Source of the DNA: a virus
Length of the DNA: 42,811 nt
Direction: 5' to 3' (one strand)
IMG/VR virus record: IMGVR_UViG_3300003267_000105
Span: 1 to 42,811 of that record
Below, piece after piece: positions 1 to 42,811 of the stretch; the first letter of the stretch is position 1; each line of letters opens with the position of its first letter. The translations under genes were made by a program, and so were the position numbers. The notes under the pieces are model-generated. The model made no database searches and had not been told where the DNA came from. It saw only the letters and a program-made list of their open reading frames with translations.

Positions 1-11
1 CGCTATTGGTT
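1..11. repeat. Terminal 11-base overlap (copy 1)
   Basis: The first 11 bases, CGCTATTGGTT, are identical to the last 11 (42801-42811). Joining the ends through this overlap keeps the exonuclease frame open from 42723 to 723. The best reading is a circular or circularly permuted genome cut inside a gene. It is too short to be a typical T7-like terminal repeat. Confidence 0.85.
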
Positions 12-723
12 AGACAGAGAACCAACGCCAGGTGTCACCACATTCAACAAAGACGCATATCCAGAAAGTTTTTTCCTGGTGGGCTGGAAGATTGGACAAG
101 GCGCAAAGTTTGTCATGGATTCCCTGCTAGAGAAAGCGCGACTGAATGAGGCGATAGATGAGAAGTGGATTGAGCAAACAATCAAGAGCAGCAAAGTTGC
201 ATTCAAGAAGGCAGCAAAGGAAGCTGCAGATATTGGAACGCTGCTGCACGATTATGCCTACTGCCATGAAACTGAAAAGCCTTTTGATGATTACGAACTT
301 ATTAAGCATCCAGATGCCCAAAAGGTTCTGGCGTGTGTTGCAAAGTTCAAAGAGTGGAAGCAGCAAAACGTAGATGAAATCATCCTTTCTGAGACGGTGG
401 TTGCTTCAGTGCGCTATCAATTTGCTGGTAAGTTTGACCGTCTTGTTAGGCGTAACGGTCTGGTTATCTTGTCAGATTTTAAGACGAGTCGTGGAATTTA
501 CACTGACCAATTCATCCAGCTCGCCTCATACAAGATTGCCATAGAGGAATGGTTGGGGATGCAAGTGCATGGCTTAGAAGTTCTGAGATTTGGAAAAGAC
601 GATGCTGAATTTGAAACGAAGTTGGTGACGGACAAGGATGAGATTAATGCCTATGAGTCACAAGCTAAACGAAATAGGGAGACCTATGGCTTCAGACAAC
701 GATTTGACAAAAGCCCTTTTTAA
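1..723 (+). CDS. Cas4/RecB-like PD-(D/E)XK exonuclease, 3' part (continues from 42723)
   Basis: This is the main part of a 266-residue nuclease whose first 29 codons lie at 42723-42811; frame 1 is open from base 1. The motifs of the Cas4/RecB-like phage exonuclease family are visible in order: GTLLHDYAY (histidine motif), FAGKFDRL (motif II aspartate), ILSDFKTS (catalytic D-x-K) and QLASYKIA (Q-x3-Y motif). Such enzymes resect DNA ends for phage recombination or replication. No C-terminal cysteine cluster is visible, so an iron-sulfur centre as in true Cas4 is unlikely. A GTG at 79 could be called as a start, but it would drop the conserved N-terminal block PTPGVTTFN, so the frame across the join is preferred. 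The 3' end overlaps the primase-helicase start by 38 bases. Confidence 0.9.
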   Translation, partial: RYWLDREPTPGVTTFNKDAYPESFFLVGWKIGQGAKFVMDSLLEKARLNEAIDEKWIEQTIKSSKVAFKKAAKEAADIGTLLHDYAYCHETEKPFDDYELIKHPDAQKVLACVAKFKEWKQQNVDEIILSETVVASVRYQFAGKFDRLVRRNGLVILSDFKTSRGIYTDQFIQLASYKIAIEEWLGMQVHGLEVLRFGKDDAEFETKLVTDKDEINAYESQAKRNRETYGFRQRFDKSPF

Positions 724-2188
724 TCAACAGCCGATTCAGTTGCGAGATTGGGGCTTCAATCTGATTCCTGTCAAAGAGAAGAAACCTCTCATTGACTGGC
801 AGCAGTACCAACAGTTGCCGACGGGAACTGAGATTGAACGTTGGAGCACAGAGTTCTCTGGTTGTGAATGGGGCATCATCACTGGTCCCATTTCAAAAAT
901 CCTTGTGCTGGACATTGACGGTGAAGAAGGCCGCAAAGCTCTCGAAGAACTCCACATTCAAATGCCGAAGACATGGGTGACTAAGACACGTAAAGGCTGG
1001 CACTACTATTTCAAATGGGAGGATGAACTCAGTGGAGTTCCAACTACCAAGGTTCGTCTCTTTAATGGCGTGGACATCCGTGGCAATGGCGGGTATGTGG
1101 TTGCTTACAATTTTATTCAGGGTTACAGTCCAGCAGATCTTCCTATTGCTGAGATCCCTGAGTGGCTTCGGTCTGCTATTACAGCTACACCGCTTGCGGA
1201 AAAGACGTACAAGCCTGGATGGATACTTGAAGCACTCAGCAACATTCAACCAGGTGATGCTGGAGCAGGCAGAACTCATACGTTTGCACGAATCATCGGT
1301 CGCCTCAATCGAGACGGATGGTCGGAAGAAGATATCTTCGCTCTTTTAAAGCCTCACGCTGACCAATACAATTATGATTTGAAGAAGCTCTATGAGCAGA
1401 TTGGAGACATGACGAACCGTTATGCCGATCAGTCCAAAGCTCAAGAGTATGTCGGTATGAGCGCCAGTCAGCTTCTTGCTCATGGCAATCCTAATCTCGA
1501 TTGGACTATTGCCCATGTGCTGCCCAAAGGTGGGATAGGAATTTTTGCCAGCCAGCCTGGATATGGAAAGAGCTGGTTGCTGCTCGACATTTCCACCGAT
1601 CTGAGTGTCGGCAGGCCGTGGCTCGGTCGTTATGAAATGTTGTCAGGGAATGTGATGTATGTGGATGAGGAGTCACAACCGAATCTGTTGCGCTATCGTC
1701 TGCGAAAACTGTTGAACGCCAAGGGTATTTCCTCTGACCAGTTGCGGATAGATTTTTATATTGGAGAAGGTCTTTCGCTCAGTGATGCTCGAAGCGTCGA
1801 GAAATTTAGAACCAAGATCGAAACCACGAAACCGTCATTGATTGTAATCGACTCACTCATTCGCGTTCACAAAGCTGAAGAGAAAAGTGCGACTGAGCTG
1901 GCGCAGATGTTTGCTGTGGTGAGAAGTTTCACACGTGACTATGGATGCTCGGTGTTGTTTGCCGACCATCTTCGAAAGCCATCCCCATTTTCTACAAGTC
2001 CTGAGAACGAACTGCGCGGCAGCACTGAGAAACTTGCAGCCATCGACTCAGCATTCATTCTTGGTCGCATCGGTGAGAGTTTGCATTTCGAACAAATCAA
2101 GGCTCGCTATACAGAGCCAATCAAATCCTTCGAATGCAAAATTGTTGACACGGCCATAGATGCTACTGAAGTGAAGTATATCGGATGA
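686..2188 (+). CDS. Bifunctional primase-polymerase / RepA-like helicase
   Basis: This 500-residue replication protein has two domains. The N-terminal part resembles a prim-pol (AEP-type) domain: WGFNLIPVKEKKP near residue 22, WGIITG, the metal-binding LDIDG near 74, and the later block RLFNGVDIRGNGGYVV. The C-terminal part is a RecA-fold ATPase of the RepA/AAA_25 type, with Walker A SQPGYGKSW near 288-297 and Walker B LIVIDS near 384-389. It would unwind DNA and prime at the phage fork, working with the family A polymerase at 3720. ATG 686 was chosen because AGGGAG lies just upstream; a longer frame from 638 would only add sequence that overlaps the exonuclease. The stop overlaps the next start by four bases (ATGA). 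Confidence 0.9.
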   Translation: MASDNDLTKALFNQQPIQLRDWGFNLIPVKEKKPLIDWQQYQQLPTGTEIERWSTEFSGCEWGIITGPISKILVLDIDGEEGRKALEELHIQMPKTWVTKTRKGWHYYFKWEDELSGVPTTKVRLFNGVDIRGNGGYVVAYNFIQGYSPADLPIAEIPEWLRSAITATPLAEKTYKPGWILEALSNIQPGDAGAGRTHTFARIIGRLNRDGWSEEDIFALLKPHADQYNYDLKKLYEQIGDMTNRYADQSKAQEYVGMSASQLLAHGNPNLDWTIAHVLPKGGIGIFASQPGYGKSWLLLDISTDLSVGRPWLGRYEMLSGNVMYVDEESQPNLLRYRLRKLLNAKGISSDQLRIDFYIGEGLSLSDARSVEKFRTKIETTKPSLIVIDSLIRVHKAEEKSATELAQMFAVVRSFTRDYGCSVLFADHLRKPSPFSTSPENELRGSTEKLAAIDSAFILGRIGESLHFEQIKARYTEPIKSFECKIVDTAIDATEVKYIG

Positions 2189-2280
2189 GCATTAAAACTC
2201 GTGATGCCTTAATCTGGTTTTGGTTGGGATTCGGAGTTGCCACCATAACCGCATTGGCTGCGTGGAGGGATTTACAGTGA
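2185..2280 (+). CDS. 31-residue single-pass membrane peptide
   Basis: The ATG overlaps the helicase stop (ATGA) and the TGA overlaps the next start (GTGA), so it is probably translated by coupling. The product has a charged start (MSIKTRD), one hydrophobic helix of about 18 residues around WFWLGFGVATITALAAW, and a short tail. The function is unknown. It is one of several tiny membrane peptides in this operon. Confidence 0.6.
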   Translation: MSIKTRDALIWFWLGFGVATITALAAWRDLQ

Positions 2281-2783
2281 GTGTGTCTATATACCTCGCA
2301 ACTCCCATGACTGGTATTAACTGTGACCAGCTTTGGATTAAGGCGATTACCGACAAGCAAAAGTACGAGAAGGCTGGGATCATTGTCATCACTCCTTTGG
2401 AAGGAGAAGGCATTCCATTTGCTCCAGTGAAGCTTCAAGATCGAAACGATGAAGAGATGAAGCGTGTTTGGAAGAAGAAGGACAAAGGAGCTATTCGAGC
2501 TTGTAACGTCTTGGTGTATGAATGTCCTGACCGATGGAGTCAAGGTGTAGCTCACGAGCTGATTCTGTCTCGTGGTGTGCTATGGAAGCCTACTGTGTTT
2601 GTTGGCAAAGCTGGCTTTATTACACGAGAAGAAGATGATTACGTTGCTACATCACATGAAGAAGCTGCAATGATAATTCAAGTCCGATGGGGAACGTGGC
2701 GTAAGCGCACAATCTGGCGTCTCAAAATGCTTGCTCGTTGTTTGCCTCGTTGGATATGGCATCAGATCTGTGAATTCAAATGA
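2277..2783 (+). CDS. Nucleoside 2-deoxyribosyltransferase-like protein (DUF4406-like)
   Basis: The 168-residue protein begins with SIYLATPMTG, the opening strand-loop of the nucleoside 2-deoxyribosyltransferase/DUF4406 fold. This is followed by a block resembling the family's active-site region (IRACNVLVYECPDRWSQGVAHEL), where an aspartate or glutamate and a GVAHE segment are expected. Related enzymes swap or hydrolyse nucleobases on deoxyribonucleosides. The role here is probably nucleotide salvage or pool control, consistent with the dATP/dGTP diphosphohydrolase just downstream. The GTG start at 2277 is chosen from GGAGG at 2263 and the GTGA overlap with the previous stop. A basic, tryptophan-rich tail (KRTIWRLKMLARCLPRWIWH) is unusual. 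Confidence 0.65.
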   Translation: MSVSIYLATPMTGINCDQLWIKAITDKQKYEKAGIIVITPLEGEGIPFAPVKLQDRNDEEMKRVWKKKDKGAIRACNVLVYECPDRWSQGVAHELILSRGVLWKPTVFVGKAGFITREEDDYVATSHEEAAMIIQVRWGTWRKRTIWRLKMLARCLPRWIWHQICEFK

Positions 2784-2860
2784 CAGACCTACAGTTCTCA
2801 AGTGTTTGTTTCTCCGTGATGTGGGGTGTTGTTGTTCTTGTTATGTGGAGGAAACCATGA
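2780..2860 (+). CDS. 26-residue membrane peptide
   Basis: A tiny frame sits exactly between two ATGA overlaps, one with the deoxyribosyltransferase-like gene and one with the next gene. The product has one hydrophobic stretch (VCFSVMWGVVVLVMW) and a basic tail. No family is recognised. The perfect double overlap is the main argument that it is translated. Confidence 0.5.
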   Translation: MTDLQFSSVCFSVMWGVVVLVMWRKP

Positions 2861-3087
2861 GTTTTAATCTTCAACGTCATTGTCGGCTAGCAGGATGTGT
2901 TGCCCTGTTCATTGGGCTGTATCTCCACAACTGGGCTTTAGTGTTGTTCGGCAATTTAATTGTCGCTGCTGGATACATGTGGACCATTGCCAAAGTGGAG
3001 ATCTGGATTGAGCAGTTCATAAGGAAGCTACAAGAGGAAGAGGATAGAAATACTCTTTACATAGGAAAACGACCGGAGGATAAATAG
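2857..3087 (+). CDS. Two-TM membrane protein of unknown function
   Basis: This 76-residue protein has two hydrophobic helices, around LAGCVALFIGLYL and WALVLFGNLIVAAGYMW, followed by a charged amphipathic tail (EQFIRKLQEEEDRN). ATG 2857 follows a good ribosome-binding site (TGGAGG) and overlaps the preceding stop by four bases. The function is unknown. A holin-like or membrane-anchor role is possible but not supported by any motif. Confidence 0.65.
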   Translation: MSFNLQRHCRLAGCVALFIGLYLHNWALVLFGNLIVAAGYMWTIAKVEIWIEQFIRKLQEEEDRNTLYIGKRPEDK

Positions 3088-3357
3088 ATGCCATTCATAA
3101 AGCTAGATAGACGTGCCCCTCTGCTTGAAGGTGATATACCAATCACATCAGTAGGTGATGCTTGCTTTCTAGAGTACAACCGACTGATGGCTGCGTGGAG
3201 AAAAGAACCTCGCTGGACCACTATTCATGATGAGTTCTGTCGATTGATGGGAATGAGTGACGCGGATGCTGCAAAGTTTCTTGCATTTCTAGAGTTCTAT
3301 TTTAATCACGGCCATCCCTATGAAATCGAAAAGAAGGAAGAAAACGGTGATATCTAA
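3088..3357 (+). CDS. Phage hypothetical protein, DUF6899-like
   Basis: The 89-residue protein opens with MPFIKLDRRAPL and has a later GDACFLEYNRL block. This pattern is common in small phage proteins of the DUF6899 type (start MPYI..R, then G-[DE]-L-N-Y). The start immediately follows the previous stop and has GGAGGA upstream. No function is known for the family, and the assignment is by pattern only. Confidence 0.6.
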   Translation: MPFIKLDRRAPLLEGDIPITSVGDACFLEYNRLMAAWRKEPRWTTIHDEFCRLMGMSDADAAKFLAFLEFYFNHGHPYEIEKKEENGDI

Positions 3358-3373
3358 TTTACAGGAGCGCACA

Positions 3374-3736
3374 ATGGATGGGCAAATTTTGAAAACCGGA
3401 GAAAAGAAAGATGAAGGAAAACCGCGATGGGAGCTTGTTCCTTACGATGCTGTCGGAGGCGTGGTGGAAATCCTTACACTGGGCGCAAAGAAATATGCTG
3501 CTCGAAACTGGGAGAACGGCATTGCTTATGGGCGAGTCTTCGGTGCTATTCAGCGTCATCTCACAGCCTGGTGGCAAGGTCAAGATACGGATGCGGAAAG
3601 TGGGAAATCGCATTTAGATCATGCGATGTGTGAACTTATGTTTTTGTCTGCTTACGAGAAGAGAGGAATGACAGAGCTGGATGATAGACCTCATCAGTTC
3701 ATTAAGGGAGAAAAGGCAGATGCTTCTAGCCGGTGA
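3374..3736 (+). CDS. dATP/dGTP diphosphohydrolase-like protein (DUF5664)
   Basis: The 120-residue protein matches the DUF5664 family, named as the dATP/dGTP diphosphohydrolase N-terminal domain. The order KPRWELVPYDAVGGV, LTLGAKKYAARNWENG, RHLTAWWQGQDTDAESGKSHL and ELMFLSAYEKRG is the family signature. Members are MazG-like all-alpha nucleotide pyrophosphatases that adjust the dNTP pool and occur in phages with and without 2-aminoadenine DNA. ATG 3374 is used because CAGGAGCG lies upstream; the frame is open from 3320. The gene overlaps the polymerase start by 17 bases, so coupling with replication is likely. No PurZ homologue was found in the window. Confidence 0.85.
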   Translation: MDGQILKTGEKKDEGKPRWELVPYDAVGGVVEILTLGAKKYAARNWENGIAYGRVFGAIQRHLTAWWQGQDTDAESGKSHLDHAMCELMFLSAYEKRGMTELDDRPHQFIKGEKADASSR

Positions 3737-5558
3737 AGAAACAGCCGTCTTCGGTCGAAAGCTTGTCATCAATCCAAAGGAGATTCCTTTTCGATTGGGT
3801 GCCCCTTTGAGCGTTGATGTCGAGACTGACGAAGGAACAGGCTTTGTGGGATTGTCTGCCTATGATGGCGGTCCTGAAGTTTATTACTTCACCGAGCTGA
3901 CAGATGAGCTTGCACGATACCTAACTTGTGCAAAGCTCGTGGCTCACAATGCAAAGTTTGATGCAAAGATGATGCGAGTTTGGAACATAGATATTCATAG
4001 TGACAATCTGTACTTCGATACGATGCTGGCATCTTACAGTCTTGATTGTGGTGCTGAGACTCATGCGTTGAAGCCATTGGCATTAAAACACCTGGGATAT
4101 AAGTGGGCTACTTATGACGAGATGACCAAGGAACGCACCATTCTTGAGCACATCCGCCGATTCAAGATGGAGAAGGATGCTGTTGGCAAGCGTCACCGTG
4201 TTAAGTTGGACGAGCCTGAAGTTATTAAAAAAGAAAAGGTGACGAAGCATACACTAGATACTCAGCCCGTCGAAAAGGTTGCCCACTATTGCTCATGTGA
4301 CAGTGTAGCCACGTGGGATCTAATGAAGTTTTTTGACAGGCAAATGAGCATCGACACGAAATGGGTTTTTTATCACCTTGAGATGCCTGTGCTACGCATT
4401 GTGTTTGACATGGAATTGCGTGGCATACGTGTAAATGTAAACAAGCTGAATAGCCTACACACGAGTTTGCAGAGTGAGATGAATACATTGGCTGGAAGTA
4501 TCACTCAGTTAATTGGAGCCGAGATCAACATCAACTCTGGTCAACAGTTGGCACCTTATCTTGAGAAATTTGGAATGAGCTTGCCTCTTACCAAGAAGGG
4601 CAATAAGAAAACTTCGAAGGATGTGCTGGAGCAGTATAGGGGAAATCCATTAGCCAATGTTCTACTGGAGTACAGTCAGGTCAAAAAACTGGTGACAGCA
4701 TTTACCAAACCAATGCTGGAGCTGACGACACTGCCTCGCATTAATCCGACATTTAATCAGGTAGTGAGGGAGTCGGAGCATGATGAGCAGAGTTGGGGTG
4801 GTATAGCGACAGGGCGGCTGTCGTGCAGCAATCCCAACCTCCAGCAGATCCCTCGAAGATCGAAGAGAGCGAAGTTTCTTAGAGAGCTATTTGTGCCAGA
4901 GGAAGGGGAGTCATTGGTGTGTGCTGACTTCTCTCAGATCGAGCCTCGGATTCTGGCTCACATGAGCAAAGATCCTTATCTGATTAATGTCTTCAAAACA
5001 GGAGCGGATGTATATGAGGCTCTTATTCGTGGCACAGGCCGCAGCCGAGATGATGGTAAGACATTCTATCTGGCTCTTGTCTACATGGCTCAGCCAAAGA
5101 AACTCGCCTCAGTGTTCAAGTGCTCGGTTGAAGAAGCGGAACAAATCTTCGACATCTCGTGGGGAAATGTTCAAGGGGTGAAGCGATGGCAGGGTGCCTG
5201 TATTGCTTATGGCACTCAGCTTGGTGGTGTGAGGACGCTGTTCAAAAGGTTTAGATCTCTACCTAACTTGAAGAGTCTCGATTGGAAGGAACGGTCAGCG
5301 GCAGAACGAAGAGCAGTGAACACTCCGATACAAGGCAGTGCAGCCGACATTATGAAGCTGGCGATGATTAAGCTGACCGAAGCAGGCTACAAAATCAATT
5401 TAGTCGTCCATGATGAAGTGCTGATTTCAGTACCTACAGCGGAAGCTGAGCAACATTGCAAACGGATTCAAGACATTATGGAGCACGTGACAGATCTGCT
5501 TGTGCCTATCAAAGTAGATGCTCATGTTGGGCAATCGTGGGCAGAGGCGAAAGGATGA
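3720..5558 (+). CDS. Family A DNA polymerase with 3'-5' exonuclease domain
   Basis: This is the 612-residue replicative polymerase. The exonuclease motifs are present: SVDVETDEG (Exo I, near residues 30-38), LVAHNAKFDAKMM (Exo II) and HYCSCDSVATWDL (Exo III). The polymerase motifs are A (ADFSQIEPRILAHMS, near 400), B (RDDGKTFYLALVYMAQP, near 442-458) and C (VVHDEVLISV, near 560). All catalytic acidic residues are retained, so both activities should be intact. Motif B keeps the lysine and phenylalanine but has YM where YG is usual, and motif A has proline after QIE. ATG 3720 has GGGAGA upstream. The stop overlaps the HNH start (ATGA). There is no 5'-nuclease domain, as expected for phage enzymes. 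Confidence 0.95.
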   Translation: MLLAGEETAVFGRKLVINPKEIPFRLGAPLSVDVETDEGTGFVGLSAYDGGPEVYYFTELTDELARYLTCAKLVAHNAKFDAKMMRVWNIDIHSDNLYFDTMLASYSLDCGAETHALKPLALKHLGYKWATYDEMTKERTILEHIRRFKMEKDAVGKRHRVKLDEPEVIKKEKVTKHTLDTQPVEKVAHYCSCDSVATWDLMKFFDRQMSIDTKWVFYHLEMPVLRIVFDMELRGIRVNVNKLNSLHTSLQSEMNTLAGSITQLIGAEININSGQQLAPYLEKFGMSLPLTKKGNKKTSKDVLEQYRGNPLANVLLEYSQVKKLVTAFTKPMLELTTLPRINPTFNQVVRESEHDEQSWGGIATGRLSCSNPNLQQIPRRSKRAKFLRELFVPEEGESLVCADFSQIEPRILAHMSKDPYLINVFKTGADVYEALIRGTGRSRDDGKTFYLALVYMAQPKKLASVFKCSVEEAEQIFDISWGNVQGVKRWQGACIAYGTQLGGVRTLFKRFRSLPNLKSLDWKERSAAERRAVNTPIQGSAADIMKLAMIKLTEAGYKINLVVHDEVLISVPTAEAEQHCKRIQDIMEHVTDLLVPIKVDAHVGQSWAEAKG

Positions 5559-5878
5559 CGAATCCGCCAGATAAACAAAGAGAATACACCAAACGCTGGT
5601 ATCTAAAACATGGAGAACAGGCTCGTCTAAAGAAACGGCTCCAGCGTCATAAGACCGATTTTGGAGGAAATCGAGAGCTTGTATTAGCTCGTGATGAGAA
5701 TCGGTGTGTAGAGTGTGGAAGTAAACAAGATATTACAGTTGACCATATAGACCAAGATCGCACCAATAATTCATTTGAGAATTTGCAAACACTATGTCGT
5801 CCGTGTCATGGGAGGAAAGATGGACAAACTAGACGAATCAAAAGCGGCTGGAAATGGAACAGAAGAGATCAAAGATGA
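5555..5878 (+). CDS. HNH endonuclease, free-standing
   Basis: This 107-residue protein has a basic, helical N-terminus (about residues 1-40) and then a compact HNH domain: CVECG, VDHID (catalytic His), N-x8-N spacing (RTNNSFENLQTLC) and CRPCH. The two CxxC pairs would bind structural zinc. It overlaps the polymerase stop by ATGA. Such genes next to polymerase are often mobile, self-spreading nucleases; nicking during replication or packaging is the alternative role. Confidence 0.85.
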   Translation: MTNPPDKQREYTKRWYLKHGEQARLKKRLQRHKTDFGGNRELVLARDENRCVECGSKQDITVDHIDQDRTNNSFENLQTLCRPCHGRKDGQTRRIKSGWKWNRRDQR

Positions 5879-6086
5879 TGAAGCTAAAACTCGTGAAATT
5901 CAATGGGTTCTTGTGACTTTACAGGATGGACGAAAAGGAATGTTTGCTGGACCTGTTCTTGTCGGCAAAGCCGAGCTGACGCTCAAACCGCCGCTTATTT
6001 CTGAGGTCGTGATTTGCGAGCCAAGAACATTGGCTCAGCCTGAGGAACCTGTGGTGGTGGAAAGTGGAACAGAAAAAAAGGACTAA
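5820..6086 (+). CDS. Hypothetical protein, 88 residues
   Basis: The start at 5820 is supported by GGGAGGAAAG immediately before the ATG, inside the 3' end of the HNH gene. The N-terminus is very acidic and lysine-rich. The middle (REIQWVLVTLQDGRKGMFAGPVLVG) looks like a small beta-barrel pattern also seen in other phage proteins of unknown function. The C-terminus is low-complexity and acidic. No function is assigned. Confidence 0.65.
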   Translation: MDKLDESKAAGNGTEEIKDDEAKTREIQWVLVTLQDGRKGMFAGPVLVGKAELTLKPPLISEVVICEPRTLAQPEEPVVVESGTEKKD

Positions 6087-6390
6087 GAAGGAGCTATCAG
6101 ACTGTTATGCGTTACGGCAAGCGTGGCATAGGTCAGGGCCTTATTGGGAAGCGATGCGACGGCAAAAGGTTGGGTCGAATCAATATAAGTGCCAGGGGTG
6201 TGGAAACATATTTAAGTTACGAGAAGTGCAGGTCGATCATACATCACCTGTCGTCGATCCTGTGGAAGGATGGCGTGACTTGCAGACGTTTGCATTTCGT
6301 CTTTACTGCCCCGCCTCGTCGCTCCAAGTACTGTGCCAGGATAACTGCCATAGATCTAAGACCAAAAAAGAAAACAAGGAGCGAAAGTGA
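6064..6390 (+). CDS. HNH-family endonuclease-like protein
   Basis: The 108-residue product has CQGCG, VQVDHTSPVVDP with the expected catalytic histidine, GWRDLQTFAFRLYC and a closing CQDNCHRSKTKKE. This matches the phage HNH pattern ending in LC..CH..KT..E. The start is a GTG at 6064 overlapping the previous gene by 23 bases, with no strong ribosome-binding site, so the exact start is uncertain. The product may cut or nick DNA during packaging or spread as a homing gene. Confidence 0.75.
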   Translation: MEQKKRTKKELSDCYALRQAWHRSGPYWEAMRRQKVGSNQYKCQGCGNIFKLREVQVDHTSPVVDPVEGWRDLQTFAFRLYCPASSLQVLCQDNCHRSKTKKENKERK

Positions 6391-6542
6391 TGGAAGACAA
6401 AATACCTAGTACAAAGGAAACCTGTGTCGCTCCAGGCATTCAACACAACATTGAATTTAAGATCGCAGCCTTCGGTCAGCACTCATTTCAGTGCACTCTT
6501 TGTGGGCTGTATTTTGATGAACCGGAGGACTCACAACCATGA
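6390..6542 (+). CDS. 50-residue CxxC protein
   Basis: This frame starts on the last base of the HNH stop (TGATG) and ends in an ATGA overlap with the next gene. The product has one cysteine further upstream and one CTLCG knuckle near residues 35-39, then an acidic tail. Half a zinc ribbon is visible, so a metal-binding dimer is possible. The function is unknown. Confidence 0.6.
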   Translation: MEDKIPSTKETCVAPGIQHNIEFKIAAFGQHSFQCTLCGLYFDEPEDSQP

Positions 6543-6769
6543 ACATAAAAATTACCTGGGCAAAGAATGGCATTCATGTCTCTGAGAAAGAGAATGAATG
6601 GAGCGCGATCTATCCAGACACCACGGACGGTAAGCTCGAATTTCTGAATGACTTCATTGATGTGATGGGATGGCGTGGAAGTCGCTATGACAAAGAACGA
6701 ATTGGTGTACAGGTGTATGAGGGCGATAAGTACGAAGCGCCGAAGGAGACAGATAATGCTGCATTCTAA
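6539..6769 (+). CDS. Hypothetical protein, 76 residues
   Basis: The frame is coupled by ATGA to the preceding gene and overlaps the next start by 14 bases. The product is a small, soluble, tryptophan-containing mixed alpha/beta protein (MNIKITWAKNGIHV.., ..FIDVMGWRGSRYDKERIGVQVY). No family is recognised. The position between nucleases suggests a replication-region accessory protein, without direct evidence. Confidence 0.65.
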   Translation: MNIKITWAKNGIHVSEKENEWSAIYPDTTDGKLEFLNDFIDVMGWRGSRYDKERIGVQVYEGDKYEAPKETDNAAF

Positions 6770-7448
6770 ACTGAAGGTGCTGTTCTTGGATATAGAAGCA
6801 AGCAACCTCTCGGCGTCAATGGGCTACATTTTGTGCATTGGCTACAAGTGGGCACATGAAGCGAAACCTCACATCATCCGAATTGATGAGACGAAAGAAG
6901 GACGTAAACATGTGACGGATGATATTGGCGTGTTGAAGGAATTCTCGAAAGTCTACGAAGAAGCGGATATTGTGGTTCACCACTTTGGTCAGTACTACGA
7001 CATTCCCTTCATTCAAACCCGTCGGCTAATGAAAGGGCTTAAGCCAATGCCAGTGACAGCGCAGGTGGACACGTGGCGCATAGCTAAGAAACGGTTGAAA
7101 TTTCACAGCAACCGTCTCGATGCAATCCTCAGCGCTCTTAAATGTCCATATGCCAAAACCCAGCTTAAGGGCGATATGTGGATTGAAGCAATGGCTGGCA
7201 ATCGTAAGGCACTGGACTATGTAGTGGACCATTGCCGTCAAGACGTGCTAGCGCTTGAGTGGGTCTACAATCACATCAAGGCGGTATGGGACCAGCATCC
7301 TCGTACGGTCCTGTCAAAAGATGACAGTAAGTGTCCTCTTTGTGGCGGCAAAGGAAATAGCAAAGGACTTCGTGCCTCAGCAAAGCACCAATATCGTCGT
7401 GTGGTCTGTGTGGACTGTGGACATAATTGGAAAGGGGAACGGATATGA
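6756..7448 (+). CDS. RNase H-fold 3'-5' exonuclease with C-terminal zinc ribbon
   Basis: This 230-residue protein has the DEDD exonuclease layout: LFLDIEASNL near residue 10 (motif I), VVHHFGQYYDIPFIQ (motif II) and HCRQDVLALEWVY (motif III, D-x-x-x-L). It resembles the YprB/RNase_H_2 group. The last 40 residues hold a zinc ribbon, CPLCGG ... CVDCGHNW, which would bind nucleic acid. ATG 6756 follows GAAGGAGACAG; a longer frame from 6675 reads through basic nonsense. It is a second exonuclease besides the polymerase's own domain, and may act in repair, recombination or RNA removal. Confidence 0.85.
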   Translation: MLHSKLKVLFLDIEASNLSASMGYILCIGYKWAHEAKPHIIRIDETKEGRKHVTDDIGVLKEFSKVYEEADIVVHHFGQYYDIPFIQTRRLMKGLKPMPVTAQVDTWRIAKKRLKFHSNRLDAILSALKCPYAKTQLKGDMWIEAMAGNRKALDYVVDHCRQDVLALEWVYNHIKAVWDQHPRTVLSKDDSKCPLCGGKGNSKGLRASAKHQYRRVVCVDCGHNWKGERI

Positions 7449-7687
7449 GCGAAGTTCACGACGACCTGAACCATCCGCTGTATGAGTGGACACAAGTAAT
7501 TACACATGAAGAACTACATATGCTTGTTGATGAGTTAGCAATGAGCATAAAAGAAACAAAGTGGTATCAAATTAGAGAGCGACTGATGTTACAGGGTGCA
7601 CTTAATGCCATTAGTATCTTGTTGATCTGGCTACATTATGGAAAACCCAAAAACGGAATCACGCTCCGCCAAGGGAGTCCTCAATGA
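7445..7687 (+). CDS. Hypothetical protein, 80 residues
   Basis: The ATGA overlap with the exonuclease stop and GGGGAACGG upstream support ATG 7445. The product is mainly helical (EELHMLVDELAMSIKETKWYQIRERLML) with a hydrophobic C-terminal helix (ISILLIWLHYG). It overlaps the protease start by four bases, so the two are likely co-translated. No family is recognised. Confidence 0.65.
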   Translation: MSEVHDDLNHPLYEWTQVITHEELHMLVDELAMSIKETKWYQIRERLMLQGALNAISILLIWLHYGKPKNGITLRQGSPQ

Positions 7688-8469
7688 AAAGATTACTTAT
7701 TGCATTCGCAGCCCTGTTCCTATTTCCGAGTTGTGCTTATGGGCTGAGAAACTATGTTCGTATTGCCGAAGAAACACAACCTAAAACCACAATGGTTGAA
7801 GTGGACGCGGTTGTGGAAGTGATGACACTCACCTTCACTAAGAAAGGGCTTGAGATTGGCAAGTCCACTCAGACTGTCACACTGCGGGGATCTGGAGTCT
7901 TCATCAGTCCTAATGGACACGTGTTGTCTTGTAATCACCTGTTTGATGTGGGTGAAATCAAAGCGACGAGAGTGTGCGACTACTACAGCGAATGTAGCGA
8001 TGCAGAGCTGTTAGCACAAGATGGCCGCAAGGATCTCTCTCTGTTGAAGGTGGAACGCTCAAGTCCAACTCCATACGCTCGTCTTGCTGATCCTCGCTTT
8101 CTTAGGGTTGGTCAAGAGGTAGTTGCTGTGGGAAATCCTTACGGTCTCGACTTCACCGTGACACGAGGCATCATCAGTGCCCTTAATCGAGATCTTGATG
8201 AGAATGGCTACAACCTCGTGCAGACAGATGCCCCTATCAATCCTGGGAATAGTGGAGGACCACTGTTCAACATGGACGGCGAACTGGTGGGCATCAATGT
8301 TAGGGGAGTGAGAGGTGGGGATGGCCTGGGCTTCAGTGCTGAATCTGGTCAGATCATTGAGTTCTTAGCGAAGTTCAGAGGATTAGAGAAAGTCTTCAAA
8401 ATGCCTAAAGGACCGTGGGCAGGATTGCTAGATGCGCTGGGATTTGGAGACGATTCTCAAAGCTATTAA
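7684..8469 (+). CDS. Exported HtrA/trypsin-like serine protease
   Basis: This is a 261-residue S1C-type protease. An N-terminal signal peptide (MKRLLIAFAALFLFPSCAYG) probably directs export to the periplasm. The catalytic triad is complete: His85 in SCNHLFD, Asp117 in KDLSLLKV and Ser190 in NPGNSGGPL. The preceding oxyanion context VGNPYGLDFTVTRGIIS is typical of DegP/DegS/HtrA. No PDZ domain follows, so it resembles a minimal protease core. Exported HtrA-like proteases are unusual in phage genomes. Possible roles are virion or envelope protein processing, stress relief during infection, or lysogenic conversion. It is coupled to the preceding gene by ATGA. Confidence 0.92.
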   Translation: MKRLLIAFAALFLFPSCAYGLRNYVRIAEETQPKTTMVEVDAVVEVMTLTFTKKGLEIGKSTQTVTLRGSGVFISPNGHVLSCNHLFDVGEIKATRVCDYYSECSDAELLAQDGRKDLSLLKVERSSPTPYARLADPRFLRVGQEVVAVGNPYGLDFTVTRGIISALNRDLDENGYNLVQTDAPINPGNSGGPLFNMDGELVGINVRGVRGGDGLGFSAESGQIIEFLAKFRGLEKVFKMPKGPWAGLLDALGFGDDSQSY

Positions 8470-8602
8470 GTACCGGCTCGACAAACCAGAGAGCATTCCT
8501 GGTAAGTCGCATTACGCTGCGTACCGTGAAGACATATCAACATTACTGCAGATTATAGAGGAGCTACAAAATGAGCGAAGAGAACAAGAAAGAAGAAGTT
8601 AA
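8432..8602 (+). CDS. 56-residue hypothetical protein
   Basis: This short frame fills the gap between the protease and the gene at 8571, overlapping them by 38 and 32 bases. The product is charged and helical (MRWDLETILKAIKYRLDKPE ... IIEELQNERREQERRS). AGGA precedes the ATG at a usable distance. Dense overlapping packing throughout the operon supports it. No function is known. Confidence 0.55.
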   Translation: MRWDLETILKAIKYRLDKPESIPGKSHYAAYREDISTLLQIIEELQNERREQERRS

Positions 8603-8798
8603 GAAACTGACTCGTGATATCTTGAATAAGCAAGTTGAAGAGTCGAGGAAGGCTATCAATTATGCCCAGCAAAGCATTGCTGCCTTTACTCAGCAGCTCC
8701 AACAGCAAATGGGAATTCTGAATTACGCAGAACACCTGTTAAAGCAATTCGACATTCCCGAAGGCACTGCTCCTGAGAAGCCATTCGAGGTGAAGTAA
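8571..8798 (+). CDS. Coiled-coil hypothetical protein, 75 residues
   Basis: The start is preceded by AGAGGAGCTACAA, a good ribosome-binding site. The product is almost entirely charged helix with glutamines (KKEEVKKLTRDILNKQ .. QQSIAAFTQQLQQQMG), probably an oligomeric coiled coil. The stop and next start share one base (TAATG). The function is unknown. Confidence 0.7.
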   Translation: MSEENKKEEVKKLTRDILNKQVEESRKAINYAQQSIAAFTQQLQQQMGILNYAEHLLKQFDIPEGTAPEKPFEVK

Positions 8799-9025
8799 TG
8801 AATGCGAAGAAAGCGAAAGCTATCCGTCGAGCATTCAAGGCTCAAGGGGCGGAGACGGCTTATCGTTACAACATCTCTGTGAAGCCTTATGAAGCAGTCG
8901 ATGGAAGCCACAATGCTCGCTATCGCTTCTCGATTGAGAATACCGGACCTAAGCGCCTCTATCGGTTCGGGAAGATGATGTACCGAAAGTTCAAGGTGAT
9001 GCCCAATGTTGATATTCCAGTTTAA
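8798..9025 (+). CDS. Hypothetical basic protein, 75 residues
   Basis: The frame is coupled to the preceding stop (TAATG). The product is lysine/arginine-rich at its N-terminus (MNAKKAKAIRRAFKAQG) with a beta-rich middle (YRYNISVKPYEAV, ARYRFSIENTGPKRLYRFG). Nucleic-acid binding is possible from the charge alone. No family is recognised. Confidence 0.65.
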   Translation: MNAKKAKAIRRAFKAQGAETAYRYNISVKPYEAVDGSHNARYRFSIENTGPKRLYRFGKMMYRKFKVMPNVDIPV

Positions 9026-9251
9026 GGACCACGATGCTGCGTTGGAATTTTGGCGCAGAGTTCAAGAGCGTAATGCAAACACGCTAACAGAGCGACAAGC
9101 GATATTGCTTGAGATGTCGCGTGAAGGACTAATGGAGCGTGTGATGCAAACGAAGCGCTCACAGGAAGAAGTGATGAAAGAGTGGTCGAAGCATTACAAG
9201 GTACTTCATATCAAAGCTAAAGGAGCTAACGATGAAATACGAGGTGATTAG
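9006..9251 (+). CDS. Hypothetical protein, 81 residues
   Basis: The frame overlaps the previous gene by 20 bases and the next by 20. The product is helical and charged (DHDAALEFWRRVQERNAN, GLMERVMQTKRSQEEVMKEW). No strong ribosome-binding site is seen at 9006, so the start is tentative. The function is unknown. Confidence 0.6.
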   Translation: MLIFQFKDHDAALEFWRRVQERNANTLTERQAILLEMSREGLMERVMQTKRSQEEVMKEWSKHYKVLHIKAKGANDEIRGD

Positions 9252-9630
9252 GTACGAGTACCTGCCAGATCGCACTCTCGGTGAGTTGGAGATCGACGGT
9301 AAATTTTTCTGCTACACGCTCGAAGATCGTGTGCGCCCTCCTGGTGAAAAGGTGTACGGGGAAACTGCCATTCCCGAAGGGGACTACAAAGTAACGATTG
9401 AGCCTTTCCGTGGAGATAAGAACAAGATGTACCCCTATCTTCACAATGTCCCGATGTTCACTGGCGTGTGTATTCATGGGGGCAATAAACCTGAGGATTC
9501 GCTTGGCTGCATTCTCGTGGGTTTCAACAAAGATGACGGCACTATTTATGGATCTGCCGTGAAAGAGCTGTCAGCCAAGATGCAACAAGAGAAAGGTGAG
9601 ATCCGCCTTAAAGTTCGGAATGGAGGCTAA
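9232..9630 (+). CDS. DUF5675 family protein
   Basis: The 132-residue protein carries the DUF5675 pattern: a strand TLGELEIDGKFFCYTLED, then ETAIPEGDYKVTIEP, VPMFTGVCIHGGNKPEDSLGCILVG. The invariant His in IHGGN and Cys in LGCILVG are reminiscent of L,D-transpeptidase-like folds, but catalytic function has not been established to my knowledge. Members are common in phages and near lysis or cell-wall genes. AAAGGAGC upstream of the ATG is a good ribosome-binding site. Confidence 0.8.
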   Translation: MKYEVIRYEYLPDRTLGELEIDGKFFCYTLEDRVRPPGEKVYGETAIPEGDYKVTIEPFRGDKNKMYPYLHNVPMFTGVCIHGGNKPEDSLGCILVGFNKDDGTIYGSAVKELSAKMQQEKGEIRLKVRNGG

Positions 9631-9632
9631 CA

Positions 9633-10037
9633 ATGGACCAGGAATTAGACAACAAACTATGTCAGGACTTTCCCAATGTATTTGCCGATAGACGTGCATC
9701 CATGCAAGTGACCTGTATGTGCTGGGGATTTTCTTGCGGGAATGGTTGGTATGGAATCATACGAGAAGCCGCTGAAAAACTTGAGCCATTGATTGAGGCA
9801 TACAAGCGTGAGAATCCTACTGATGAAGCTCCTCGTGCATCTCAGATCAAAGAAAAATTCGGCACACTGCGATTCTATTTGTCACACGGTACAGATGAGA
9901 TGTTCAAGATCGTTAGTGATGCTGAGCAGAAAAGCGAAACAGTGTGCGAAAAGTGCGGAAAGAAAGGACGGCTACGAAAAGGTGGTTGGCTACGTACCTT
10001 GTGCGCCAAGTGCCACAAGGAGAGAACCAATGCCTAG
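9633..10037 (+). CDS. Conserved phage protein with zinc ribbon
   Basis: The 134-residue protein has a recognised phage pattern: CGNGWYGIIREAAEKL, then IKEKFGTLRFYLS, then SETVCEKCGKKGRLRKGGWLRTLCAKCH. The C-terminal CEKCG ... CAKC is a zinc ribbon. This family recurs in phages and has no assigned function. The start has GGAGGCTAAC upstream, and the stop overlaps the next start by eight bases. Confidence 0.75.
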   Translation: MDQELDNKLCQDFPNVFADRRASMQVTCMCWGFSCGNGWYGIIREAAEKLEPLIEAYKRENPTDEAPRASQIKEKFGTLRFYLSHGTDEMFKIVSDAEQKSETVCEKCGKKGRLRKGGWLRTLCAKCHKERTNA

Positions 10038-10560
10038 ATCAGCCCTACCCCCACATTTGAATGATCCAGAGGAAATTGAGAACGCATTTCCTGACGACAG
10101 CCAGTTCGGTACTGATGCCTGGTACGGAAGACTTTATTGCTGGTACAACAAGAAGACGAAGACATGGTTTGCCTTCAGTTATCGCTGCACTGAGTCGTGG
10201 GCAAGATGGCGTAAATACCCTGTGATTCTATTTGCATTAAAGGGTAAAGGACCGTGGCGTGTTGAAGGAGAAAATGGAGATCGACCGGTTGCGATAAAAG
10301 TCAATCAACCTTGGTATCGGTTTTCTCTTAAAGAGGAATACCTGTCTCGAATCCAATACTGGACTCGATGGCACGTCGCTATCCAATGGCCACTCATGAT
10401 CTCCTTCCATTTCTATGTTAAGGCTAGTGATGTGCCTGTGTATGGCGAGCCACGGCCTGAGCTGGATGGGAAGCTCTGGTTTGCTTACTGGAATCACTTC
10501 GACGCTGATCTCGTGTACTGGATGATTACGAGTGCGTACCTGGGCAGGAACTGGAAATGA
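10030..10560 (+). CDS. Hypothetical protein, 176 residues
   Basis: ATG 10030 follows AAGGAGAGAACC; the longer frame from 9793 reads through the previous gene. The product is rich in tryptophan and tyrosine (GTDAWYGRLYCWYNKKTKTWFAF, PWYRFSLKEEYLSRIQYWTRWHVA). A mildly hydrophobic stretch, AIQWPLMISFHFYVK, is present. It looks like a soluble or peripheral phage protein. No function is recognised. Confidence 0.7.
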   Translation: MPRSALPPHLNDPEEIENAFPDDSQFGTDAWYGRLYCWYNKKTKTWFAFSYRCTESWARWRKYPVILFALKGKGPWRVEGENGDRPVAIKVNQPWYRFSLKEEYLSRIQYWTRWHVAIQWPLMISFHFYVKASDVPVYGEPRPELDGKLWFAYWNHFDADLVYWMITSAYLGRNWK

Positions 10561-10964
10561 ACGAGATGAACCGCATACATAACTCCAGTAATCCCTATCA
10601 AGGCAAGTACAAGCGTGTGCTCTGTGTATGCTCCGCAGGTTTGCTCCGTTCACCTACAGCAGCTTTTGTCCTCTCGAAAGAGCCTTTCAATTTCAATACC
10701 AGGGCTGCAGGTCTCGATGAGTCTTTTGCATTGATACCAGTTGATGACGTGTTGCTGTCATGGGCCGATGAAGTGGTGTGTATGGACGAGTATCAGCAGA
10801 AAGTATTGAAAGAGCGAACAAAGAAACCTGTTCACAATCTGAAGATTGGTGACAACTTCGAGTACCGAGATAAGGGACTCATGGACATTATTAAACGTCG
10901 CTACTTAGCGATCTTGGAGGAGCAGAAAAATGGCAAAGGAACCGACGTACGAATTGACGCCTAA
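10557..10964 (+). CDS. Protein tyrosine phosphatase-like protein
   Basis: The 135-residue protein contains the P-loop CSAGLLRS (Cys25-x5-Arg31), the catalytic signature of low-molecular-weight and related cysteine phosphatases. It follows a hydrophobic strand (KRVLCVC) as in that fold. A candidate general acid lies in the ADEVVCMD segment. Related phage genes are often annotated as predicted protein tyrosine phosphatase. The substrate is unknown; host kinase signalling or tRNA/nucleotide phosphate removal are possibilities. The start overlaps the previous stop by ATGA. Confidence 0.75.
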   Translation: MNEMNRIHNSSNPYQGKYKRVLCVCSAGLLRSPTAAFVLSKEPFNFNTRAAGLDESFALIPVDDVLLSWADEVVCMDEYQQKVLKERTKKPVHNLKIGDNFEYRDKGLMDIIKRRYLAILEEQKNGKGTDVRIDA

Positions 10965-11151
10965 AGGCTACGTAAGCCTCGAAACCAATGATGCTGGTCT
11001 TACCGATGCCATCTTGGATTCGCTGGAGCTGGCTGCTCGTCGTAAAGAATGCAACGCATTGCTTATAGATGACGAAGGATGGAAATTTATCAAGGTGGAG
11101 AAAGCTAATGAAGCTAACAAGAAAACACATCGGAAAACTGTTCGACGTTAG
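10930..11151 (+). CDS. Hypothetical protein, 73 residues
   Basis: The start is preceded by TTGGAGGAGCAGAAA. The product has an acidic, helical core (GLTDAILDSLELAARRKECNALLIDDEGWKFI) and a basic tail (KKTHRKTVRR). It overlaps both neighbours by about 35-44 bases. The function is unknown. Confidence 0.65.
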   Translation: MAKEPTYELTPKGYVSLETNDAGLTDAILDSLELAARRKECNALLIDDEGWKFIKVEKANEANKKTHRKTVRR

Positions 11152-11350
11152 AGGCGGGGATGGGAGCTGGGTTTATCAGCTCGTGGATGTGAAGAAAGGC
11201 TGGCTTCTCTTCTATAGCTTCCATGCTGGTGAAGGTGCCTATTTCAAAGAACGAGTTGGTGAATACCACGATTGGAGACCTTTCAGACCTCTTAAAGACT
11301 GGCCTGAGAACTGGCGGAATTTTGGCTGGACGACTGCGAGGGACAAATGA
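11108..11350 (+). CDS. Hypothetical protein, 80 residues
   Basis: ATG 11108 is preceded by GGAGAAAGCTA. The product (MKLTRKHIGKLFDVRGGDGSWVYQLVDVKKGWLLFYS) resembles a small beta-barrel of the KOW/SH3-like type by pattern. Aromatic residues are common. No function is recognised. Confidence 0.65.
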   Translation: MKLTRKHIGKLFDVRGGDGSWVYQLVDVKKGWLLFYSFHAGEGAYFKERVGEYHDWRPFRPLKDWPENWRNFGWTTARDK

Positions 11351-11478
11351 AACGTTCAAAGAAGCTTGCAAGAAAATTGGCTGGCAGGATTGCAGATTGG
11401 GAGAACTTGATGAAGAGCAGTACAGACATTGTACGCAAGCATCCCAAAGGCTTTAAGAAACCAGGATCAAACAAATGA
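11347..11478 (+). CDS. 43-residue basic peptide
   Basis: The frame is coupled by ATGA at both ends. The product is strongly basic (MKRSKKLARKLAGRIADWE ... RKHPKGFKKPGSNK), suggesting nucleic-acid contact. It is too short for family assignment. Confidence 0.55.
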   Translation: MKRSKKLARKLAGRIADWENLMKSSTDIVRKHPKGFKKPGSNK

Positions 11479-11633
11479 CGAAGAAGCAGCTTATTCATCA
11501 AATTGAACAAGCCATTCAAGAACTTGGAACACCAACGATGAGCTATGCACCAACCGTGGAAGCGGCTGAATTGCGAGCCATTGTTAAATGTGTGGCTGCT
11601 CGATTGATGAGAGTACTGAGGCTACTTAAATGA
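11475..11633 (+). CDS. 52-residue hypothetical protein
   Basis: This is the next link in the ATGA-coupled chain. The product has two predicted helices (KKQLIHQIEQAIQELG and AAELRAIVKCVAARLMRVLRLLK). The second is amphipathic and basic. The function is unknown. Confidence 0.55.
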   Translation: MTKKQLIHQIEQAIQELGTPTMSYAPTVEAAELRAIVKCVAARLMRVLRLLK

Positions 11634-11836
11634 ACATTCTGGATTTTCGTGAATGGACCGCATGGGTGATGGAGTTCGTCATCATGCTCTATGTCGTGAA
11701 AGAGTTCTACTACGACAAAGGTAAGGACGATAAGAAACAACGTCGTTCACGGACTATCAAGAAAACCACTACAGCTCCGAGCGGTGAGGTTATCACTGAG
11801 GAGCAAACAGAGACGGTGACAAGCAATGAAAAATGA
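11630..11836 (+). CDS. Single-pass membrane protein, 68 residues
   Basis: The N-terminal half holds one hydrophobic helix (WTAWVMEFVIMLYVVKEFYY). The rest is a highly charged, threonine-rich tail (GKDDKKQRRSRTIKKTTT). The layout is compatible with a membrane anchor or i-spanin-like protein, but no partner is evident. It is coupled by ATGA at both ends. Confidence 0.65.
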   Translation: MNILDFREWTAWVMEFVIMLYVVKEFYYDKGKDDKKQRRSRTIKKTTTAPSGEVITEEQTETVTSNEK

Positions 11837-11928
11837 AATGGGAAGTTGGACCTACAACACAACTAGCGGAAATTTCACTTATTACTCACCCACTTGGATT
11901 TACAGGAGGATCACATGGCAGGACGTAA
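11833..11928 (+). CDS. 31-residue leader-like peptide
   Basis: A short frame begins at an ATGA overlap and ends just past the start of the next gene, covering an otherwise empty 78-base gap. It contains the next gene's ribosome-binding site (ACAGGAGG). It may be a real peptide or only a translational coupler. Confidence 0.4.
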   Translation: MKWEVGPTTQLAEISLITHPLGFTGGSHGRT

Positions 11929-12178
11929 AAGAAAACTTCGTGAGATGTTGGACTATCACGAAGGGCTTTCTTCAAACCAAGTCCACATTATTCTTCGAGA
12001 ATTCGGCCTTGAGCACACATTCGACGAGTTCAACGAGTGGCTCTACGGTCAAACCTGCCCCATCATCAAAAGGGGCGGAGAGTACGACATATGGAAATCC
12101 GTCGGCGGAGTCTACGAGTACGACCTATTCCGTTTCATCGACTCGAAGAAAACGGGCATCCCGCCAGCGTGGGATTAG
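11915..12178 (+). CDS. Hypothetical protein, 87 residues
   Basis: ATG 11915 follows ACAGGAGGATCAC, a strong ribosome-binding site. The product begins basic (MAGRKRKLREMLDYHEG), continues with a helix-turn-helix-like stretch (SSNQVHIILREFGLEHTFDEFNEWL) and ends acidic. It sits just before the HTH and integrase genes, so a regulatory role is possible but unproven. Confidence 0.65.
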   Translation: MAGRKRKLREMLDYHEGLSSNQVHIILREFGLEHTFDEFNEWLYGQTCPIIKRGGEYDIWKSVGGVYEYDLFRFIDSKKTGIPPAWD

Positions 12179-12241
12179 GCCGTTCTCCGAGTGTCTCTGT
12201 CATGCTCCTTGGCGTCTTGGCTGGAAACATGGAAAGAAACG

Positions 12242-12496
12242 ATGTTACAAAAGAATGAAATGATTGAGCTGATTTCTCTATCTGATTTGTCTAAGGCTAT
12301 CAAGATTAGCGAAAGCACTTTGAAATACTATGCTAAACATGGTAAACTTCCATACTATAGGATTGGCAAGCACTTGAGGTTCAAAGCTAATGAAGTGGAA
12401 GAGTGGTTGCATAGTGTATCCGTAAAGCCCTACGACAGAGGTGTGTATGATCCGAAAATGGAAAAATCGCCGTTTACCACGCGGCATAATGGTTGA
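12242..12496 (+). CDS. HTH_17/excisionase-family DNA-binding protein
   Basis: This 84-residue protein has the winged MerR-like helix-turn-helix of the excise/HTH_17 family: LISLSDLSKAIKISESTLKYYAKHGKLPYYRIGKHLRFKANEVEEWL. It lies directly upstream of, and overlaps by 50 bases, the integrase, the usual place for a recombination directionality factor. ATG 12242 has GGAAAG upstream; ATG 12260 is an alternative. Expected role: bending attachment-site DNA to favour excision, or repressing the operon. Confidence 0.8.
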   Translation: MLQKNEMIELISLSDLSKAIKISESTLKYYAKHGKLPYYRIGKHLRFKANEVEEWLHSVSVKPYDRGVYDPKMEKSPFTTRHNG

Positions 12497-13580
12497 AAAA
12501 GGCAAAGTTTGGATTCGCATACTTCCGAACGGTAAGCAGTTCCTCCAATGCTTTGGAGATGCCGACAACCCCAACAATATCAATCTCGCCATCAGCAAGC
12601 TGAATGAATACCGTGACGAGATACGCAATGACCGATTTGGAATTGAACGAGAAACCAAACGAGTCAAGTTTCGTGATGCTGTCGCACTTTTCGAAAAGAA
12701 GGTGGGACAGACCTATCGCTATCAGATACCTGGACTTATTCTGTTTTTTGGAGATTTCTGGTTCGATGAACTGAACCATGTGAAAGTAGCCAAATTTCGT
12801 CCCTTCCGCACGTCAGAAAAAGGTGGTGGTATTTCTGACAGCACAGTGAACCGTGAACTCACGGCTCTCTCCGTCATTTACTACAAGCTCAAATCCTTGG
12901 TAGAATTAAAAGAGATCGAACCAATTAAGCTTCCACCAATCAGTCCATGTAAACACGTGGAGCGGTTTGATGAGCGTCTGGCTCGCCGTAAGCGTGTCCT
13001 TTCAGAAGATGAGTTTCAGCGGTTCATGACCGTTGCTCATCCCGAAGTTCAACGAGTGTGCCTGGCAGCTCTCAATACTGCATTACGTCGCAAGGATCTT
13101 TTTGCAATTACAGTGAACAATGTGGTGAATGACAGTAACCTTGAGGGTATGCAACACAAAACAGAGAATCCTTATATTGTGCCTAACAACCAGAACATGC
13201 TGCAGCTTTTTCAGGATGCGAATGGCACAGCGTCTGTGCTTAACTCCACAGGCTTTCGTGAACGGTTTGAAAAGTCTCGTGATCTCTTCCTGGCTCAGTA
13301 CCCTGAAGAACAGCGCAACAGACGATTCTTTCAATTCCGTGACCTTCGTCGCACCGCATTGCGAAAGGTGTATGACAAGACTAAGGACATCCTTTTGTGC
13401 AAAGAGCTGGCTGGGCATACAAACGTACTAACCACTCAGTTGTACCTTGGACTCACCAAGGCGGACATTCAGAAGGCTGGGAGTGTCCTAGAAGAGAGCT
13501 TCTCGTACAGAATCCAAACTGCCGGTGTTTCTGTAGGTGAGGAGAAGCGGCAAATCGGCTTTACTGCCGAAAATGCTTGA
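12447..13580 (+). CDS. int: Tyrosine-family site-specific integrase
   Basis: This 377-residue recombinase has an N-terminal arm/core-binding region and a C-terminal catalytic domain. Catalytic residues visible: Arg in NTALRRKDLF, Lys in QHKTENPYIVP, Arg in DLRRTAL, His in LAGHTNVLTT and the nucleophile Tyr in TTQLYLGLT. The first residue of the H-x-x-R box appears to be arginine (FRDLRRT) instead of histidine, which is uncommon. It would integrate the phage at a tRNA-Leu gene: a tRNA-Leu half lies 12 bases past the stop. ATG 12447 is preferred over GTG 12441. Confidence 0.93.
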   Translation: MIRKWKNRRLPRGIMVEKGKVWIRILPNGKQFLQCFGDADNPNNINLAISKLNEYRDEIRNDRFGIERETKRVKFRDAVALFEKKVGQTYRYQIPGLILFFGDFWFDELNHVKVAKFRPFRTSEKGGGISDSTVNRELTALSVIYYKLKSLVELKEIEPIKLPPISPCKHVERFDERLARRKRVLSEDEFQRFMTVAHPEVQRVCLAALNTALRRKDLFAITVNNVVNDSNLEGMQHKTENPYIVPNNQNMLQLFQDANGTASVLNSTGFRERFEKSRDLFLAQYPEEQRNRRFFQFRDLRRTALRKVYDKTKDILLCKELAGHTNVLTTQLYLGLTKADIQKAGSVLEESFSYRIQTAGVSVGEEKRQIGFTAENA

Positions 13581-13742
13581 GAATCATTTACGCGCAGGTG
13601 GTGGAACGGCAGACACGCCAGCCTCAGGAGCGCGAGAATGGAGCAAAATAGCCCCATATGTTTAGAAATAATGAATTTAAGGCAGCAGTTACGACTAGTG
13701 AGATGGTTAAGTTAGGACCGAACTGCCGGTAAAACTGCCGGT
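13518..13742 (+). repeat. AACTGCCGGT direct repeats, candidate integrase arm-type sites
   Basis: The decamer AACTGCCGGT occurs at 13518-13527 (inside the integrase end), 13721-13730 and 13733-13742, all in the same orientation, flanking the tRNA-like core at 13592. The last two are spaced 12 bases apart. Direct repeats on both sides of a core are the usual layout of integrase arm-binding sites. A fourth copy lies far away at 36132-36141, so another role is possible. Confidence 0.5.
13592..13629 (+). other. attP: Candidate attP core: 5' half of tRNA-Leu(CAG)
   Basis: The sequence folds as the first half of a leucine tRNA: acceptor strand GCGCAGG (13592-13598), TG, D-arm GTG ... CAC (13601-13603 with 13614-13616, loop containing GG), then anticodon 5' strand CCAGC and loop CTCAGGA with anticodon CAG at 13625-13627. 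The match ends after the anticodon loop: the next bases cannot pair as an anticodon 3' strand, and no T-arm follows. Being just after the integrase gene, it is best read as the phage attachment site for a host tRNA-Leu gene. Confidence 0.8.
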
Positions 13743-13746
13743 GAAA

Positions 13747-13959
13747 TTATGACTCCTCTTGCTGCTCTTCCTTCCTAAAAGCCCCTTCCTTTTCTTTATC
13801 TCGTAAGTGACGCTCCAGAAGCCTGGTGACATACAGGACAAGACTTTTATCGTCCATGTCAGCAAGTTTCTGGAGCTTCTTTTTGTCCCCTGGTGAAAGA
13901 AAGCCCGTAACATGCTTCACATTATGTTTACGATACCAGGTGTCTTTTCGTTCAGCCAT
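13747..13959 (-). CDS. Ribbon-helix-helix DNA-binding regulator
   Basis: This 70-residue protein has the RHH order: a short strand (KHVTGFLS), helix A (PGDKKKLQKLADMDD) and helix B (KSLVLYVTRLLERHLRDKE), then a charged tail. It is the only gene here read opposite to the integrase block, and lies between attP and repeated operator-like sites. By position it could be the lysogeny repressor or an integration regulator, probably autoregulated through the palindrome at 14001. The start lies only about five bases from a good -10 element, so the message may be leaderless. Confidence 0.7.
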   Translation of the reverse strand: MAERKDTWYRKHNVKHVTGFLSPGDKKKLQKLADMDDKSLVLYVTRLLERHLRDKEKEGAFRKEEQQEES

Positions 13960-13963
13960 TATG

Positions 13964-13994
13964 ATAATACACTAATTTTGATGCGATTTTCCAA
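13964..13994 (-). promoter_or_regulatory. Candidate promoter for the RHH regulator
   Basis: On the minus strand a -35-like TTGGAA (13989-13994) and a -10-like TATTAT (13964-13969) are separated by 19 bases. Transcription would begin close to the ATG, giving a leaderless transcript as known for some phage repressors. The spacing is longer than ideal, so this is tentative. Confidence 0.4.
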
Positions 13995-14000
13995 TGATTT

Positions 14001-14019
14001 TCAGGTGATAGTCACCTGA
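14001..14019. promoter_or_regulatory. Palindromic operator TCAGGTGA-TAG-TCACCTGA
   Basis: A perfect 8-base inverted repeat with a 3-base spacer lies directly upstream of the RHH promoter. The same half-site recurs twice as a direct repeat at 14140 and 14151. The 11-base spacing of half-sites matches one helical turn, as expected for RHH dimers binding side by side. Confidence 0.65.
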
Positions 14020-14139
14020 CTTAATTTAGGCTGAAATCAATCGAAATCAATGGGTTGTAAGAAAATCTCACTAAGAGTGTCGGCATAAGCCCTCCTTTTT
14101 CCCGATGTATACCGGAGAGCCGAGGCTTTAAGGTGAATG

Positions 14140-14158
14140 TCAGGTGACTTTCAGGTGA
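14140..14158 (+). promoter_or_regulatory. Paired TCAGGTGA direct repeats
   Basis: TCAGGTGA occurs at 14140-14147 and 14151-14158, again 11 bases apart; a weaker TAAGGTGA precedes it at 14129. A -10-like GATAAT at 14157-14162 overlaps the last copy, so a bound regulator could block a promoter for the zinc-ribbon gene at 14222. Confidence 0.55.
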
Positions 14159-14221
14159 TAATTTCCTAGGATCAATACCCCAGTTTGCGCGTAGGAGAGG
14201 GGCGCAGGCTGGGGCAATTTT

Positions 14222-14371
14222 ATGCCAGCACGAACAGATAAGGTGAAAGTGAAGCTCTTTTGTCCAGATTGTTACCACGAGTGGGAACAGTACGTGGGAC
14301 GAGAGGAGCTGAGAAAGTTGGGAAACAAAGAGACATTTACCGAATGTCCAGAATGCGGAAATGCGGTTTAG
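14222..14371 (+). CDS. 49-residue zinc-ribbon protein
   Basis: A short frame encodes CPDC ... CPECGN, a complete four-cysteine zinc ribbon, with a lysine-rich start (MPARTDKVKVKLF). It stands alone on the plus strand behind the operator repeats and overlaps the last four bases of the convergent lipoprotein gene. The ribosome-binding site is distant (TAGGAGAGG near 14192-14201). It may be a small regulator; function unknown. Confidence 0.6.
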   Translation: MPARTDKVKVKLFCPDCYHEWEQYVGREELRKLGNKETFTECPECGNAV

Positions 14372-14877
14372 TGGAGGGAAGAGTGAAGAGAGTCGGCGAT
14401 ACTGCGTACAGCTCCTGGGAACCTACTGAACACGGTTCCATTCCTGAAGCTGGTGCTAGCCGCGACTCGACCTGTATGAGTGTCTATGAGGCGTACGTTC
14501 GCAGACAGTACCTGACCTTTCATGCTGATCTCCTTGGCTCCTGGCTCGTAAGGCATTACAGACCCTACTAGCAGTGCATCGACGTTCAGGATCTCTCCAA
14601 GTTTGATTGCAGTCGAGGTAGGCATGACACCAGTCCAAGAAAGCTTTTGTTCTGCAAGCACCTGTTCAAGCTGACCACGCTCAATCAGGTCATACCCCAT
14701 CCCCATAAGCTCTGTACCCAATGCGTCGGCCAGAGCCATGTTCAACTCTTGATCGCTACCGGAGAAAGGGGTAATAGCGATTTTCGTCACTTTGATATTA
14801 GATGACGAGTTCTTTGTGGTTTGTACAGAAGCACATCCCACCAATAAAAAAAGGCATACCAACAGCACTTTATTCAT
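14368..14877 (-). CDS. CsgG/LpoB-like outer-membrane lipoprotein
   Basis: This 169-residue protein has a lipoprotein signal (MNKVLLVCLFLLVGC, lipobox LVGC with Cys15; Ala at +2 fits outer-membrane sorting). The mature part follows the CsgG/LpoB/FlgO fold pattern: KVTKIAITPFSGSDQELNMALADALGTEL, YDLIERGQLEQVLAEQKL, GEILNVDALLVGSV and LSANVRLIDTHTGRVAAS. It is the last gene of the late operon. Relatives secrete curli or activate peptidoglycan synthases. In a phage it could aid lysis, exclude other phages or change the lysogen's surface. No downstream terminator is visible. Confidence 0.8.
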   Translation of the reverse strand: MNKVLLVCLFLLVGCASVQTTKNSSSNIKVTKIAITPFSGSDQELNMALADALGTELMGMGYDLIERGQLEQVLAEQKLSWTGVMPTSTAIKLGEILNVDALLVGSVMPYEPGAKEISMKGQVLSANVRLIDTHTGRVAASTSFRNGTVFSRFPGAVRSIADSLHSSLH

Positions 14878-14923
14878 GCCATTAGTATGCCTTAAGTTCT
14901 TAAAATTTCAAGTCAACTTCCGA

Positions 14924-15130
14924 TTATCGTCCACATCCTCCACACCCACAAGGATTGGGTAGTTTTGTAGGTATGATTTTAATCGGCTTCAAAAAGTTAC
15001 CCTGTTCATCCACAGAGAAAATGAATCCACACTCTCTGCACACGAACTGGGAAGCTTGACCTTTATACCTGTAGCCTAACTCCTGATGTTTCCCGACGGG
15101 ACACCACACAATTTCTTTTTTAGTGAACAT
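14924..15130 (-). CDS. 68-residue cysteine-rich zinc-binding protein
   Basis: The product has CPVGKH, CRECGF and an unusual glycine/cysteine tail (NPCGCGGCGR). At least one zinc-binding site is likely. The frame is open upstream to a GTG at 15190, which would add 20 residues and overlap the preceding gene; no clear ribosome-binding site decides the start. The function is unknown; it lies among late genes. Confidence 0.6.
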   Translation of the reverse strand: MFTKKEIVWCPVGKHQELGYRYKGQASQFVCRECGFIFSVDEQGNFLKPIKIIPTKLPNPCGCGGCGR

Positions 15131-15143
15131 TGCAATGTACCGT

Positions 15144-15356
15144 TTATTTCCATAAATACATGGCAGCGCTAATAAGTACAGCGATACCACCCCCGATAGT
15201 TGCGTACAGTTTAGATGTGAATCCCGTCTTCTCTCTCATCACTTCGATTGCCGTAGTGAGTGATGGGATGTCTTTCTGCCTTACTTCTTTCAGATCTGAT
15301 TTGATCTCCTGCATTTCTTGCAGCAAAAGCTTTTGTATTCCGTTACGAGCCGCCAT
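15144..15356 (-). CDS. Small coiled-coil/TM protein, XhlA- or holin-like
   Basis: The 70-residue protein has a charged coiled-coil N-terminal part (LLLQEMQEIKSDLKEVRQKDIP) and a single C-terminal hydrophobic helix (LYATIGGGIAVLISAAMYLW), the layout of hemolysin XhlA-type phage proteins that work with holins. Together with the lipoprotein downstream it may form a lysis or envelope module. A separate three-TM holin is encoded at 41674. Confidence 0.6.
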   Translation of the reverse strand: MAARNGIQKLLLQEMQEIKSDLKEVRQKDIPSLTTAIEVMREKTGFTSKLYATIGGGIAVLISAAMYLWK

Positions 15357-15367
15357 GACACCACCCC

Positions 15368-16222
15368 TTATTTTAAAAGCCTACGTCCGACTTCAAATGC
15401 AGCTCCAGCAGCTCCCAATTTCCCTAAGGGGTTGGCATACTTGCCGAGGGCTTGAATCACTTCGGAACGTTTCTTCGAGTATTTGAATGCTTGAGCCGCT
15501 TCTGGACGGCCAGGCACAGAGGCATTCAGTTCCTTGCTAATGATTTCTTTTACCCTGGAAGCCTTCTGGACAGCATCTTTTCCGAGGTTGTCTCTGGCGG
15601 ATGGGTTTTTCGTGAATTTGTCAAGGATCAGTCTCAGCCTGTCATTCTGACGGGCTAAAAATCGAGCAGTGGGCTTCTTTTCAGATGCAGCAAATTTCTC
15701 TATTGTCGAGGCAATGCGGTCAATTTCGCCTCTCGCCTTCTCCGCAGTACGTCCTACCTTCACCAATGAATCCCCAGCCTTCCTAGCACCAGCAGCATGT
15801 TCTACGGCTTCAATGGCCTTTCCTGCTTTCGCAAGACGAGGAGCAAATGCAAGTTTGGCCACAGGCTTCAAGGCTTTGACTGCAGTAGCTCCAGTAAGTT
15901 CCAGAGCCACAGTTTCAGGAGATACCAGATCAGAGGCGGTTTCACCTGCTGTCTCAAGCAATGCGCGAGGAGTGCCAATGGCGATATTGGCAGCAGTGGA
16001 CTTGGTGTTACCGTGTTCCGGCAGAGTGCTCGCTATTGTGTCACTCAAGAGCTTCACACCACGCTGAGGCGTACGAAGCACACCCATCGTCTTATCAAAC
16101 AGCCCTGGCTCCTCTGGAGTAGGGGAAGCAGCTTCAAGTTCTGGATGTGATGCGAGAAACGAACTTATTTCTTCGTCTGAATAACCTGCCGCTTTAGCAG
16201 CAGCTGCATTAAATTTAGCCAT
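15368..16222 (-). CDS. Putative internal virion / DNA ejection protein (284 residues)
   Basis: The protein is alanine- and lysine-rich, mostly helical. It starts with MAKFNAAAAKAAGYSDEEIS, a short helical motif often found at the start of phage ejection proteins, has an amphipathic middle and ends with a glycine/alanine helix (GKLGAAGAAFEVGRRLL). It follows two other helical proteins at the distal end of the tail genes, the position of internal core proteins in podoviruses. GGAG lies six bases before the ATG. The role is inferred from position and composition. Confidence 0.6.
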   Translation of the reverse strand: MAKFNAAAAKAAGYSDEEISSFLASHPELEAASPTPEEPGLFDKTMGVLRTPQRGVKLLSDTIASTLPEHGNTKSTAANIAIGTPRALLETAGETASDLVSPETVALELTGATAVKALKPVAKLAFAPRLAKAGKAIEAVEHAAGARKAGDSLVKVGRTAEKARGEIDRIASTIEKFAASEKKPTARFLARQNDRLRLILDKFTKNPSARDNLGKDAVQKASRVKEIISKELNASVPGRPEAAQAFKYSKKRSEVIQALGKYANPLGKLGAAGAAFEVGRRLLK

Positions 16223-16225
16223 GAT

Positions 16226-17209
16226 TTACTCCGATATGAATGAATCAAGTGACGGCTTCGACAGCAAAGAGGGGAAGGTTTGCTGAGTGAGCTGTTCAAG
16301 TTGTTCTTGTGAAAGGTCTCTACCTGATACTTGAGACTTGGTTTGAGCAACAAACTGCCGACGATTGCGAAGAGCTTCTTCAATCTTGGCAATCTTGGCT
16401 TTAATCACTTCATCTGGTTCACCCAACTCTGGAAGGATGGGAAGAGCACGAGCCTGAGCATCAGCATCAGACAGACGAGTGTCACCGGTGAGTGCACGAT
16501 ATAAACCGACAGCCAGCGCTGGCTTTAATTGGTTGTACGTACGTTCTTTGGCAAACATATTCCCTTTCGACACATTACCGAGGAGGGAACGCCCTGCCGT
16601 AGGCAATCCAGTTGGAATGCCTTTTAATAGATCCTTCGCTTGCTTCAACTGAAGCATCGAGTCATCAATGTTCTTCTCATCCTTCAAAATAGACACAGAT
16701 GGACCTTTGGGCTTCTCTAGTGATGCCTTCAGGCGTATCTGTTCAAGCTCCTGATCTCCACGTAGCTTTTGCAGTGATGTGGCATCAGACGCTTCTTGTT
16801 TCGCAGCACGTTCTTTCGAGGTGCGGTCAATAACACGTTCTGGAGACAACATTGCCTCAAGACGTGAAATGGCAGCAGGACGTGTAGCTTCAGCATTCTT
16901 TGCCACATCCGCTCCACCTTGCACTTGAGACAAAGGCACCTCTTGCCCACCAATTCTGGCAGCAGGGGATGCTGGTGTGATGGGAGCTTGCAGCCTTCCA
17001 AATTGTTCAACCTTCCTGCGCTCAGCCGCTTCAAGCTTGGCTTTAGCCACTTCTGCTTGCAGCTCCTGCACCATCTTCTGACGTTGAAGCTGACGTGTGG
17101 CCAAAGTGTCAGCCAGATCCACAGTCTTCAGTGCATCAACTTGAGGAGCTTCTGGCCGTTCAAAGGCCGCTCTGAGTTCGTCTAATCCAACTTGTCTAAT
17201 ACGAGCCAT
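16226..17209 (-). CDS. Putative internal virion protein, coiled-coil (327 residues)
   Basis: A long helical, charged protein: residues about 25-65 (ADTLATRQLQRQKMVQELQ.. AKAKLEAAERRKVEQ) and 120-165 form coiled coils, with glutamine-rich ends. AAGGAGGAGATC before the ATG is a strong ribosome-binding site. No enzyme motif is seen. It is placed with the ejection proteins by context. Confidence 0.6.
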   Translation of the reverse strand: MARIRQVGLDELRAAFERPEAPQVDALKTVDLADTLATRQLQRQKMVQELQAEVAKAKLEAAERRKVEQFGRLQAPITPASPAARIGGQEVPLSQVQGGADVAKNAEATRPAAISRLEAMLSPERVIDRTSKERAAKQEASDATSLQKLRGDQELEQIRLKASLEKPKGPSVSILKDEKNIDDSMLQLKQAKDLLKGIPTGLPTAGRSLLGNVSKGNMFAKERTYNQLKPALAVGLYRALTGDTRLSDADAQARALPILPELGEPDEVIKAKIAKIEEALRNRRQFVAQTKSQVSGRDLSQEQLEQLTQQTFPSLLSKPSLDSFISE

Positions 17210-17219
17210 GATCTCCTCC

Positions 17220-18119
17220 TTATGCCGCTGGTGCAGCTTGACGACGGCTTAGAATTGAAAGTAGGAGAGGATCTAAGCTGCCAGTCTCTCCACCGCTAAT
17301 AAGATTGCCTGTAGCTGATCCAAGTCCCAATCCAAGCAACGGATTGCCAGTGGCAGCACCAAGAGCCAGTCCACCAAGCGAAGTGATGGCTCCAAGACGG
17401 CCAGCCTTCTTTTTAGCCTTGGCCTGCGCTTTAGCTATCTCTTGGCTCTGACGGAGCTGCTCAATGTCGAGCAAAGACTGAGCACGTTCTCCTTCAATAC
17501 CGGAAAGCTGCATGGCTTTCTCCAACACATCACCACGACCAGTTTCCAGAAGCATCTTGGCTGTGTCGAGGTCGATGCCTACCTTCTGCAATGCGTTGGC
17601 TTGCTTAGCACCGAAAATTGATTCAAGTCCTGTCTCTCGACGTTGACTTTGAGTACGGAGACGGTCAGTTTCTAATCCAGTCTCGAAATCACGAGCAGCA
17701 TTGGCAGCGTCAATCGTAGGACGAGCGAGCTGTGGAGCGGCTGCGCCTGAGCCAAATCCCACTGTCGCACCAATCACATCACGAAGCCGTCTCTCCACTT
17801 CAGGAACATCTCGGAATGCTTTTTCTCTTTGTGCCGCGACAGCAACCTCATTAGCAGCTTTATCTTCTGCACCAAGGCTACGTAGTCCTTGATCGAACTC
17901 TTGTGCCGCACCAAGATTGGATTGAGCAAAAGCATTTCCAGCATTCGTAGCTTTTTCGGAATACTGCTGACCAAATTGTGGAAGCTCACCGAAAGCTCCT
18001 TCGATTAAACTCTTTCGTTTGTTAAAGCCGGTCTGAGCGATGTTGTTCAAAGCAGCGGTGTCATATCCAGGAATACTGGAACCACCACCACCGAATACTT
18101 TTTTGAGTGAGAAACCCAT
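17220..18119 (-). CDS. Putative internal virion protein (299 residues)
   Basis: It begins with MGFSLKKVFGGGGSSIPGYD, then helical repeats rich in Gln, Ala and Arg (NAFAQSNLGAAQEFDQGLRS, ANEVAVAAQREKAFRDV). The C-terminal glycine-rich hydrophobic segment (LGAITSLGGLALGAATG) could insert into a membrane. This architecture is common among podovirus ejection proteins that reach the host envelope. Assignment rests on layout and position. Confidence 0.6.
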   Translation of the reverse strand: MGFSLKKVFGGGGSSIPGYDTAALNNIAQTGFNKRKSLIEGAFGELPQFGQQYSEKATNAGNAFAQSNLGAAQEFDQGLRSLGAEDKAANEVAVAAQREKAFRDVPEVERRLRDVIGATVGFGSGAAAPQLARPTIDAANAARDFETGLETDRLRTQSQRRETGLESIFGAKQANALQKVGIDLDTAKMLLETGRGDVLEKAMQLSGIEGERAQSLLDIEQLRQSQEIAKAQAKAKKKAGRLGAITSLGGLALGAATGNPLLGLGLGSATGNLISGGETGSLDPLLLSILSRRQAAPAA

Positions 18120-18129
18120 AACAATCTCC

Positions 18130-18357
18130 TTATGCCACTGCCACTCGTTTCCAGTTTACTGGAGAGGGAAATTTGACGTAGATGTAATAAACACTGCCAA
18201 GTATGACGGGCACTATGTCGCCTGGGGTGCCTTCCTGATCCGTCGGAGCTGCACGACGAATGTTGTGCTCATGTGCATAGCCAAACAGTTGAAGAAAGTT
18301 CGACTGCACAACCTCAGCTCGGAAATCATTGCCTAATGGTTCGGATTGAGTCTTCAT
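18130..18357 (-). CDS. Hypothetical late protein, 75 residues
   Basis: It shares one base with the stop of the giant tail gene (TAATG coupling). The product is a small beta-rich protein (IVPVILGSVYYIYVKFPSPVNWKRV). It is probably a minor virion component, given its place between tail and ejection genes. No family is recognised. Confidence 0.65.
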   Translation of the reverse strand: MKTQSEPLGNDFRAEVVQSNFLQLFGYAHEHNIRRAAPTDQEGTPGDIVPVILGSVYYIYVKFPSPVNWKRVAVA

Positions 18358-21300
18358 TAGTCTGTCACCACTGGTTCACCTGCGCGAACGAATGCTTGCG
18401 CTTTGTAGCCATGTAGCTCGATATCGTTTGCATCATTACTTAGTACGCGATACATGATGGTTCTACCTGACACTAAGTTGCCATCTGCATGATCGGCTTG
18501 CAGTCTCTTGTAAAACAACTGTCCATCATTTGCTGTGGTGAAACTCGTAGCTCCGCTATCATCTTTCATTGCCGTGAACGTTGTACCACCATCCACTGAG
18601 AAGAACACCTGATAGGTTGCACCAGTATTGCGGCCTTCGATAAACAGCTTGTGCACCACTTTGTACCTATTGGAATTGTTCTTTTTGAAAGTGCTGAAGT
18701 CATGGGCTGGTGTCCGAATATCAACTTCAATGTTCGAACCAGAATCGGTCAGTCCTTGCAAGAACTTCACAATGCGGCCTACTGTGGAAAGCCCAGCATA
18801 AGGCTGATTGAAGAAAAGTGAGAACGTGGCAATGTTCACGCCTCTATAAAGTCTCCACTTCCCTTTTAGATCCAGAACAATCAACAAGTTGTTGGATGTC
18901 TGATCGAACTCGGCTAATGACACATAGTATCGGCCAGCAAAGAAGATGGAGGCTGGACGGATGCTGTTTGTATTTCCAATGAACCAGTTAATCGTCACAC
19001 TATCCACACTTGGCACGTTGCCATCAGTGGCGGTGATAATTACTTTCCATTGAACAAACTGTAGTGGAGTGACAGCCGAGGGGAAGTCTCCACTCGTAAC
19101 GGTAAAGAACGTGGCTGCAGGGATGCCTCCAGATGTGGATGCAGATCTCATCTGAAACGTCACACCAGCCCCCGCACTCGCCACAACTGCTTGAAAGATA
19201 TCCCAACCGGCAGGAGGAGCGGCTGCAGTATCAATTATTGACGATAGGTGATTAGCAACAATAGTCCATGTGAAGTTGATACTTGTCACAGATGGCGTAG
19301 CATCTTGAGCAGAATTCATCACTAACGTAACTTTGATCTTCGCGTATCGTTGAACAGTGTGAGATCCAAAACTCACAAATGGCGTGTATGTAATGTTGTC
19401 TGCAGAAGTCGCAATCGTCATGGTTACGGATGTACCAGATGGAGCATTCGACACCATCGAAAGCGAATTGTAGACAGTCGCATCACTCGTTGTATCAATA
19501 GCCTCACTCACCCACTCTTGAGGAACAAGGGACACATGGTTTGTAAATAACAACCTAGTACCTGTCGTCGAGGGAGTGAAAACATCATTGTTCGTAGAAA
19601 GCGTAAGTTTGATACGCCAATACCGGAAATTTTGAAGGTTGTGCGTGTTGCTGGTGACACCAACTCCGTCAGTTGAAACAGAGGTGAATGTTGTGAACGA
19701 GATGTCGTTACTTCCTTGGACCTGGAATTGAATATCGGAACCAGGCAAGAAAGGAAATGAGGCACTCAGGATGCTTATGGAATAAGCCTTGCTGGTATCA
19801 AAGAAAGCACATTTGGAATCGTGAATAGGAGAAGTCCACGTACCAGAAGCGGCAACCTGTGTGTACGTAAAATTGTAACCAGCTAGTGCCGTGAAAGGAG
19901 CATTAGAGTAGTTGGAAGCTCCGCCAATGGGATTTCCAGAACCATCAGAAACAATGTACTTAGTGGCTCCACCAGATAGTTGATTGCCAGTGACAGTCCG
20001 TCGAATTAGGTCAATAGGTGACGTACGACGACGAATCACCATCCAATACTTTGTTCCACCTGTTAAACCAACACTAAAAGATCCTGACGTTAGTAACGAT
20101 GTGGAGTTGACATTTGAACCTAGATTGCCACTGACAAGAACAGTGCCGCTTGGCTGACCACCGGAATCGGTTTCAACTGTGAATGGGAAAGAGATCGTTG
20201 CACCTGACGGAGGCGCATCACGTCCCACACGAAATTTGACTGCCGTCATCGTTCCATTTCGAGCAGGGATGATGGGTACTGCAATAGCATAGATAGGACC
20301 AAGATCCCCTGTCGTGCCTGTCGAGCTTCCATTCTCACCGTTAAATGCAGTGGATTGAGTGAGTTTAAGGGTGCTGCCTGAAATGATCGCTGACCCAGCG
20401 AGAGTGCCACTGGCTAACGTTGGCTCAAATTTCGTGGGAGATTTAAGTTGATTGGTTCCATCTCTCGTAACAACGTTGCTTTTTACACTTCCGCCTTCCC
20501 AATCCGTTTGATCGTCCCATGTACGGCGTGGATTGCTGCCCACACCAGAGGAACCACCGTCATAGGCTCTCGTTGTTATGAATCCAGGTGAGGAAGTGAG
20601 ATTGACACCATTAGAAGGTGTGCCGTTGGTGAAATCTGTTTGCGTGGTCTGTGAGTTGCGGCCTTTCTGCAGCACTGATTGCTGGATGTTGAAATTGACG
20701 AGATCCTCAATCGGATCACTGATGTAATCAATGCTGTTCCCGTTGTAGCTGTAAAATCCTTTATCACTCAGCCAAACAACAATAGGCACACCTTCCAACA
20801 CGCGAATCTGGATGGTGCGATTGTCCACGCATCCAACAGAGCCTTGAATGTCGATGTACTTGAAAGTTTCTGGAGTGGTGCCTTCAATGTAACCCATCGA
20901 GTTACGGTTCCATACCACCATCCTGCCTCTATAGACCTTGTGGCCGCTAATTGGATCTTGCTGATTGCAAACAAGTCGATTGTTGGCTGGATAAATGTCA
21001 GGCAGTCCAGCTTCGCTATAATAAAACGTGTAAGGCTCGCCAGGAATCTTGGAAAGCCAGAGACGATCTAACCAAGCCGCGATATCTCCGAATGAAGGGG
21101 GAACTCCATTGTCAGTAGGAATAGGAGTAGGTGTGGCACCTGTTGCAACTGTATCAGCAAACACGGTTGTCGTATTGTCGCTCAATGTACCAACATGCAC
21201 CCATGCACCATCATTGTTATCACGATAAATCTTTCTGCTCGTCACTCCATATCCACCAGTTTGAATGCTAGACAGGTTGACAGTTTGGTTGCCTGCGGTT

Positions 21301-21896
21301 GTAGTGGCTACGCCTGAAGCTGGTCCACCGTTGGACTCTTCACTGCCATAGTAAACAAATGTGATTTTATATGTGTGAGATCCCACTGGCACAGATCCAC
21401 CAGCAGCAACTGCGACACTAGGAGCAACTGTAGGAGCCTGTGCTCCCATTGCTTTCGTACGAGGAACAGTGTAGGCCACTCCACCGTAAGACGCTGTACG
21501 ATCATAAACCTGCGTGGAAACAGTGTTACCGAAGTAAACACGGTCTTTGATCGTGGCAAACTCGAAATTTGCTATCGCACTGTAAGTCGAAGGAGGGACT
21601 TGCGTAAAAATGCTGTCGCCTGACGAATACTGCAGCCGTCCGCCTTCAACGACGAGCAAATGCCTCACACCGTCCGAGAAGATGGCTTCGTACTGATCCT
21701 TCGGCGTGGAAGCCAATAGGGTAGGGTTGTAATTCACCGTTCCCTTGCGCTTCGTAATAACACCTTTACTGTCGGTATCAATGTTCTTTGTACCGGCAGT
21801 GAAAGAAGATGTCTTTACTTGAAGACTATTGGCAGGATATTTGCTTACGATGTCATCCCACTCGTCGGGATGCACTTCGATTCTTGCTAAATCCAC
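18357..21896 (-). CDS. Very large tail/stump protein (1179 residues)
   Basis: The N-terminal third (GTKNIDTDSKGVITKRKGTVNYN, then beta strands with VGSHTYKITFVYYGSEESNGG) resembles tail-tube or stopper proteins that bind the head-tail connector, like the T7 gp12 role. The rest is serine/threonine-rich beta sandwich sequence (GSTLKLTQSTAF, TWTSPIHDSKCAFFDTSKAYSI) of the kind seen in phage adhesion domains. Probably it forms the tail nozzle or baseplate. It is the longest gene of the window. The exact homology needs a structure search. Confidence 0.75.
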   Translation of the reverse strand: MDLARIEVHPDEWDDIVSKYPANSLQVKTSSFTAGTKNIDTDSKGVITKRKGTVNYNPTLLASTPKDQYEAIFSDGVRHLLVVEGGRLQYSSGDSIFTQVPPSTYSAIANFEFATIKDRVYFGNTVSTQVYDRTASYGGVAYTVPRTKAMGAQAPTVAPSVAVAAGGSVPVGSHTYKITFVYYGSEESNGGPASGVATTTAGNQTVNLSSIQTGGYGVTSRKIYRDNNDGAWVHVGTLSDNTTTVFADTVATGATPTPIPTDNGVPPSFGDIAAWLDRLWLSKIPGEPYTFYYSEAGLPDIYPANNRLVCNQQDPISGHKVYRGRMVVWNRNSMGYIEGTTPETFKYIDIQGSVGCVDNRTIQIRVLEGVPIVVWLSDKGFYSYNGNSIDYISDPIEDLVNFNIQQSVLQKGRNSQTTQTDFTNGTPSNGVNLTSSPGFITTRAYDGGSSGVGSNPRRTWDDQTDWEGGSVKSNVVTRDGTNQLKSPTKFEPTLASGTLAGSAIISGSTLKLTQSTAFNGENGSSTGTTGDLGPIYAIAVPIIPARNGTMTAVKFRVGRDAPPSGATISFPFTVETDSGGQPSGTVLVSGNLGSNVNSTSLLTSGSFSVGLTGGTKYWMVIRRRTSPIDLIRRTVTGNQLSGGATKYIVSDGSGNPIGGASNYSNAPFTALAGYNFTYTQVAASGTWTSPIHDSKCAFFDTSKAYSISILSASFPFLPGSDIQFQVQGSNDISFTTFTSVSTDGVGVTSNTHNLQNFRYWRIKLTLSTNNDVFTPSTTGTRLLFTNHVSLVPQEWVSEAIDTTSDATVYNSLSMVSNAPSGTSVTMTIATSADNITYTPFVSFGSHTVQRYAKIKVTLVMNSAQDATPSVTSINFTWTIVANHLSSIIDTAAAPPAGWDIFQAVVASAGAGVTFQMRSASTSGGIPAATFFTVTSGDFPSAVTPLQFVQWKVIITATDGNVPSVDSVTINWFIGNTNSIRPASIFFAGRYYVSLAEFDQTSNNLLIVLDLKGKWRLYRGVNIATFSLFFNQPYAGLSTVGRIVKFLQGLTDSGSNIEVDIRTPAHDFSTFKKNNSNRYKVVHKLFIEGRNTGATYQVFFSVDGGTTFTAMKDDSGATSFTTANDGQLFYKRLQADHADGNLVSGRTIMYRVLSNDANDIELHGYKAQAFVRAGEPVVTD

Positions 21897-21897
21897 G

Positions 21898-22449
21898 TTA
21901 ATCTCCCCATTGATCTGATTGAGGGCTTTGTTTAATCGTCAGCCAGTCGTTGATGCGGAGTGTTTCGTTTAAGGCTTTGTTGGTGATTTCGATTCGATGC
22001 TCGGTGCTTATCACGATTACATCTGATTGCAGAGTTGTGACATCACTAATAACCGTTGCATCATTTGAAGCAAGAGACTCCAGCAGTTCTTTTGCAATCT
22101 CAAATGGCTGCATAGCGTCAGTTAGCACCACAATGTCGGAAAGTGCTTTCGTTGCCATCAAGAGAATTTCGTCTTCATCTGCACGAGCGTTGTACATATA
22201 GTCGTTGTAACGACCGTTGTTATATGCAAACGGAGTGTTAGCTCGTTGATAGATGGTGACTGTCTCTAGGAATGCTTGAAGAGATGCACTTCCACCAAGA
22301 GCATCAGCAGTTCCTTGGGAATCGGTACGAAGAACTGAAATGCTTTTTAGAACGTCAGCATCCGTAGGGGTGATCGTTTCAACCAGGGTTTGAGTGTAAT
22401 TGGTTAGGTTGTACGAATCACCATTATATAGGGACTCGTTGTACTGCAT
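21898..22449 (-). CDS. Tail-associated protein, 183 residues
   Basis: The product starts with a tyrosine/asparagine-rich segment (MQYNESLYNGDSYNLTNYTQT), has another such block (FAYNNGRYNDYMYNARAD) and is otherwise helical and acidic. It shares a base with the fibre gene stop. The position suggests a minor tail or fibre-attachment protein. No family is recognised. Confidence 0.65.
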   Translation of the reverse strand: MQYNESLYNGDSYNLTNYTQTLVETITPTDADVLKSISVLRTDSQGTADALGGSASLQAFLETVTIYQRANTPFAYNNGRYNDYMYNARADEDEILLMATKALSDIVVLTDAMQPFEIAKELLESLASNDATVISDVTTLQSDVIVISTEHRIEITNKALNETLRINDWLTIKQSPQSDQWGD

Positions 22450-24086
22450 TATTTTACCCTAGCTTCAAGCTCCGCAACTTTTTCTTCTAATGCTTTTATA
22501 TGGGCTAAGGCGATTCCGATAGGAGCCATCTCGTAGTTCGATAATGGATCACTTTCAGGCCGACCTTCTGCTGGAATGCTGTCATTCAAATATCCAATAA
22601 ACTCTCTTCCATCTCTTTTAAACCGCACTGCTTCGGGAAGTGGAAGAAGCTCTAACGGACGGATATCTGACTTTGTGGAACTGTGAGAGGTCTGAATAGT
22701 GCCGTTTCCAGCCCATACCTCTGACCATCGGTTTCCAGTTTTTCCTAGTTTTTGGGTATTGTCGGTGTAAGGAATCCAATTTCGAGTTGTGGTTTCCATC
22801 GCCACGCCATTGCCTTGGAGAGTAGATCCTTCGCAGATTTTGAATAAATCTCCATCGGAATTGTCGATACCAAGGATGAATTTTGCTCCACCTCCTCCGA
22901 TATCAAAAAATACAGATGGATCATTGGCACTTCCACCGCCAACTTCGATATATAACTGAGCATCTGTACTTGCCGTATTCGAATCATTCTGAATAGACAC
23001 TCGATGTAACGTTCCACCTGTTGCGGTAGATCCGAAAATCCAGTTCGTATTATCGAAAGTAACTCGCTGAATGCCGTTAGTAGCGAAGCTAATTTGGTCA
23101 GAAGCAGCTCTATAGATACCTGTATTCGTATCATTATTAAAAGAATATATAGGAGCAGAGGCAGTTCCATCCTCAGTCCTAATAGTGGACGATAGACTAA
23201 GAGGCTGGAATATATTGACGCCAGATGTAGACCATAGCTGCGTAGCATTTCCGCCGTTACTAAGACGTACTGTGTTTGTGGCAGTTCGACAAAGACCAGT
23301 ATCGGTATCTGCAGAGAAAGTAAAACTCGGAAGTGCTTCAGTTCCGTCATTTAAAAATAGCTTCGTGAAGCCTGCTCCAGTCGTTCCTAGAGAATAACTA
23401 GCATCTGAACTAGGTAAAAAATCACGACTAATAATGAAATTACCACTGTCTACTCTAAATGCCTGTGTTCCAGCCGTCGTAAAACCGATCGTATTAGCTG
23501 CCACTCTGTATATTCCCGTATCAGAGTCTGCAACAAAAGTAAGACCTGGCAGAGCTGCCGTTCCATCTGTTACTTGAAATGAATTAGTGGCAAAAGTTGC
23601 AAGAATGTTGCCGTTACTAACATAATCTACGATACCTGATGCTTGCCACTTGAAACCGGTATCCGTATCACTTGCGAAAGAGATTGAAGGTACACTAAGA
23701 CTTCCATTTGGCACACGAAGTTGTGTACTTGTCCTTCCAATCAGATCACTAATGAACTGTTGAGTAGCAATGAGATCATCTTTCACCACATTGTGATGAG
23801 CGGCAACCACGTTGTGAAAGATTTGGCTGTTCTGGACGTGTGAAGTAGCAGAAGTGCCATCTGCTCCTCTCGTGCATCCAGTGAACGAAGTGGCTGTCTT
23901 TCCTGTGTATTTGATTATTTCGTTATCAATCGAAATGAATCCAACCGTAGGGAAGGCAGCAGTGGAAACGACATTAACCGTTGTGGCACTGTTCGACAAC
24001 GGATTGTCTGTTAATTGAGTACTCGTCGCATTTACCGCGATGTAAAGATCGCTGTCGGTAGCAACGGTTGTAGGAAATGCAGCCAT
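22449..24086 (-). CDS. Tail fibre with repeats and C-terminal S74-type chaperone domain
   Basis: The 545-residue protein has an N-terminal beta domain (LTDNPLSNSATTVNVVSTAAFPTVGF), then about four copies of a repeat with the core F-x-x-D-[ST]-[DN]-TG-[IFL] followed by an ATNG-like turn. The C-terminus (HSSTKSDIRPLELLPL .. FIGYLND .. APIGIALAHIKALEEKVAELEARV) matches the intramolecular chaperone of endosialidase (peptidase S74), which trimerises the fibre and then cuts itself off at a serine in the SSTKSDI region. It is the likely receptor-binding fibre and would define host range. Confidence 0.85.
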   Translation of the reverse strand: MAAFPTTVATDSDLYIAVNATSTQLTDNPLSNSATTVNVVSTAAFPTVGFISIDNEIIKYTGKTATSFTGCTRGADGTSATSHVQNSQIFHNVVAAHHNVVKDDLIATQQFISDLIGRTSTQLRVPNGSLSVPSISFASDTDTGFKWQASGIVDYVSNGNILATFATNSFQVTDGTAALPGLTFVADSDTGIYRVAANTIGFTTAGTQAFRVDSGNFIISRDFLPSSDASYSLGTTGAGFTKLFLNDGTEALPSFTFSADTDTGLCRTATNTVRLSNGGNATQLWSTSGVNIFQPLSLSSTIRTEDGTASAPIYSFNNDTNTGIYRAASDQISFATNGIQRVTFDNTNWIFGSTATGGTLHRVSIQNDSNTASTDAQLYIEVGGGSANDPSVFFDIGGGGAKFILGIDNSDGDLFKICEGSTLQGNGVAMETTTRNWIPYTDNTQKLGKTGNRWSEVWAGNGTIQTSHSSTKSDIRPLELLPLPEAVRFKRDGREFIGYLNDSIPAEGRPESDPLSNYEMAPIGIALAHIKALEEKVAELEARVK

Positions 24087-24116
24087 ATTAATTCTCCTTG
24101 AATTTCAAAGTGGGAC

Positions 24117-24566
24117 TTAGCTGAACGTTACTTGCCAGGTCACCTGCAACGAATCGCCAGCACCTTTGTTAATGACAGCGAATGTCTGTCTCGCAAACAT
24201 CGTGCCTGAAGAACTGGCCGAGAAGATGCCTGATTCCGTAATGGCACCAGTGTTCACACCAGGACCGAACGAAGCCACGTTTTGCCACACGTTCGCACTA
24301 GGCGTAAGCGTACCGGCCACACGAGTAGATAGCTCGGTTTGCAGTGTAGTATCAGACGCATTTGCAGCGTTTGTACCAGTTCCCAATCCGATGTAACGCA
24401 TGAAGTAATCAGCTTGGGTAGCCGCAGTCAACCAAGTAGCAAGATAGTTCTTGCCAACAGTCACAACGACGTTGTTTATTTCTTTCACTTCTTTGAGGTT
24501 CCCAGCCTCATCAAACAATTCAAATTTGATGTGGCCTTTCGCCTTGATGTTTTCATTGTCCAACAT
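24117..24566 (-). CDS. Phage tail/structural protein, 149 residues
   Basis: The protein begins KAKGHIKFELFDEAGNLKEVKEINNVVV, continues GKNYLATWL, YMRYIGLGTGTNA-type (here FMRYIGLGTGTNAANASD) and ends in beta strands. This pattern is common in phage minor structural proteins next to fibres. AAGGAGAAATAAA precedes the start. A small beta-sandwich decoration or tail protein is likely. Confidence 0.7.
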   Translation of the reverse strand: MLDNENIKAKGHIKFELFDEAGNLKEVKEINNVVVTVGKNYLATWLTAATQADYFMRYIGLGTGTNAANASDTTLQTELSTRVAGTLTPSANVWQNVASFGPGVNTGAITESGIFSASSSGTMFARQTFAVINKGAGDSLQVTWQVTFS

Positions 24567-24577
24567 TTTATTTCTCC

Positions 24578-25285
24578 TTATAGCTCTAGGGGATTTTGGC
24601 TTGATGAGCCACTGTAAAATCCGATTGGTGATTCAATATCTATCTTCCATCTCTGATCGCCAGATTGCTTCTTCACCCATTTACGTCCTTCAGCAACCCA
24701 CTCTTTGTACTCAAGTTGCGCTTCGTCAGCTAAGTCAGTCTCTTTCTCTTTCTTCCATGCTTTCCACAGAATGTAAGAAGTGAGTGCTTCGCTCAAACTA
24801 TCGTCGATGTTGATGCTTTGAGTGGCAGGATCAGTAACGGGAATTGGTTTTGATTTGTAGAAGAGCCAAAGAGATGTGGCGAACTCAGAATTGGGAGCAC
24901 GATCTAAACGAAGGCTTCTGCCCCAAATCCAATAGCGGTCTGGCTCACCTTGGCGCTCTGTCGTTGTGGTGTCAAGGAAATTGGGAGCCTCCTGAGAGAC
25001 CTTTTCAAGATTGGAAGGATTCAAGCGTTTCCAACGGAAAGTACCGTCAGTGTTGACGAGCTTGAGAAACACCGCTTTAGCTGACAGCCAATTCTGAGGA
25101 AGGGGATAGATGGCCTGACCAGCGACTAAGCTGAGTTGGGCTTCATCTTCCAGAATGCGGGTTTTGTTGACGTAGTTCAGCTCACCTTTATTGTAATGAC
25201 GCAGCAATTCAGCATCACTCCAAAAAACACCCGTTGTTTCAATCAACTCACGTCTAGCATCTGTCAAAATTTGTTGTACGAGCAT
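24578..25285 (-). CDS. Tail tubular A / head-tail adaptor-like protein
   Basis: The 235-residue product starts MLVQQILTDARRELIETTGVFWSDAELLRHYNKGEL, the helix-strand pattern of gp11/gp10-type adaptor proteins in podoviruses, with the familiar late segment NIDDSLSEALTSYILWKAWKKEKETDLADEAQLEYKEW. It would connect the portal to the tail. An internal ATG at 25285 is preferred over the longer frame from 25324, which overlaps the previous gene. Confidence 0.75.
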   Translation of the reverse strand: MLVQQILTDARRELIETTGVFWSDAELLRHYNKGELNYVNKTRILEDEAQLSLVAGQAIYPLPQNWLSAKAVFLKLVNTDGTFRWKRLNPSNLEKVSQEAPNFLDTTTTERQGEPDRYWIWGRSLRLDRAPNSEFATSLWLFYKSKPIPVTDPATQSINIDDSLSEALTSYILWKAWKKEKETDLADEAQLEYKEWVAEGRKWVKKQSGDQRWKIDIESPIGFYSGSSSQNPLEL

Positions 25286-25289
25286 ATTA

Positions 25290-25568
25290 TTACCTATATG
25301 TGATTGTAATGTTTCCAGGATCACCGGAAGTTACGTATGTCAATCCACGCTCAAACTCTAATCCATGAGGAAAATACTGGATTAGGTTATCTACGTTTTC
25401 AATGTCGAATGAAGCAACTAAATTTGAGTCGTCAGCGTCGGTATCATCGTATAGATCCAGTTTAGACCCTGCAGCCCCTCTGGTATTGAAGATTATTGTT
25501 TCGATTACTCCGAGTCCTGATTTAAGCGTTCGTGTTTCATTGACATTCTTGATGCAGTAGTAAGTCAT
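25290..25568 (-). CDS. Small structural protein, 92 residues
   Basis: A beta-rich protein (TLKSGLGVIETIIFNTRGAAGSKLDLYDD, VASFDIENVDNLIQYFPHGLEFERGLTYVTSG) of the type found between capsid and tail genes, perhaps a decoration or spike subunit. It is closely packed between neighbours. No precise family is recognised. Confidence 0.65.
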   Translation of the reverse strand: MTYYCIKNVNETRTLKSGLGVIETIIFNTRGAAGSKLDLYDDTDADDSNLVASFDIENVDNLIQYFPHGLEFERGLTYVTSGDPGNITITYR

Positions 25569-25569
25569 C

Positions 25570-26061
25570 TTAAACCTCTGCCCAAATTAAACTTCCACCA
25601 CATACACGATTCGTTCCGTCTGCTTGGCCGGTTATTAAAATAACGGCTGTTTCGGGCAAAATGAAAAACTGATCCAATGGAATAATTAGTGCGTTAGAAA
25701 ACGAGGGCACCAGCCATTGAGCTATGCGGGTTCCGTTAGCGGAAATCGTTGGAGAGGAAAAAGCTTCTGCTGATCCCGCAGAGGCACCAAATTTTGTGCT
25801 GTTCTCACTTAATGCAGTGCCATCCGAAGTTATTGTTGGTGCCCCGTAAGCACGAACACGAATAAACGATGTGACTGTGTGAAGATTGGAAAGAGTTAAG
25901 CGAATTAATTTAACTGTCTTTCCGCTTCCAGATGGATTACGAAAAAGAGCAATCGGCACCTCAGTAGTGCCAATGCTGCTCACTTCCCAATTTGTAGTAA
26001 AAACCTTCCCAGCATCTGCCAGATTACTGTCATCATTAACGTAAATTGGAACGTCGGCCAC
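25570..26061 (-). CDS. Structural protein, 163 residues
   Basis: The product has a jelly-roll-like strand pattern (KVFTTNWEVSSIGTTEVPIALFRN, GKTVKLIRLTLSNLHTVTSFIRVRAY, NALIIPLDQFFILPETAVILITGQADG). The order is typical of phage minor capsid or head-fibre proteins. It likely decorates the virion. The function is inferred from context. Confidence 0.65.
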   Translation of the reverse strand: MADVPIYVNDDSNLADAGKVFTTNWEVSSIGTTEVPIALFRNPSGSGKTVKLIRLTLSNLHTVTSFIRVRAYGAPTITSDGTALSENSTKFGASAGSAEAFSSPTISANGTRIAQWLVPSFSNALIIPLDQFFILPETAVILITGQADGTNRVCGGSLIWAEV

Positions 26062-26062
26062 G

Positions 26063-26245
26063 TTATTTCACCTCTTCTTTTTCAAGAAGTTTTATGAGGT
26101 AGCCCATCCGTCCATAAATCAGTTGGAGATAATGAACCATGATTGGTCCATAGTTCTCCTGCGTTACTTTGATTTCCTTGGGAATTTCCACCGCTGCTTT
26201 CGCTTTGGATGGAGCTTTACGACCTTCAAGGGGTAAACCAGACAT
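26063..26245 (-). CDS. 60-residue late protein
   Basis: A short basic, proline-containing start (MSGLPLEGRKAPSKAKAAVEIPKEI) is followed by a helix (PIMVHYLQLIYGRMGYLIKLLEKEEV). It lies just after an intrinsic terminator, suggesting its expression depends on read-through. The function is unknown. Confidence 0.6.
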   Translation of the reverse strand: MSGLPLEGRKAPSKAKAAVEIPKEIKVTQENYGPIMVHYLQLIYGRMGYLIKLLEKEEVK

Positions 26246-26254
26246 ACTGCCTCC

Positions 26255-26299
26255 GAAAAATCCTATCCGACGCAGCAGCCACTAGGCCACTGCGCCGGA
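26255..26299 (-). terminator. Intrinsic terminator/attenuator within the late operon
   Basis: On the minus strand a 10-base-pair stem (TCCGGCGCAG with CTGCGTCGGA, one G-U pair; 26290-26299 with 26266-26275) is followed after five bases by a T-rich run ending near 26256. It lies between the repeat protein and the downstream tail genes and may lower their expression. Confidence 0.65.
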
Positions 26300-26310
26300 C
26301 AGGGAGTTAA

Positions 26311-27450
26311 TTAGTTGTCGATACCTTCGATTGTGCTGTACAGATCCTGCGCTTGACCTTGACGGTTCGTTCGAATGACACGAACAGTCCCTGTCGAGGT
26401 GTTAGGAACTTCGATAGGTGGATTGAAATGCAATTCCACCACACCACCTTCTTTAGGAATGAAGGCCACTTTCTTTGACACGAGTGAAGCCACTGGACCA
26501 ACTTGAACTTCAATCTTGCAGCCGCCAGAAGCAGCCACAGTGACTTGTTTCAATTTCAGGTTCGTGGTCACGGTGTAGTCATGGTTGGAAGCCGTATCAG
26601 CCGCCACAGCCGAAGCCGTGTTGTAGTCGTGAACTTCGCCAGTGATGGCATTTTCCACGTTCTGCACGAAGATAGGATTCGTTTGGCTATTAGCCGAAGT
26701 GTTAGCCGACACGCGAACGGCATCAGCCGCAAGCGTAAGATCACGAATGTCGAGATCCGTAGCGGAAACGGTCACTGCACCGTCAACAGTGAGTGAACCT
26801 CCACCGTCGGTAACGGCAACGCTGTCAGTAGCCGAACTCAGGTTGCGAATATCAAGATCAGTCGCCGTAACAACAGCATTGATGCTGCCATCAGCGTTGA
26901 CTGCCAAAAGATCCGTTCCATCTCCAACCTTAACGCTGTCAGAAACATGCGTCAGGTCTCGGATGTCAAGATCAGTGGCCGACACCGTAACAGAGCCATC
27001 AACAGTGATGGAATTACCACCGTCATGGATCTGCGTGTACAGGCGTCCATTGGCATCAACCAGCAAGCTGGCGTAGTCACCATCAGCGGAAACGTTCGAC
27101 GCGATGGAGTCTTTTCGGACAGCCAAAGCCATCGTTCCAATGTCACCACTAACATGCGCTGCATCTTCCGCGTATTGGGTGTTGGATGCTCCACCAGTAA
27201 CTGTTACGTTGATACTTCCATCAGCATTCACCGCAAGGAAGTCAGTTCCGTCTCCGATTTTGACACTATCGGAAACATGGGTAAGGTCACGAATATCTAA
27301 GTTTGTTGCCGTAGCAACTACGTTAAGACTGCCGTCTGCGTTGATCGCGATTAAATCAGTCCCATCCGTGAGGCGAGTAAATATCGGATTGCTGGAAGAG
27401 TTAGCGTCCCTCGTAGCTGATACTAATTGGGGGAAATGTCCATCAGCCAT
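26311..27450 (-). CDS. Repetitive virion protein, 379 residues
   Basis: Four modules with the core DLDIR[DN]L, followed in two cases by THVSDSVK[IV]GDGTD[FL]LAVNADGSIN, are visible. A central block AEDAAHVSGDIGTMALAVRKD .. DYASLLVDANGRLY recurs in many environmental phage structural proteins. The last 100 residues form a separate beta domain (KLKQVTVAASGGCKIEVQVG). It is probably a head fibre or decoration protein. AAGGAGAACTTAA precedes the ATG. Confidence 0.75.
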   Translation of the reverse strand: MADGHFPQLVSATRDANSSSNPIFTRLTDGTDLIAINADGSLNVVATATNLDIRDLTHVSDSVKIGDGTDFLAVNADGSINVTVTGGASNTQYAEDAAHVSGDIGTMALAVRKDSIASNVSADGDYASLLVDANGRLYTQIHDGGNSITVDGSVTVSATDLDIRDLTHVSDSVKVGDGTDLLAVNADGSINAVVTATDLDIRNLSSATDSVAVTDGGGSLTVDGAVTVSATDLDIRDLTLAADAVRVSANTSANSQTNPIFVQNVENAITGEVHDYNTASAVAADTASNHDYTVTTNLKLKQVTVAASGGCKIEVQVGPVASLVSKKVAFIPKEGGVVELHFNPPIEVPNTSTGTVRVIRTNRQGQAQDLYSTIEGIDN

Positions 27451-27461
27451 TTAAGTTCTCC

Positions 27462-27719
27462 TTAATGAATTTCGTCAGCTTCAACTGACGATTGGATTAA
27501 TTTTTCATGCGCTTCAAGTTGTTGCAGCTCTTGGGTTGCATGGAGTATCTGACGCTCAATTTCAGGAATTTTGCCTTTCAGCAAATCTTCTATAGCTTGC
27601 TTCCAATGCGCGATTTTCGATATGCGCTCTTGTTTGGACGCTTGTATCCATTTGAGCTTCATCTCTTTCGTCTCACGAACGTTAAGAGAAACTGGATACT
27701 GACTACCTATGTCACTCAT
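27462..27719 (-). CDS. 85-residue helical late protein
   Basis: The product is a charged, glutamine-rich helix (KWIQASKQERISKIAHWKQAIEDLLKGKIPEIERQILHATQELQQLEAHEK), likely a coiled coil. It is packed between two structural genes. It may be a chaperone or minor virion protein; no family is recognised. Confidence 0.65.
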   Translation of the reverse strand: MSDIGSQYPVSLNVRETKEMKLKWIQASKQERISKIAHWKQAIEDLLKGKIPEIERQILHATQELQQLEAHEKLIQSSVEADEIH

Positions 27720-27721
27720 AG

Positions 27722-28216
27722 TTATGCTCCGTAAATTGTTGATTCAAAATCAGCTAGAACACCCGTTGCATAATGGGTGACTTTCACATCAAGAACTTCT
27801 CCAGAAGCCAAACTAAGAGGAGAAGCAAACTCAAACTGAAGACTTCGTTCTGGACCAGAGCGCCGAGTGTCAATAAGAACCGTATTCTTAAAAAGTTGAA
27901 ATTTTGCATAGTCAGTGCCACTTACAGAAATTTTGGTTAGTTTTTTGTCACTCGGAGCCGTGTACGTCACCACAGTTGTGAGTGTGCTGGCTGGTACGTT
28001 AGTGACACTTCCGACAGCCAACGGCTGCACTGATGTAGGAGCCACAGTGTCGTCAGCAGCCACGTGGACATAAAGATTAGCGCTGCTGTCAGTCTCAATG
28101 CGTTTTGTCTCATTGGTTCCACGAACAGATCCTAGAAGAGAAGGTTGGCTGTGCCTGGGAGAGACAACGGACTCGTCGCCATTGAGATCGACGTTATCTG
28201 GTCGTTGTAAACCCAC
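27722..28216 (-). CDS. Structural beta-sandwich protein, 164 residues
   Basis: Strands are evident: LGSVRGTNETKRIETDSSANLYVHV, VPASTLTTVVTYTAPSDKKLTKISVSGTDYAKFQLFKN and LSLASGEVLDVKVTH. The pattern resembles carbohydrate-binding-like or head-decoration domains common in phage virions. The role is inferred. Confidence 0.65.
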   Translation of the reverse strand: MGLQRPDNVDLNGDESVVSPRHSQPSLLGSVRGTNETKRIETDSSANLYVHVAADDTVAPTSVQPLAVGSVTNVPASTLTTVVTYTAPSDKKLTKISVSGTDYAKFQLFKNTVLIDTRRSGPERSLQFEFASPLSLASGEVLDVKVTHYATGVLADFESTIYGA

Positions 28217-28219
28217 TTC

Positions 28220-28489
28220 TTACTCCTCGTCATCTTTCTGCTTTTCAATCAGCCTGTCTCTCATTTCATTCACAGTCTCTGGACGGAAAGTACCCTCCAC
28301 TGTGATGAGCTTTTTCTTTCGAAAGGTGTATGAGTCATCGCTGTCCGCCACAACTTCGACAGGAATAAGCAATTTGCCAAGATCCCCAACTTTGAGATCA
28401 GCATCAATCTCACTCTTGGGAACCTTGAACTCGAAAACTGGAACCTTTGCGTCAGGTTTATTCTGTGGGTCCATATTGATGTCAGCCAT
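28220..28489 (-). CDS. 89-residue late protein
   Basis: A small acidic protein with strands (VPVFEFKVPKSEIDADLKVGDLGKLLIPVEVVADSDDSYTFRKKKLITVEG) and a helical tail. It overlaps the upstream gene by eight bases. It sits between capsid and fibre genes and may be a capsid accessory protein. No family is recognised. Confidence 0.65.
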   Translation of the reverse strand: MADINMDPQNKPDAKVPVFEFKVPKSEIDADLKVGDLGKLLIPVEVVADSDDSYTFRKKKLITVEGTFRPETVNEMRDRLIEKQKDDEE

Positions 28490-28856
28490 TTTCAGCCTCG
28501 CTTAAAGCTTTTGCCACAAGCTCGTCGATCTTCTTGATCGTCTTAAATTGTTTCATGTTGCTCGGCATCGGCAGTTTGGTGAGAAGGTCTTTAATGAGAT
28601 TCAGTCCCTCATTCATCGTCAATGCCTGGCCTTTCTTCGCTACAACCGCTGGAGCCGACACTGCCGTGGGCTGAGGAACAACTTTTATGTCAGACATTGC
28701 CTCATGCCCTGGATCTTCAACCGTTACTGTCGGACCTGCAGGACGATTGGCTCGCTCTGCGTCTGCTTGACACTTAATGCAAGTGGGAATGCCATTCACT
28801 GCAATCTTCGCGCCGTGTCGGTTACAAATGCCGTTAGGAAATTCCAATACTTCCAT
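28482..28856 (-). CDS. 124-residue late protein with CxxC
   Basis: The N-terminus has CNRHGAKIAVNGIPTCIKCQADAERA, a small zinc-knuckle pattern. The middle is disordered (proline, alanine, valine), and the C-terminal part is helical (LTMNEGLNLIKDLLTKLPMPSNMKQFKTIKKIDELV). The role is unknown; its place after the capsid suggests a head component. Confidence 0.65.
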   Translation of the reverse strand: MEVLEFPNGICNRHGAKIAVNGIPTCIKCQADAERANRPAGPTVTVEDPGHEAMSDIKVVPQPTAVSAPAVVAKKGQALTMNEGLNLIKDLLTKLPMPSNMKQFKTIKKIDELVAKALSEAENG

Positions 28857-28858
28857 GA

Positions 28859-29221
28859 TTAAAAGCCCCCATATTTGTTTTTGAACTTCTGTATTGCCTC
28901 TTCAGCATTCAAAGTTTTCAGTTTGCTCACTGGACGAACTGAAAAGTGTGTGCCAAAGATCTTCTCTGCTTTATAGCGGTCTACAAACCCACGTTGAATC
29001 AGGATTCGTATTGCCCTACGCCATCCGCCTTTGAAAAGAGTGCCATCTTCATTTCGAATCTCGTGCTCTGGCACTGAATTCTTGTCGATGCCGCAAATTG
29101 GTTCGAACTCTCCTTGACTCACGTAAAAGATACTTGCTGGAGTGTTGTTGCTATCTCCACAAAATATCTTCAGTCTCGGATTTAGCTTTCGCAGCTTCTG
29201 TTGAAAGTCACCTGCTAACAT
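28859..29221 (-). CDS. 120-residue late protein downstream of capsid
   Basis: The product (MLAGDFQQKLRKLNPRLKIFCGDSNNTPASIFYVSQGEFEPICGIDKNSVPEH) has mixed alpha/beta character and a conserved-looking Cys/Gly block. The start follows a G-rich ribosome-binding site. It could be a head completion or capsid accessory protein. No family is recognised. Confidence 0.65.
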   Translation of the reverse strand: MLAGDFQQKLRKLNPRLKIFCGDSNNTPASIFYVSQGEFEPICGIDKNSVPEHEIRNEDGTLFKGGWRRAIRILIQRGFVDRYKAEKIFGTHFSVRPVSKLKTLNAEEAIQKFKNKYGGF

Positions 29222-29248
29222 AATGCCCCCATTCGTATGTCCTTAGCC

Positions 29249-29265
29249 GCACCCCCTGTGGGGGC
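29249..29265 (-). other. GC-rich hairpin between capsid and downstream genes
   Basis: A perfect 5-base-pair G/C stem with a 3-base loop (CCCCC-ACA-GGGGG on the minus strand) lies 36 bases past the capsid stop. No T-run follows on that strand, so it is not a classical terminator. It may protect the capsid mRNA 3' end or slow polymerase. Confidence 0.4.
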
Positions 29266-29300
29266 ACAAGGGATGCAGTAAAGACACAACTTAACTATTG

Positions 29301-30242
29301 TTACTCAGCGGCTGAGCCGTGATAGATCTGAATCGCACGACTCGCTTGGAGAACTTTCGCAGCCATCACGAACTTCCATCCAACAGTGCTGAACATATTC
29401 AGCGGGTTGGAGGTGTCCGACGGACCTGGCTCTTTGCGAATCATCTCCATGCCCTGACCACTCAGTTCGGAGATACCATAGGCATCCCGACCAAAGATGT
29501 AAGCATGGAACGTTTCGTCAGTCGCACCAGTCCCTGAGCCAGTGTTCTGACCCACAACGAAACGGACGCCATAGAGCTGTCCGATTTCACCGCGCATGAT
29601 GTTGTCAGGCGAGGTGTATTTGTGGGTTTCAATCCACGCACCAGCAGCGGTGTCGGCCTGAAGGTCGAACGCACCAGCGGGATGGATCAAGCCTTTGTAC
29701 ATGCTCCCTTCGAAACCAGGAACATTGTTTTTACGCAGGCTGTACACGGCTTTGCGAATTTCCGCAGCCGTAAGGGTGGAAGTGTCAGCAACCGCAGCTT
29801 CGTTAGCCGCACCGCCAGCAAACTGATTGGTCAGGTTGCCAGAGAGAGCAGCGCGAACGATGGTGTCGTACGAAAGCGCAGCGTTGTCCGCCAGCTCGTC
29901 AGTCACTTCGTCAGCGATGGGGTTGATGCTCTTCCATTTCAATTCGGAAGACATCTTCACGAATTGTCCGTAGGTCAACGGCTCGACCGTAACTTCAGTC
30001 GTACCGACGTTGGTCTCGGACGGATTCGTATTTTCCGTGAGCGGCGTGGTGACAGCCGTCAGCTTGTTCAAGCGACGGAACTTCATCAACGTACCGCTAT
30101 TTTTCGGAAGGGGCTTCTTCGTGCCAAGATCCTCGAAATAAAGCTGAGGGGTCAGGCGCGAGAGCCACCGTTTGTCATAATAAACGCCAGTGTCGGTAAA
30201 GGTATTACCAACAGAGGTTGAAATGCCGATTGTATTGGCCAT
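29301..30242 (-). CDS. Major capsid protein, N4-gp56 family
   Basis: The 313-residue protein has the N4-gp56 capsid pattern: RWLSRLTPQLYFEDLGTKKPLPKNSGTLMKFRRL, TPLTENTNPSE, VEPLTYGQFVKMSSEL and, at the end, GWKFVMAAKVLQASRAIQI. It forms the HK97-fold icosahedral shell. AGGAGAAATTCAA is a strong ribosome-binding site. It lies downstream of scaffold and portal, the usual order. Confidence 0.92.
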   Translation of the reverse strand: MANTIGISTSVGNTFTDTGVYYDKRWLSRLTPQLYFEDLGTKKPLPKNSGTLMKFRRLNKLTAVTTPLTENTNPSETNVGTTEVTVEPLTYGQFVKMSSELKWKSINPIADEVTDELADNAALSYDTIVRAALSGNLTNQFAGGAANEAAVADTSTLTAAEIRKAVYSLRKNNVPGFEGSMYKGLIHPAGAFDLQADTAAGAWIETHKYTSPDNIMRGEIGQLYGVRFVVGQNTGSGTGATDETFHAYIFGRDAYGISELSGQGMEMIRKEPGPSDTSNPLNMFSTVGWKFVMAAKVLQASRAIQIYHGSAAE

Positions 30243-30282
30243 TTGAATTTCTCCTGTAGGATTACTACCCCACAGTCACGAA

Positions 30283-31104
30283 TTAGAAGCCGTCAACCAT
30301 TCCTTTCGAAATGAAATACTGACGGAGTTGCTTCTCGCTCATGTTAGCGGGGTTAGTTGGTACTGCTTTCCCACCGGTGACCACGCTCGTGGCGGCTTCT
30401 TTAGCCAACTGAGCTTCGGCCTTTTGTTGGCCGTGTTTCTCAGCTTGTTTCACAGCGTCTTCCATGCTCAAAGTCCTGGCCAGCTTATACAGCGCATCTA
30501 ACACTTCCCCTGGTTCACGTTCGAAGTCGATTGGCGTATTCTCATCCATTGCAAGCTTCTGCATGAGAGGCTCCAACTTCTTATAGTCAGGGTAATTTTC
30601 AGAGTCCAAAATCCGAGCCATCTTTTCTGCTCGATACTCAGATTTGGTTACTCGTTCCGTCATCTCTTCGAACTTTTTCTCGTATTCGGTTTTGATGCCG
30701 TCAACGTGCTTCGAAAAGAGCGGTTGAAGTGTTTCAAGAGGCTGTGTCTGCAGTCCTTTGAAGAATTGCTCAGGGTCAATAGGCACTTCAGCGGCTTTCG
30801 AAACAATAGACATGAGATTGTCGATCTTCTTTTGAAGTTCGGACTCATGTTGGGTGCGACGGGTAAATTCCCGTCTCAGCTCCATGTAACTCTTGTCTCT
30901 TTTTGAAAGCTCAGCCTGAAGGCTCTCGTAACTTGTCTTCGCATCAAACTCTGGCGTAGAGGAAATCGCATTATCACCAGTGGTGGCGCTTTGCGATGTG
31001 GCTACGTCGGAGGCATTGGTTGCCTTGTCTTGCGACTCGGCGTTTACGGACTCAGCAGCTTGTCCAACAACAGGGGCTGCGTCGTTTGTCGTTATGTCAC
31101 TCAT
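30283..31104 (-). CDS. Scaffolding protein
   Basis: The 273-residue protein is highly charged and helical. It has a disordered acidic/threonine-rich start (residues about 1-60), a long coiled coil (SYESLQAELSKRDKSYMELRREFTRRTQHESELQKKIDNL) and a C-terminal helix ending in LRQYFISKGMVDGF, typical of capsid-binding tails of phage scaffolds. Position immediately before the capsid gene supports this. No protease domain is seen. Confidence 0.85.
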   Translation of the reverse strand: MSDITTNDAAPVVGQAAESVNAESQDKATNASDVATSQSATTGDNAISSTPEFDAKTSYESLQAELSKRDKSYMELRREFTRRTQHESELQKKIDNLMSIVSKAAEVPIDPEQFFKGLQTQPLETLQPLFSKHVDGIKTEYEKKFEEMTERVTKSEYRAEKMARILDSENYPDYKKLEPLMQKLAMDENTPIDFEREPGEVLDALYKLARTLSMEDAVKQAEKHGQQKAEAQLAKEAATSVVTGGKAVPTNPANMSEKQLRQYFISKGMVDGF

Positions 31105-31122
31105 GTTTTCTCCTTGTCCGCC

Positions 31123-31425
31123 TTAGGCGGGGGTATTTATGTCTAAATCTCGTTCCTCTTCCAGCATCTTTAGGGAATACTGGCCGGTGAGCATGAGTGA
31201 CTTCAGCATAATCATCACTTCTGTCCACACTTGTATCTTCCGTCGCAACTCCATCACATCTTTCTCGGAAGTATTGGTGTCCAAAAGTCGTGCGGTAGCT
31301 TTACGCACTTTTTCATCAAATTTTTTCTGCAGCAAACCGAATCCTGGATGCTGGCACATAGCCCGAATCAGGTTGCCTTCGTTTACGTTCTCTTGAAGCT
31401 TGTTTTGTCTAATCTCTTCGTCCAT
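31123..31425 (-). CDS. 100-residue helical protein between portal and scaffold
   Basis: The product is a charged helical protein (LIRAMCQHPGFGLLQKKFDEKVRKATARLLDTN .. ELRRKIQVWTEVMIMLKSL) often found in this spot in podovirus genomes. It may be an assembly factor. The function is unknown. Confidence 0.7.
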   Translation of the reverse strand: MDEEIRQNKLQENVNEGNLIRAMCQHPGFGLLQKKFDEKVRKATARLLDTNTSEKDVMELRRKIQVWTEVMIMLKSLMLTGQYSLKMLEEERDLDINTPA

Positions 31426-31442
31426 ATTGCCCCCAATAGTGA

Positions 31443-33362
31443 TTAAAGTCCGATTCCAGGTGCAGTCGGTGGTGCGGCTGAGGTGCCTTGATTACCAGCC
31501 TGCCCAACAATCGCAGCAGAAACGTTCGGATCAACAACGTTCTCCACACCAGGCTGAAGTTGCATTCCCGCCAGCATGATCTCGTTCTTGTTGAAGCCCA
31601 TAAGAGTCCAAACTTTCTGAGCCAACGTGGAAATGGAATTAGGTGAGAGCACTTTGCCGAACACACCCATGTAGCTGACGATCTGATTGATCTTGCCTTC
31701 TGATCCCACCATCTCGCTGATGCCAAGCATCTTGAAATGTGTTTTGGCTCGCAAATCTTCAGGCGTCATTTGCAGGTCAGTAATTTCTGCATACAATGTC
31801 TCATCCTGCAGAACCTGGTCGTCATCGACGAATTGCAGATTCAGCCAATGGAACATATTCAGCACTTTCTTAAGCGCCTGCTCTTCAATCAACTTTGTAG
31901 CTGTTCCAAATTTCTCTAGCGCCTGTCCGATAATCAACTGAGCACCACGAGCCGTACGGCCTAATTGACCAGTGGTGGGACTGCCCTGCGCCGAAGGCGG
32001 CACAGTGGCACGTTCGATGTCTTGCTGCACAATCGTCGCTTCGTTATAAGCTCCGCCTGTCACATCCTGTGTGTCCAAAGGCTTAACAGCATCCATCTGG
32101 TCTGTAATGACGATGTTGTTGGGAGCGGAAATAAGTGTATCGAGATCCACATCAGCGAGGCTATTCACCTGCCACATGCGGTTGATAACGAGGTTAATGT
32201 TGTCAATGCGTTGACGACGGAGCGTGTTCAGCTCATGAACCTGGCTAATGACCGGCTCTACCAGGCCGATTCCATACCACTCTTTAGGAACTGGAAATAA
32301 AACGGAACGAATAAGAGGACGCTTCTGATGGTGGAAAGGATTGGCTTTCGCTTTGAGGAGCACCTTGCGGTTCGCTACAACAATCTCAGCTTCTTCCTTG
32401 ATGCCATCGCCGTCTACGTCATACTTACCCCAAAACTTTAGTAGCTCGACGGACTTGCCGTTCTTCTTTTTGGTATCGCTGCTGACGCCTCGTGCAGAGT
32501 TGCGCTCGGAACGGGATTCCGCAAAGGTTTTGTCTCCGCCCTGTAGATCAGGATGCTCTGTATTGGCGAAGATGGGATACTTGCCCTTGCCCATCTCTCG
32601 CAGATCGTCAATATCAATCCAAGAACGGATGATTACTCCACGTCCTTCGTCCTCATTCTCCGCATCGGGATCTGGATACACATCAAGAATGTCGAGCACT
32701 TCGACTTCGGGACGACGTTCAACAACTTTGTAGGACTTGGTTTCTTGCCATTCGACTTCCTCGCCCAACGGAATACCGAGAATGGTCTTTTCTTTCCGAA
32801 CAGGCACTCGCTCCCACACCCACTCACGTTTTACTTTCCAATACACAAACAGGTAGGAGGTGCCATAAAGCATCAACTGCTTCACAAAATCCATGAACTT
32901 GATAAAGAACGAAGCTTTGGCGAGCTGCACTTCAAGCAGCTTCTTTATCTTCGGTGCTTTTTCCGTATCTCCATCATTGTTCTGAAGGATAGGTTCAACG
33001 TCAAAGAATGAATCACCGGACGCAAAAAGGGTATTCATCACTTTTGGTACAGCCGACTCAATGACTTGATAGATAATGGGCAGAGTGAGATTGGACCGAG
33101 AAAGAGTTTTCGTCTTCTCAATCACCGTCATGTACATCCGGTAAATGTTCTGCCAAAGAGTTTCGCGGGGCTGACGTGCGCTCTCCCAGTCCGTGAAGTA
33201 CTGGTTGATGCAATCGACAATCTTCTGTTCCTTGTCGGCCTTTTCGAACTCGTTGGTCTCAGGAATAGCGATAGGGGCAGTGTCTTCCATCCGAGGAGTC
33301 GGTTGGGACGCTGCCATCTCAGTGTTGATTTTCTCTACATCAAGGTATTGGTCATCGGCCAT
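31443..33362 (-). CDS. Portal protein (head-tail connector)
   Basis: The 639-residue protein has the features of large portal proteins: WESARQPRETLWQNIYRMYM near residue 55, SAVPKVMNTLFASGDSFFDVEP, GTSYLFVYWKVKREWVWERVPVRKE, the central WYGIGLVEPVISQVHELNTLRRQRIDNINL stem helix region and a C-terminal coil. It forms the dodecameric DNA channel. ATG 33362 shares a base with the HNH stop, and GGAG lies seven bases ahead; the longer frame from 33419 only reads into the HNH gene. Confidence 0.92.
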   Translation of the reverse strand: MADDQYLDVEKINTEMAASQPTPRMEDTAPIAIPETNEFEKADKEQKIVDCINQYFTDWESARQPRETLWQNIYRMYMTVIEKTKTLSRSNLTLPIIYQVIESAVPKVMNTLFASGDSFFDVEPILQNNDGDTEKAPKIKKLLEVQLAKASFFIKFMDFVKQLMLYGTSYLFVYWKVKREWVWERVPVRKEKTILGIPLGEEVEWQETKSYKVVERRPEVEVLDILDVYPDPDAENEDEGRGVIIRSWIDIDDLREMGKGKYPIFANTEHPDLQGGDKTFAESRSERNSARGVSSDTKKKNGKSVELLKFWGKYDVDGDGIKEEAEIVVANRKVLLKAKANPFHHQKRPLIRSVLFPVPKEWYGIGLVEPVISQVHELNTLRRQRIDNINLVINRMWQVNSLADVDLDTLISAPNNIVITDQMDAVKPLDTQDVTGGAYNEATIVQQDIERATVPPSAQGSPTTGQLGRTARGAQLIIGQALEKFGTATKLIEEQALKKVLNMFHWLNLQFVDDDQVLQDETLYAEITDLQMTPEDLRAKTHFKMLGISEMVGSEGKINQIVSYMGVFGKVLSPNSISTLAQKVWTLMGFNKNEIMLAGMQLQPGVENVVDPNVSAAIVGQAGNQGTSAAPPTAPGIGL

Positions 33363-33763
33363 TAAATTGCTCCAACAAAATTTTGTTTGAATGTTCGGTC
33401 TGCATGACAATTTGCACACACAACATCACACTTGCTTAATTCTTCTTTCAATTTTTCTAGGTCTGTTGTTCGGTGAGCTAATGTGGCGGGTCCGGCCTGT
33501 TTGTCCTTTGGATTTCGATGATCGAACTGCATCACGTAAGGCGCAAATTGAATTCCGCAATCCATGCAAGGTTTATTTTTGGCTTCGTAATAAAACTTTA
33601 GAACTTGGGATTTTCTTTCTGAGAGCGTTTCCAAATCCTTTTTTCGATACTTCTCCCAATTTGCAGCACTAGCTTTCCGATATTTTCTAAACCACTTTTT
33701 CCATCGTTCATATTTTTCTGGATTCTTTTTCCAGTAGGCTTTCATGTATTCAGATCTAGTCAT
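33362..33763 (-). CDS. HNH endonuclease between terminase and portal
   Basis: The 133-residue protein has a basic helical N-terminus (YWKKNPEKYERWKKWFRKYRK), then CMDCG, VMQFDHRNP and CDVVCANCHADRT, a full HNH of the kind seen in free-standing homing nucleases. It overlaps the terminase stop and the portal start. It is closely related in its core (FAPYVMQFDHRNP) to the second late HNH at 35729 (FPPYVMDFDHRDP), suggesting duplication or repeated invasion. Confidence 0.88.
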   Translation of the reverse strand: MTRSEYMKAYWKKNPEKYERWKKWFRKYRKASAANWEKYRKKDLETLSERKSQVLKFYYEAKNKPCMDCGIQFAPYVMQFDHRNPKDKQAGPATLAHRTTDLEKLKEELSKCDVVCANCHADRTFKQNFVGAI

Positions 33764-35067
33764 TAGTAGCCTGTGATATCGGAAAGAGCTTCAAATTTGC
33801 GACTTCGGTTTCTCATCAGTTTTTTGAAATCTTTCTTGGGGCGGTTGGCGTACAGTCCGGCAAGCGGTCTGGAAAATGCGTAACGAAGTGCATCCATCGC
33901 GTGATTGTTTTTAGGAACCGGCTTCTCTGCAGCATTCTTCTCCATTGAAGGAGCTGCATAGTGATACTCTTTGATCTCTTCTATCGTATGTGTGCATGTG
34001 CGAAAGAACTTCAAACGTCCTTCAATGAGAAGCATTCGTATCCGCTCAATCCCAGCATCAATGCCTTTGTCCGCTTCTTTTATCCCGCGCACACCGTGAT
34101 AATGCTGAAGCTCTGCGATGAGCTGTGCACCCTGGCTGTCCGCCAGTGTGTAAGCTAAATTTTCGTACTTCAGAAAATTTGCCAGCTCTTGAAGGAGCAC
34201 TTCTGCACGATAAAATTCGCGGTACACATAGAAGATGCTAGGTGACACTGACTTGTCTTCGAAGATGCACGTGACCGCATTTGGATTGTTGCGGCCAAAG
34301 TCCATGCCGCCAAACCTCAATGCTTTCTGGTCGTCGAACTTGAAGGGATCAACAACGTGAATATCCTCATCAAACTCAGGGTATACCAACCCCTCTAAGC
34401 GAGTGAACTTGCCATTGTACCGGCGCTCAAAGATCGCTGCCGGAAGGATGCGTTTGGCATTCTCGTACTCGGAACGAGGGAATGCGGGGTTGTCTGCTGA
34501 CGACCACGTGATAATTTCGAAGAGCGGGTCGCCTGCTCGTGCTTTCTTAAAGACCTCGGTATAGAACCAGTTCATCGAGTAGGGAGTCGAGGTCATCAAC
34601 ATTGGTCCCTGGGTGATGGACAACCGTCCAACCATGTTGCTCCAGGCTTCGCCCTTCATCTGCCCTACTTCGTCAGCCCATATCGCCAAGCACTCCATAC
34701 CTTCGATGGAGTTGGGATCATCCATCGAGCGGACGAAGATGCGACAAGGCTCATCACTTCCAGGCCGCTTCCACTTCAGCTCGAAGCAGCTCTTCTGTTC
34801 CTTCCAGGTGCCCCAGTCGGGCGGAAAGAACTCCTTAAATTTAGGCAAGGTGCTCTGCTCCAGGATCTTAATGGTGGGAGCCGCAATGAGGTAGTCCCCG
34901 TACTTGTCAGAGGCGAAATCTTGGTAAATGCGATTGAGGAGCCAGACTGCCCCTACGGTGGTCTTACCTCCGCGAATGCCGCTAATTACCCCGATGTACC
35001 TTGCCTTTGAATCGAAAACTTTATCTTGATGCTTGTGTGGCCGGAATCTTTCTAAAGCTGTTTGCAT
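33763..35067 (-). CDS. terL: Large terminase subunit
   Basis: The 434-residue packaging motor has Walker A SGIRGGKT (residues 29-36), Walker B LAIWADE with Asp132/Glu133, a coupling motif MTSTPYSMNW, and a nuclease domain with GGMDFGRNN (Asp256) and a late NHAMDALRYAFSR aspartate. It translocates DNA into proheads and cuts it. ATG 35067 is chosen because CGAGGAG lies five bases upstream and it overlaps the preceding stop (TGATG); the frame is open to 35091. Confidence 0.95.
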   Translation of the reverse strand: MQTALERFRPHKHQDKVFDSKARYIGVISGIRGGKTTVGAVWLLNRIYQDFASDKYGDYLIAAPTIKILEQSTLPKFKEFFPPDWGTWKEQKSCFELKWKRPGSDEPCRIFVRSMDDPNSIEGMECLAIWADEVGQMKGEAWSNMVGRLSITQGPMLMTSTPYSMNWFYTEVFKKARAGDPLFEIITWSSADNPAFPRSEYENAKRILPAAIFERRYNGKFTRLEGLVYPEFDEDIHVVDPFKFDDQKALRFGGMDFGRNNPNAVTCIFEDKSVSPSIFYVYREFYRAEVLLQELANFLKYENLAYTLADSQGAQLIAELQHYHGVRGIKEADKGIDAGIERIRMLLIEGRLKFFRTCTHTIEEIKEYHYAAPSMEKNAAEKPVPKNNHAMDALRYAFSRPLAGLYANRPKKDFKKLMRNRSRKFEALSDITGY

Positions 35068-35255
35068 CACCACTCCTCGATTGGAATCCATGTTCGCCGG
35101 TGCTGCTTCGCTTTGGGTTTGCGAACACCATGCTTCTTGTGATGCTTTTTATTCTCGTTCCTGTTTGGCGGACAAATGGAGCAATCCAGCTCAAAACGTT
35201 TCAGGCGATTCCAAACAGTCGGATGGGTGGTGTTCTTGATGTTCTCTTGTCGCAT
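35067..35255 (-). CDS. 62-residue conserved phage peptide with CSICPPNRNEN motif
   Basis: A basic, lysine-rich protein with the block LDCSICPPNRNENKKHHKKHG followed by KPKAKQHRRTW. The same small pattern (CxxCPP-NRGEN) occurs in many phage proteins of unknown function. It is translationally coupled to the terminase. The ribosome-binding site is weak. It may help packaging or bind nucleic acid. Confidence 0.65.
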   Translation of the reverse strand: MRQENIKNTTHPTVWNRLKRFELDCSICPPNRNENKKHHKKHGVRKPKAKQHRRTWIPIEEW

Positions 35256-35559
35256 GGAAATGGAGCGGAGGAGGTTTTGTGCACTAAAGGGTGTGAAATC
35301 CGTCCACTGTACTGGTGGCCATCTTTTTCACTTTTCGCCGCTCAGGAAGTGCGATCTCGGCTTACCTCCGCGATGGAACCCTCAACCTAGGAAGTAGGCT
35401 TGCATCATGAGGTTGCCTTGGGGCCTACTAAGAATGCAGTTTTTGTTTGATCCGCCAGACCCGCTTAACTGGCTCGGTTCGCCTTACAGCGAATTGAATA
35501 AACTGTCGTCGTCGAAAAAGAACAATGCTTTTATGGCGTGTTCCAGGCGGGGGTCGGCT
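35256..35559. other. 304-base gap without a supported gene
   Basis: No convincing frame is seen on either strand; the longest plus-strand frames antisense to neighbours look random. Only very short minus-strand frames are present. No tRNA fold, terminator or clear promoter was recognised. It may be a degraded gene or carry structural RNA features that I cannot identify by eye. Confidence 0.5.
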
Positions 35560-35727
35560 TTAGTATTTCGAACTACCCATACGACCTTTAGTCGGTCTCC
35601 AACTGGTATGACTAATGGCATTCCGTACTCTGGCCGCAGCAGCAGCTTTCTTCGCCGACTTCGAATGTCCGATGACTTTACCGGTGGCTTTCTCAATGAT
35701 GGACTTCCCTTTAGACTCGACTGGCAT
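35560..35727 (-). CDS. 55-residue basic protein near terminase
   Basis: This frame is too short for usual cut-offs but convincing: ATTTACGAGGGGTTTAAG precedes the ATG (good ribosome-binding site). The product starts MPVESKGKSIIEKATGKVIG and continues HSKSAKKAAAAARVRNA, an alanine/lysine pattern known from small phage proteins. Nucleic-acid binding is likely from its charge. The frame ends at a TAA at 35560. Confidence 0.65.
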   Translation of the reverse strand: MPVESKGKSIIEKATGKVIGHSKSAKKAAAAARVRNAISHTSWRPTKGRMGSSKY

Positions 35728-35728
35728 C

Positions 35729-36010
35729 TTAAACCCCTCGTAAATCTATTTGCTTTCTTGTGCGAATCCGATGACAGTTAGCACATACCACGTCGCACTT
35801 CGCAATCTCTTCTTCTACCGCTTTCCAGGAGTGACCAGCCGCTCGTCTCAAAATGTTGAATTTTTTGGTAGCAGGATCTCTGTGGTCGAAATCCATGACA
35901 TACGGCGGAAAGGTGCCACCACAGTCAGCACAAGGTTGGTTCTTGTACTGTCTGACGAGTTCAACCCTCTGTTTATAGTGTTTAACGTGATAGGGACTGT
36001 AGGTAGACAT
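35729..36010 (-). CDS. HNH endonuclease upstream of large terminase
   Basis: The 93-residue protein has CADCG, VMDFDHRDP and CDVVCANCHRIRT, the same HNH core as the gene at 33362 but with a shorter N-terminus. In many phages an HNH protein next to terminase assists cos or pac cleavage, so a packaging role is possible besides a homing role. No ribosome-binding site is clear; ATG 36010 is chosen, ATG/GTG 36025 is an alternative. Confidence 0.82.
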   Translation of the reverse strand: MSTYSPYHVKHYKQRVELVRQYKNQPCADCGGTFPPYVMDFDHRDPATKKFNILRRAAGHSWKAVEEEIAKCDVVCANCHRIRTRKQIDLRGV

Positions 36011-36163
36011 TAAAGAGATATACACGAGCTAAAGGATAGCCCTGGCCGTCGGCAGTTCGAGACCCAGTACAACCCAGTAGGGGGTAAGGCTCAGCGGTTT
36101 CAGAGAGAAGAGATACTTAAACTGTAGGTTAAACTGCCGGTGACTGGTGTAAAGCCTTGATAA
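36011..36163. other. Intergenic region next to terminase genes with an AACTGCCGGT copy
   Basis: A 153-base gap between small terminase and HNH. It contains AACTGCCGGT at 36132-36141, the same decamer as around attP, and a similar inverse copy near 36048. The place next to terS makes a packaging recognition site possible. No gene is seen. Confidence 0.4.
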
Positions 36164-36652
36164 TCAGCCTTGCTCACTAGCTTCAGTGGCAGATGGGTTG
36201 TCCATTTCCGCTTTCACTTCCACAACGTTATCAGGCTTGCCTTCATTACGATTGATGAATACTGCTGTTATTGAAGGCTTTTGGTTGTTTCTATCTTTAG
36301 AGGTGAGCTTATCGGCCACTTCAACTGCTTTCAAAAGGGTTTTCGCTGAAATCTTTTGGTCTTCAAGCGGCAAGTCGAGTATTTTCTGAACCTTTAGTCT
36401 TAGTCTCAGAGAGTCAACGCCATCAGCATCAACTATCACCTGTAAACGTTCTTTAAGACTCTGGTAAAGAAGATAGGGTGCACCTGACGATTTACCCTCA
36501 TAACCAGCCATTTGATAGGCATCTTTGACCGATAAACCGGCTTGTAAATGACTAAGAAACTTAAGGTTTTGCTCTGTCAATTCAGGTAGCTTGCTCGCTT
36601 CGCTCGCTCTTAGTTCTTTCTTAGATTCGTCCGCCTTAGAAATGTCAGCCAT
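36164..36652 (-). CDS. terS: Small terminase subunit, probable
   Basis: The 162-residue protein has a helix-turn-helix region typical of small terminases (LTEQNLKFLSHLQAGLSVKDAYQMAGYEGKSSG), a central helical oligomerisation part (KERLQVIVDADGVDSLRLRLKVQKIL) and a disordered acidic tail. It would recognise the packaging site and recruit the large subunit. It is the first gene of the late operon, divergent from the early genes across an AT-rich region. Confidence 0.75.
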   Translation of the reverse strand: MADISKADESKKELRASEASKLPELTEQNLKFLSHLQAGLSVKDAYQMAGYEGKSSGAPYLLYQSLKERLQVIVDADGVDSLRLRLKVQKILDLPLEDQKISAKTLLKAVEVADKLTSKDRNNQKPSITAVFINRNEGKPDNVVEVKAEMDNPSATEASEQG

Positions 36653-36952
36653 CCTGAATGCCTCTGTATATACTGATAGTCTTTGTTATCATAGATATCT
36701 AATGCTAATATGCAGTTAAATTAGTATTAATCTATGATAACAATAGTATAGGTCTCTCTTACCTCTTTCGTTTACTCCCTTTTGACTAATGCTATCTATA
36801 GATAACAATAGTCAATATACATATATGCTGTATACAGACGATGTAAACGAGGGCGATCTTATCCCTACTATATAGGCTATTAAGCACTATTCACCTAGGT
36901 GCTTTTGTCATCAATTTGTCACTAATAATTCACTGGACAAACTAGGCTATCC
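36653..36952. promoter_or_regulatory. AT-rich divergent intergenic region with repeated ATCTAT(A)GATAACAA sites
   Basis: This 300-base region separates the late (-) and early (+) operons. A 14-base sequence occurs as a perfect inverted pair (36683-36696 minus; 36730-36743 plus), and a third, one base longer, lies at 36794-36808. Promoter-like elements exist (TTGACT at 36782 with an AT-rich -10 region; TTGTCA pairs at 36905-36920). It is the best candidate for the divergent early/late promoter and perhaps a replication origin; these uses are inferred. Confidence 0.55.
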
Positions 36953-37168
36953 ATGCTACATATGAGTATGAAGCTAACTATGATGCAAACGAGATTGATT
37001 GAGGCGGCAGAGATGGCAGCGAAAGCCTCTAGCTCAAAAGAGTACGAGAAATGGACCTCAATTTATAGAGCACTCAAGAACCAATGGAACAAGGTTACAG
37101 CGAATGCCGTGGTGGTAGTGACATGCGACGAAGTGAGTATGAGACTAAAAAAGGAGCAAGTGCGATGA
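36953..37168 (+). CDS. First early gene, 71-residue hypothetical protein
   Basis: A helical protein (LIEAAEMAAKASSSKEYEKWTSIYRALKNQWNKV) follows the divergent region. ATGs at 36953, 36962 and 36968 are in frame and none has a clear ribosome-binding site. It ends in an ATGA overlap. The function is unknown; early position makes a host take-over or regulatory role possible. Confidence 0.55.
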   Translation: MLHMSMKLTMMQTRLIEAAEMAAKASSSKEYEKWTSIYRALKNQWNKVTANAVVVVTCDEVSMRLKKEQVR

Positions 37169-37362
37169 ATGACATTTTCGAGCAATTAAACAAAGTAGGG
37201 TACATATGTGAACGTGAGAGATCAAGCGGTCGAAGCTTATCACGTGAAATTCGTACCTTTGTCACTAAGGTATTACAGGATGCAGATAGACTAGGGCTGT
37301 CAAGAAACATGATTAACACATTAATACAAGAAGGTGAGGAAGGATACAGACGCGAGAATTAA
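37165..37362 (+). CDS. 65-residue early protein
   Basis: ATG 37165 follows AAAGGAGCAAG. The product (MNDIFEQLNKVGYICERERSSGRSLSREIRTFVTKVLQDADRLGLSRNMINTLI) is helical with a basic patch, possibly DNA-binding. It is coupled by ATGA to the gene before. The longer frame from 37084 is rejected. Confidence 0.6.
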   Translation: MNDIFEQLNKVGYICERERSSGRSLSREIRTFVTKVLQDADRLGLSRNMINTLIQEGEEGYRREN

Positions 37363-37380
37363 ACAAAAGGAGATATCACA

Positions 37381-37725
37381 ATGAACCTTTATGAAATAGA
37401 ACATTTGACTAAAGATAATCAAGGCTACGTTTACTGGAAAAATACCCGAGTTGAACATTACTCATATAGTGACAAAGATCGTGAAAGGATAGCTGCGGAA
37501 AATCTGGCTGCTGATTGTCGTTTGCTTGAATCAGATGGAGTAAAGGTTAGTCCCGCCAATCTTGGGATTCTTTGGCAGAAACGAGAAATGGACAAATTTC
37601 CTCCCGCTGTTAGGCATGCTGCCGTAAAAATTGCTGGTTCTTACAACATAAACGGAATCTGCGACATACCTTACATTGCAGATGTAATTATGAGTGCCTT
37701 ACGAACAGAAAAGGCTGTGAGGTGA
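37381..37725 (+). CDS. 114-residue early protein
   Basis: AAAAGGAGATATCACA is a strong ribosome-binding site. The product (MNLYEIEHLTKDNQGYVYWKNTRVEHYSYSD .. NLAADCRLLESDGVKVSPANLGILW) is a soluble alpha/beta protein of no recognised family, although the first third resembles other small phage proteins that wrap a YxYW strand. The stop shares a base with the next start. Confidence 0.7.
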   Translation: MNLYEIEHLTKDNQGYVYWKNTRVEHYSYSDKDRERIAAENLAADCRLLESDGVKVSPANLGILWQKREMDKFPPAVRHAAVKIAGSYNINGICDIPYIADVIMSALRTEKAVR

Positions 37726-37931
37726 TGTGTGTCACTAATAGCGATTATCCCTTTAGACAAGGTGAGACTGAGACGGAACAAAATGCTTACAGGCTTCGAA
37801 GGCTTTACGCTAGTTTGGGGAGTGGACGTACTGAGAGTGTACAAGGAGGTCAGGATATGAGACCTATGAAACGACACGGCTGGGAAATTGTGCAGTTGCC
37901 TGACGGTAGCTATCAATGGATCTTGCGATAA
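37725..37931 (+). CDS. 68-residue early protein with strong internal start
   Basis: The ATG at 37725 shares a base with the previous stop. An in-frame ATG at 37857 carries a much stronger ribosome-binding site (ACAAGGAGGTCAGGAT) and would give a 24-residue peptide ending WEIVQLPDGSYQWILR. Either both forms are made or only the short one. The N-terminal part has low predicted structure. Confidence 0.5.
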   Translation: MCVTNSDYPFRQGETETEQNAYRLRRLYASLGSGRTESVQGGQDMRPMKRHGWEIVQLPDGSYQWILR

Positions 37932-37940
37932 GGGGGAGAC

Positions 37941-38213
37941 ATGAAACAAATGATATGTAAAGAAACGGAAGGCACCTATGGTTTTACGTTGAAATACGGG
38001 CGGAGTCTAACCTTAAGGGGCGGTTCGTATGATGCAGTTAAGAAAGACGTAGCCGATATCGTCCACGCCGTCAATTCGCATGGGGCACTGAGTCGTATGG
38101 CACTTCTTTGTTACCGCTATTTAATCAAAGATGCTGCTCAGTCTAAAGAAAATCGAAACTACCTAATTTCACATTTAGAAGAAGTACTCAAACTCACAGA
38201 GGAGAAGGAGTAG
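37941..38213 (+). CDS. 90-residue early protein
   Basis: AAGGGGGAGAC precedes the ATG. The product has a beta hairpin start (EGTYGFTLKYGRSLTLRGGSYDAVKKDV) and a helical C-terminal half. No family is recognised. It belongs to the early cluster of host-specific genes. Confidence 0.65.
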   Translation: MKQMICKETEGTYGFTLKYGRSLTLRGGSYDAVKKDVADIVHAVNSHGALSRMALLCYRYLIKDAAQSKENRNYLISHLEEVLKLTEEKE

Positions 38214-38216
38214 GCC

Positions 38217-38399
38217 ATGTTCAGGAGCGAACGAACCGAACTCACACTGACGCAGATGATTTTACAAGTGAAGGATAGTGACAAGCGCCTAGAGGAACTA
38301 GAGCGAGCATTTAAAGCAGCAGCGCTTAAAACAGCTAACCAGCGTTTCAAACTCAAGCAGGAACAATTTAAGAGTAGATTAACATCGCCTAGTTTGTAG
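38217..38399 (+). CDS. 60-residue early helical protein
   Basis: The product is a charged helix (LTQMILQVKDSDKRLEELERAFKAAALKTANQRFKLKQEQFKSRL), likely a coiled coil. GGAGAAGGAG lies upstream of the start. Function unknown. Confidence 0.6.
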   Translation: MFRSERTELTLTQMILQVKDSDKRLEELERAFKAAALKTANQRFKLKQEQFKSRLTSPSL

Positions 38400-38416
38400 A
38401 ATGCTGCCGAGGCTAC

Positions 38417-38902
38417 ATGGATAACCACGAGTACTGCATAAACGGAGTAGATCTGCAGAAGTATTTGATTGAGCAGTTGCAGATGGCACGTGATAAGGTC
38501 AGCAGGCTAGGACCAAAGACTAACCCTGTAGGCCATGCGTACTTGAACTCTGAGGTGAATATCCTAGAGAGACTAGCCCACTTCGTCGGCAAGATGCTGA
38601 AGGAGATACAAGATAAAGGAGCAGTAGACATGGCTGAACTAAAGAAAGGGCTTGTAGTGCAGACGGTGAACCTTGAGGACTTACCCTTACGACGTACGCC
38701 AAGGGCACTAGAAGAAGAGATGATGGAGACCATAAAGAATCTGAAGGTAGGCAAAGGAGCAATCATCGACGAGCAGTTCATCAAGTACCGAAGCTTGGCA
38801 GCTTACATCAGTAGACTTCGACGCAATGGCAAGCTTGAAGACATGGACGTGAGAGTACGCAAAGATGACAAAGGCAGAGTGATCTTAGCCAGATACAAAT
38901 AG
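38417..38902 (+). CDS. 161-residue early protein, possible internal start
   Basis: The N-terminal 70 residues form helices (LQKYLIEQLQMARDKVSRLG). The C-terminal 90 residues have a DNA-binding flavour (EQFIKYRSLAAYISRLRRNGKLEDMDVRVRKDDKGRVILARY). An in-frame ATG at 38630 (MAELKKGLVVQTV) has its own AAAGGAG at suitable distance, so a 90-residue C-terminal form may also be made. It is the last gene before the riboswitch region. Confidence 0.65.
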   Translation: MDNHEYCINGVDLQKYLIEQLQMARDKVSRLGPKTNPVGHAYLNSEVNILERLAHFVGKMLKEIQDKGAVDMAELKKGLVVQTVNLEDLPLRRTPRALEEEMMETIKNLKVGKGAIIDEQFIKYRSLAAYISRLRRNGKLEDMDVRVRKDDKGRVILARYK

Positions 38903-38905
38903 AGC

Positions 38906-38950
38906 AGTAGACTTTTAAGTAGTAGACCTTTTTGCCGTAGACTTTTTAGT
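38906..38950 (+). repeat. Three tandem 15-base repeats with core GTAGAC(C/T)TTTT
   Basis: GTAGAC occurs at 38907, 38922 and 38937, exactly 15 bases apart, each followed by a T-rich run. The array begins just past the stop at 38902 and ends before the riboswitch. It may be a regulator-binding array for the promoter that drives the riboswitch transcript, or a short iteron group. Confidence 0.6.
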
Positions 38951-38960
38951 TCTTTTCATA

Positions 38961-39040
38961 GTGAAGTTAAGGGCACAGGCGGAGTGATCCGCCCTCGCAA
39001 AGCTATGGGTCTGTAGACACAGATCGCCAAGCTACCGAAT
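38961..39040 (+). promoter_or_regulatory. Cyclic-di-GMP-I (GEMM-I) riboswitch aptamer
   Basis: The sequence AAGGGCA, a perfect 6-base-pair P2 stem (38978-38983 with 38988-38993) closed by a GNRA tetraloop GTGA, then CTCGCAAAGC (38994-39003), TATGGGTCTG, a P3 hairpin and GCCAAGCTACCGA follow the GEMM-I consensus in order and length. By alignment with the Vc2 aptamer, the ligand-contacting G20, A47 and C92 correspond to 38972 (G), 38999 (A) and 39035 (C), all conserved; G at position 20 predicts cyclic-di-GMP rather than cGAMP. A strong terminator follows at 39064. GEMM RNAs occur in some other phages. Confidence 0.9.
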
Positions 39041-39063
39041 AGAGCGCAGCGTAAAGCGCATCT

Positions 39064-39103
39064 AGCCGTATGCCCTTACTCATTGTGGGTGTACGGCTTT
39101 TTT
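39064..39103 (+). terminator. Riboswitch-linked intrinsic terminator with antiterminator pairing
   Basis: A 12-base-pair stem (AGCCGTATGCCC 39064-39075 with GGGTGTACGGCT 39087-39098, two G-U pairs), an 11-base loop and six Ts (39098-39103) form a strong Rho-independent terminator. TGCCCTTA at 39071-39078 is exactly complementary to TAAGGGCA at 38968-38975 in the aptamer, including the ligand-contacting G. Pairing of these would prevent the terminator, so ligand binding should favour termination (OFF switch). Confidence 0.85.
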
Positions 39104-39122
39104 ATTGTCCAAGGAGGACATC

Positions 39123-39188
39123 ATGCTAACTCAAATGATTCGGTTCCGTTACTCCATCTTCGTCTATGTTGATTTCTCTCTTAACTGA
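39123..39188 (+). CDS. 21-residue peptide behind the riboswitch
   Basis: CCAAGGAGGACATC before the ATG is one of the strongest ribosome-binding sites in the window. The peptide is hydrophobic and aromatic (FRYSIFVYVDFSL). It is either a tiny membrane peptide or a leader coupling translation to the next gene. Being directly after the terminator, it is the first target of the switch. Confidence 0.5.
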   Translation: MLTQMIRFRYSIFVYVDFSLN

Positions 39189-39196
39189 GGCGAGCT

Positions 39197-39364
39197 ATGG
39201 ACGAGATGGAAGAGTACAGAAACAGAATCGAAAGACGTTATGGTGACAGACGCAAAAAAGACAGACGACGTTATGTTAGAGCACCGAAGAAGCCTGTTGA
39301 TTGGATCACGCTATTGATGCTGTTGATACTAATGCTGTTTGGATTCGCGATACACGCGGAATAA
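39197..39364 (+). CDS. 55-residue single-TM protein controlled by the riboswitch region
   Basis: The N-terminal half is extremely charged (RRYGDRRKKDRRRYVRAP), followed by one hydrophobic helix (ITLLMLLILMLFGFAIH) near the C-terminus, a tail-anchored layout. It could be a membrane-bound regulator or lysis accessory. GAGGCGAGCT lies upstream of the ATG. Confidence 0.6.
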   Translation: MDEMEEYRNRIERRYGDRRKKDRRRYVRAPKKPVDWITLLMLLILMLFGFAIHAE

Positions 39365-39376
39365 GGAGACGATGAT

Positions 39377-39733
39377 ATGAAACGAGACTTTGTTGCGGAA
39401 CTGAAAACAACTATACGGAAACTTGACAGAGTGCCTCAAGTGGCCGAAGAGCTTAAGCCTAAGATCCAACGGTACAACATTCACAAGCGCAGCCTGCCTG
39501 TGGGCATAGACAAAGTGGTGGTGTTCAGTGTGCTGAAAGCTGAGGCGGAGTGGTGGATAGAGCGCCGACTGAAAGCGAAAGCATACCACGATGATCCAAA
39601 AGACTCAAAGACCATCATCTACTACGACATCATCCCAGTGGATGCTACGCCAAGAGAGCGCAGCGTGTTTCACAATCCTAAAGACTTCGTAAAGGAGGAC
39701 GGTTATGGCCTGCATGGAACACCACTGCAGTAA
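39377..39733 (+). CDS. 118-residue hypothetical protein
   Basis: AATAAGGAGACGATGAT is a good ribosome-binding site. The product is basic (FVAELKTTIRKLDRVPQVAEELKPKIQRYNIHKRSLP), with a middle strand-helix unit (VVVFSVLKAEAEWWIERRL) and an acidic end. It overlaps the next start by 29 bases. No family is recognised. Confidence 0.65.
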   Translation: MKRDFVAELKTTIRKLDRVPQVAEELKPKIQRYNIHKRSLPVGIDKVVVFSVLKAEAEWWIERRLKAKAYHDDPKDSKTIIYYDIIPVDATPRERSVFHNPKDFVKEDGYGLHGTPLQ

Positions 39734-39869
39734 CTGTAACTGGCATGAAATGGATAACGACATCTATAAAGTGTGTCCTATATGCAAGAGCGATTCGATA
39801 ACAAACTGGTTCGATGAAGAGTTCGATCATTATCCAGAGGAAGCATACCAGGAGGATGAAGATGACTGA
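39705..39869 (+). CDS. 54-residue zinc-ribbon protein
   Basis: TAAAGGAGGACGGTT precedes the ATG. Cysteines are arranged as HCSNCNWHE and VCPICKSD, giving a complete zinc ribbon; the C-terminal half is strongly acidic. The stop overlaps the next start. A small regulatory or adaptor role is likely; the function is unknown. Confidence 0.65.
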   Translation: MACMEHHCSNCNWHEMDNDIYKVCPICKSDSITNWFDEEFDHYPEEAYQEDEDD

Positions 39870-40056
39870 GTACATTCAGATAACGATAGATCCATACATC
39901 AACGGCGATGGTCTCCGCATCTACTCGAATCTCGAAAAGGTCGTGAATGAGACGCACGAGGAAAGACTGGAAGCTTTGCGAGTGGTGGAGCGGTGGGTGC
40001 AGGACCGAATCATAGAAGAACTCGAAAGGAGGCACCAAAATGCAGCACATGCCTAG
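39862..40056 (+). CDS. 64-residue hypothetical protein
   Basis: ATG 39862 has CAGGAGGATGAAG upstream. The product (MTEYIQITIDPYINGDGLRIYSN, then a charged helix EERLEALRVVERWVQDRIIEELERR) looks like a small alpha/beta protein. The longer frame from 39814 is rejected. No function known. Confidence 0.6.
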   Translation: MTEYIQITIDPYINGDGLRIYSNLEKVVNETHEERLEALRVVERWVQDRIIEELERRHQNAAHA

Positions 40057-40243
40057 TAAAGCAGAGATCCAATCACAGCAGTCGTGGTGCAGCATTTGTG
40101 AAGAGCAGTTTGGTGGAAAGCAATTCACTGATCGTTTGTGGCTGAAGACAATAGGCAATCGAGATTATCTGGTGTGCAAAAGGCACAGAGGAGGCAGAGG
40201 CTATGGAAGAAACAAGACTGACTCTCGACGAGCTGATTCGTGA
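40040..40243 (+). CDS. 67-residue CxxC protein
   Basis: AAAGGAGGCACCAAA precedes the start. It contains WCSICEEQFGGKQF and a later VCKRHRGG, a small zinc-knuckle layout, with a basic tail. It overlaps both neighbours. No function is recognised. Confidence 0.6.
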   Translation: MQHMPSKAEIQSQQSWCSICEEQFGGKQFTDRLWLKTIGNRDYLVCKRHRGGRGYGRNKTDSRRADS

Positions 40244-40418
40244 GTATCACCACGCTTGTCAGGCTCTCTTCAATGTCTACAACCAGATACGAGTGCACAA
40301 TGAGCATGATCCGAGATTGTCGAGACTGATGATTGCCTTCAATAAGAACAGCGCACTTATGAATCTCTGTGCGGATCTGAAGAGGAGACAAAATGAAACT
40401 CGAAAGTCTGATCTTTAG
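40203..40418 (+). CDS. 71-residue helical protein
   Basis: GAGGAGGCAGAGGCT precedes the ATG. The product (LTLDELIREYHHACQALFNVYNQIRVHNEHDPRLSRLM) is helical, with a basic end. The function is unknown. Confidence 0.6.
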   Translation: MEETRLTLDELIREYHHACQALFNVYNQIRVHNEHDPRLSRLMIAFNKNSALMNLCADLKRRQNETRKSDL

Positions 40419-40554
40419 ATTGAAAGAAGCAGCGAAGGTAGCAGAGGAAGATATGGCTCTCGGCCACATGCAGGCAGATGCAGCGCTGTTGGAGTACATC
40501 AATCACCCAAAGGTGACGGAGGCTTATGACGAGGTGGTGAAAGGTTATGAATGA
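40393..40554 (+). CDS. 53-residue helical protein
   Basis: AAGAGGAGACAAA precedes the ATG. The product (LESLIFRLKEAAKVAEEDMALGHMQADAALLEYINH) is a two-helix protein. It overlaps both neighbours. No family is recognised. Confidence 0.55.
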   Translation: MKLESLIFRLKEAAKVAEEDMALGHMQADAALLEYINHPKVTEAYDEVVKGYE

Positions 40555-40690
40555 GGATTATGCAGCGATGATGAAAGAGCAGCTAGAGAGTCTCAATCAC
40601 AACATGGCTCGAATAGCTGAAGCCCTAGAGAAGCTGGAACACAAAGGGATTCTTGTTTGGCTAGGCGAACAGAAACCAGAGGAGAACTGA
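40547..40690 (+). CDS. 47-residue helical protein
   Basis: The start overlaps the previous stop by eight bases. The product is a short coiled coil (MKEQLESLNHNMARIAEALEKLEHKG) with a hydrophobic end (ILVWLGEQ). Function unknown. Confidence 0.5.
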   Translation: MNEDYAAMMKEQLESLNHNMARIAEALEKLEHKGILVWLGEQKPEEN

Positions 40691-40691
40691 C

Positions 40692-40859
40692 ATGACCAAC
40701 ATTACTGCAGAACGAGATCTTTATGGATGGGTTGTTGTGGTCCGCATTGATAGTTCACAAGAGACTGTAATTGAAGCTTTGCGTGAAGCTGCAAAAGCTC
40801 TGCAAAGAGAGGTGATGCGAAATGAAAGTACTGATCGTAATAATCGGACTCGTTGGTAA
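40692..40859 (+). CDS. 55-residue hypothetical protein
   Basis: AGAGGAGAACTGAC precedes the ATG. The product has a strand (DLYGWVVVVRID) and a helix (ETVIEALREAAKALQREVMR), a small alpha/beta unit. It overlaps the start of the hydrolase gene by 38 bases. No function is known. Confidence 0.55.
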   Translation: MTNITAERDLYGWVVVVRIDSSQETVIEALREAAKALQREVMRNESTDRNNRTRW

Positions 40860-41262
40860 CTTGAAAGTTACTTCGTATCAGAGCCTTGTCAAAGATACTG
40901 ACTCGACTCCGTTTCATACAAGTACCGGTGAGCGAGTGCATGGATATGGAGTAGCGGTCAGTCGGGATCTTCTTTGCGGAGCCTGTCGAAAGCTACGTAA
41001 ACGATGCCAGCATCCTGAGAATCCTACAAAGCTTCATTATGGTGACATGCTTTATATTGAAGATGTAGGAGTGAAGTTTGTGAATGATGTGATGGGCGCT
41101 ACATCATGGAACAAAGCAACAAAGAAGAGAGTGCCTATCAAGCAACAATTAGATGTGTGGGTGCCATCACAGAAAGCAGAGAAAACGTTTCACGCGCAGT
41201 TTGGCAAGCGGAAACTTCAAGTGTGGAAGATTAAAGGAGAAGAACATGAACAAGAAAAATAA
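40822..41262 (+). CDS. 3D-domain cell-wall hydrolase-like protein
   Basis: The 146-residue protein has a short hydrophobic start (MKVLIVIIGLVG), then a double-psi beta-barrel of the 3D family: TSYQS, GYGVAVSRDLL, LHYGDMLYIEDVG, VNDVMG and KQQLDVWVPSQKAEKTFHAQFGKRKLQVW. Asp49, Asp89 and Asp111 are candidates for the three conserved aspartates. Related domains occur in lytic transglycosylases and phage lysis proteins. A CxxC insert (CGACRKLRKRC) is unusual. Proximity to a holin at 41674 suggests a lysis role. Confidence 0.75.
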   Translation: MKVLIVIIGLVGNLKVTSYQSLVKDTDSTPFHTSTGERVHGYGVAVSRDLLCGACRKLRKRCQHPENPTKLHYGDMLYIEDVGVKFVNDVMGATSWNKATKKRVPIKQQLDVWVPSQKAEKTFHAQFGKRKLQVWKIKGEEHEQEK

Positions 41263-41656
41263 AAAGAATCGTCTTGGACGATTGGTGAAGTGGCAAAAGG
41301 TTTCCGTGGTGAACGCTAAAACCGACTACTCAGCAGGTGAGAGAAGTCCTTATTGGGAATGGTTGGAAGAGCGCGACGAGCATTTCTCTTCTGACAACAA
41401 TGCTGAGGACATAGACACGACCTACATGCAAGCAGCGGATGAAGGCTCACTCTATAGAGCCAAGCTCATTGAGGAAGCCTTGGACCTGCTCACTCCACGG
41501 CAGCGAGAAGCAGTTGGGTTACTTGCATCAGGATATTCGTGGGAAGATGCTGCGAAAGAAATGAACATCGCATCATCGAGTTTTTATGAGCTGGTGGAAA
41601 GAGCACGAAGAATCGTCAAAGAGTCCCTAGGTGATGGGGGCTTATCAGCCCTTTAA
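41246..41656 (+). CDS. Sigma-70 region 4-like transcription regulator
   Basis: The 136-residue protein ends in a helix-turn-helix of the sigma region 4/LuxR type: ALDLLTPRQREAVGLLASGYSWEDAAKEMNIASSSFYELVERARRIVKESLG. The N-terminal half is basic, then acidic. It may act as a late-gene activator, like ArpU or sigma-like phage regulators, linking early expression to the late operon. ATG 41246 follows AAAGGAGAAGAAC; the longer frame from 41153 overlaps the hydrolase too far. Confidence 0.75.
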   Translation: MNKKNKKNRLGRLVKWQKVSVVNAKTDYSAGERSPYWEWLEERDEHFSSDNNAEDIDTTYMQAADEGSLYRAKLIEEALDLLTPRQREAVGLLASGYSWEDAAKEMNIASSSFYELVERARRIVKESLGDGGLSAL

Positions 41657-41673
41657 GTAGGAGGACATATCAA

Positions 41674-42099
41674 ATGATCCCAGCCCTACTTGGAATACTG
41701 ACACCTATCATCGGCAAAGTGATTGACAAGATCCCGAATCCTGCCGAGCGTGAAAAAGCACGTCTAGAAATAGAGCTACAAATCAAGCAGCAAGAAACAG
41801 AACTGTTGAAGCTGTTCACACAGAACGACTCTGGACAGATTGAAGTGAACAAGCAGGAAGCCGCGCACTCAAGCATGTTTGTAGCAGGCTGGCGTCCTTT
41901 CGTGGGATGGACCTGTGGAGCTGGTGTGTCATGGGCTTTTGTCCTTAAACCGATTGCAGATTGGATTGTGGCGATAAGTGGTTCAACCATTACGACACCG
42001 GTTATCCAAACCGGAGAGCTAATGAGTTTGCTTCTCGGAATGCTTGGTATGGGTGCTATCCGAAGCTTTGAGAAAGTGAAGGGAGTGGCTTCAAAATAA
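41674..42099 (+). CDS. Three-TM holin (GTA_holin_3TM-like)
   Basis: The 141-residue protein has helix 1 (ALLGILTPIIGKVID), a charged amphipathic section (REKARLEIELQIKQQETELLKLF) and two hydrophobic helices around GWRPFVGWTCGAGVSWAFVLKPIADWIVAI and LMSLLLGMLGMGAIRSFEK. The block W-RPFVGW..G is the hallmark of the gene-transfer-agent holin family. It would open the inner membrane for the hydrolase. TAGGAGGACATATCAA is a strong ribosome-binding site. Confidence 0.88.
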   Translation: MIPALLGILTPIIGKVIDKIPNPAEREKARLEIELQIKQQETELLKLFTQNDSGQIEVNKQEAAHSSMFVAGWRPFVGWTCGAGVSWAFVLKPIADWIVAISGSTITTPVIQTGELMSLLLGMLGMGAIRSFEKVKGVASK

Positions 42100-42141
42100 T
42101 TTGCCTTACATTCAAAGGCGATAACGCATAAGGAGAAAACA

Positions 42142-42609
42142 ATGGCAGAGACATTATCAACAGAAGAAGCGTTGGCGCAGTTCAAGTCCAGCGGTGAAGT
42201 AGAAGAAGTAAAGCGGAAGTTCCCTGAAATTCCGATGGTGCAGGTTCGTGAGAAGAAAGGAAACTACATCAGCGGTGTGCTTAAAAGTTATCGGGAAGTT
42301 CCTGTCCCTAATAGCGGTGTGCGCGTGTTCGTGACGTTGAAGCTTACTTTGACGAATGCGAATGCAATGAAGAAAACGAATGAGAAAGATGCAAATGGGA
42401 AGTTTGTGTACAAGCCTGCTGAAGTCAAAGAGGGTGAGGATGTGAACATTCTTGCTCCGACTCGTCTGGCTCGGATTCTCAAAGACGTGATTCCTGGTAC
42501 TGAAGTGTTCATTGAGTATCTCGGCAAAACCACTGAGATTGAAAAAGGACGACCAGTCACAGCGCATCGGTTCACAGTTCGGGCAAAGAAAGTAGAAGTC
42601 CCGTTCTAA
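42142..42609 (+). CDS. Possible single-stranded DNA-binding protein
   Basis: The 155-residue product is beta-rich (NYISGVLKSYREVPVPNSGVRVFVTLKLTLT, DVNILAPTRLARILKDVIPGTEVFIEYLGKTTEIEKGRPVTAHRFTVRAKKV), matching an OB-fold layout as in phage ssDNA-binding proteins. It precedes the exonuclease and helicase genes. No acidic C-terminal tail is present, so the assignment is tentative. ATAAGGAGAAAACA is its ribosome-binding site. Confidence 0.6.
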   Translation: MAETLSTEEALAQFKSSGEVEEVKRKFPEIPMVQVREKKGNYISGVLKSYREVPVPNSGVRVFVTLKLTLTNANAMKKTNEKDANGKFVYKPAEVKEGEDVNILAPTRLARILKDVIPGTEVFIEYLGKTTEIEKGRPVTAHRFTVRAKKVEVPF

Positions 42610-42722
42610 GACCCACGCTACTAGGGACGACAAAAGATCGAGAGATCCACAAATCGTTCGCCTGTTCTAGGGAAAGCGGTTGCACAGTCAATCGCGCCTC
42701 TTATTTTCAAAAGGAACTATTG

Positions 42723-42811
42723 ATGTCGATTGTCACAACTAAATCATTGGATGGATTACACGAAGCTGTCTTCGAGGAAGATGCTGAAAAGAAAATCCAT
42801 CGCTATTGGTT
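42723..42811 (+). CDS. Cas4/RecB-like exonuclease, 5' part (continues at base 12 across the join)
   Basis: ATG 42723 has AAAAGGAAC upstream. The 29 codons encode a helical start (MSIVTTKSLDGLHEAVFEED) and continue in frame past the 11-base overlap into bases 12-723. The complete protein is 266 residues. See the entry starting at base 1. Confidence 0.85.
   Translation, partial: MSIVTTKSLDGLHEAVFEEDAEKKIHRYW
42801..42811. repeat. Terminal 11-base overlap (copy 2)
   Basis: Identical to bases 1-11. The exonuclease frame crosses it without interruption, giving a unit genome of 42,800 bases if the overlap is collapsed. Confidence 0.85.

Follow-up and report, generated by a model that had tools for sequence, protein, structure and literature searches.

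In C. difficile prophages, a c-di-GMP-I (GEMM-I) riboswitch lies ahead of a long antitoxin RNA and works through premature termination (PMC3649979, PMC7699646), which is the mode of most type I c-di-GMP riboswitches in this species (PMC7699646). Phage GEMM-I elements leading into antitoxin RNAs are, in this sense, already known. Two of them, Cdi1_4 and Cdi1_5 (phiCD630-1 and phiCD630-2), lie near an integrase or lysis module, lead into the antitoxin RNA of a type I toxin-antitoxin system, and are dispensable owing to a stronger promoter, P2. Outside prophages, the Cd1 leader of C. difficile flgB is an OFF switch in which aptamer and terminator coexist and an antiterminator destroys the ligand pocket (PMC9262584). 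Host c-di-GMP also biases the lysis-lysogeny choice of the phage phiVP882 through an unknown effector, and no phage RNA sensor is known to be reported there (PMC11315295). In the open-access literature, we found no phage early operon reported to contain a c-di-GMP riboswitch.

We analyzed a 42,811-base IMG/VR virus record with an 11-base end repeat, hereafter the window (the whole stretch of DNA under study). It contains an element that is likely to be a c-di-GMP-I transcriptional OFF switch (attenuator) in the early operon of a temperate tailed phage. Like Cdi1_4 and Cdi1_5, the element is phage-borne and, as predicted here, terminates transcription in an OFF logic (PMC3649979, PMC7699646), but it interrupts a protein-coding early operon instead of leading into an antitoxin RNA. 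This placement is new, and so is the location of the antiterminator on the 5' strand of the aptamer.

The original prediction had assigned the aptamer to GEMM-I from the letters of the sequence, and a covariance-model search confirmed it: Rfam cmscan matched RF01051 over model positions 1-87 of 87 on the plus strand at 38962-39039, scoring 55.5 bits (E 2.6e-8) where the gathering threshold is 35 bits. This was the sole Rfam match in the window at gathering threshold. The RF01051 alignment places P1 at 38973-38974/38997-38998, P2 at 38978-38983/38988-38993 with a GUGA loop, and P3 at 39001-39014/39019-39033. The order of the parts, the core motifs, G20, GCAAAGC, and P1 to P3 are common to this aptamer and to Vc2 and the canonical GEMM-I members of RF01051. 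According to the alignment and a check of the bases, the ligand contacts are present, namely G20, the intercalating A of GCAAAGC, and the 3' C; the assignment of A47 and C92 is presumed from the alignment and from the Vc2 numbering.

The P2 loop and its candidate receptor differ from those of Vc2 and canonical GEMM-I aptamers, which combine a GAAA loop with an 11-nt receptor. Here the P2 loop is a GUGA tetraloop, P3 is shorter and lacks the 11-nt GAAA receptor, and a plain CU:AG helix step lies at the place corresponding to that receptor (39011-39012/39021-39022). GUGA loops are known to correlate with AG/CU receptors (PMC3494683), and by analogy the CU:AG step is a plausible substitute for the missing receptor. 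This inference is weakened by another phage locus of the survey (L045), where a GUGA loop occurs without the CU:AG step. Among the surveyed phage aptamers listed, a strict pattern of the 11-nt receptor was absent from four of four with a non-GAAA loop and from 12 of the 19 with GAAA.

The base equivalent to G20, which contacts the ligand and sets the preference for c-di-GMP over cGAMP (PMC6456294), is a G at 38972. The main ligand might conceivably be another cyclic dinucleotide, e.g., 3',3'-cGAMP as in the GEMM-Ib type, possibly a defence-related signal, since cGAMP is a possible ligand of GEMM-I aptamers and the preferred one of many Geobacter members (PMC6456294). We regard this as unlikely: the cGAMP-selective reference carries an A at position 20, the selectivity criterion for GEMM-Ib, and the A20G change turns it into a c-di-GMP-selective aptamer (PMC6456294), whereas the window has the G. 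From this base, c-di-GMP rather than cGAMP is predicted to be the ligand.

A linker hairpin at 39040-39063 (UAGAGCGC...GCGCAUCUA) connects the aptamer to an intrinsic terminator at 39064-39103 on the plus strand, made of a 12-bp stem (39064-39075/39087-39098), an 11-nt loop, and U6, with a hairpin energy of about -18 to -20 kcal/mol. A simple terminator scan with a loop limit of 8 misses it. The 5' arm contains the previously described exact 8-base complement (39071-39078) to aptamer bases 38968-38975, an octamer with one further copy on the same strand of the whole window, at 8178. The complementarity proved to be longer than first noted: positions 38955-38975, comprising the 5' leader and the 5' strand of the aptamer with G20 and the P1 bases, pair with 39071-39089, comprising the terminator 5' arm and loop. 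The resulting 19-pair interrupted helix (8+2+9 pairs, two 1-nt bulges) has an energy of -22.2 kcal/mol, against a mean of -10.8 kcal/mol (sd 2.6) for dinucleotide shuffles of the terminator arm. Only 3 of 5000 such shuffles paired as well, and 1 of 5000 random 27-mers from the window reached the observed pairing.

The antiterminator helix uses up both the pocket base G20 and P1. When growing transcripts were folded, those ending at 39076-39094 had an antiterminator pair probability of 1.00 and a P1 probability of 0.00; once the 3' arm was made, the terminator reached a probability of 0.8 and the antiterminator fell to 0.2. P2 and P3 were preserved in both states, which are about 1.5 kcal/mol apart. 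Because the terminator is slightly favoured at equilibrium even without ligand, switching has to be under kinetic control. As in Cd1, the aptamer shares no positions with the terminator, so the bound aptamer is compatible with the terminator and incompatible with the antiterminator. The element thus combines an intrinsic terminator that can coexist with the bound aptamer and an antiterminator that excludes it, and from this combination the OFF logic follows as a prediction, in agreement with what had been proposed for the locus.

In the mechanism that we favour, without ligand the nascent RNA would pair 38955-38975 with 39071-39089, the terminator would not form in time, and the polymerase would proceed into the downstream genes, which extend from 39123 to 42811 and past the join of the record ends. 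With c-di-GMP bound, G20 and P1 would be held in the aptamer, the antiterminator could not form, the 39064-39103 hairpin would fold, and transcription would stop. High c-di-GMP in the host would then lower downstream expression, at least that of the adjoining small accessory genes.

Cd1 shares the coexistence of aptamer and terminator with the window but builds its antiterminator (A with T) from the 3' strand of the aptamer, whereas the window uses the 5' strand and leader with the terminator arm. In the window, 156 of 300 shuffles did as well as the corresponding 3'-strand duplex. Of the surveyed loci that have a strong terminator close by, the 5'-strand antiterminator was found in the window alone (1/300 shuffles), and two others, L124 and L170, were of the 3'-strand type, like Cd1 (3/300 and 0/300 shuffles, respectively).

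The genes around the element form a long plus-strand train, which starts at 36953, reaches the record end, and continues across the join to the integrase that ends at 13580, with gaps that are mostly short or overlaps. The join is real, as originally assumed: two relatives, G004 and G005, carry both of its sides on one contig. An exonuclease ORF from about 42724 reads across it. The structural genes occupy the minus strand, and between them and the plus-strand early genes lies a divergent control region (36683-36815) with operator-like palindromes (TTGTTATCATAGAT/ATCTATGATAACAA and TTGACTAATGCTATCTATA/TATAGATAACAATAGTCAA). A minus-strand terminator hairpin at 14852-14891 (-22.4 kcal/mol, T7 run) ends the structural operon.

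Ahead of the riboswitch are seven small early genes (36953-38902) with the same direction of transcription, so the riboswitch lies within the operon and not at its head. The 220-nt gap that houses it (38903-39122) is the largest between 36953 and the join, and 39064-39103 is the only plus-strand terminator of -10 kcal/mol or stronger with a T run in 36700-42811 plus 1-13600 (about 19.7 kb). The first ORF past the terminator (39123-39188, 21 codons, MLTQMIRFRYSIFVYVDFSLN) has a strong, nearly perfect AAGGAGG ribosome site and may encode a leader peptide or a small protein. It is followed by a 55-amino-acid gene (39197-39364) with a C-terminal hydrophobic segment and no homologue in the relatives, and by the first conserved downstream gene (39377-39733, 118 amino acids), which is 50-57% identical in G004, G005, and G008. 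Further along the plus strand are a sigma-70 region 4-like protein (41153-41656; PF08281, E 3.5e-7; phrog_1740), a holin of the 3TM type (41674-42099; phrog_3427, E 1.1e-30; PF11351, E 5.4e-19), and, across the join, a primase-helicase (638-2188; PF09250, PF13481) and, at the end of the train, a tyrosine integrase (12441-13580; phrog_1, PF00589). Of the downstream genes named in the original prediction, the holin, the sigma region 4 protein, the replication genes (primase and polymerase), and the tyrosine integrase were confirmed, and the hydrolase had no Pfam or PHROGs support. The location fits the proposed gating of the operon insofar as most of the early, replication, and lysis genes lie downstream of the element; it does not fit gating of the operon as a whole, of which seven genes come first. 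The element is so either a mid-operon attenuator or placed behind a putative promoter of its own.

The second of these options draws attention to three AT-rich tandem 15-bp repeats (GTAGACYTTTTNNNN; 38907-38951, plus strand; 33% GC) directly upstream of the aptamer, a possible promoter or regulator site, of which no copies with 0-1 mismatch occur in the window outside 38907-38951. They could be the site of a separate promoter, in which case the element would be a local leader. Under this alternative, a promoter within 38905-38957 would drive a riboswitch that controls only the accessory genes at 39123-39364, and the conserved genes would depend mainly on other promoters. The repeats speak in its favour, as does the precedent of the C. 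difficile prophage element, which controls a local antitoxin RNA and is backed by the stronger downstream P2 (PMC7699646). Against it, we found no plus-strand consensus promoter matching at least 9 of 12 positions in 38850-39400, in a weak scan that would miss one used by an unusual host sigma factor; the same scan agrees with the earlier expectation that no obvious consensus promoter lies just after 39103. Nor does a terminator follow 39364, and 12 nt separate this end from the next gene, so that polymerase reading through would continue into the core genes.

Comparison with relatives bears on the same question. The capsid protein (MCP) has counterparts in ten IMG/VR records (79-89% identity over the matched part), and none of the ten, several of which are fragments, had a match to RF01051 in a search that detects the window aptamer as well as aptamers in 16 other virus records. 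In G004, G005, G007, and G008, the early train reaches the homologue of 39377-39733 with other small genes in the slot, with no such leader and with no terminator of equal strength inside the train. The slot holding the element (37941-39370) differs in gene content in every relative, and both flanks of the element hold genes with homologues in related phages, so the element is phage sequence and not host contamination. To judge from these ten relatives, several of them fragments, the riboswitch looks like a lineage-specific acquisition in a variable slot for accessory genes. Since the relatives run the operon without it, the core programme can do without the riboswitch, and together with the variability of the slot this makes it conceivable that it could control mainly the adjoining small accessory genes, with polar effects further on. 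Control confined to those genes from a local promoter, to which this variability also lends weight, seems to us rather improbable all the same. No Rfam riboswitch was found in the relatives L070, L073, and L078, in which the search returned tRNAs only. Relatives have tRNA genes in the interval from the terminase gene to the early control region (L073:4706-4867, L070:12393-12463), and the window has none.

Presence in this member alone, with absence from all ten relatives, would also be expected of a host leader that was captured or has decayed and now serves no function in the phage. That explanation is very unlikely, however, as the aptamer core, the terminator, and the 19-pair antiterminator are jointly intact, and drift would break parts that depend on each other.

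In the mechanism that we favour, the conserved early, replication, and lysis genes would probably also be lowered by polarity, as no terminator follows the accessory ORFs (39123, 39197); internal promoters may exist downstream of the element. In its strongest form, the riboswitch would be the master attenuator of the early operon, with c-di-GMP, the signal of the attached, biofilm state, stopping the polymerase before it reaches the sigma-like, lysis, replication, and integrase genes. We put this forward tentatively, as a possibility somewhat short of an even chance. Were it true, the lytic programme would be tied to the motile-sessile state of the host with no protein sensor; and if the core genes respond, a short protein-free wire would run from a host lifestyle signal to a phage developmental operon. 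The role proposed here resembles phiVP882, as both concern a temperate phage biased by host c-di-GMP, and differs in the RNA sensor, which is not known to be reported for phiVP882 (PMC11315295). A sensor in the phage's own early transcript would make the kind of question raised by phiVP882 directly testable through point changes in the aptamer, in a laboratory reporter.

Look-ups of the capsid, terminase, polymerase, and holin among known phages indicated no single host group, and a capsid search for prophages in genome contigs, meant to find the host, gave no match. Known phages also gave no megablast match to the right half of the window. In IMG/VR, the primase search returned no match and the upstream gene P0001 had no relative, and a search for a tRNA-type integration site (T-loop pattern) gave nothing above chance. 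A shared expression-platform hairpin (CGCAAAGCY...CGAA...GCGTAAAGCGC) had 11 genome-contig matches, in unrelated taxa, and was rejected as an indicator of host because these are likely due to chance.

The original prediction described GEMM RNAs as known in a few phages. Phage-borne GEMM-I is commoner than that: pattern scans of IMG/VR revealed at least about 20 distinct real phage aptamers. The first of these scans yielded mostly chance matches in coding sequence, among which L003 and L045 alone were real. Among the matches listed, the commonest aptamer was that of the C. difficile phages phiCD27, phiC2, phiCD418, and CD1801, whose element is similar to Cdi1_4 and Cdi1_5. On the 4.6-kb contig of the L045 locus (G024), a distance of 1.9 kb separates two near-identical c-di-GMP-I aptamers, each of which has a GUGA loop. 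Another record (L298, G015:C1) has a c-di-GMP-I aptamer at 4338-4422 on the minus strand, followed directly by a gene with a SinI domain, a holin (PF05105), and an amidase (PF01510). Here a short hairpin whose 3' end carries AGGAGG points to control of the SinI-like gene at the level of translation.
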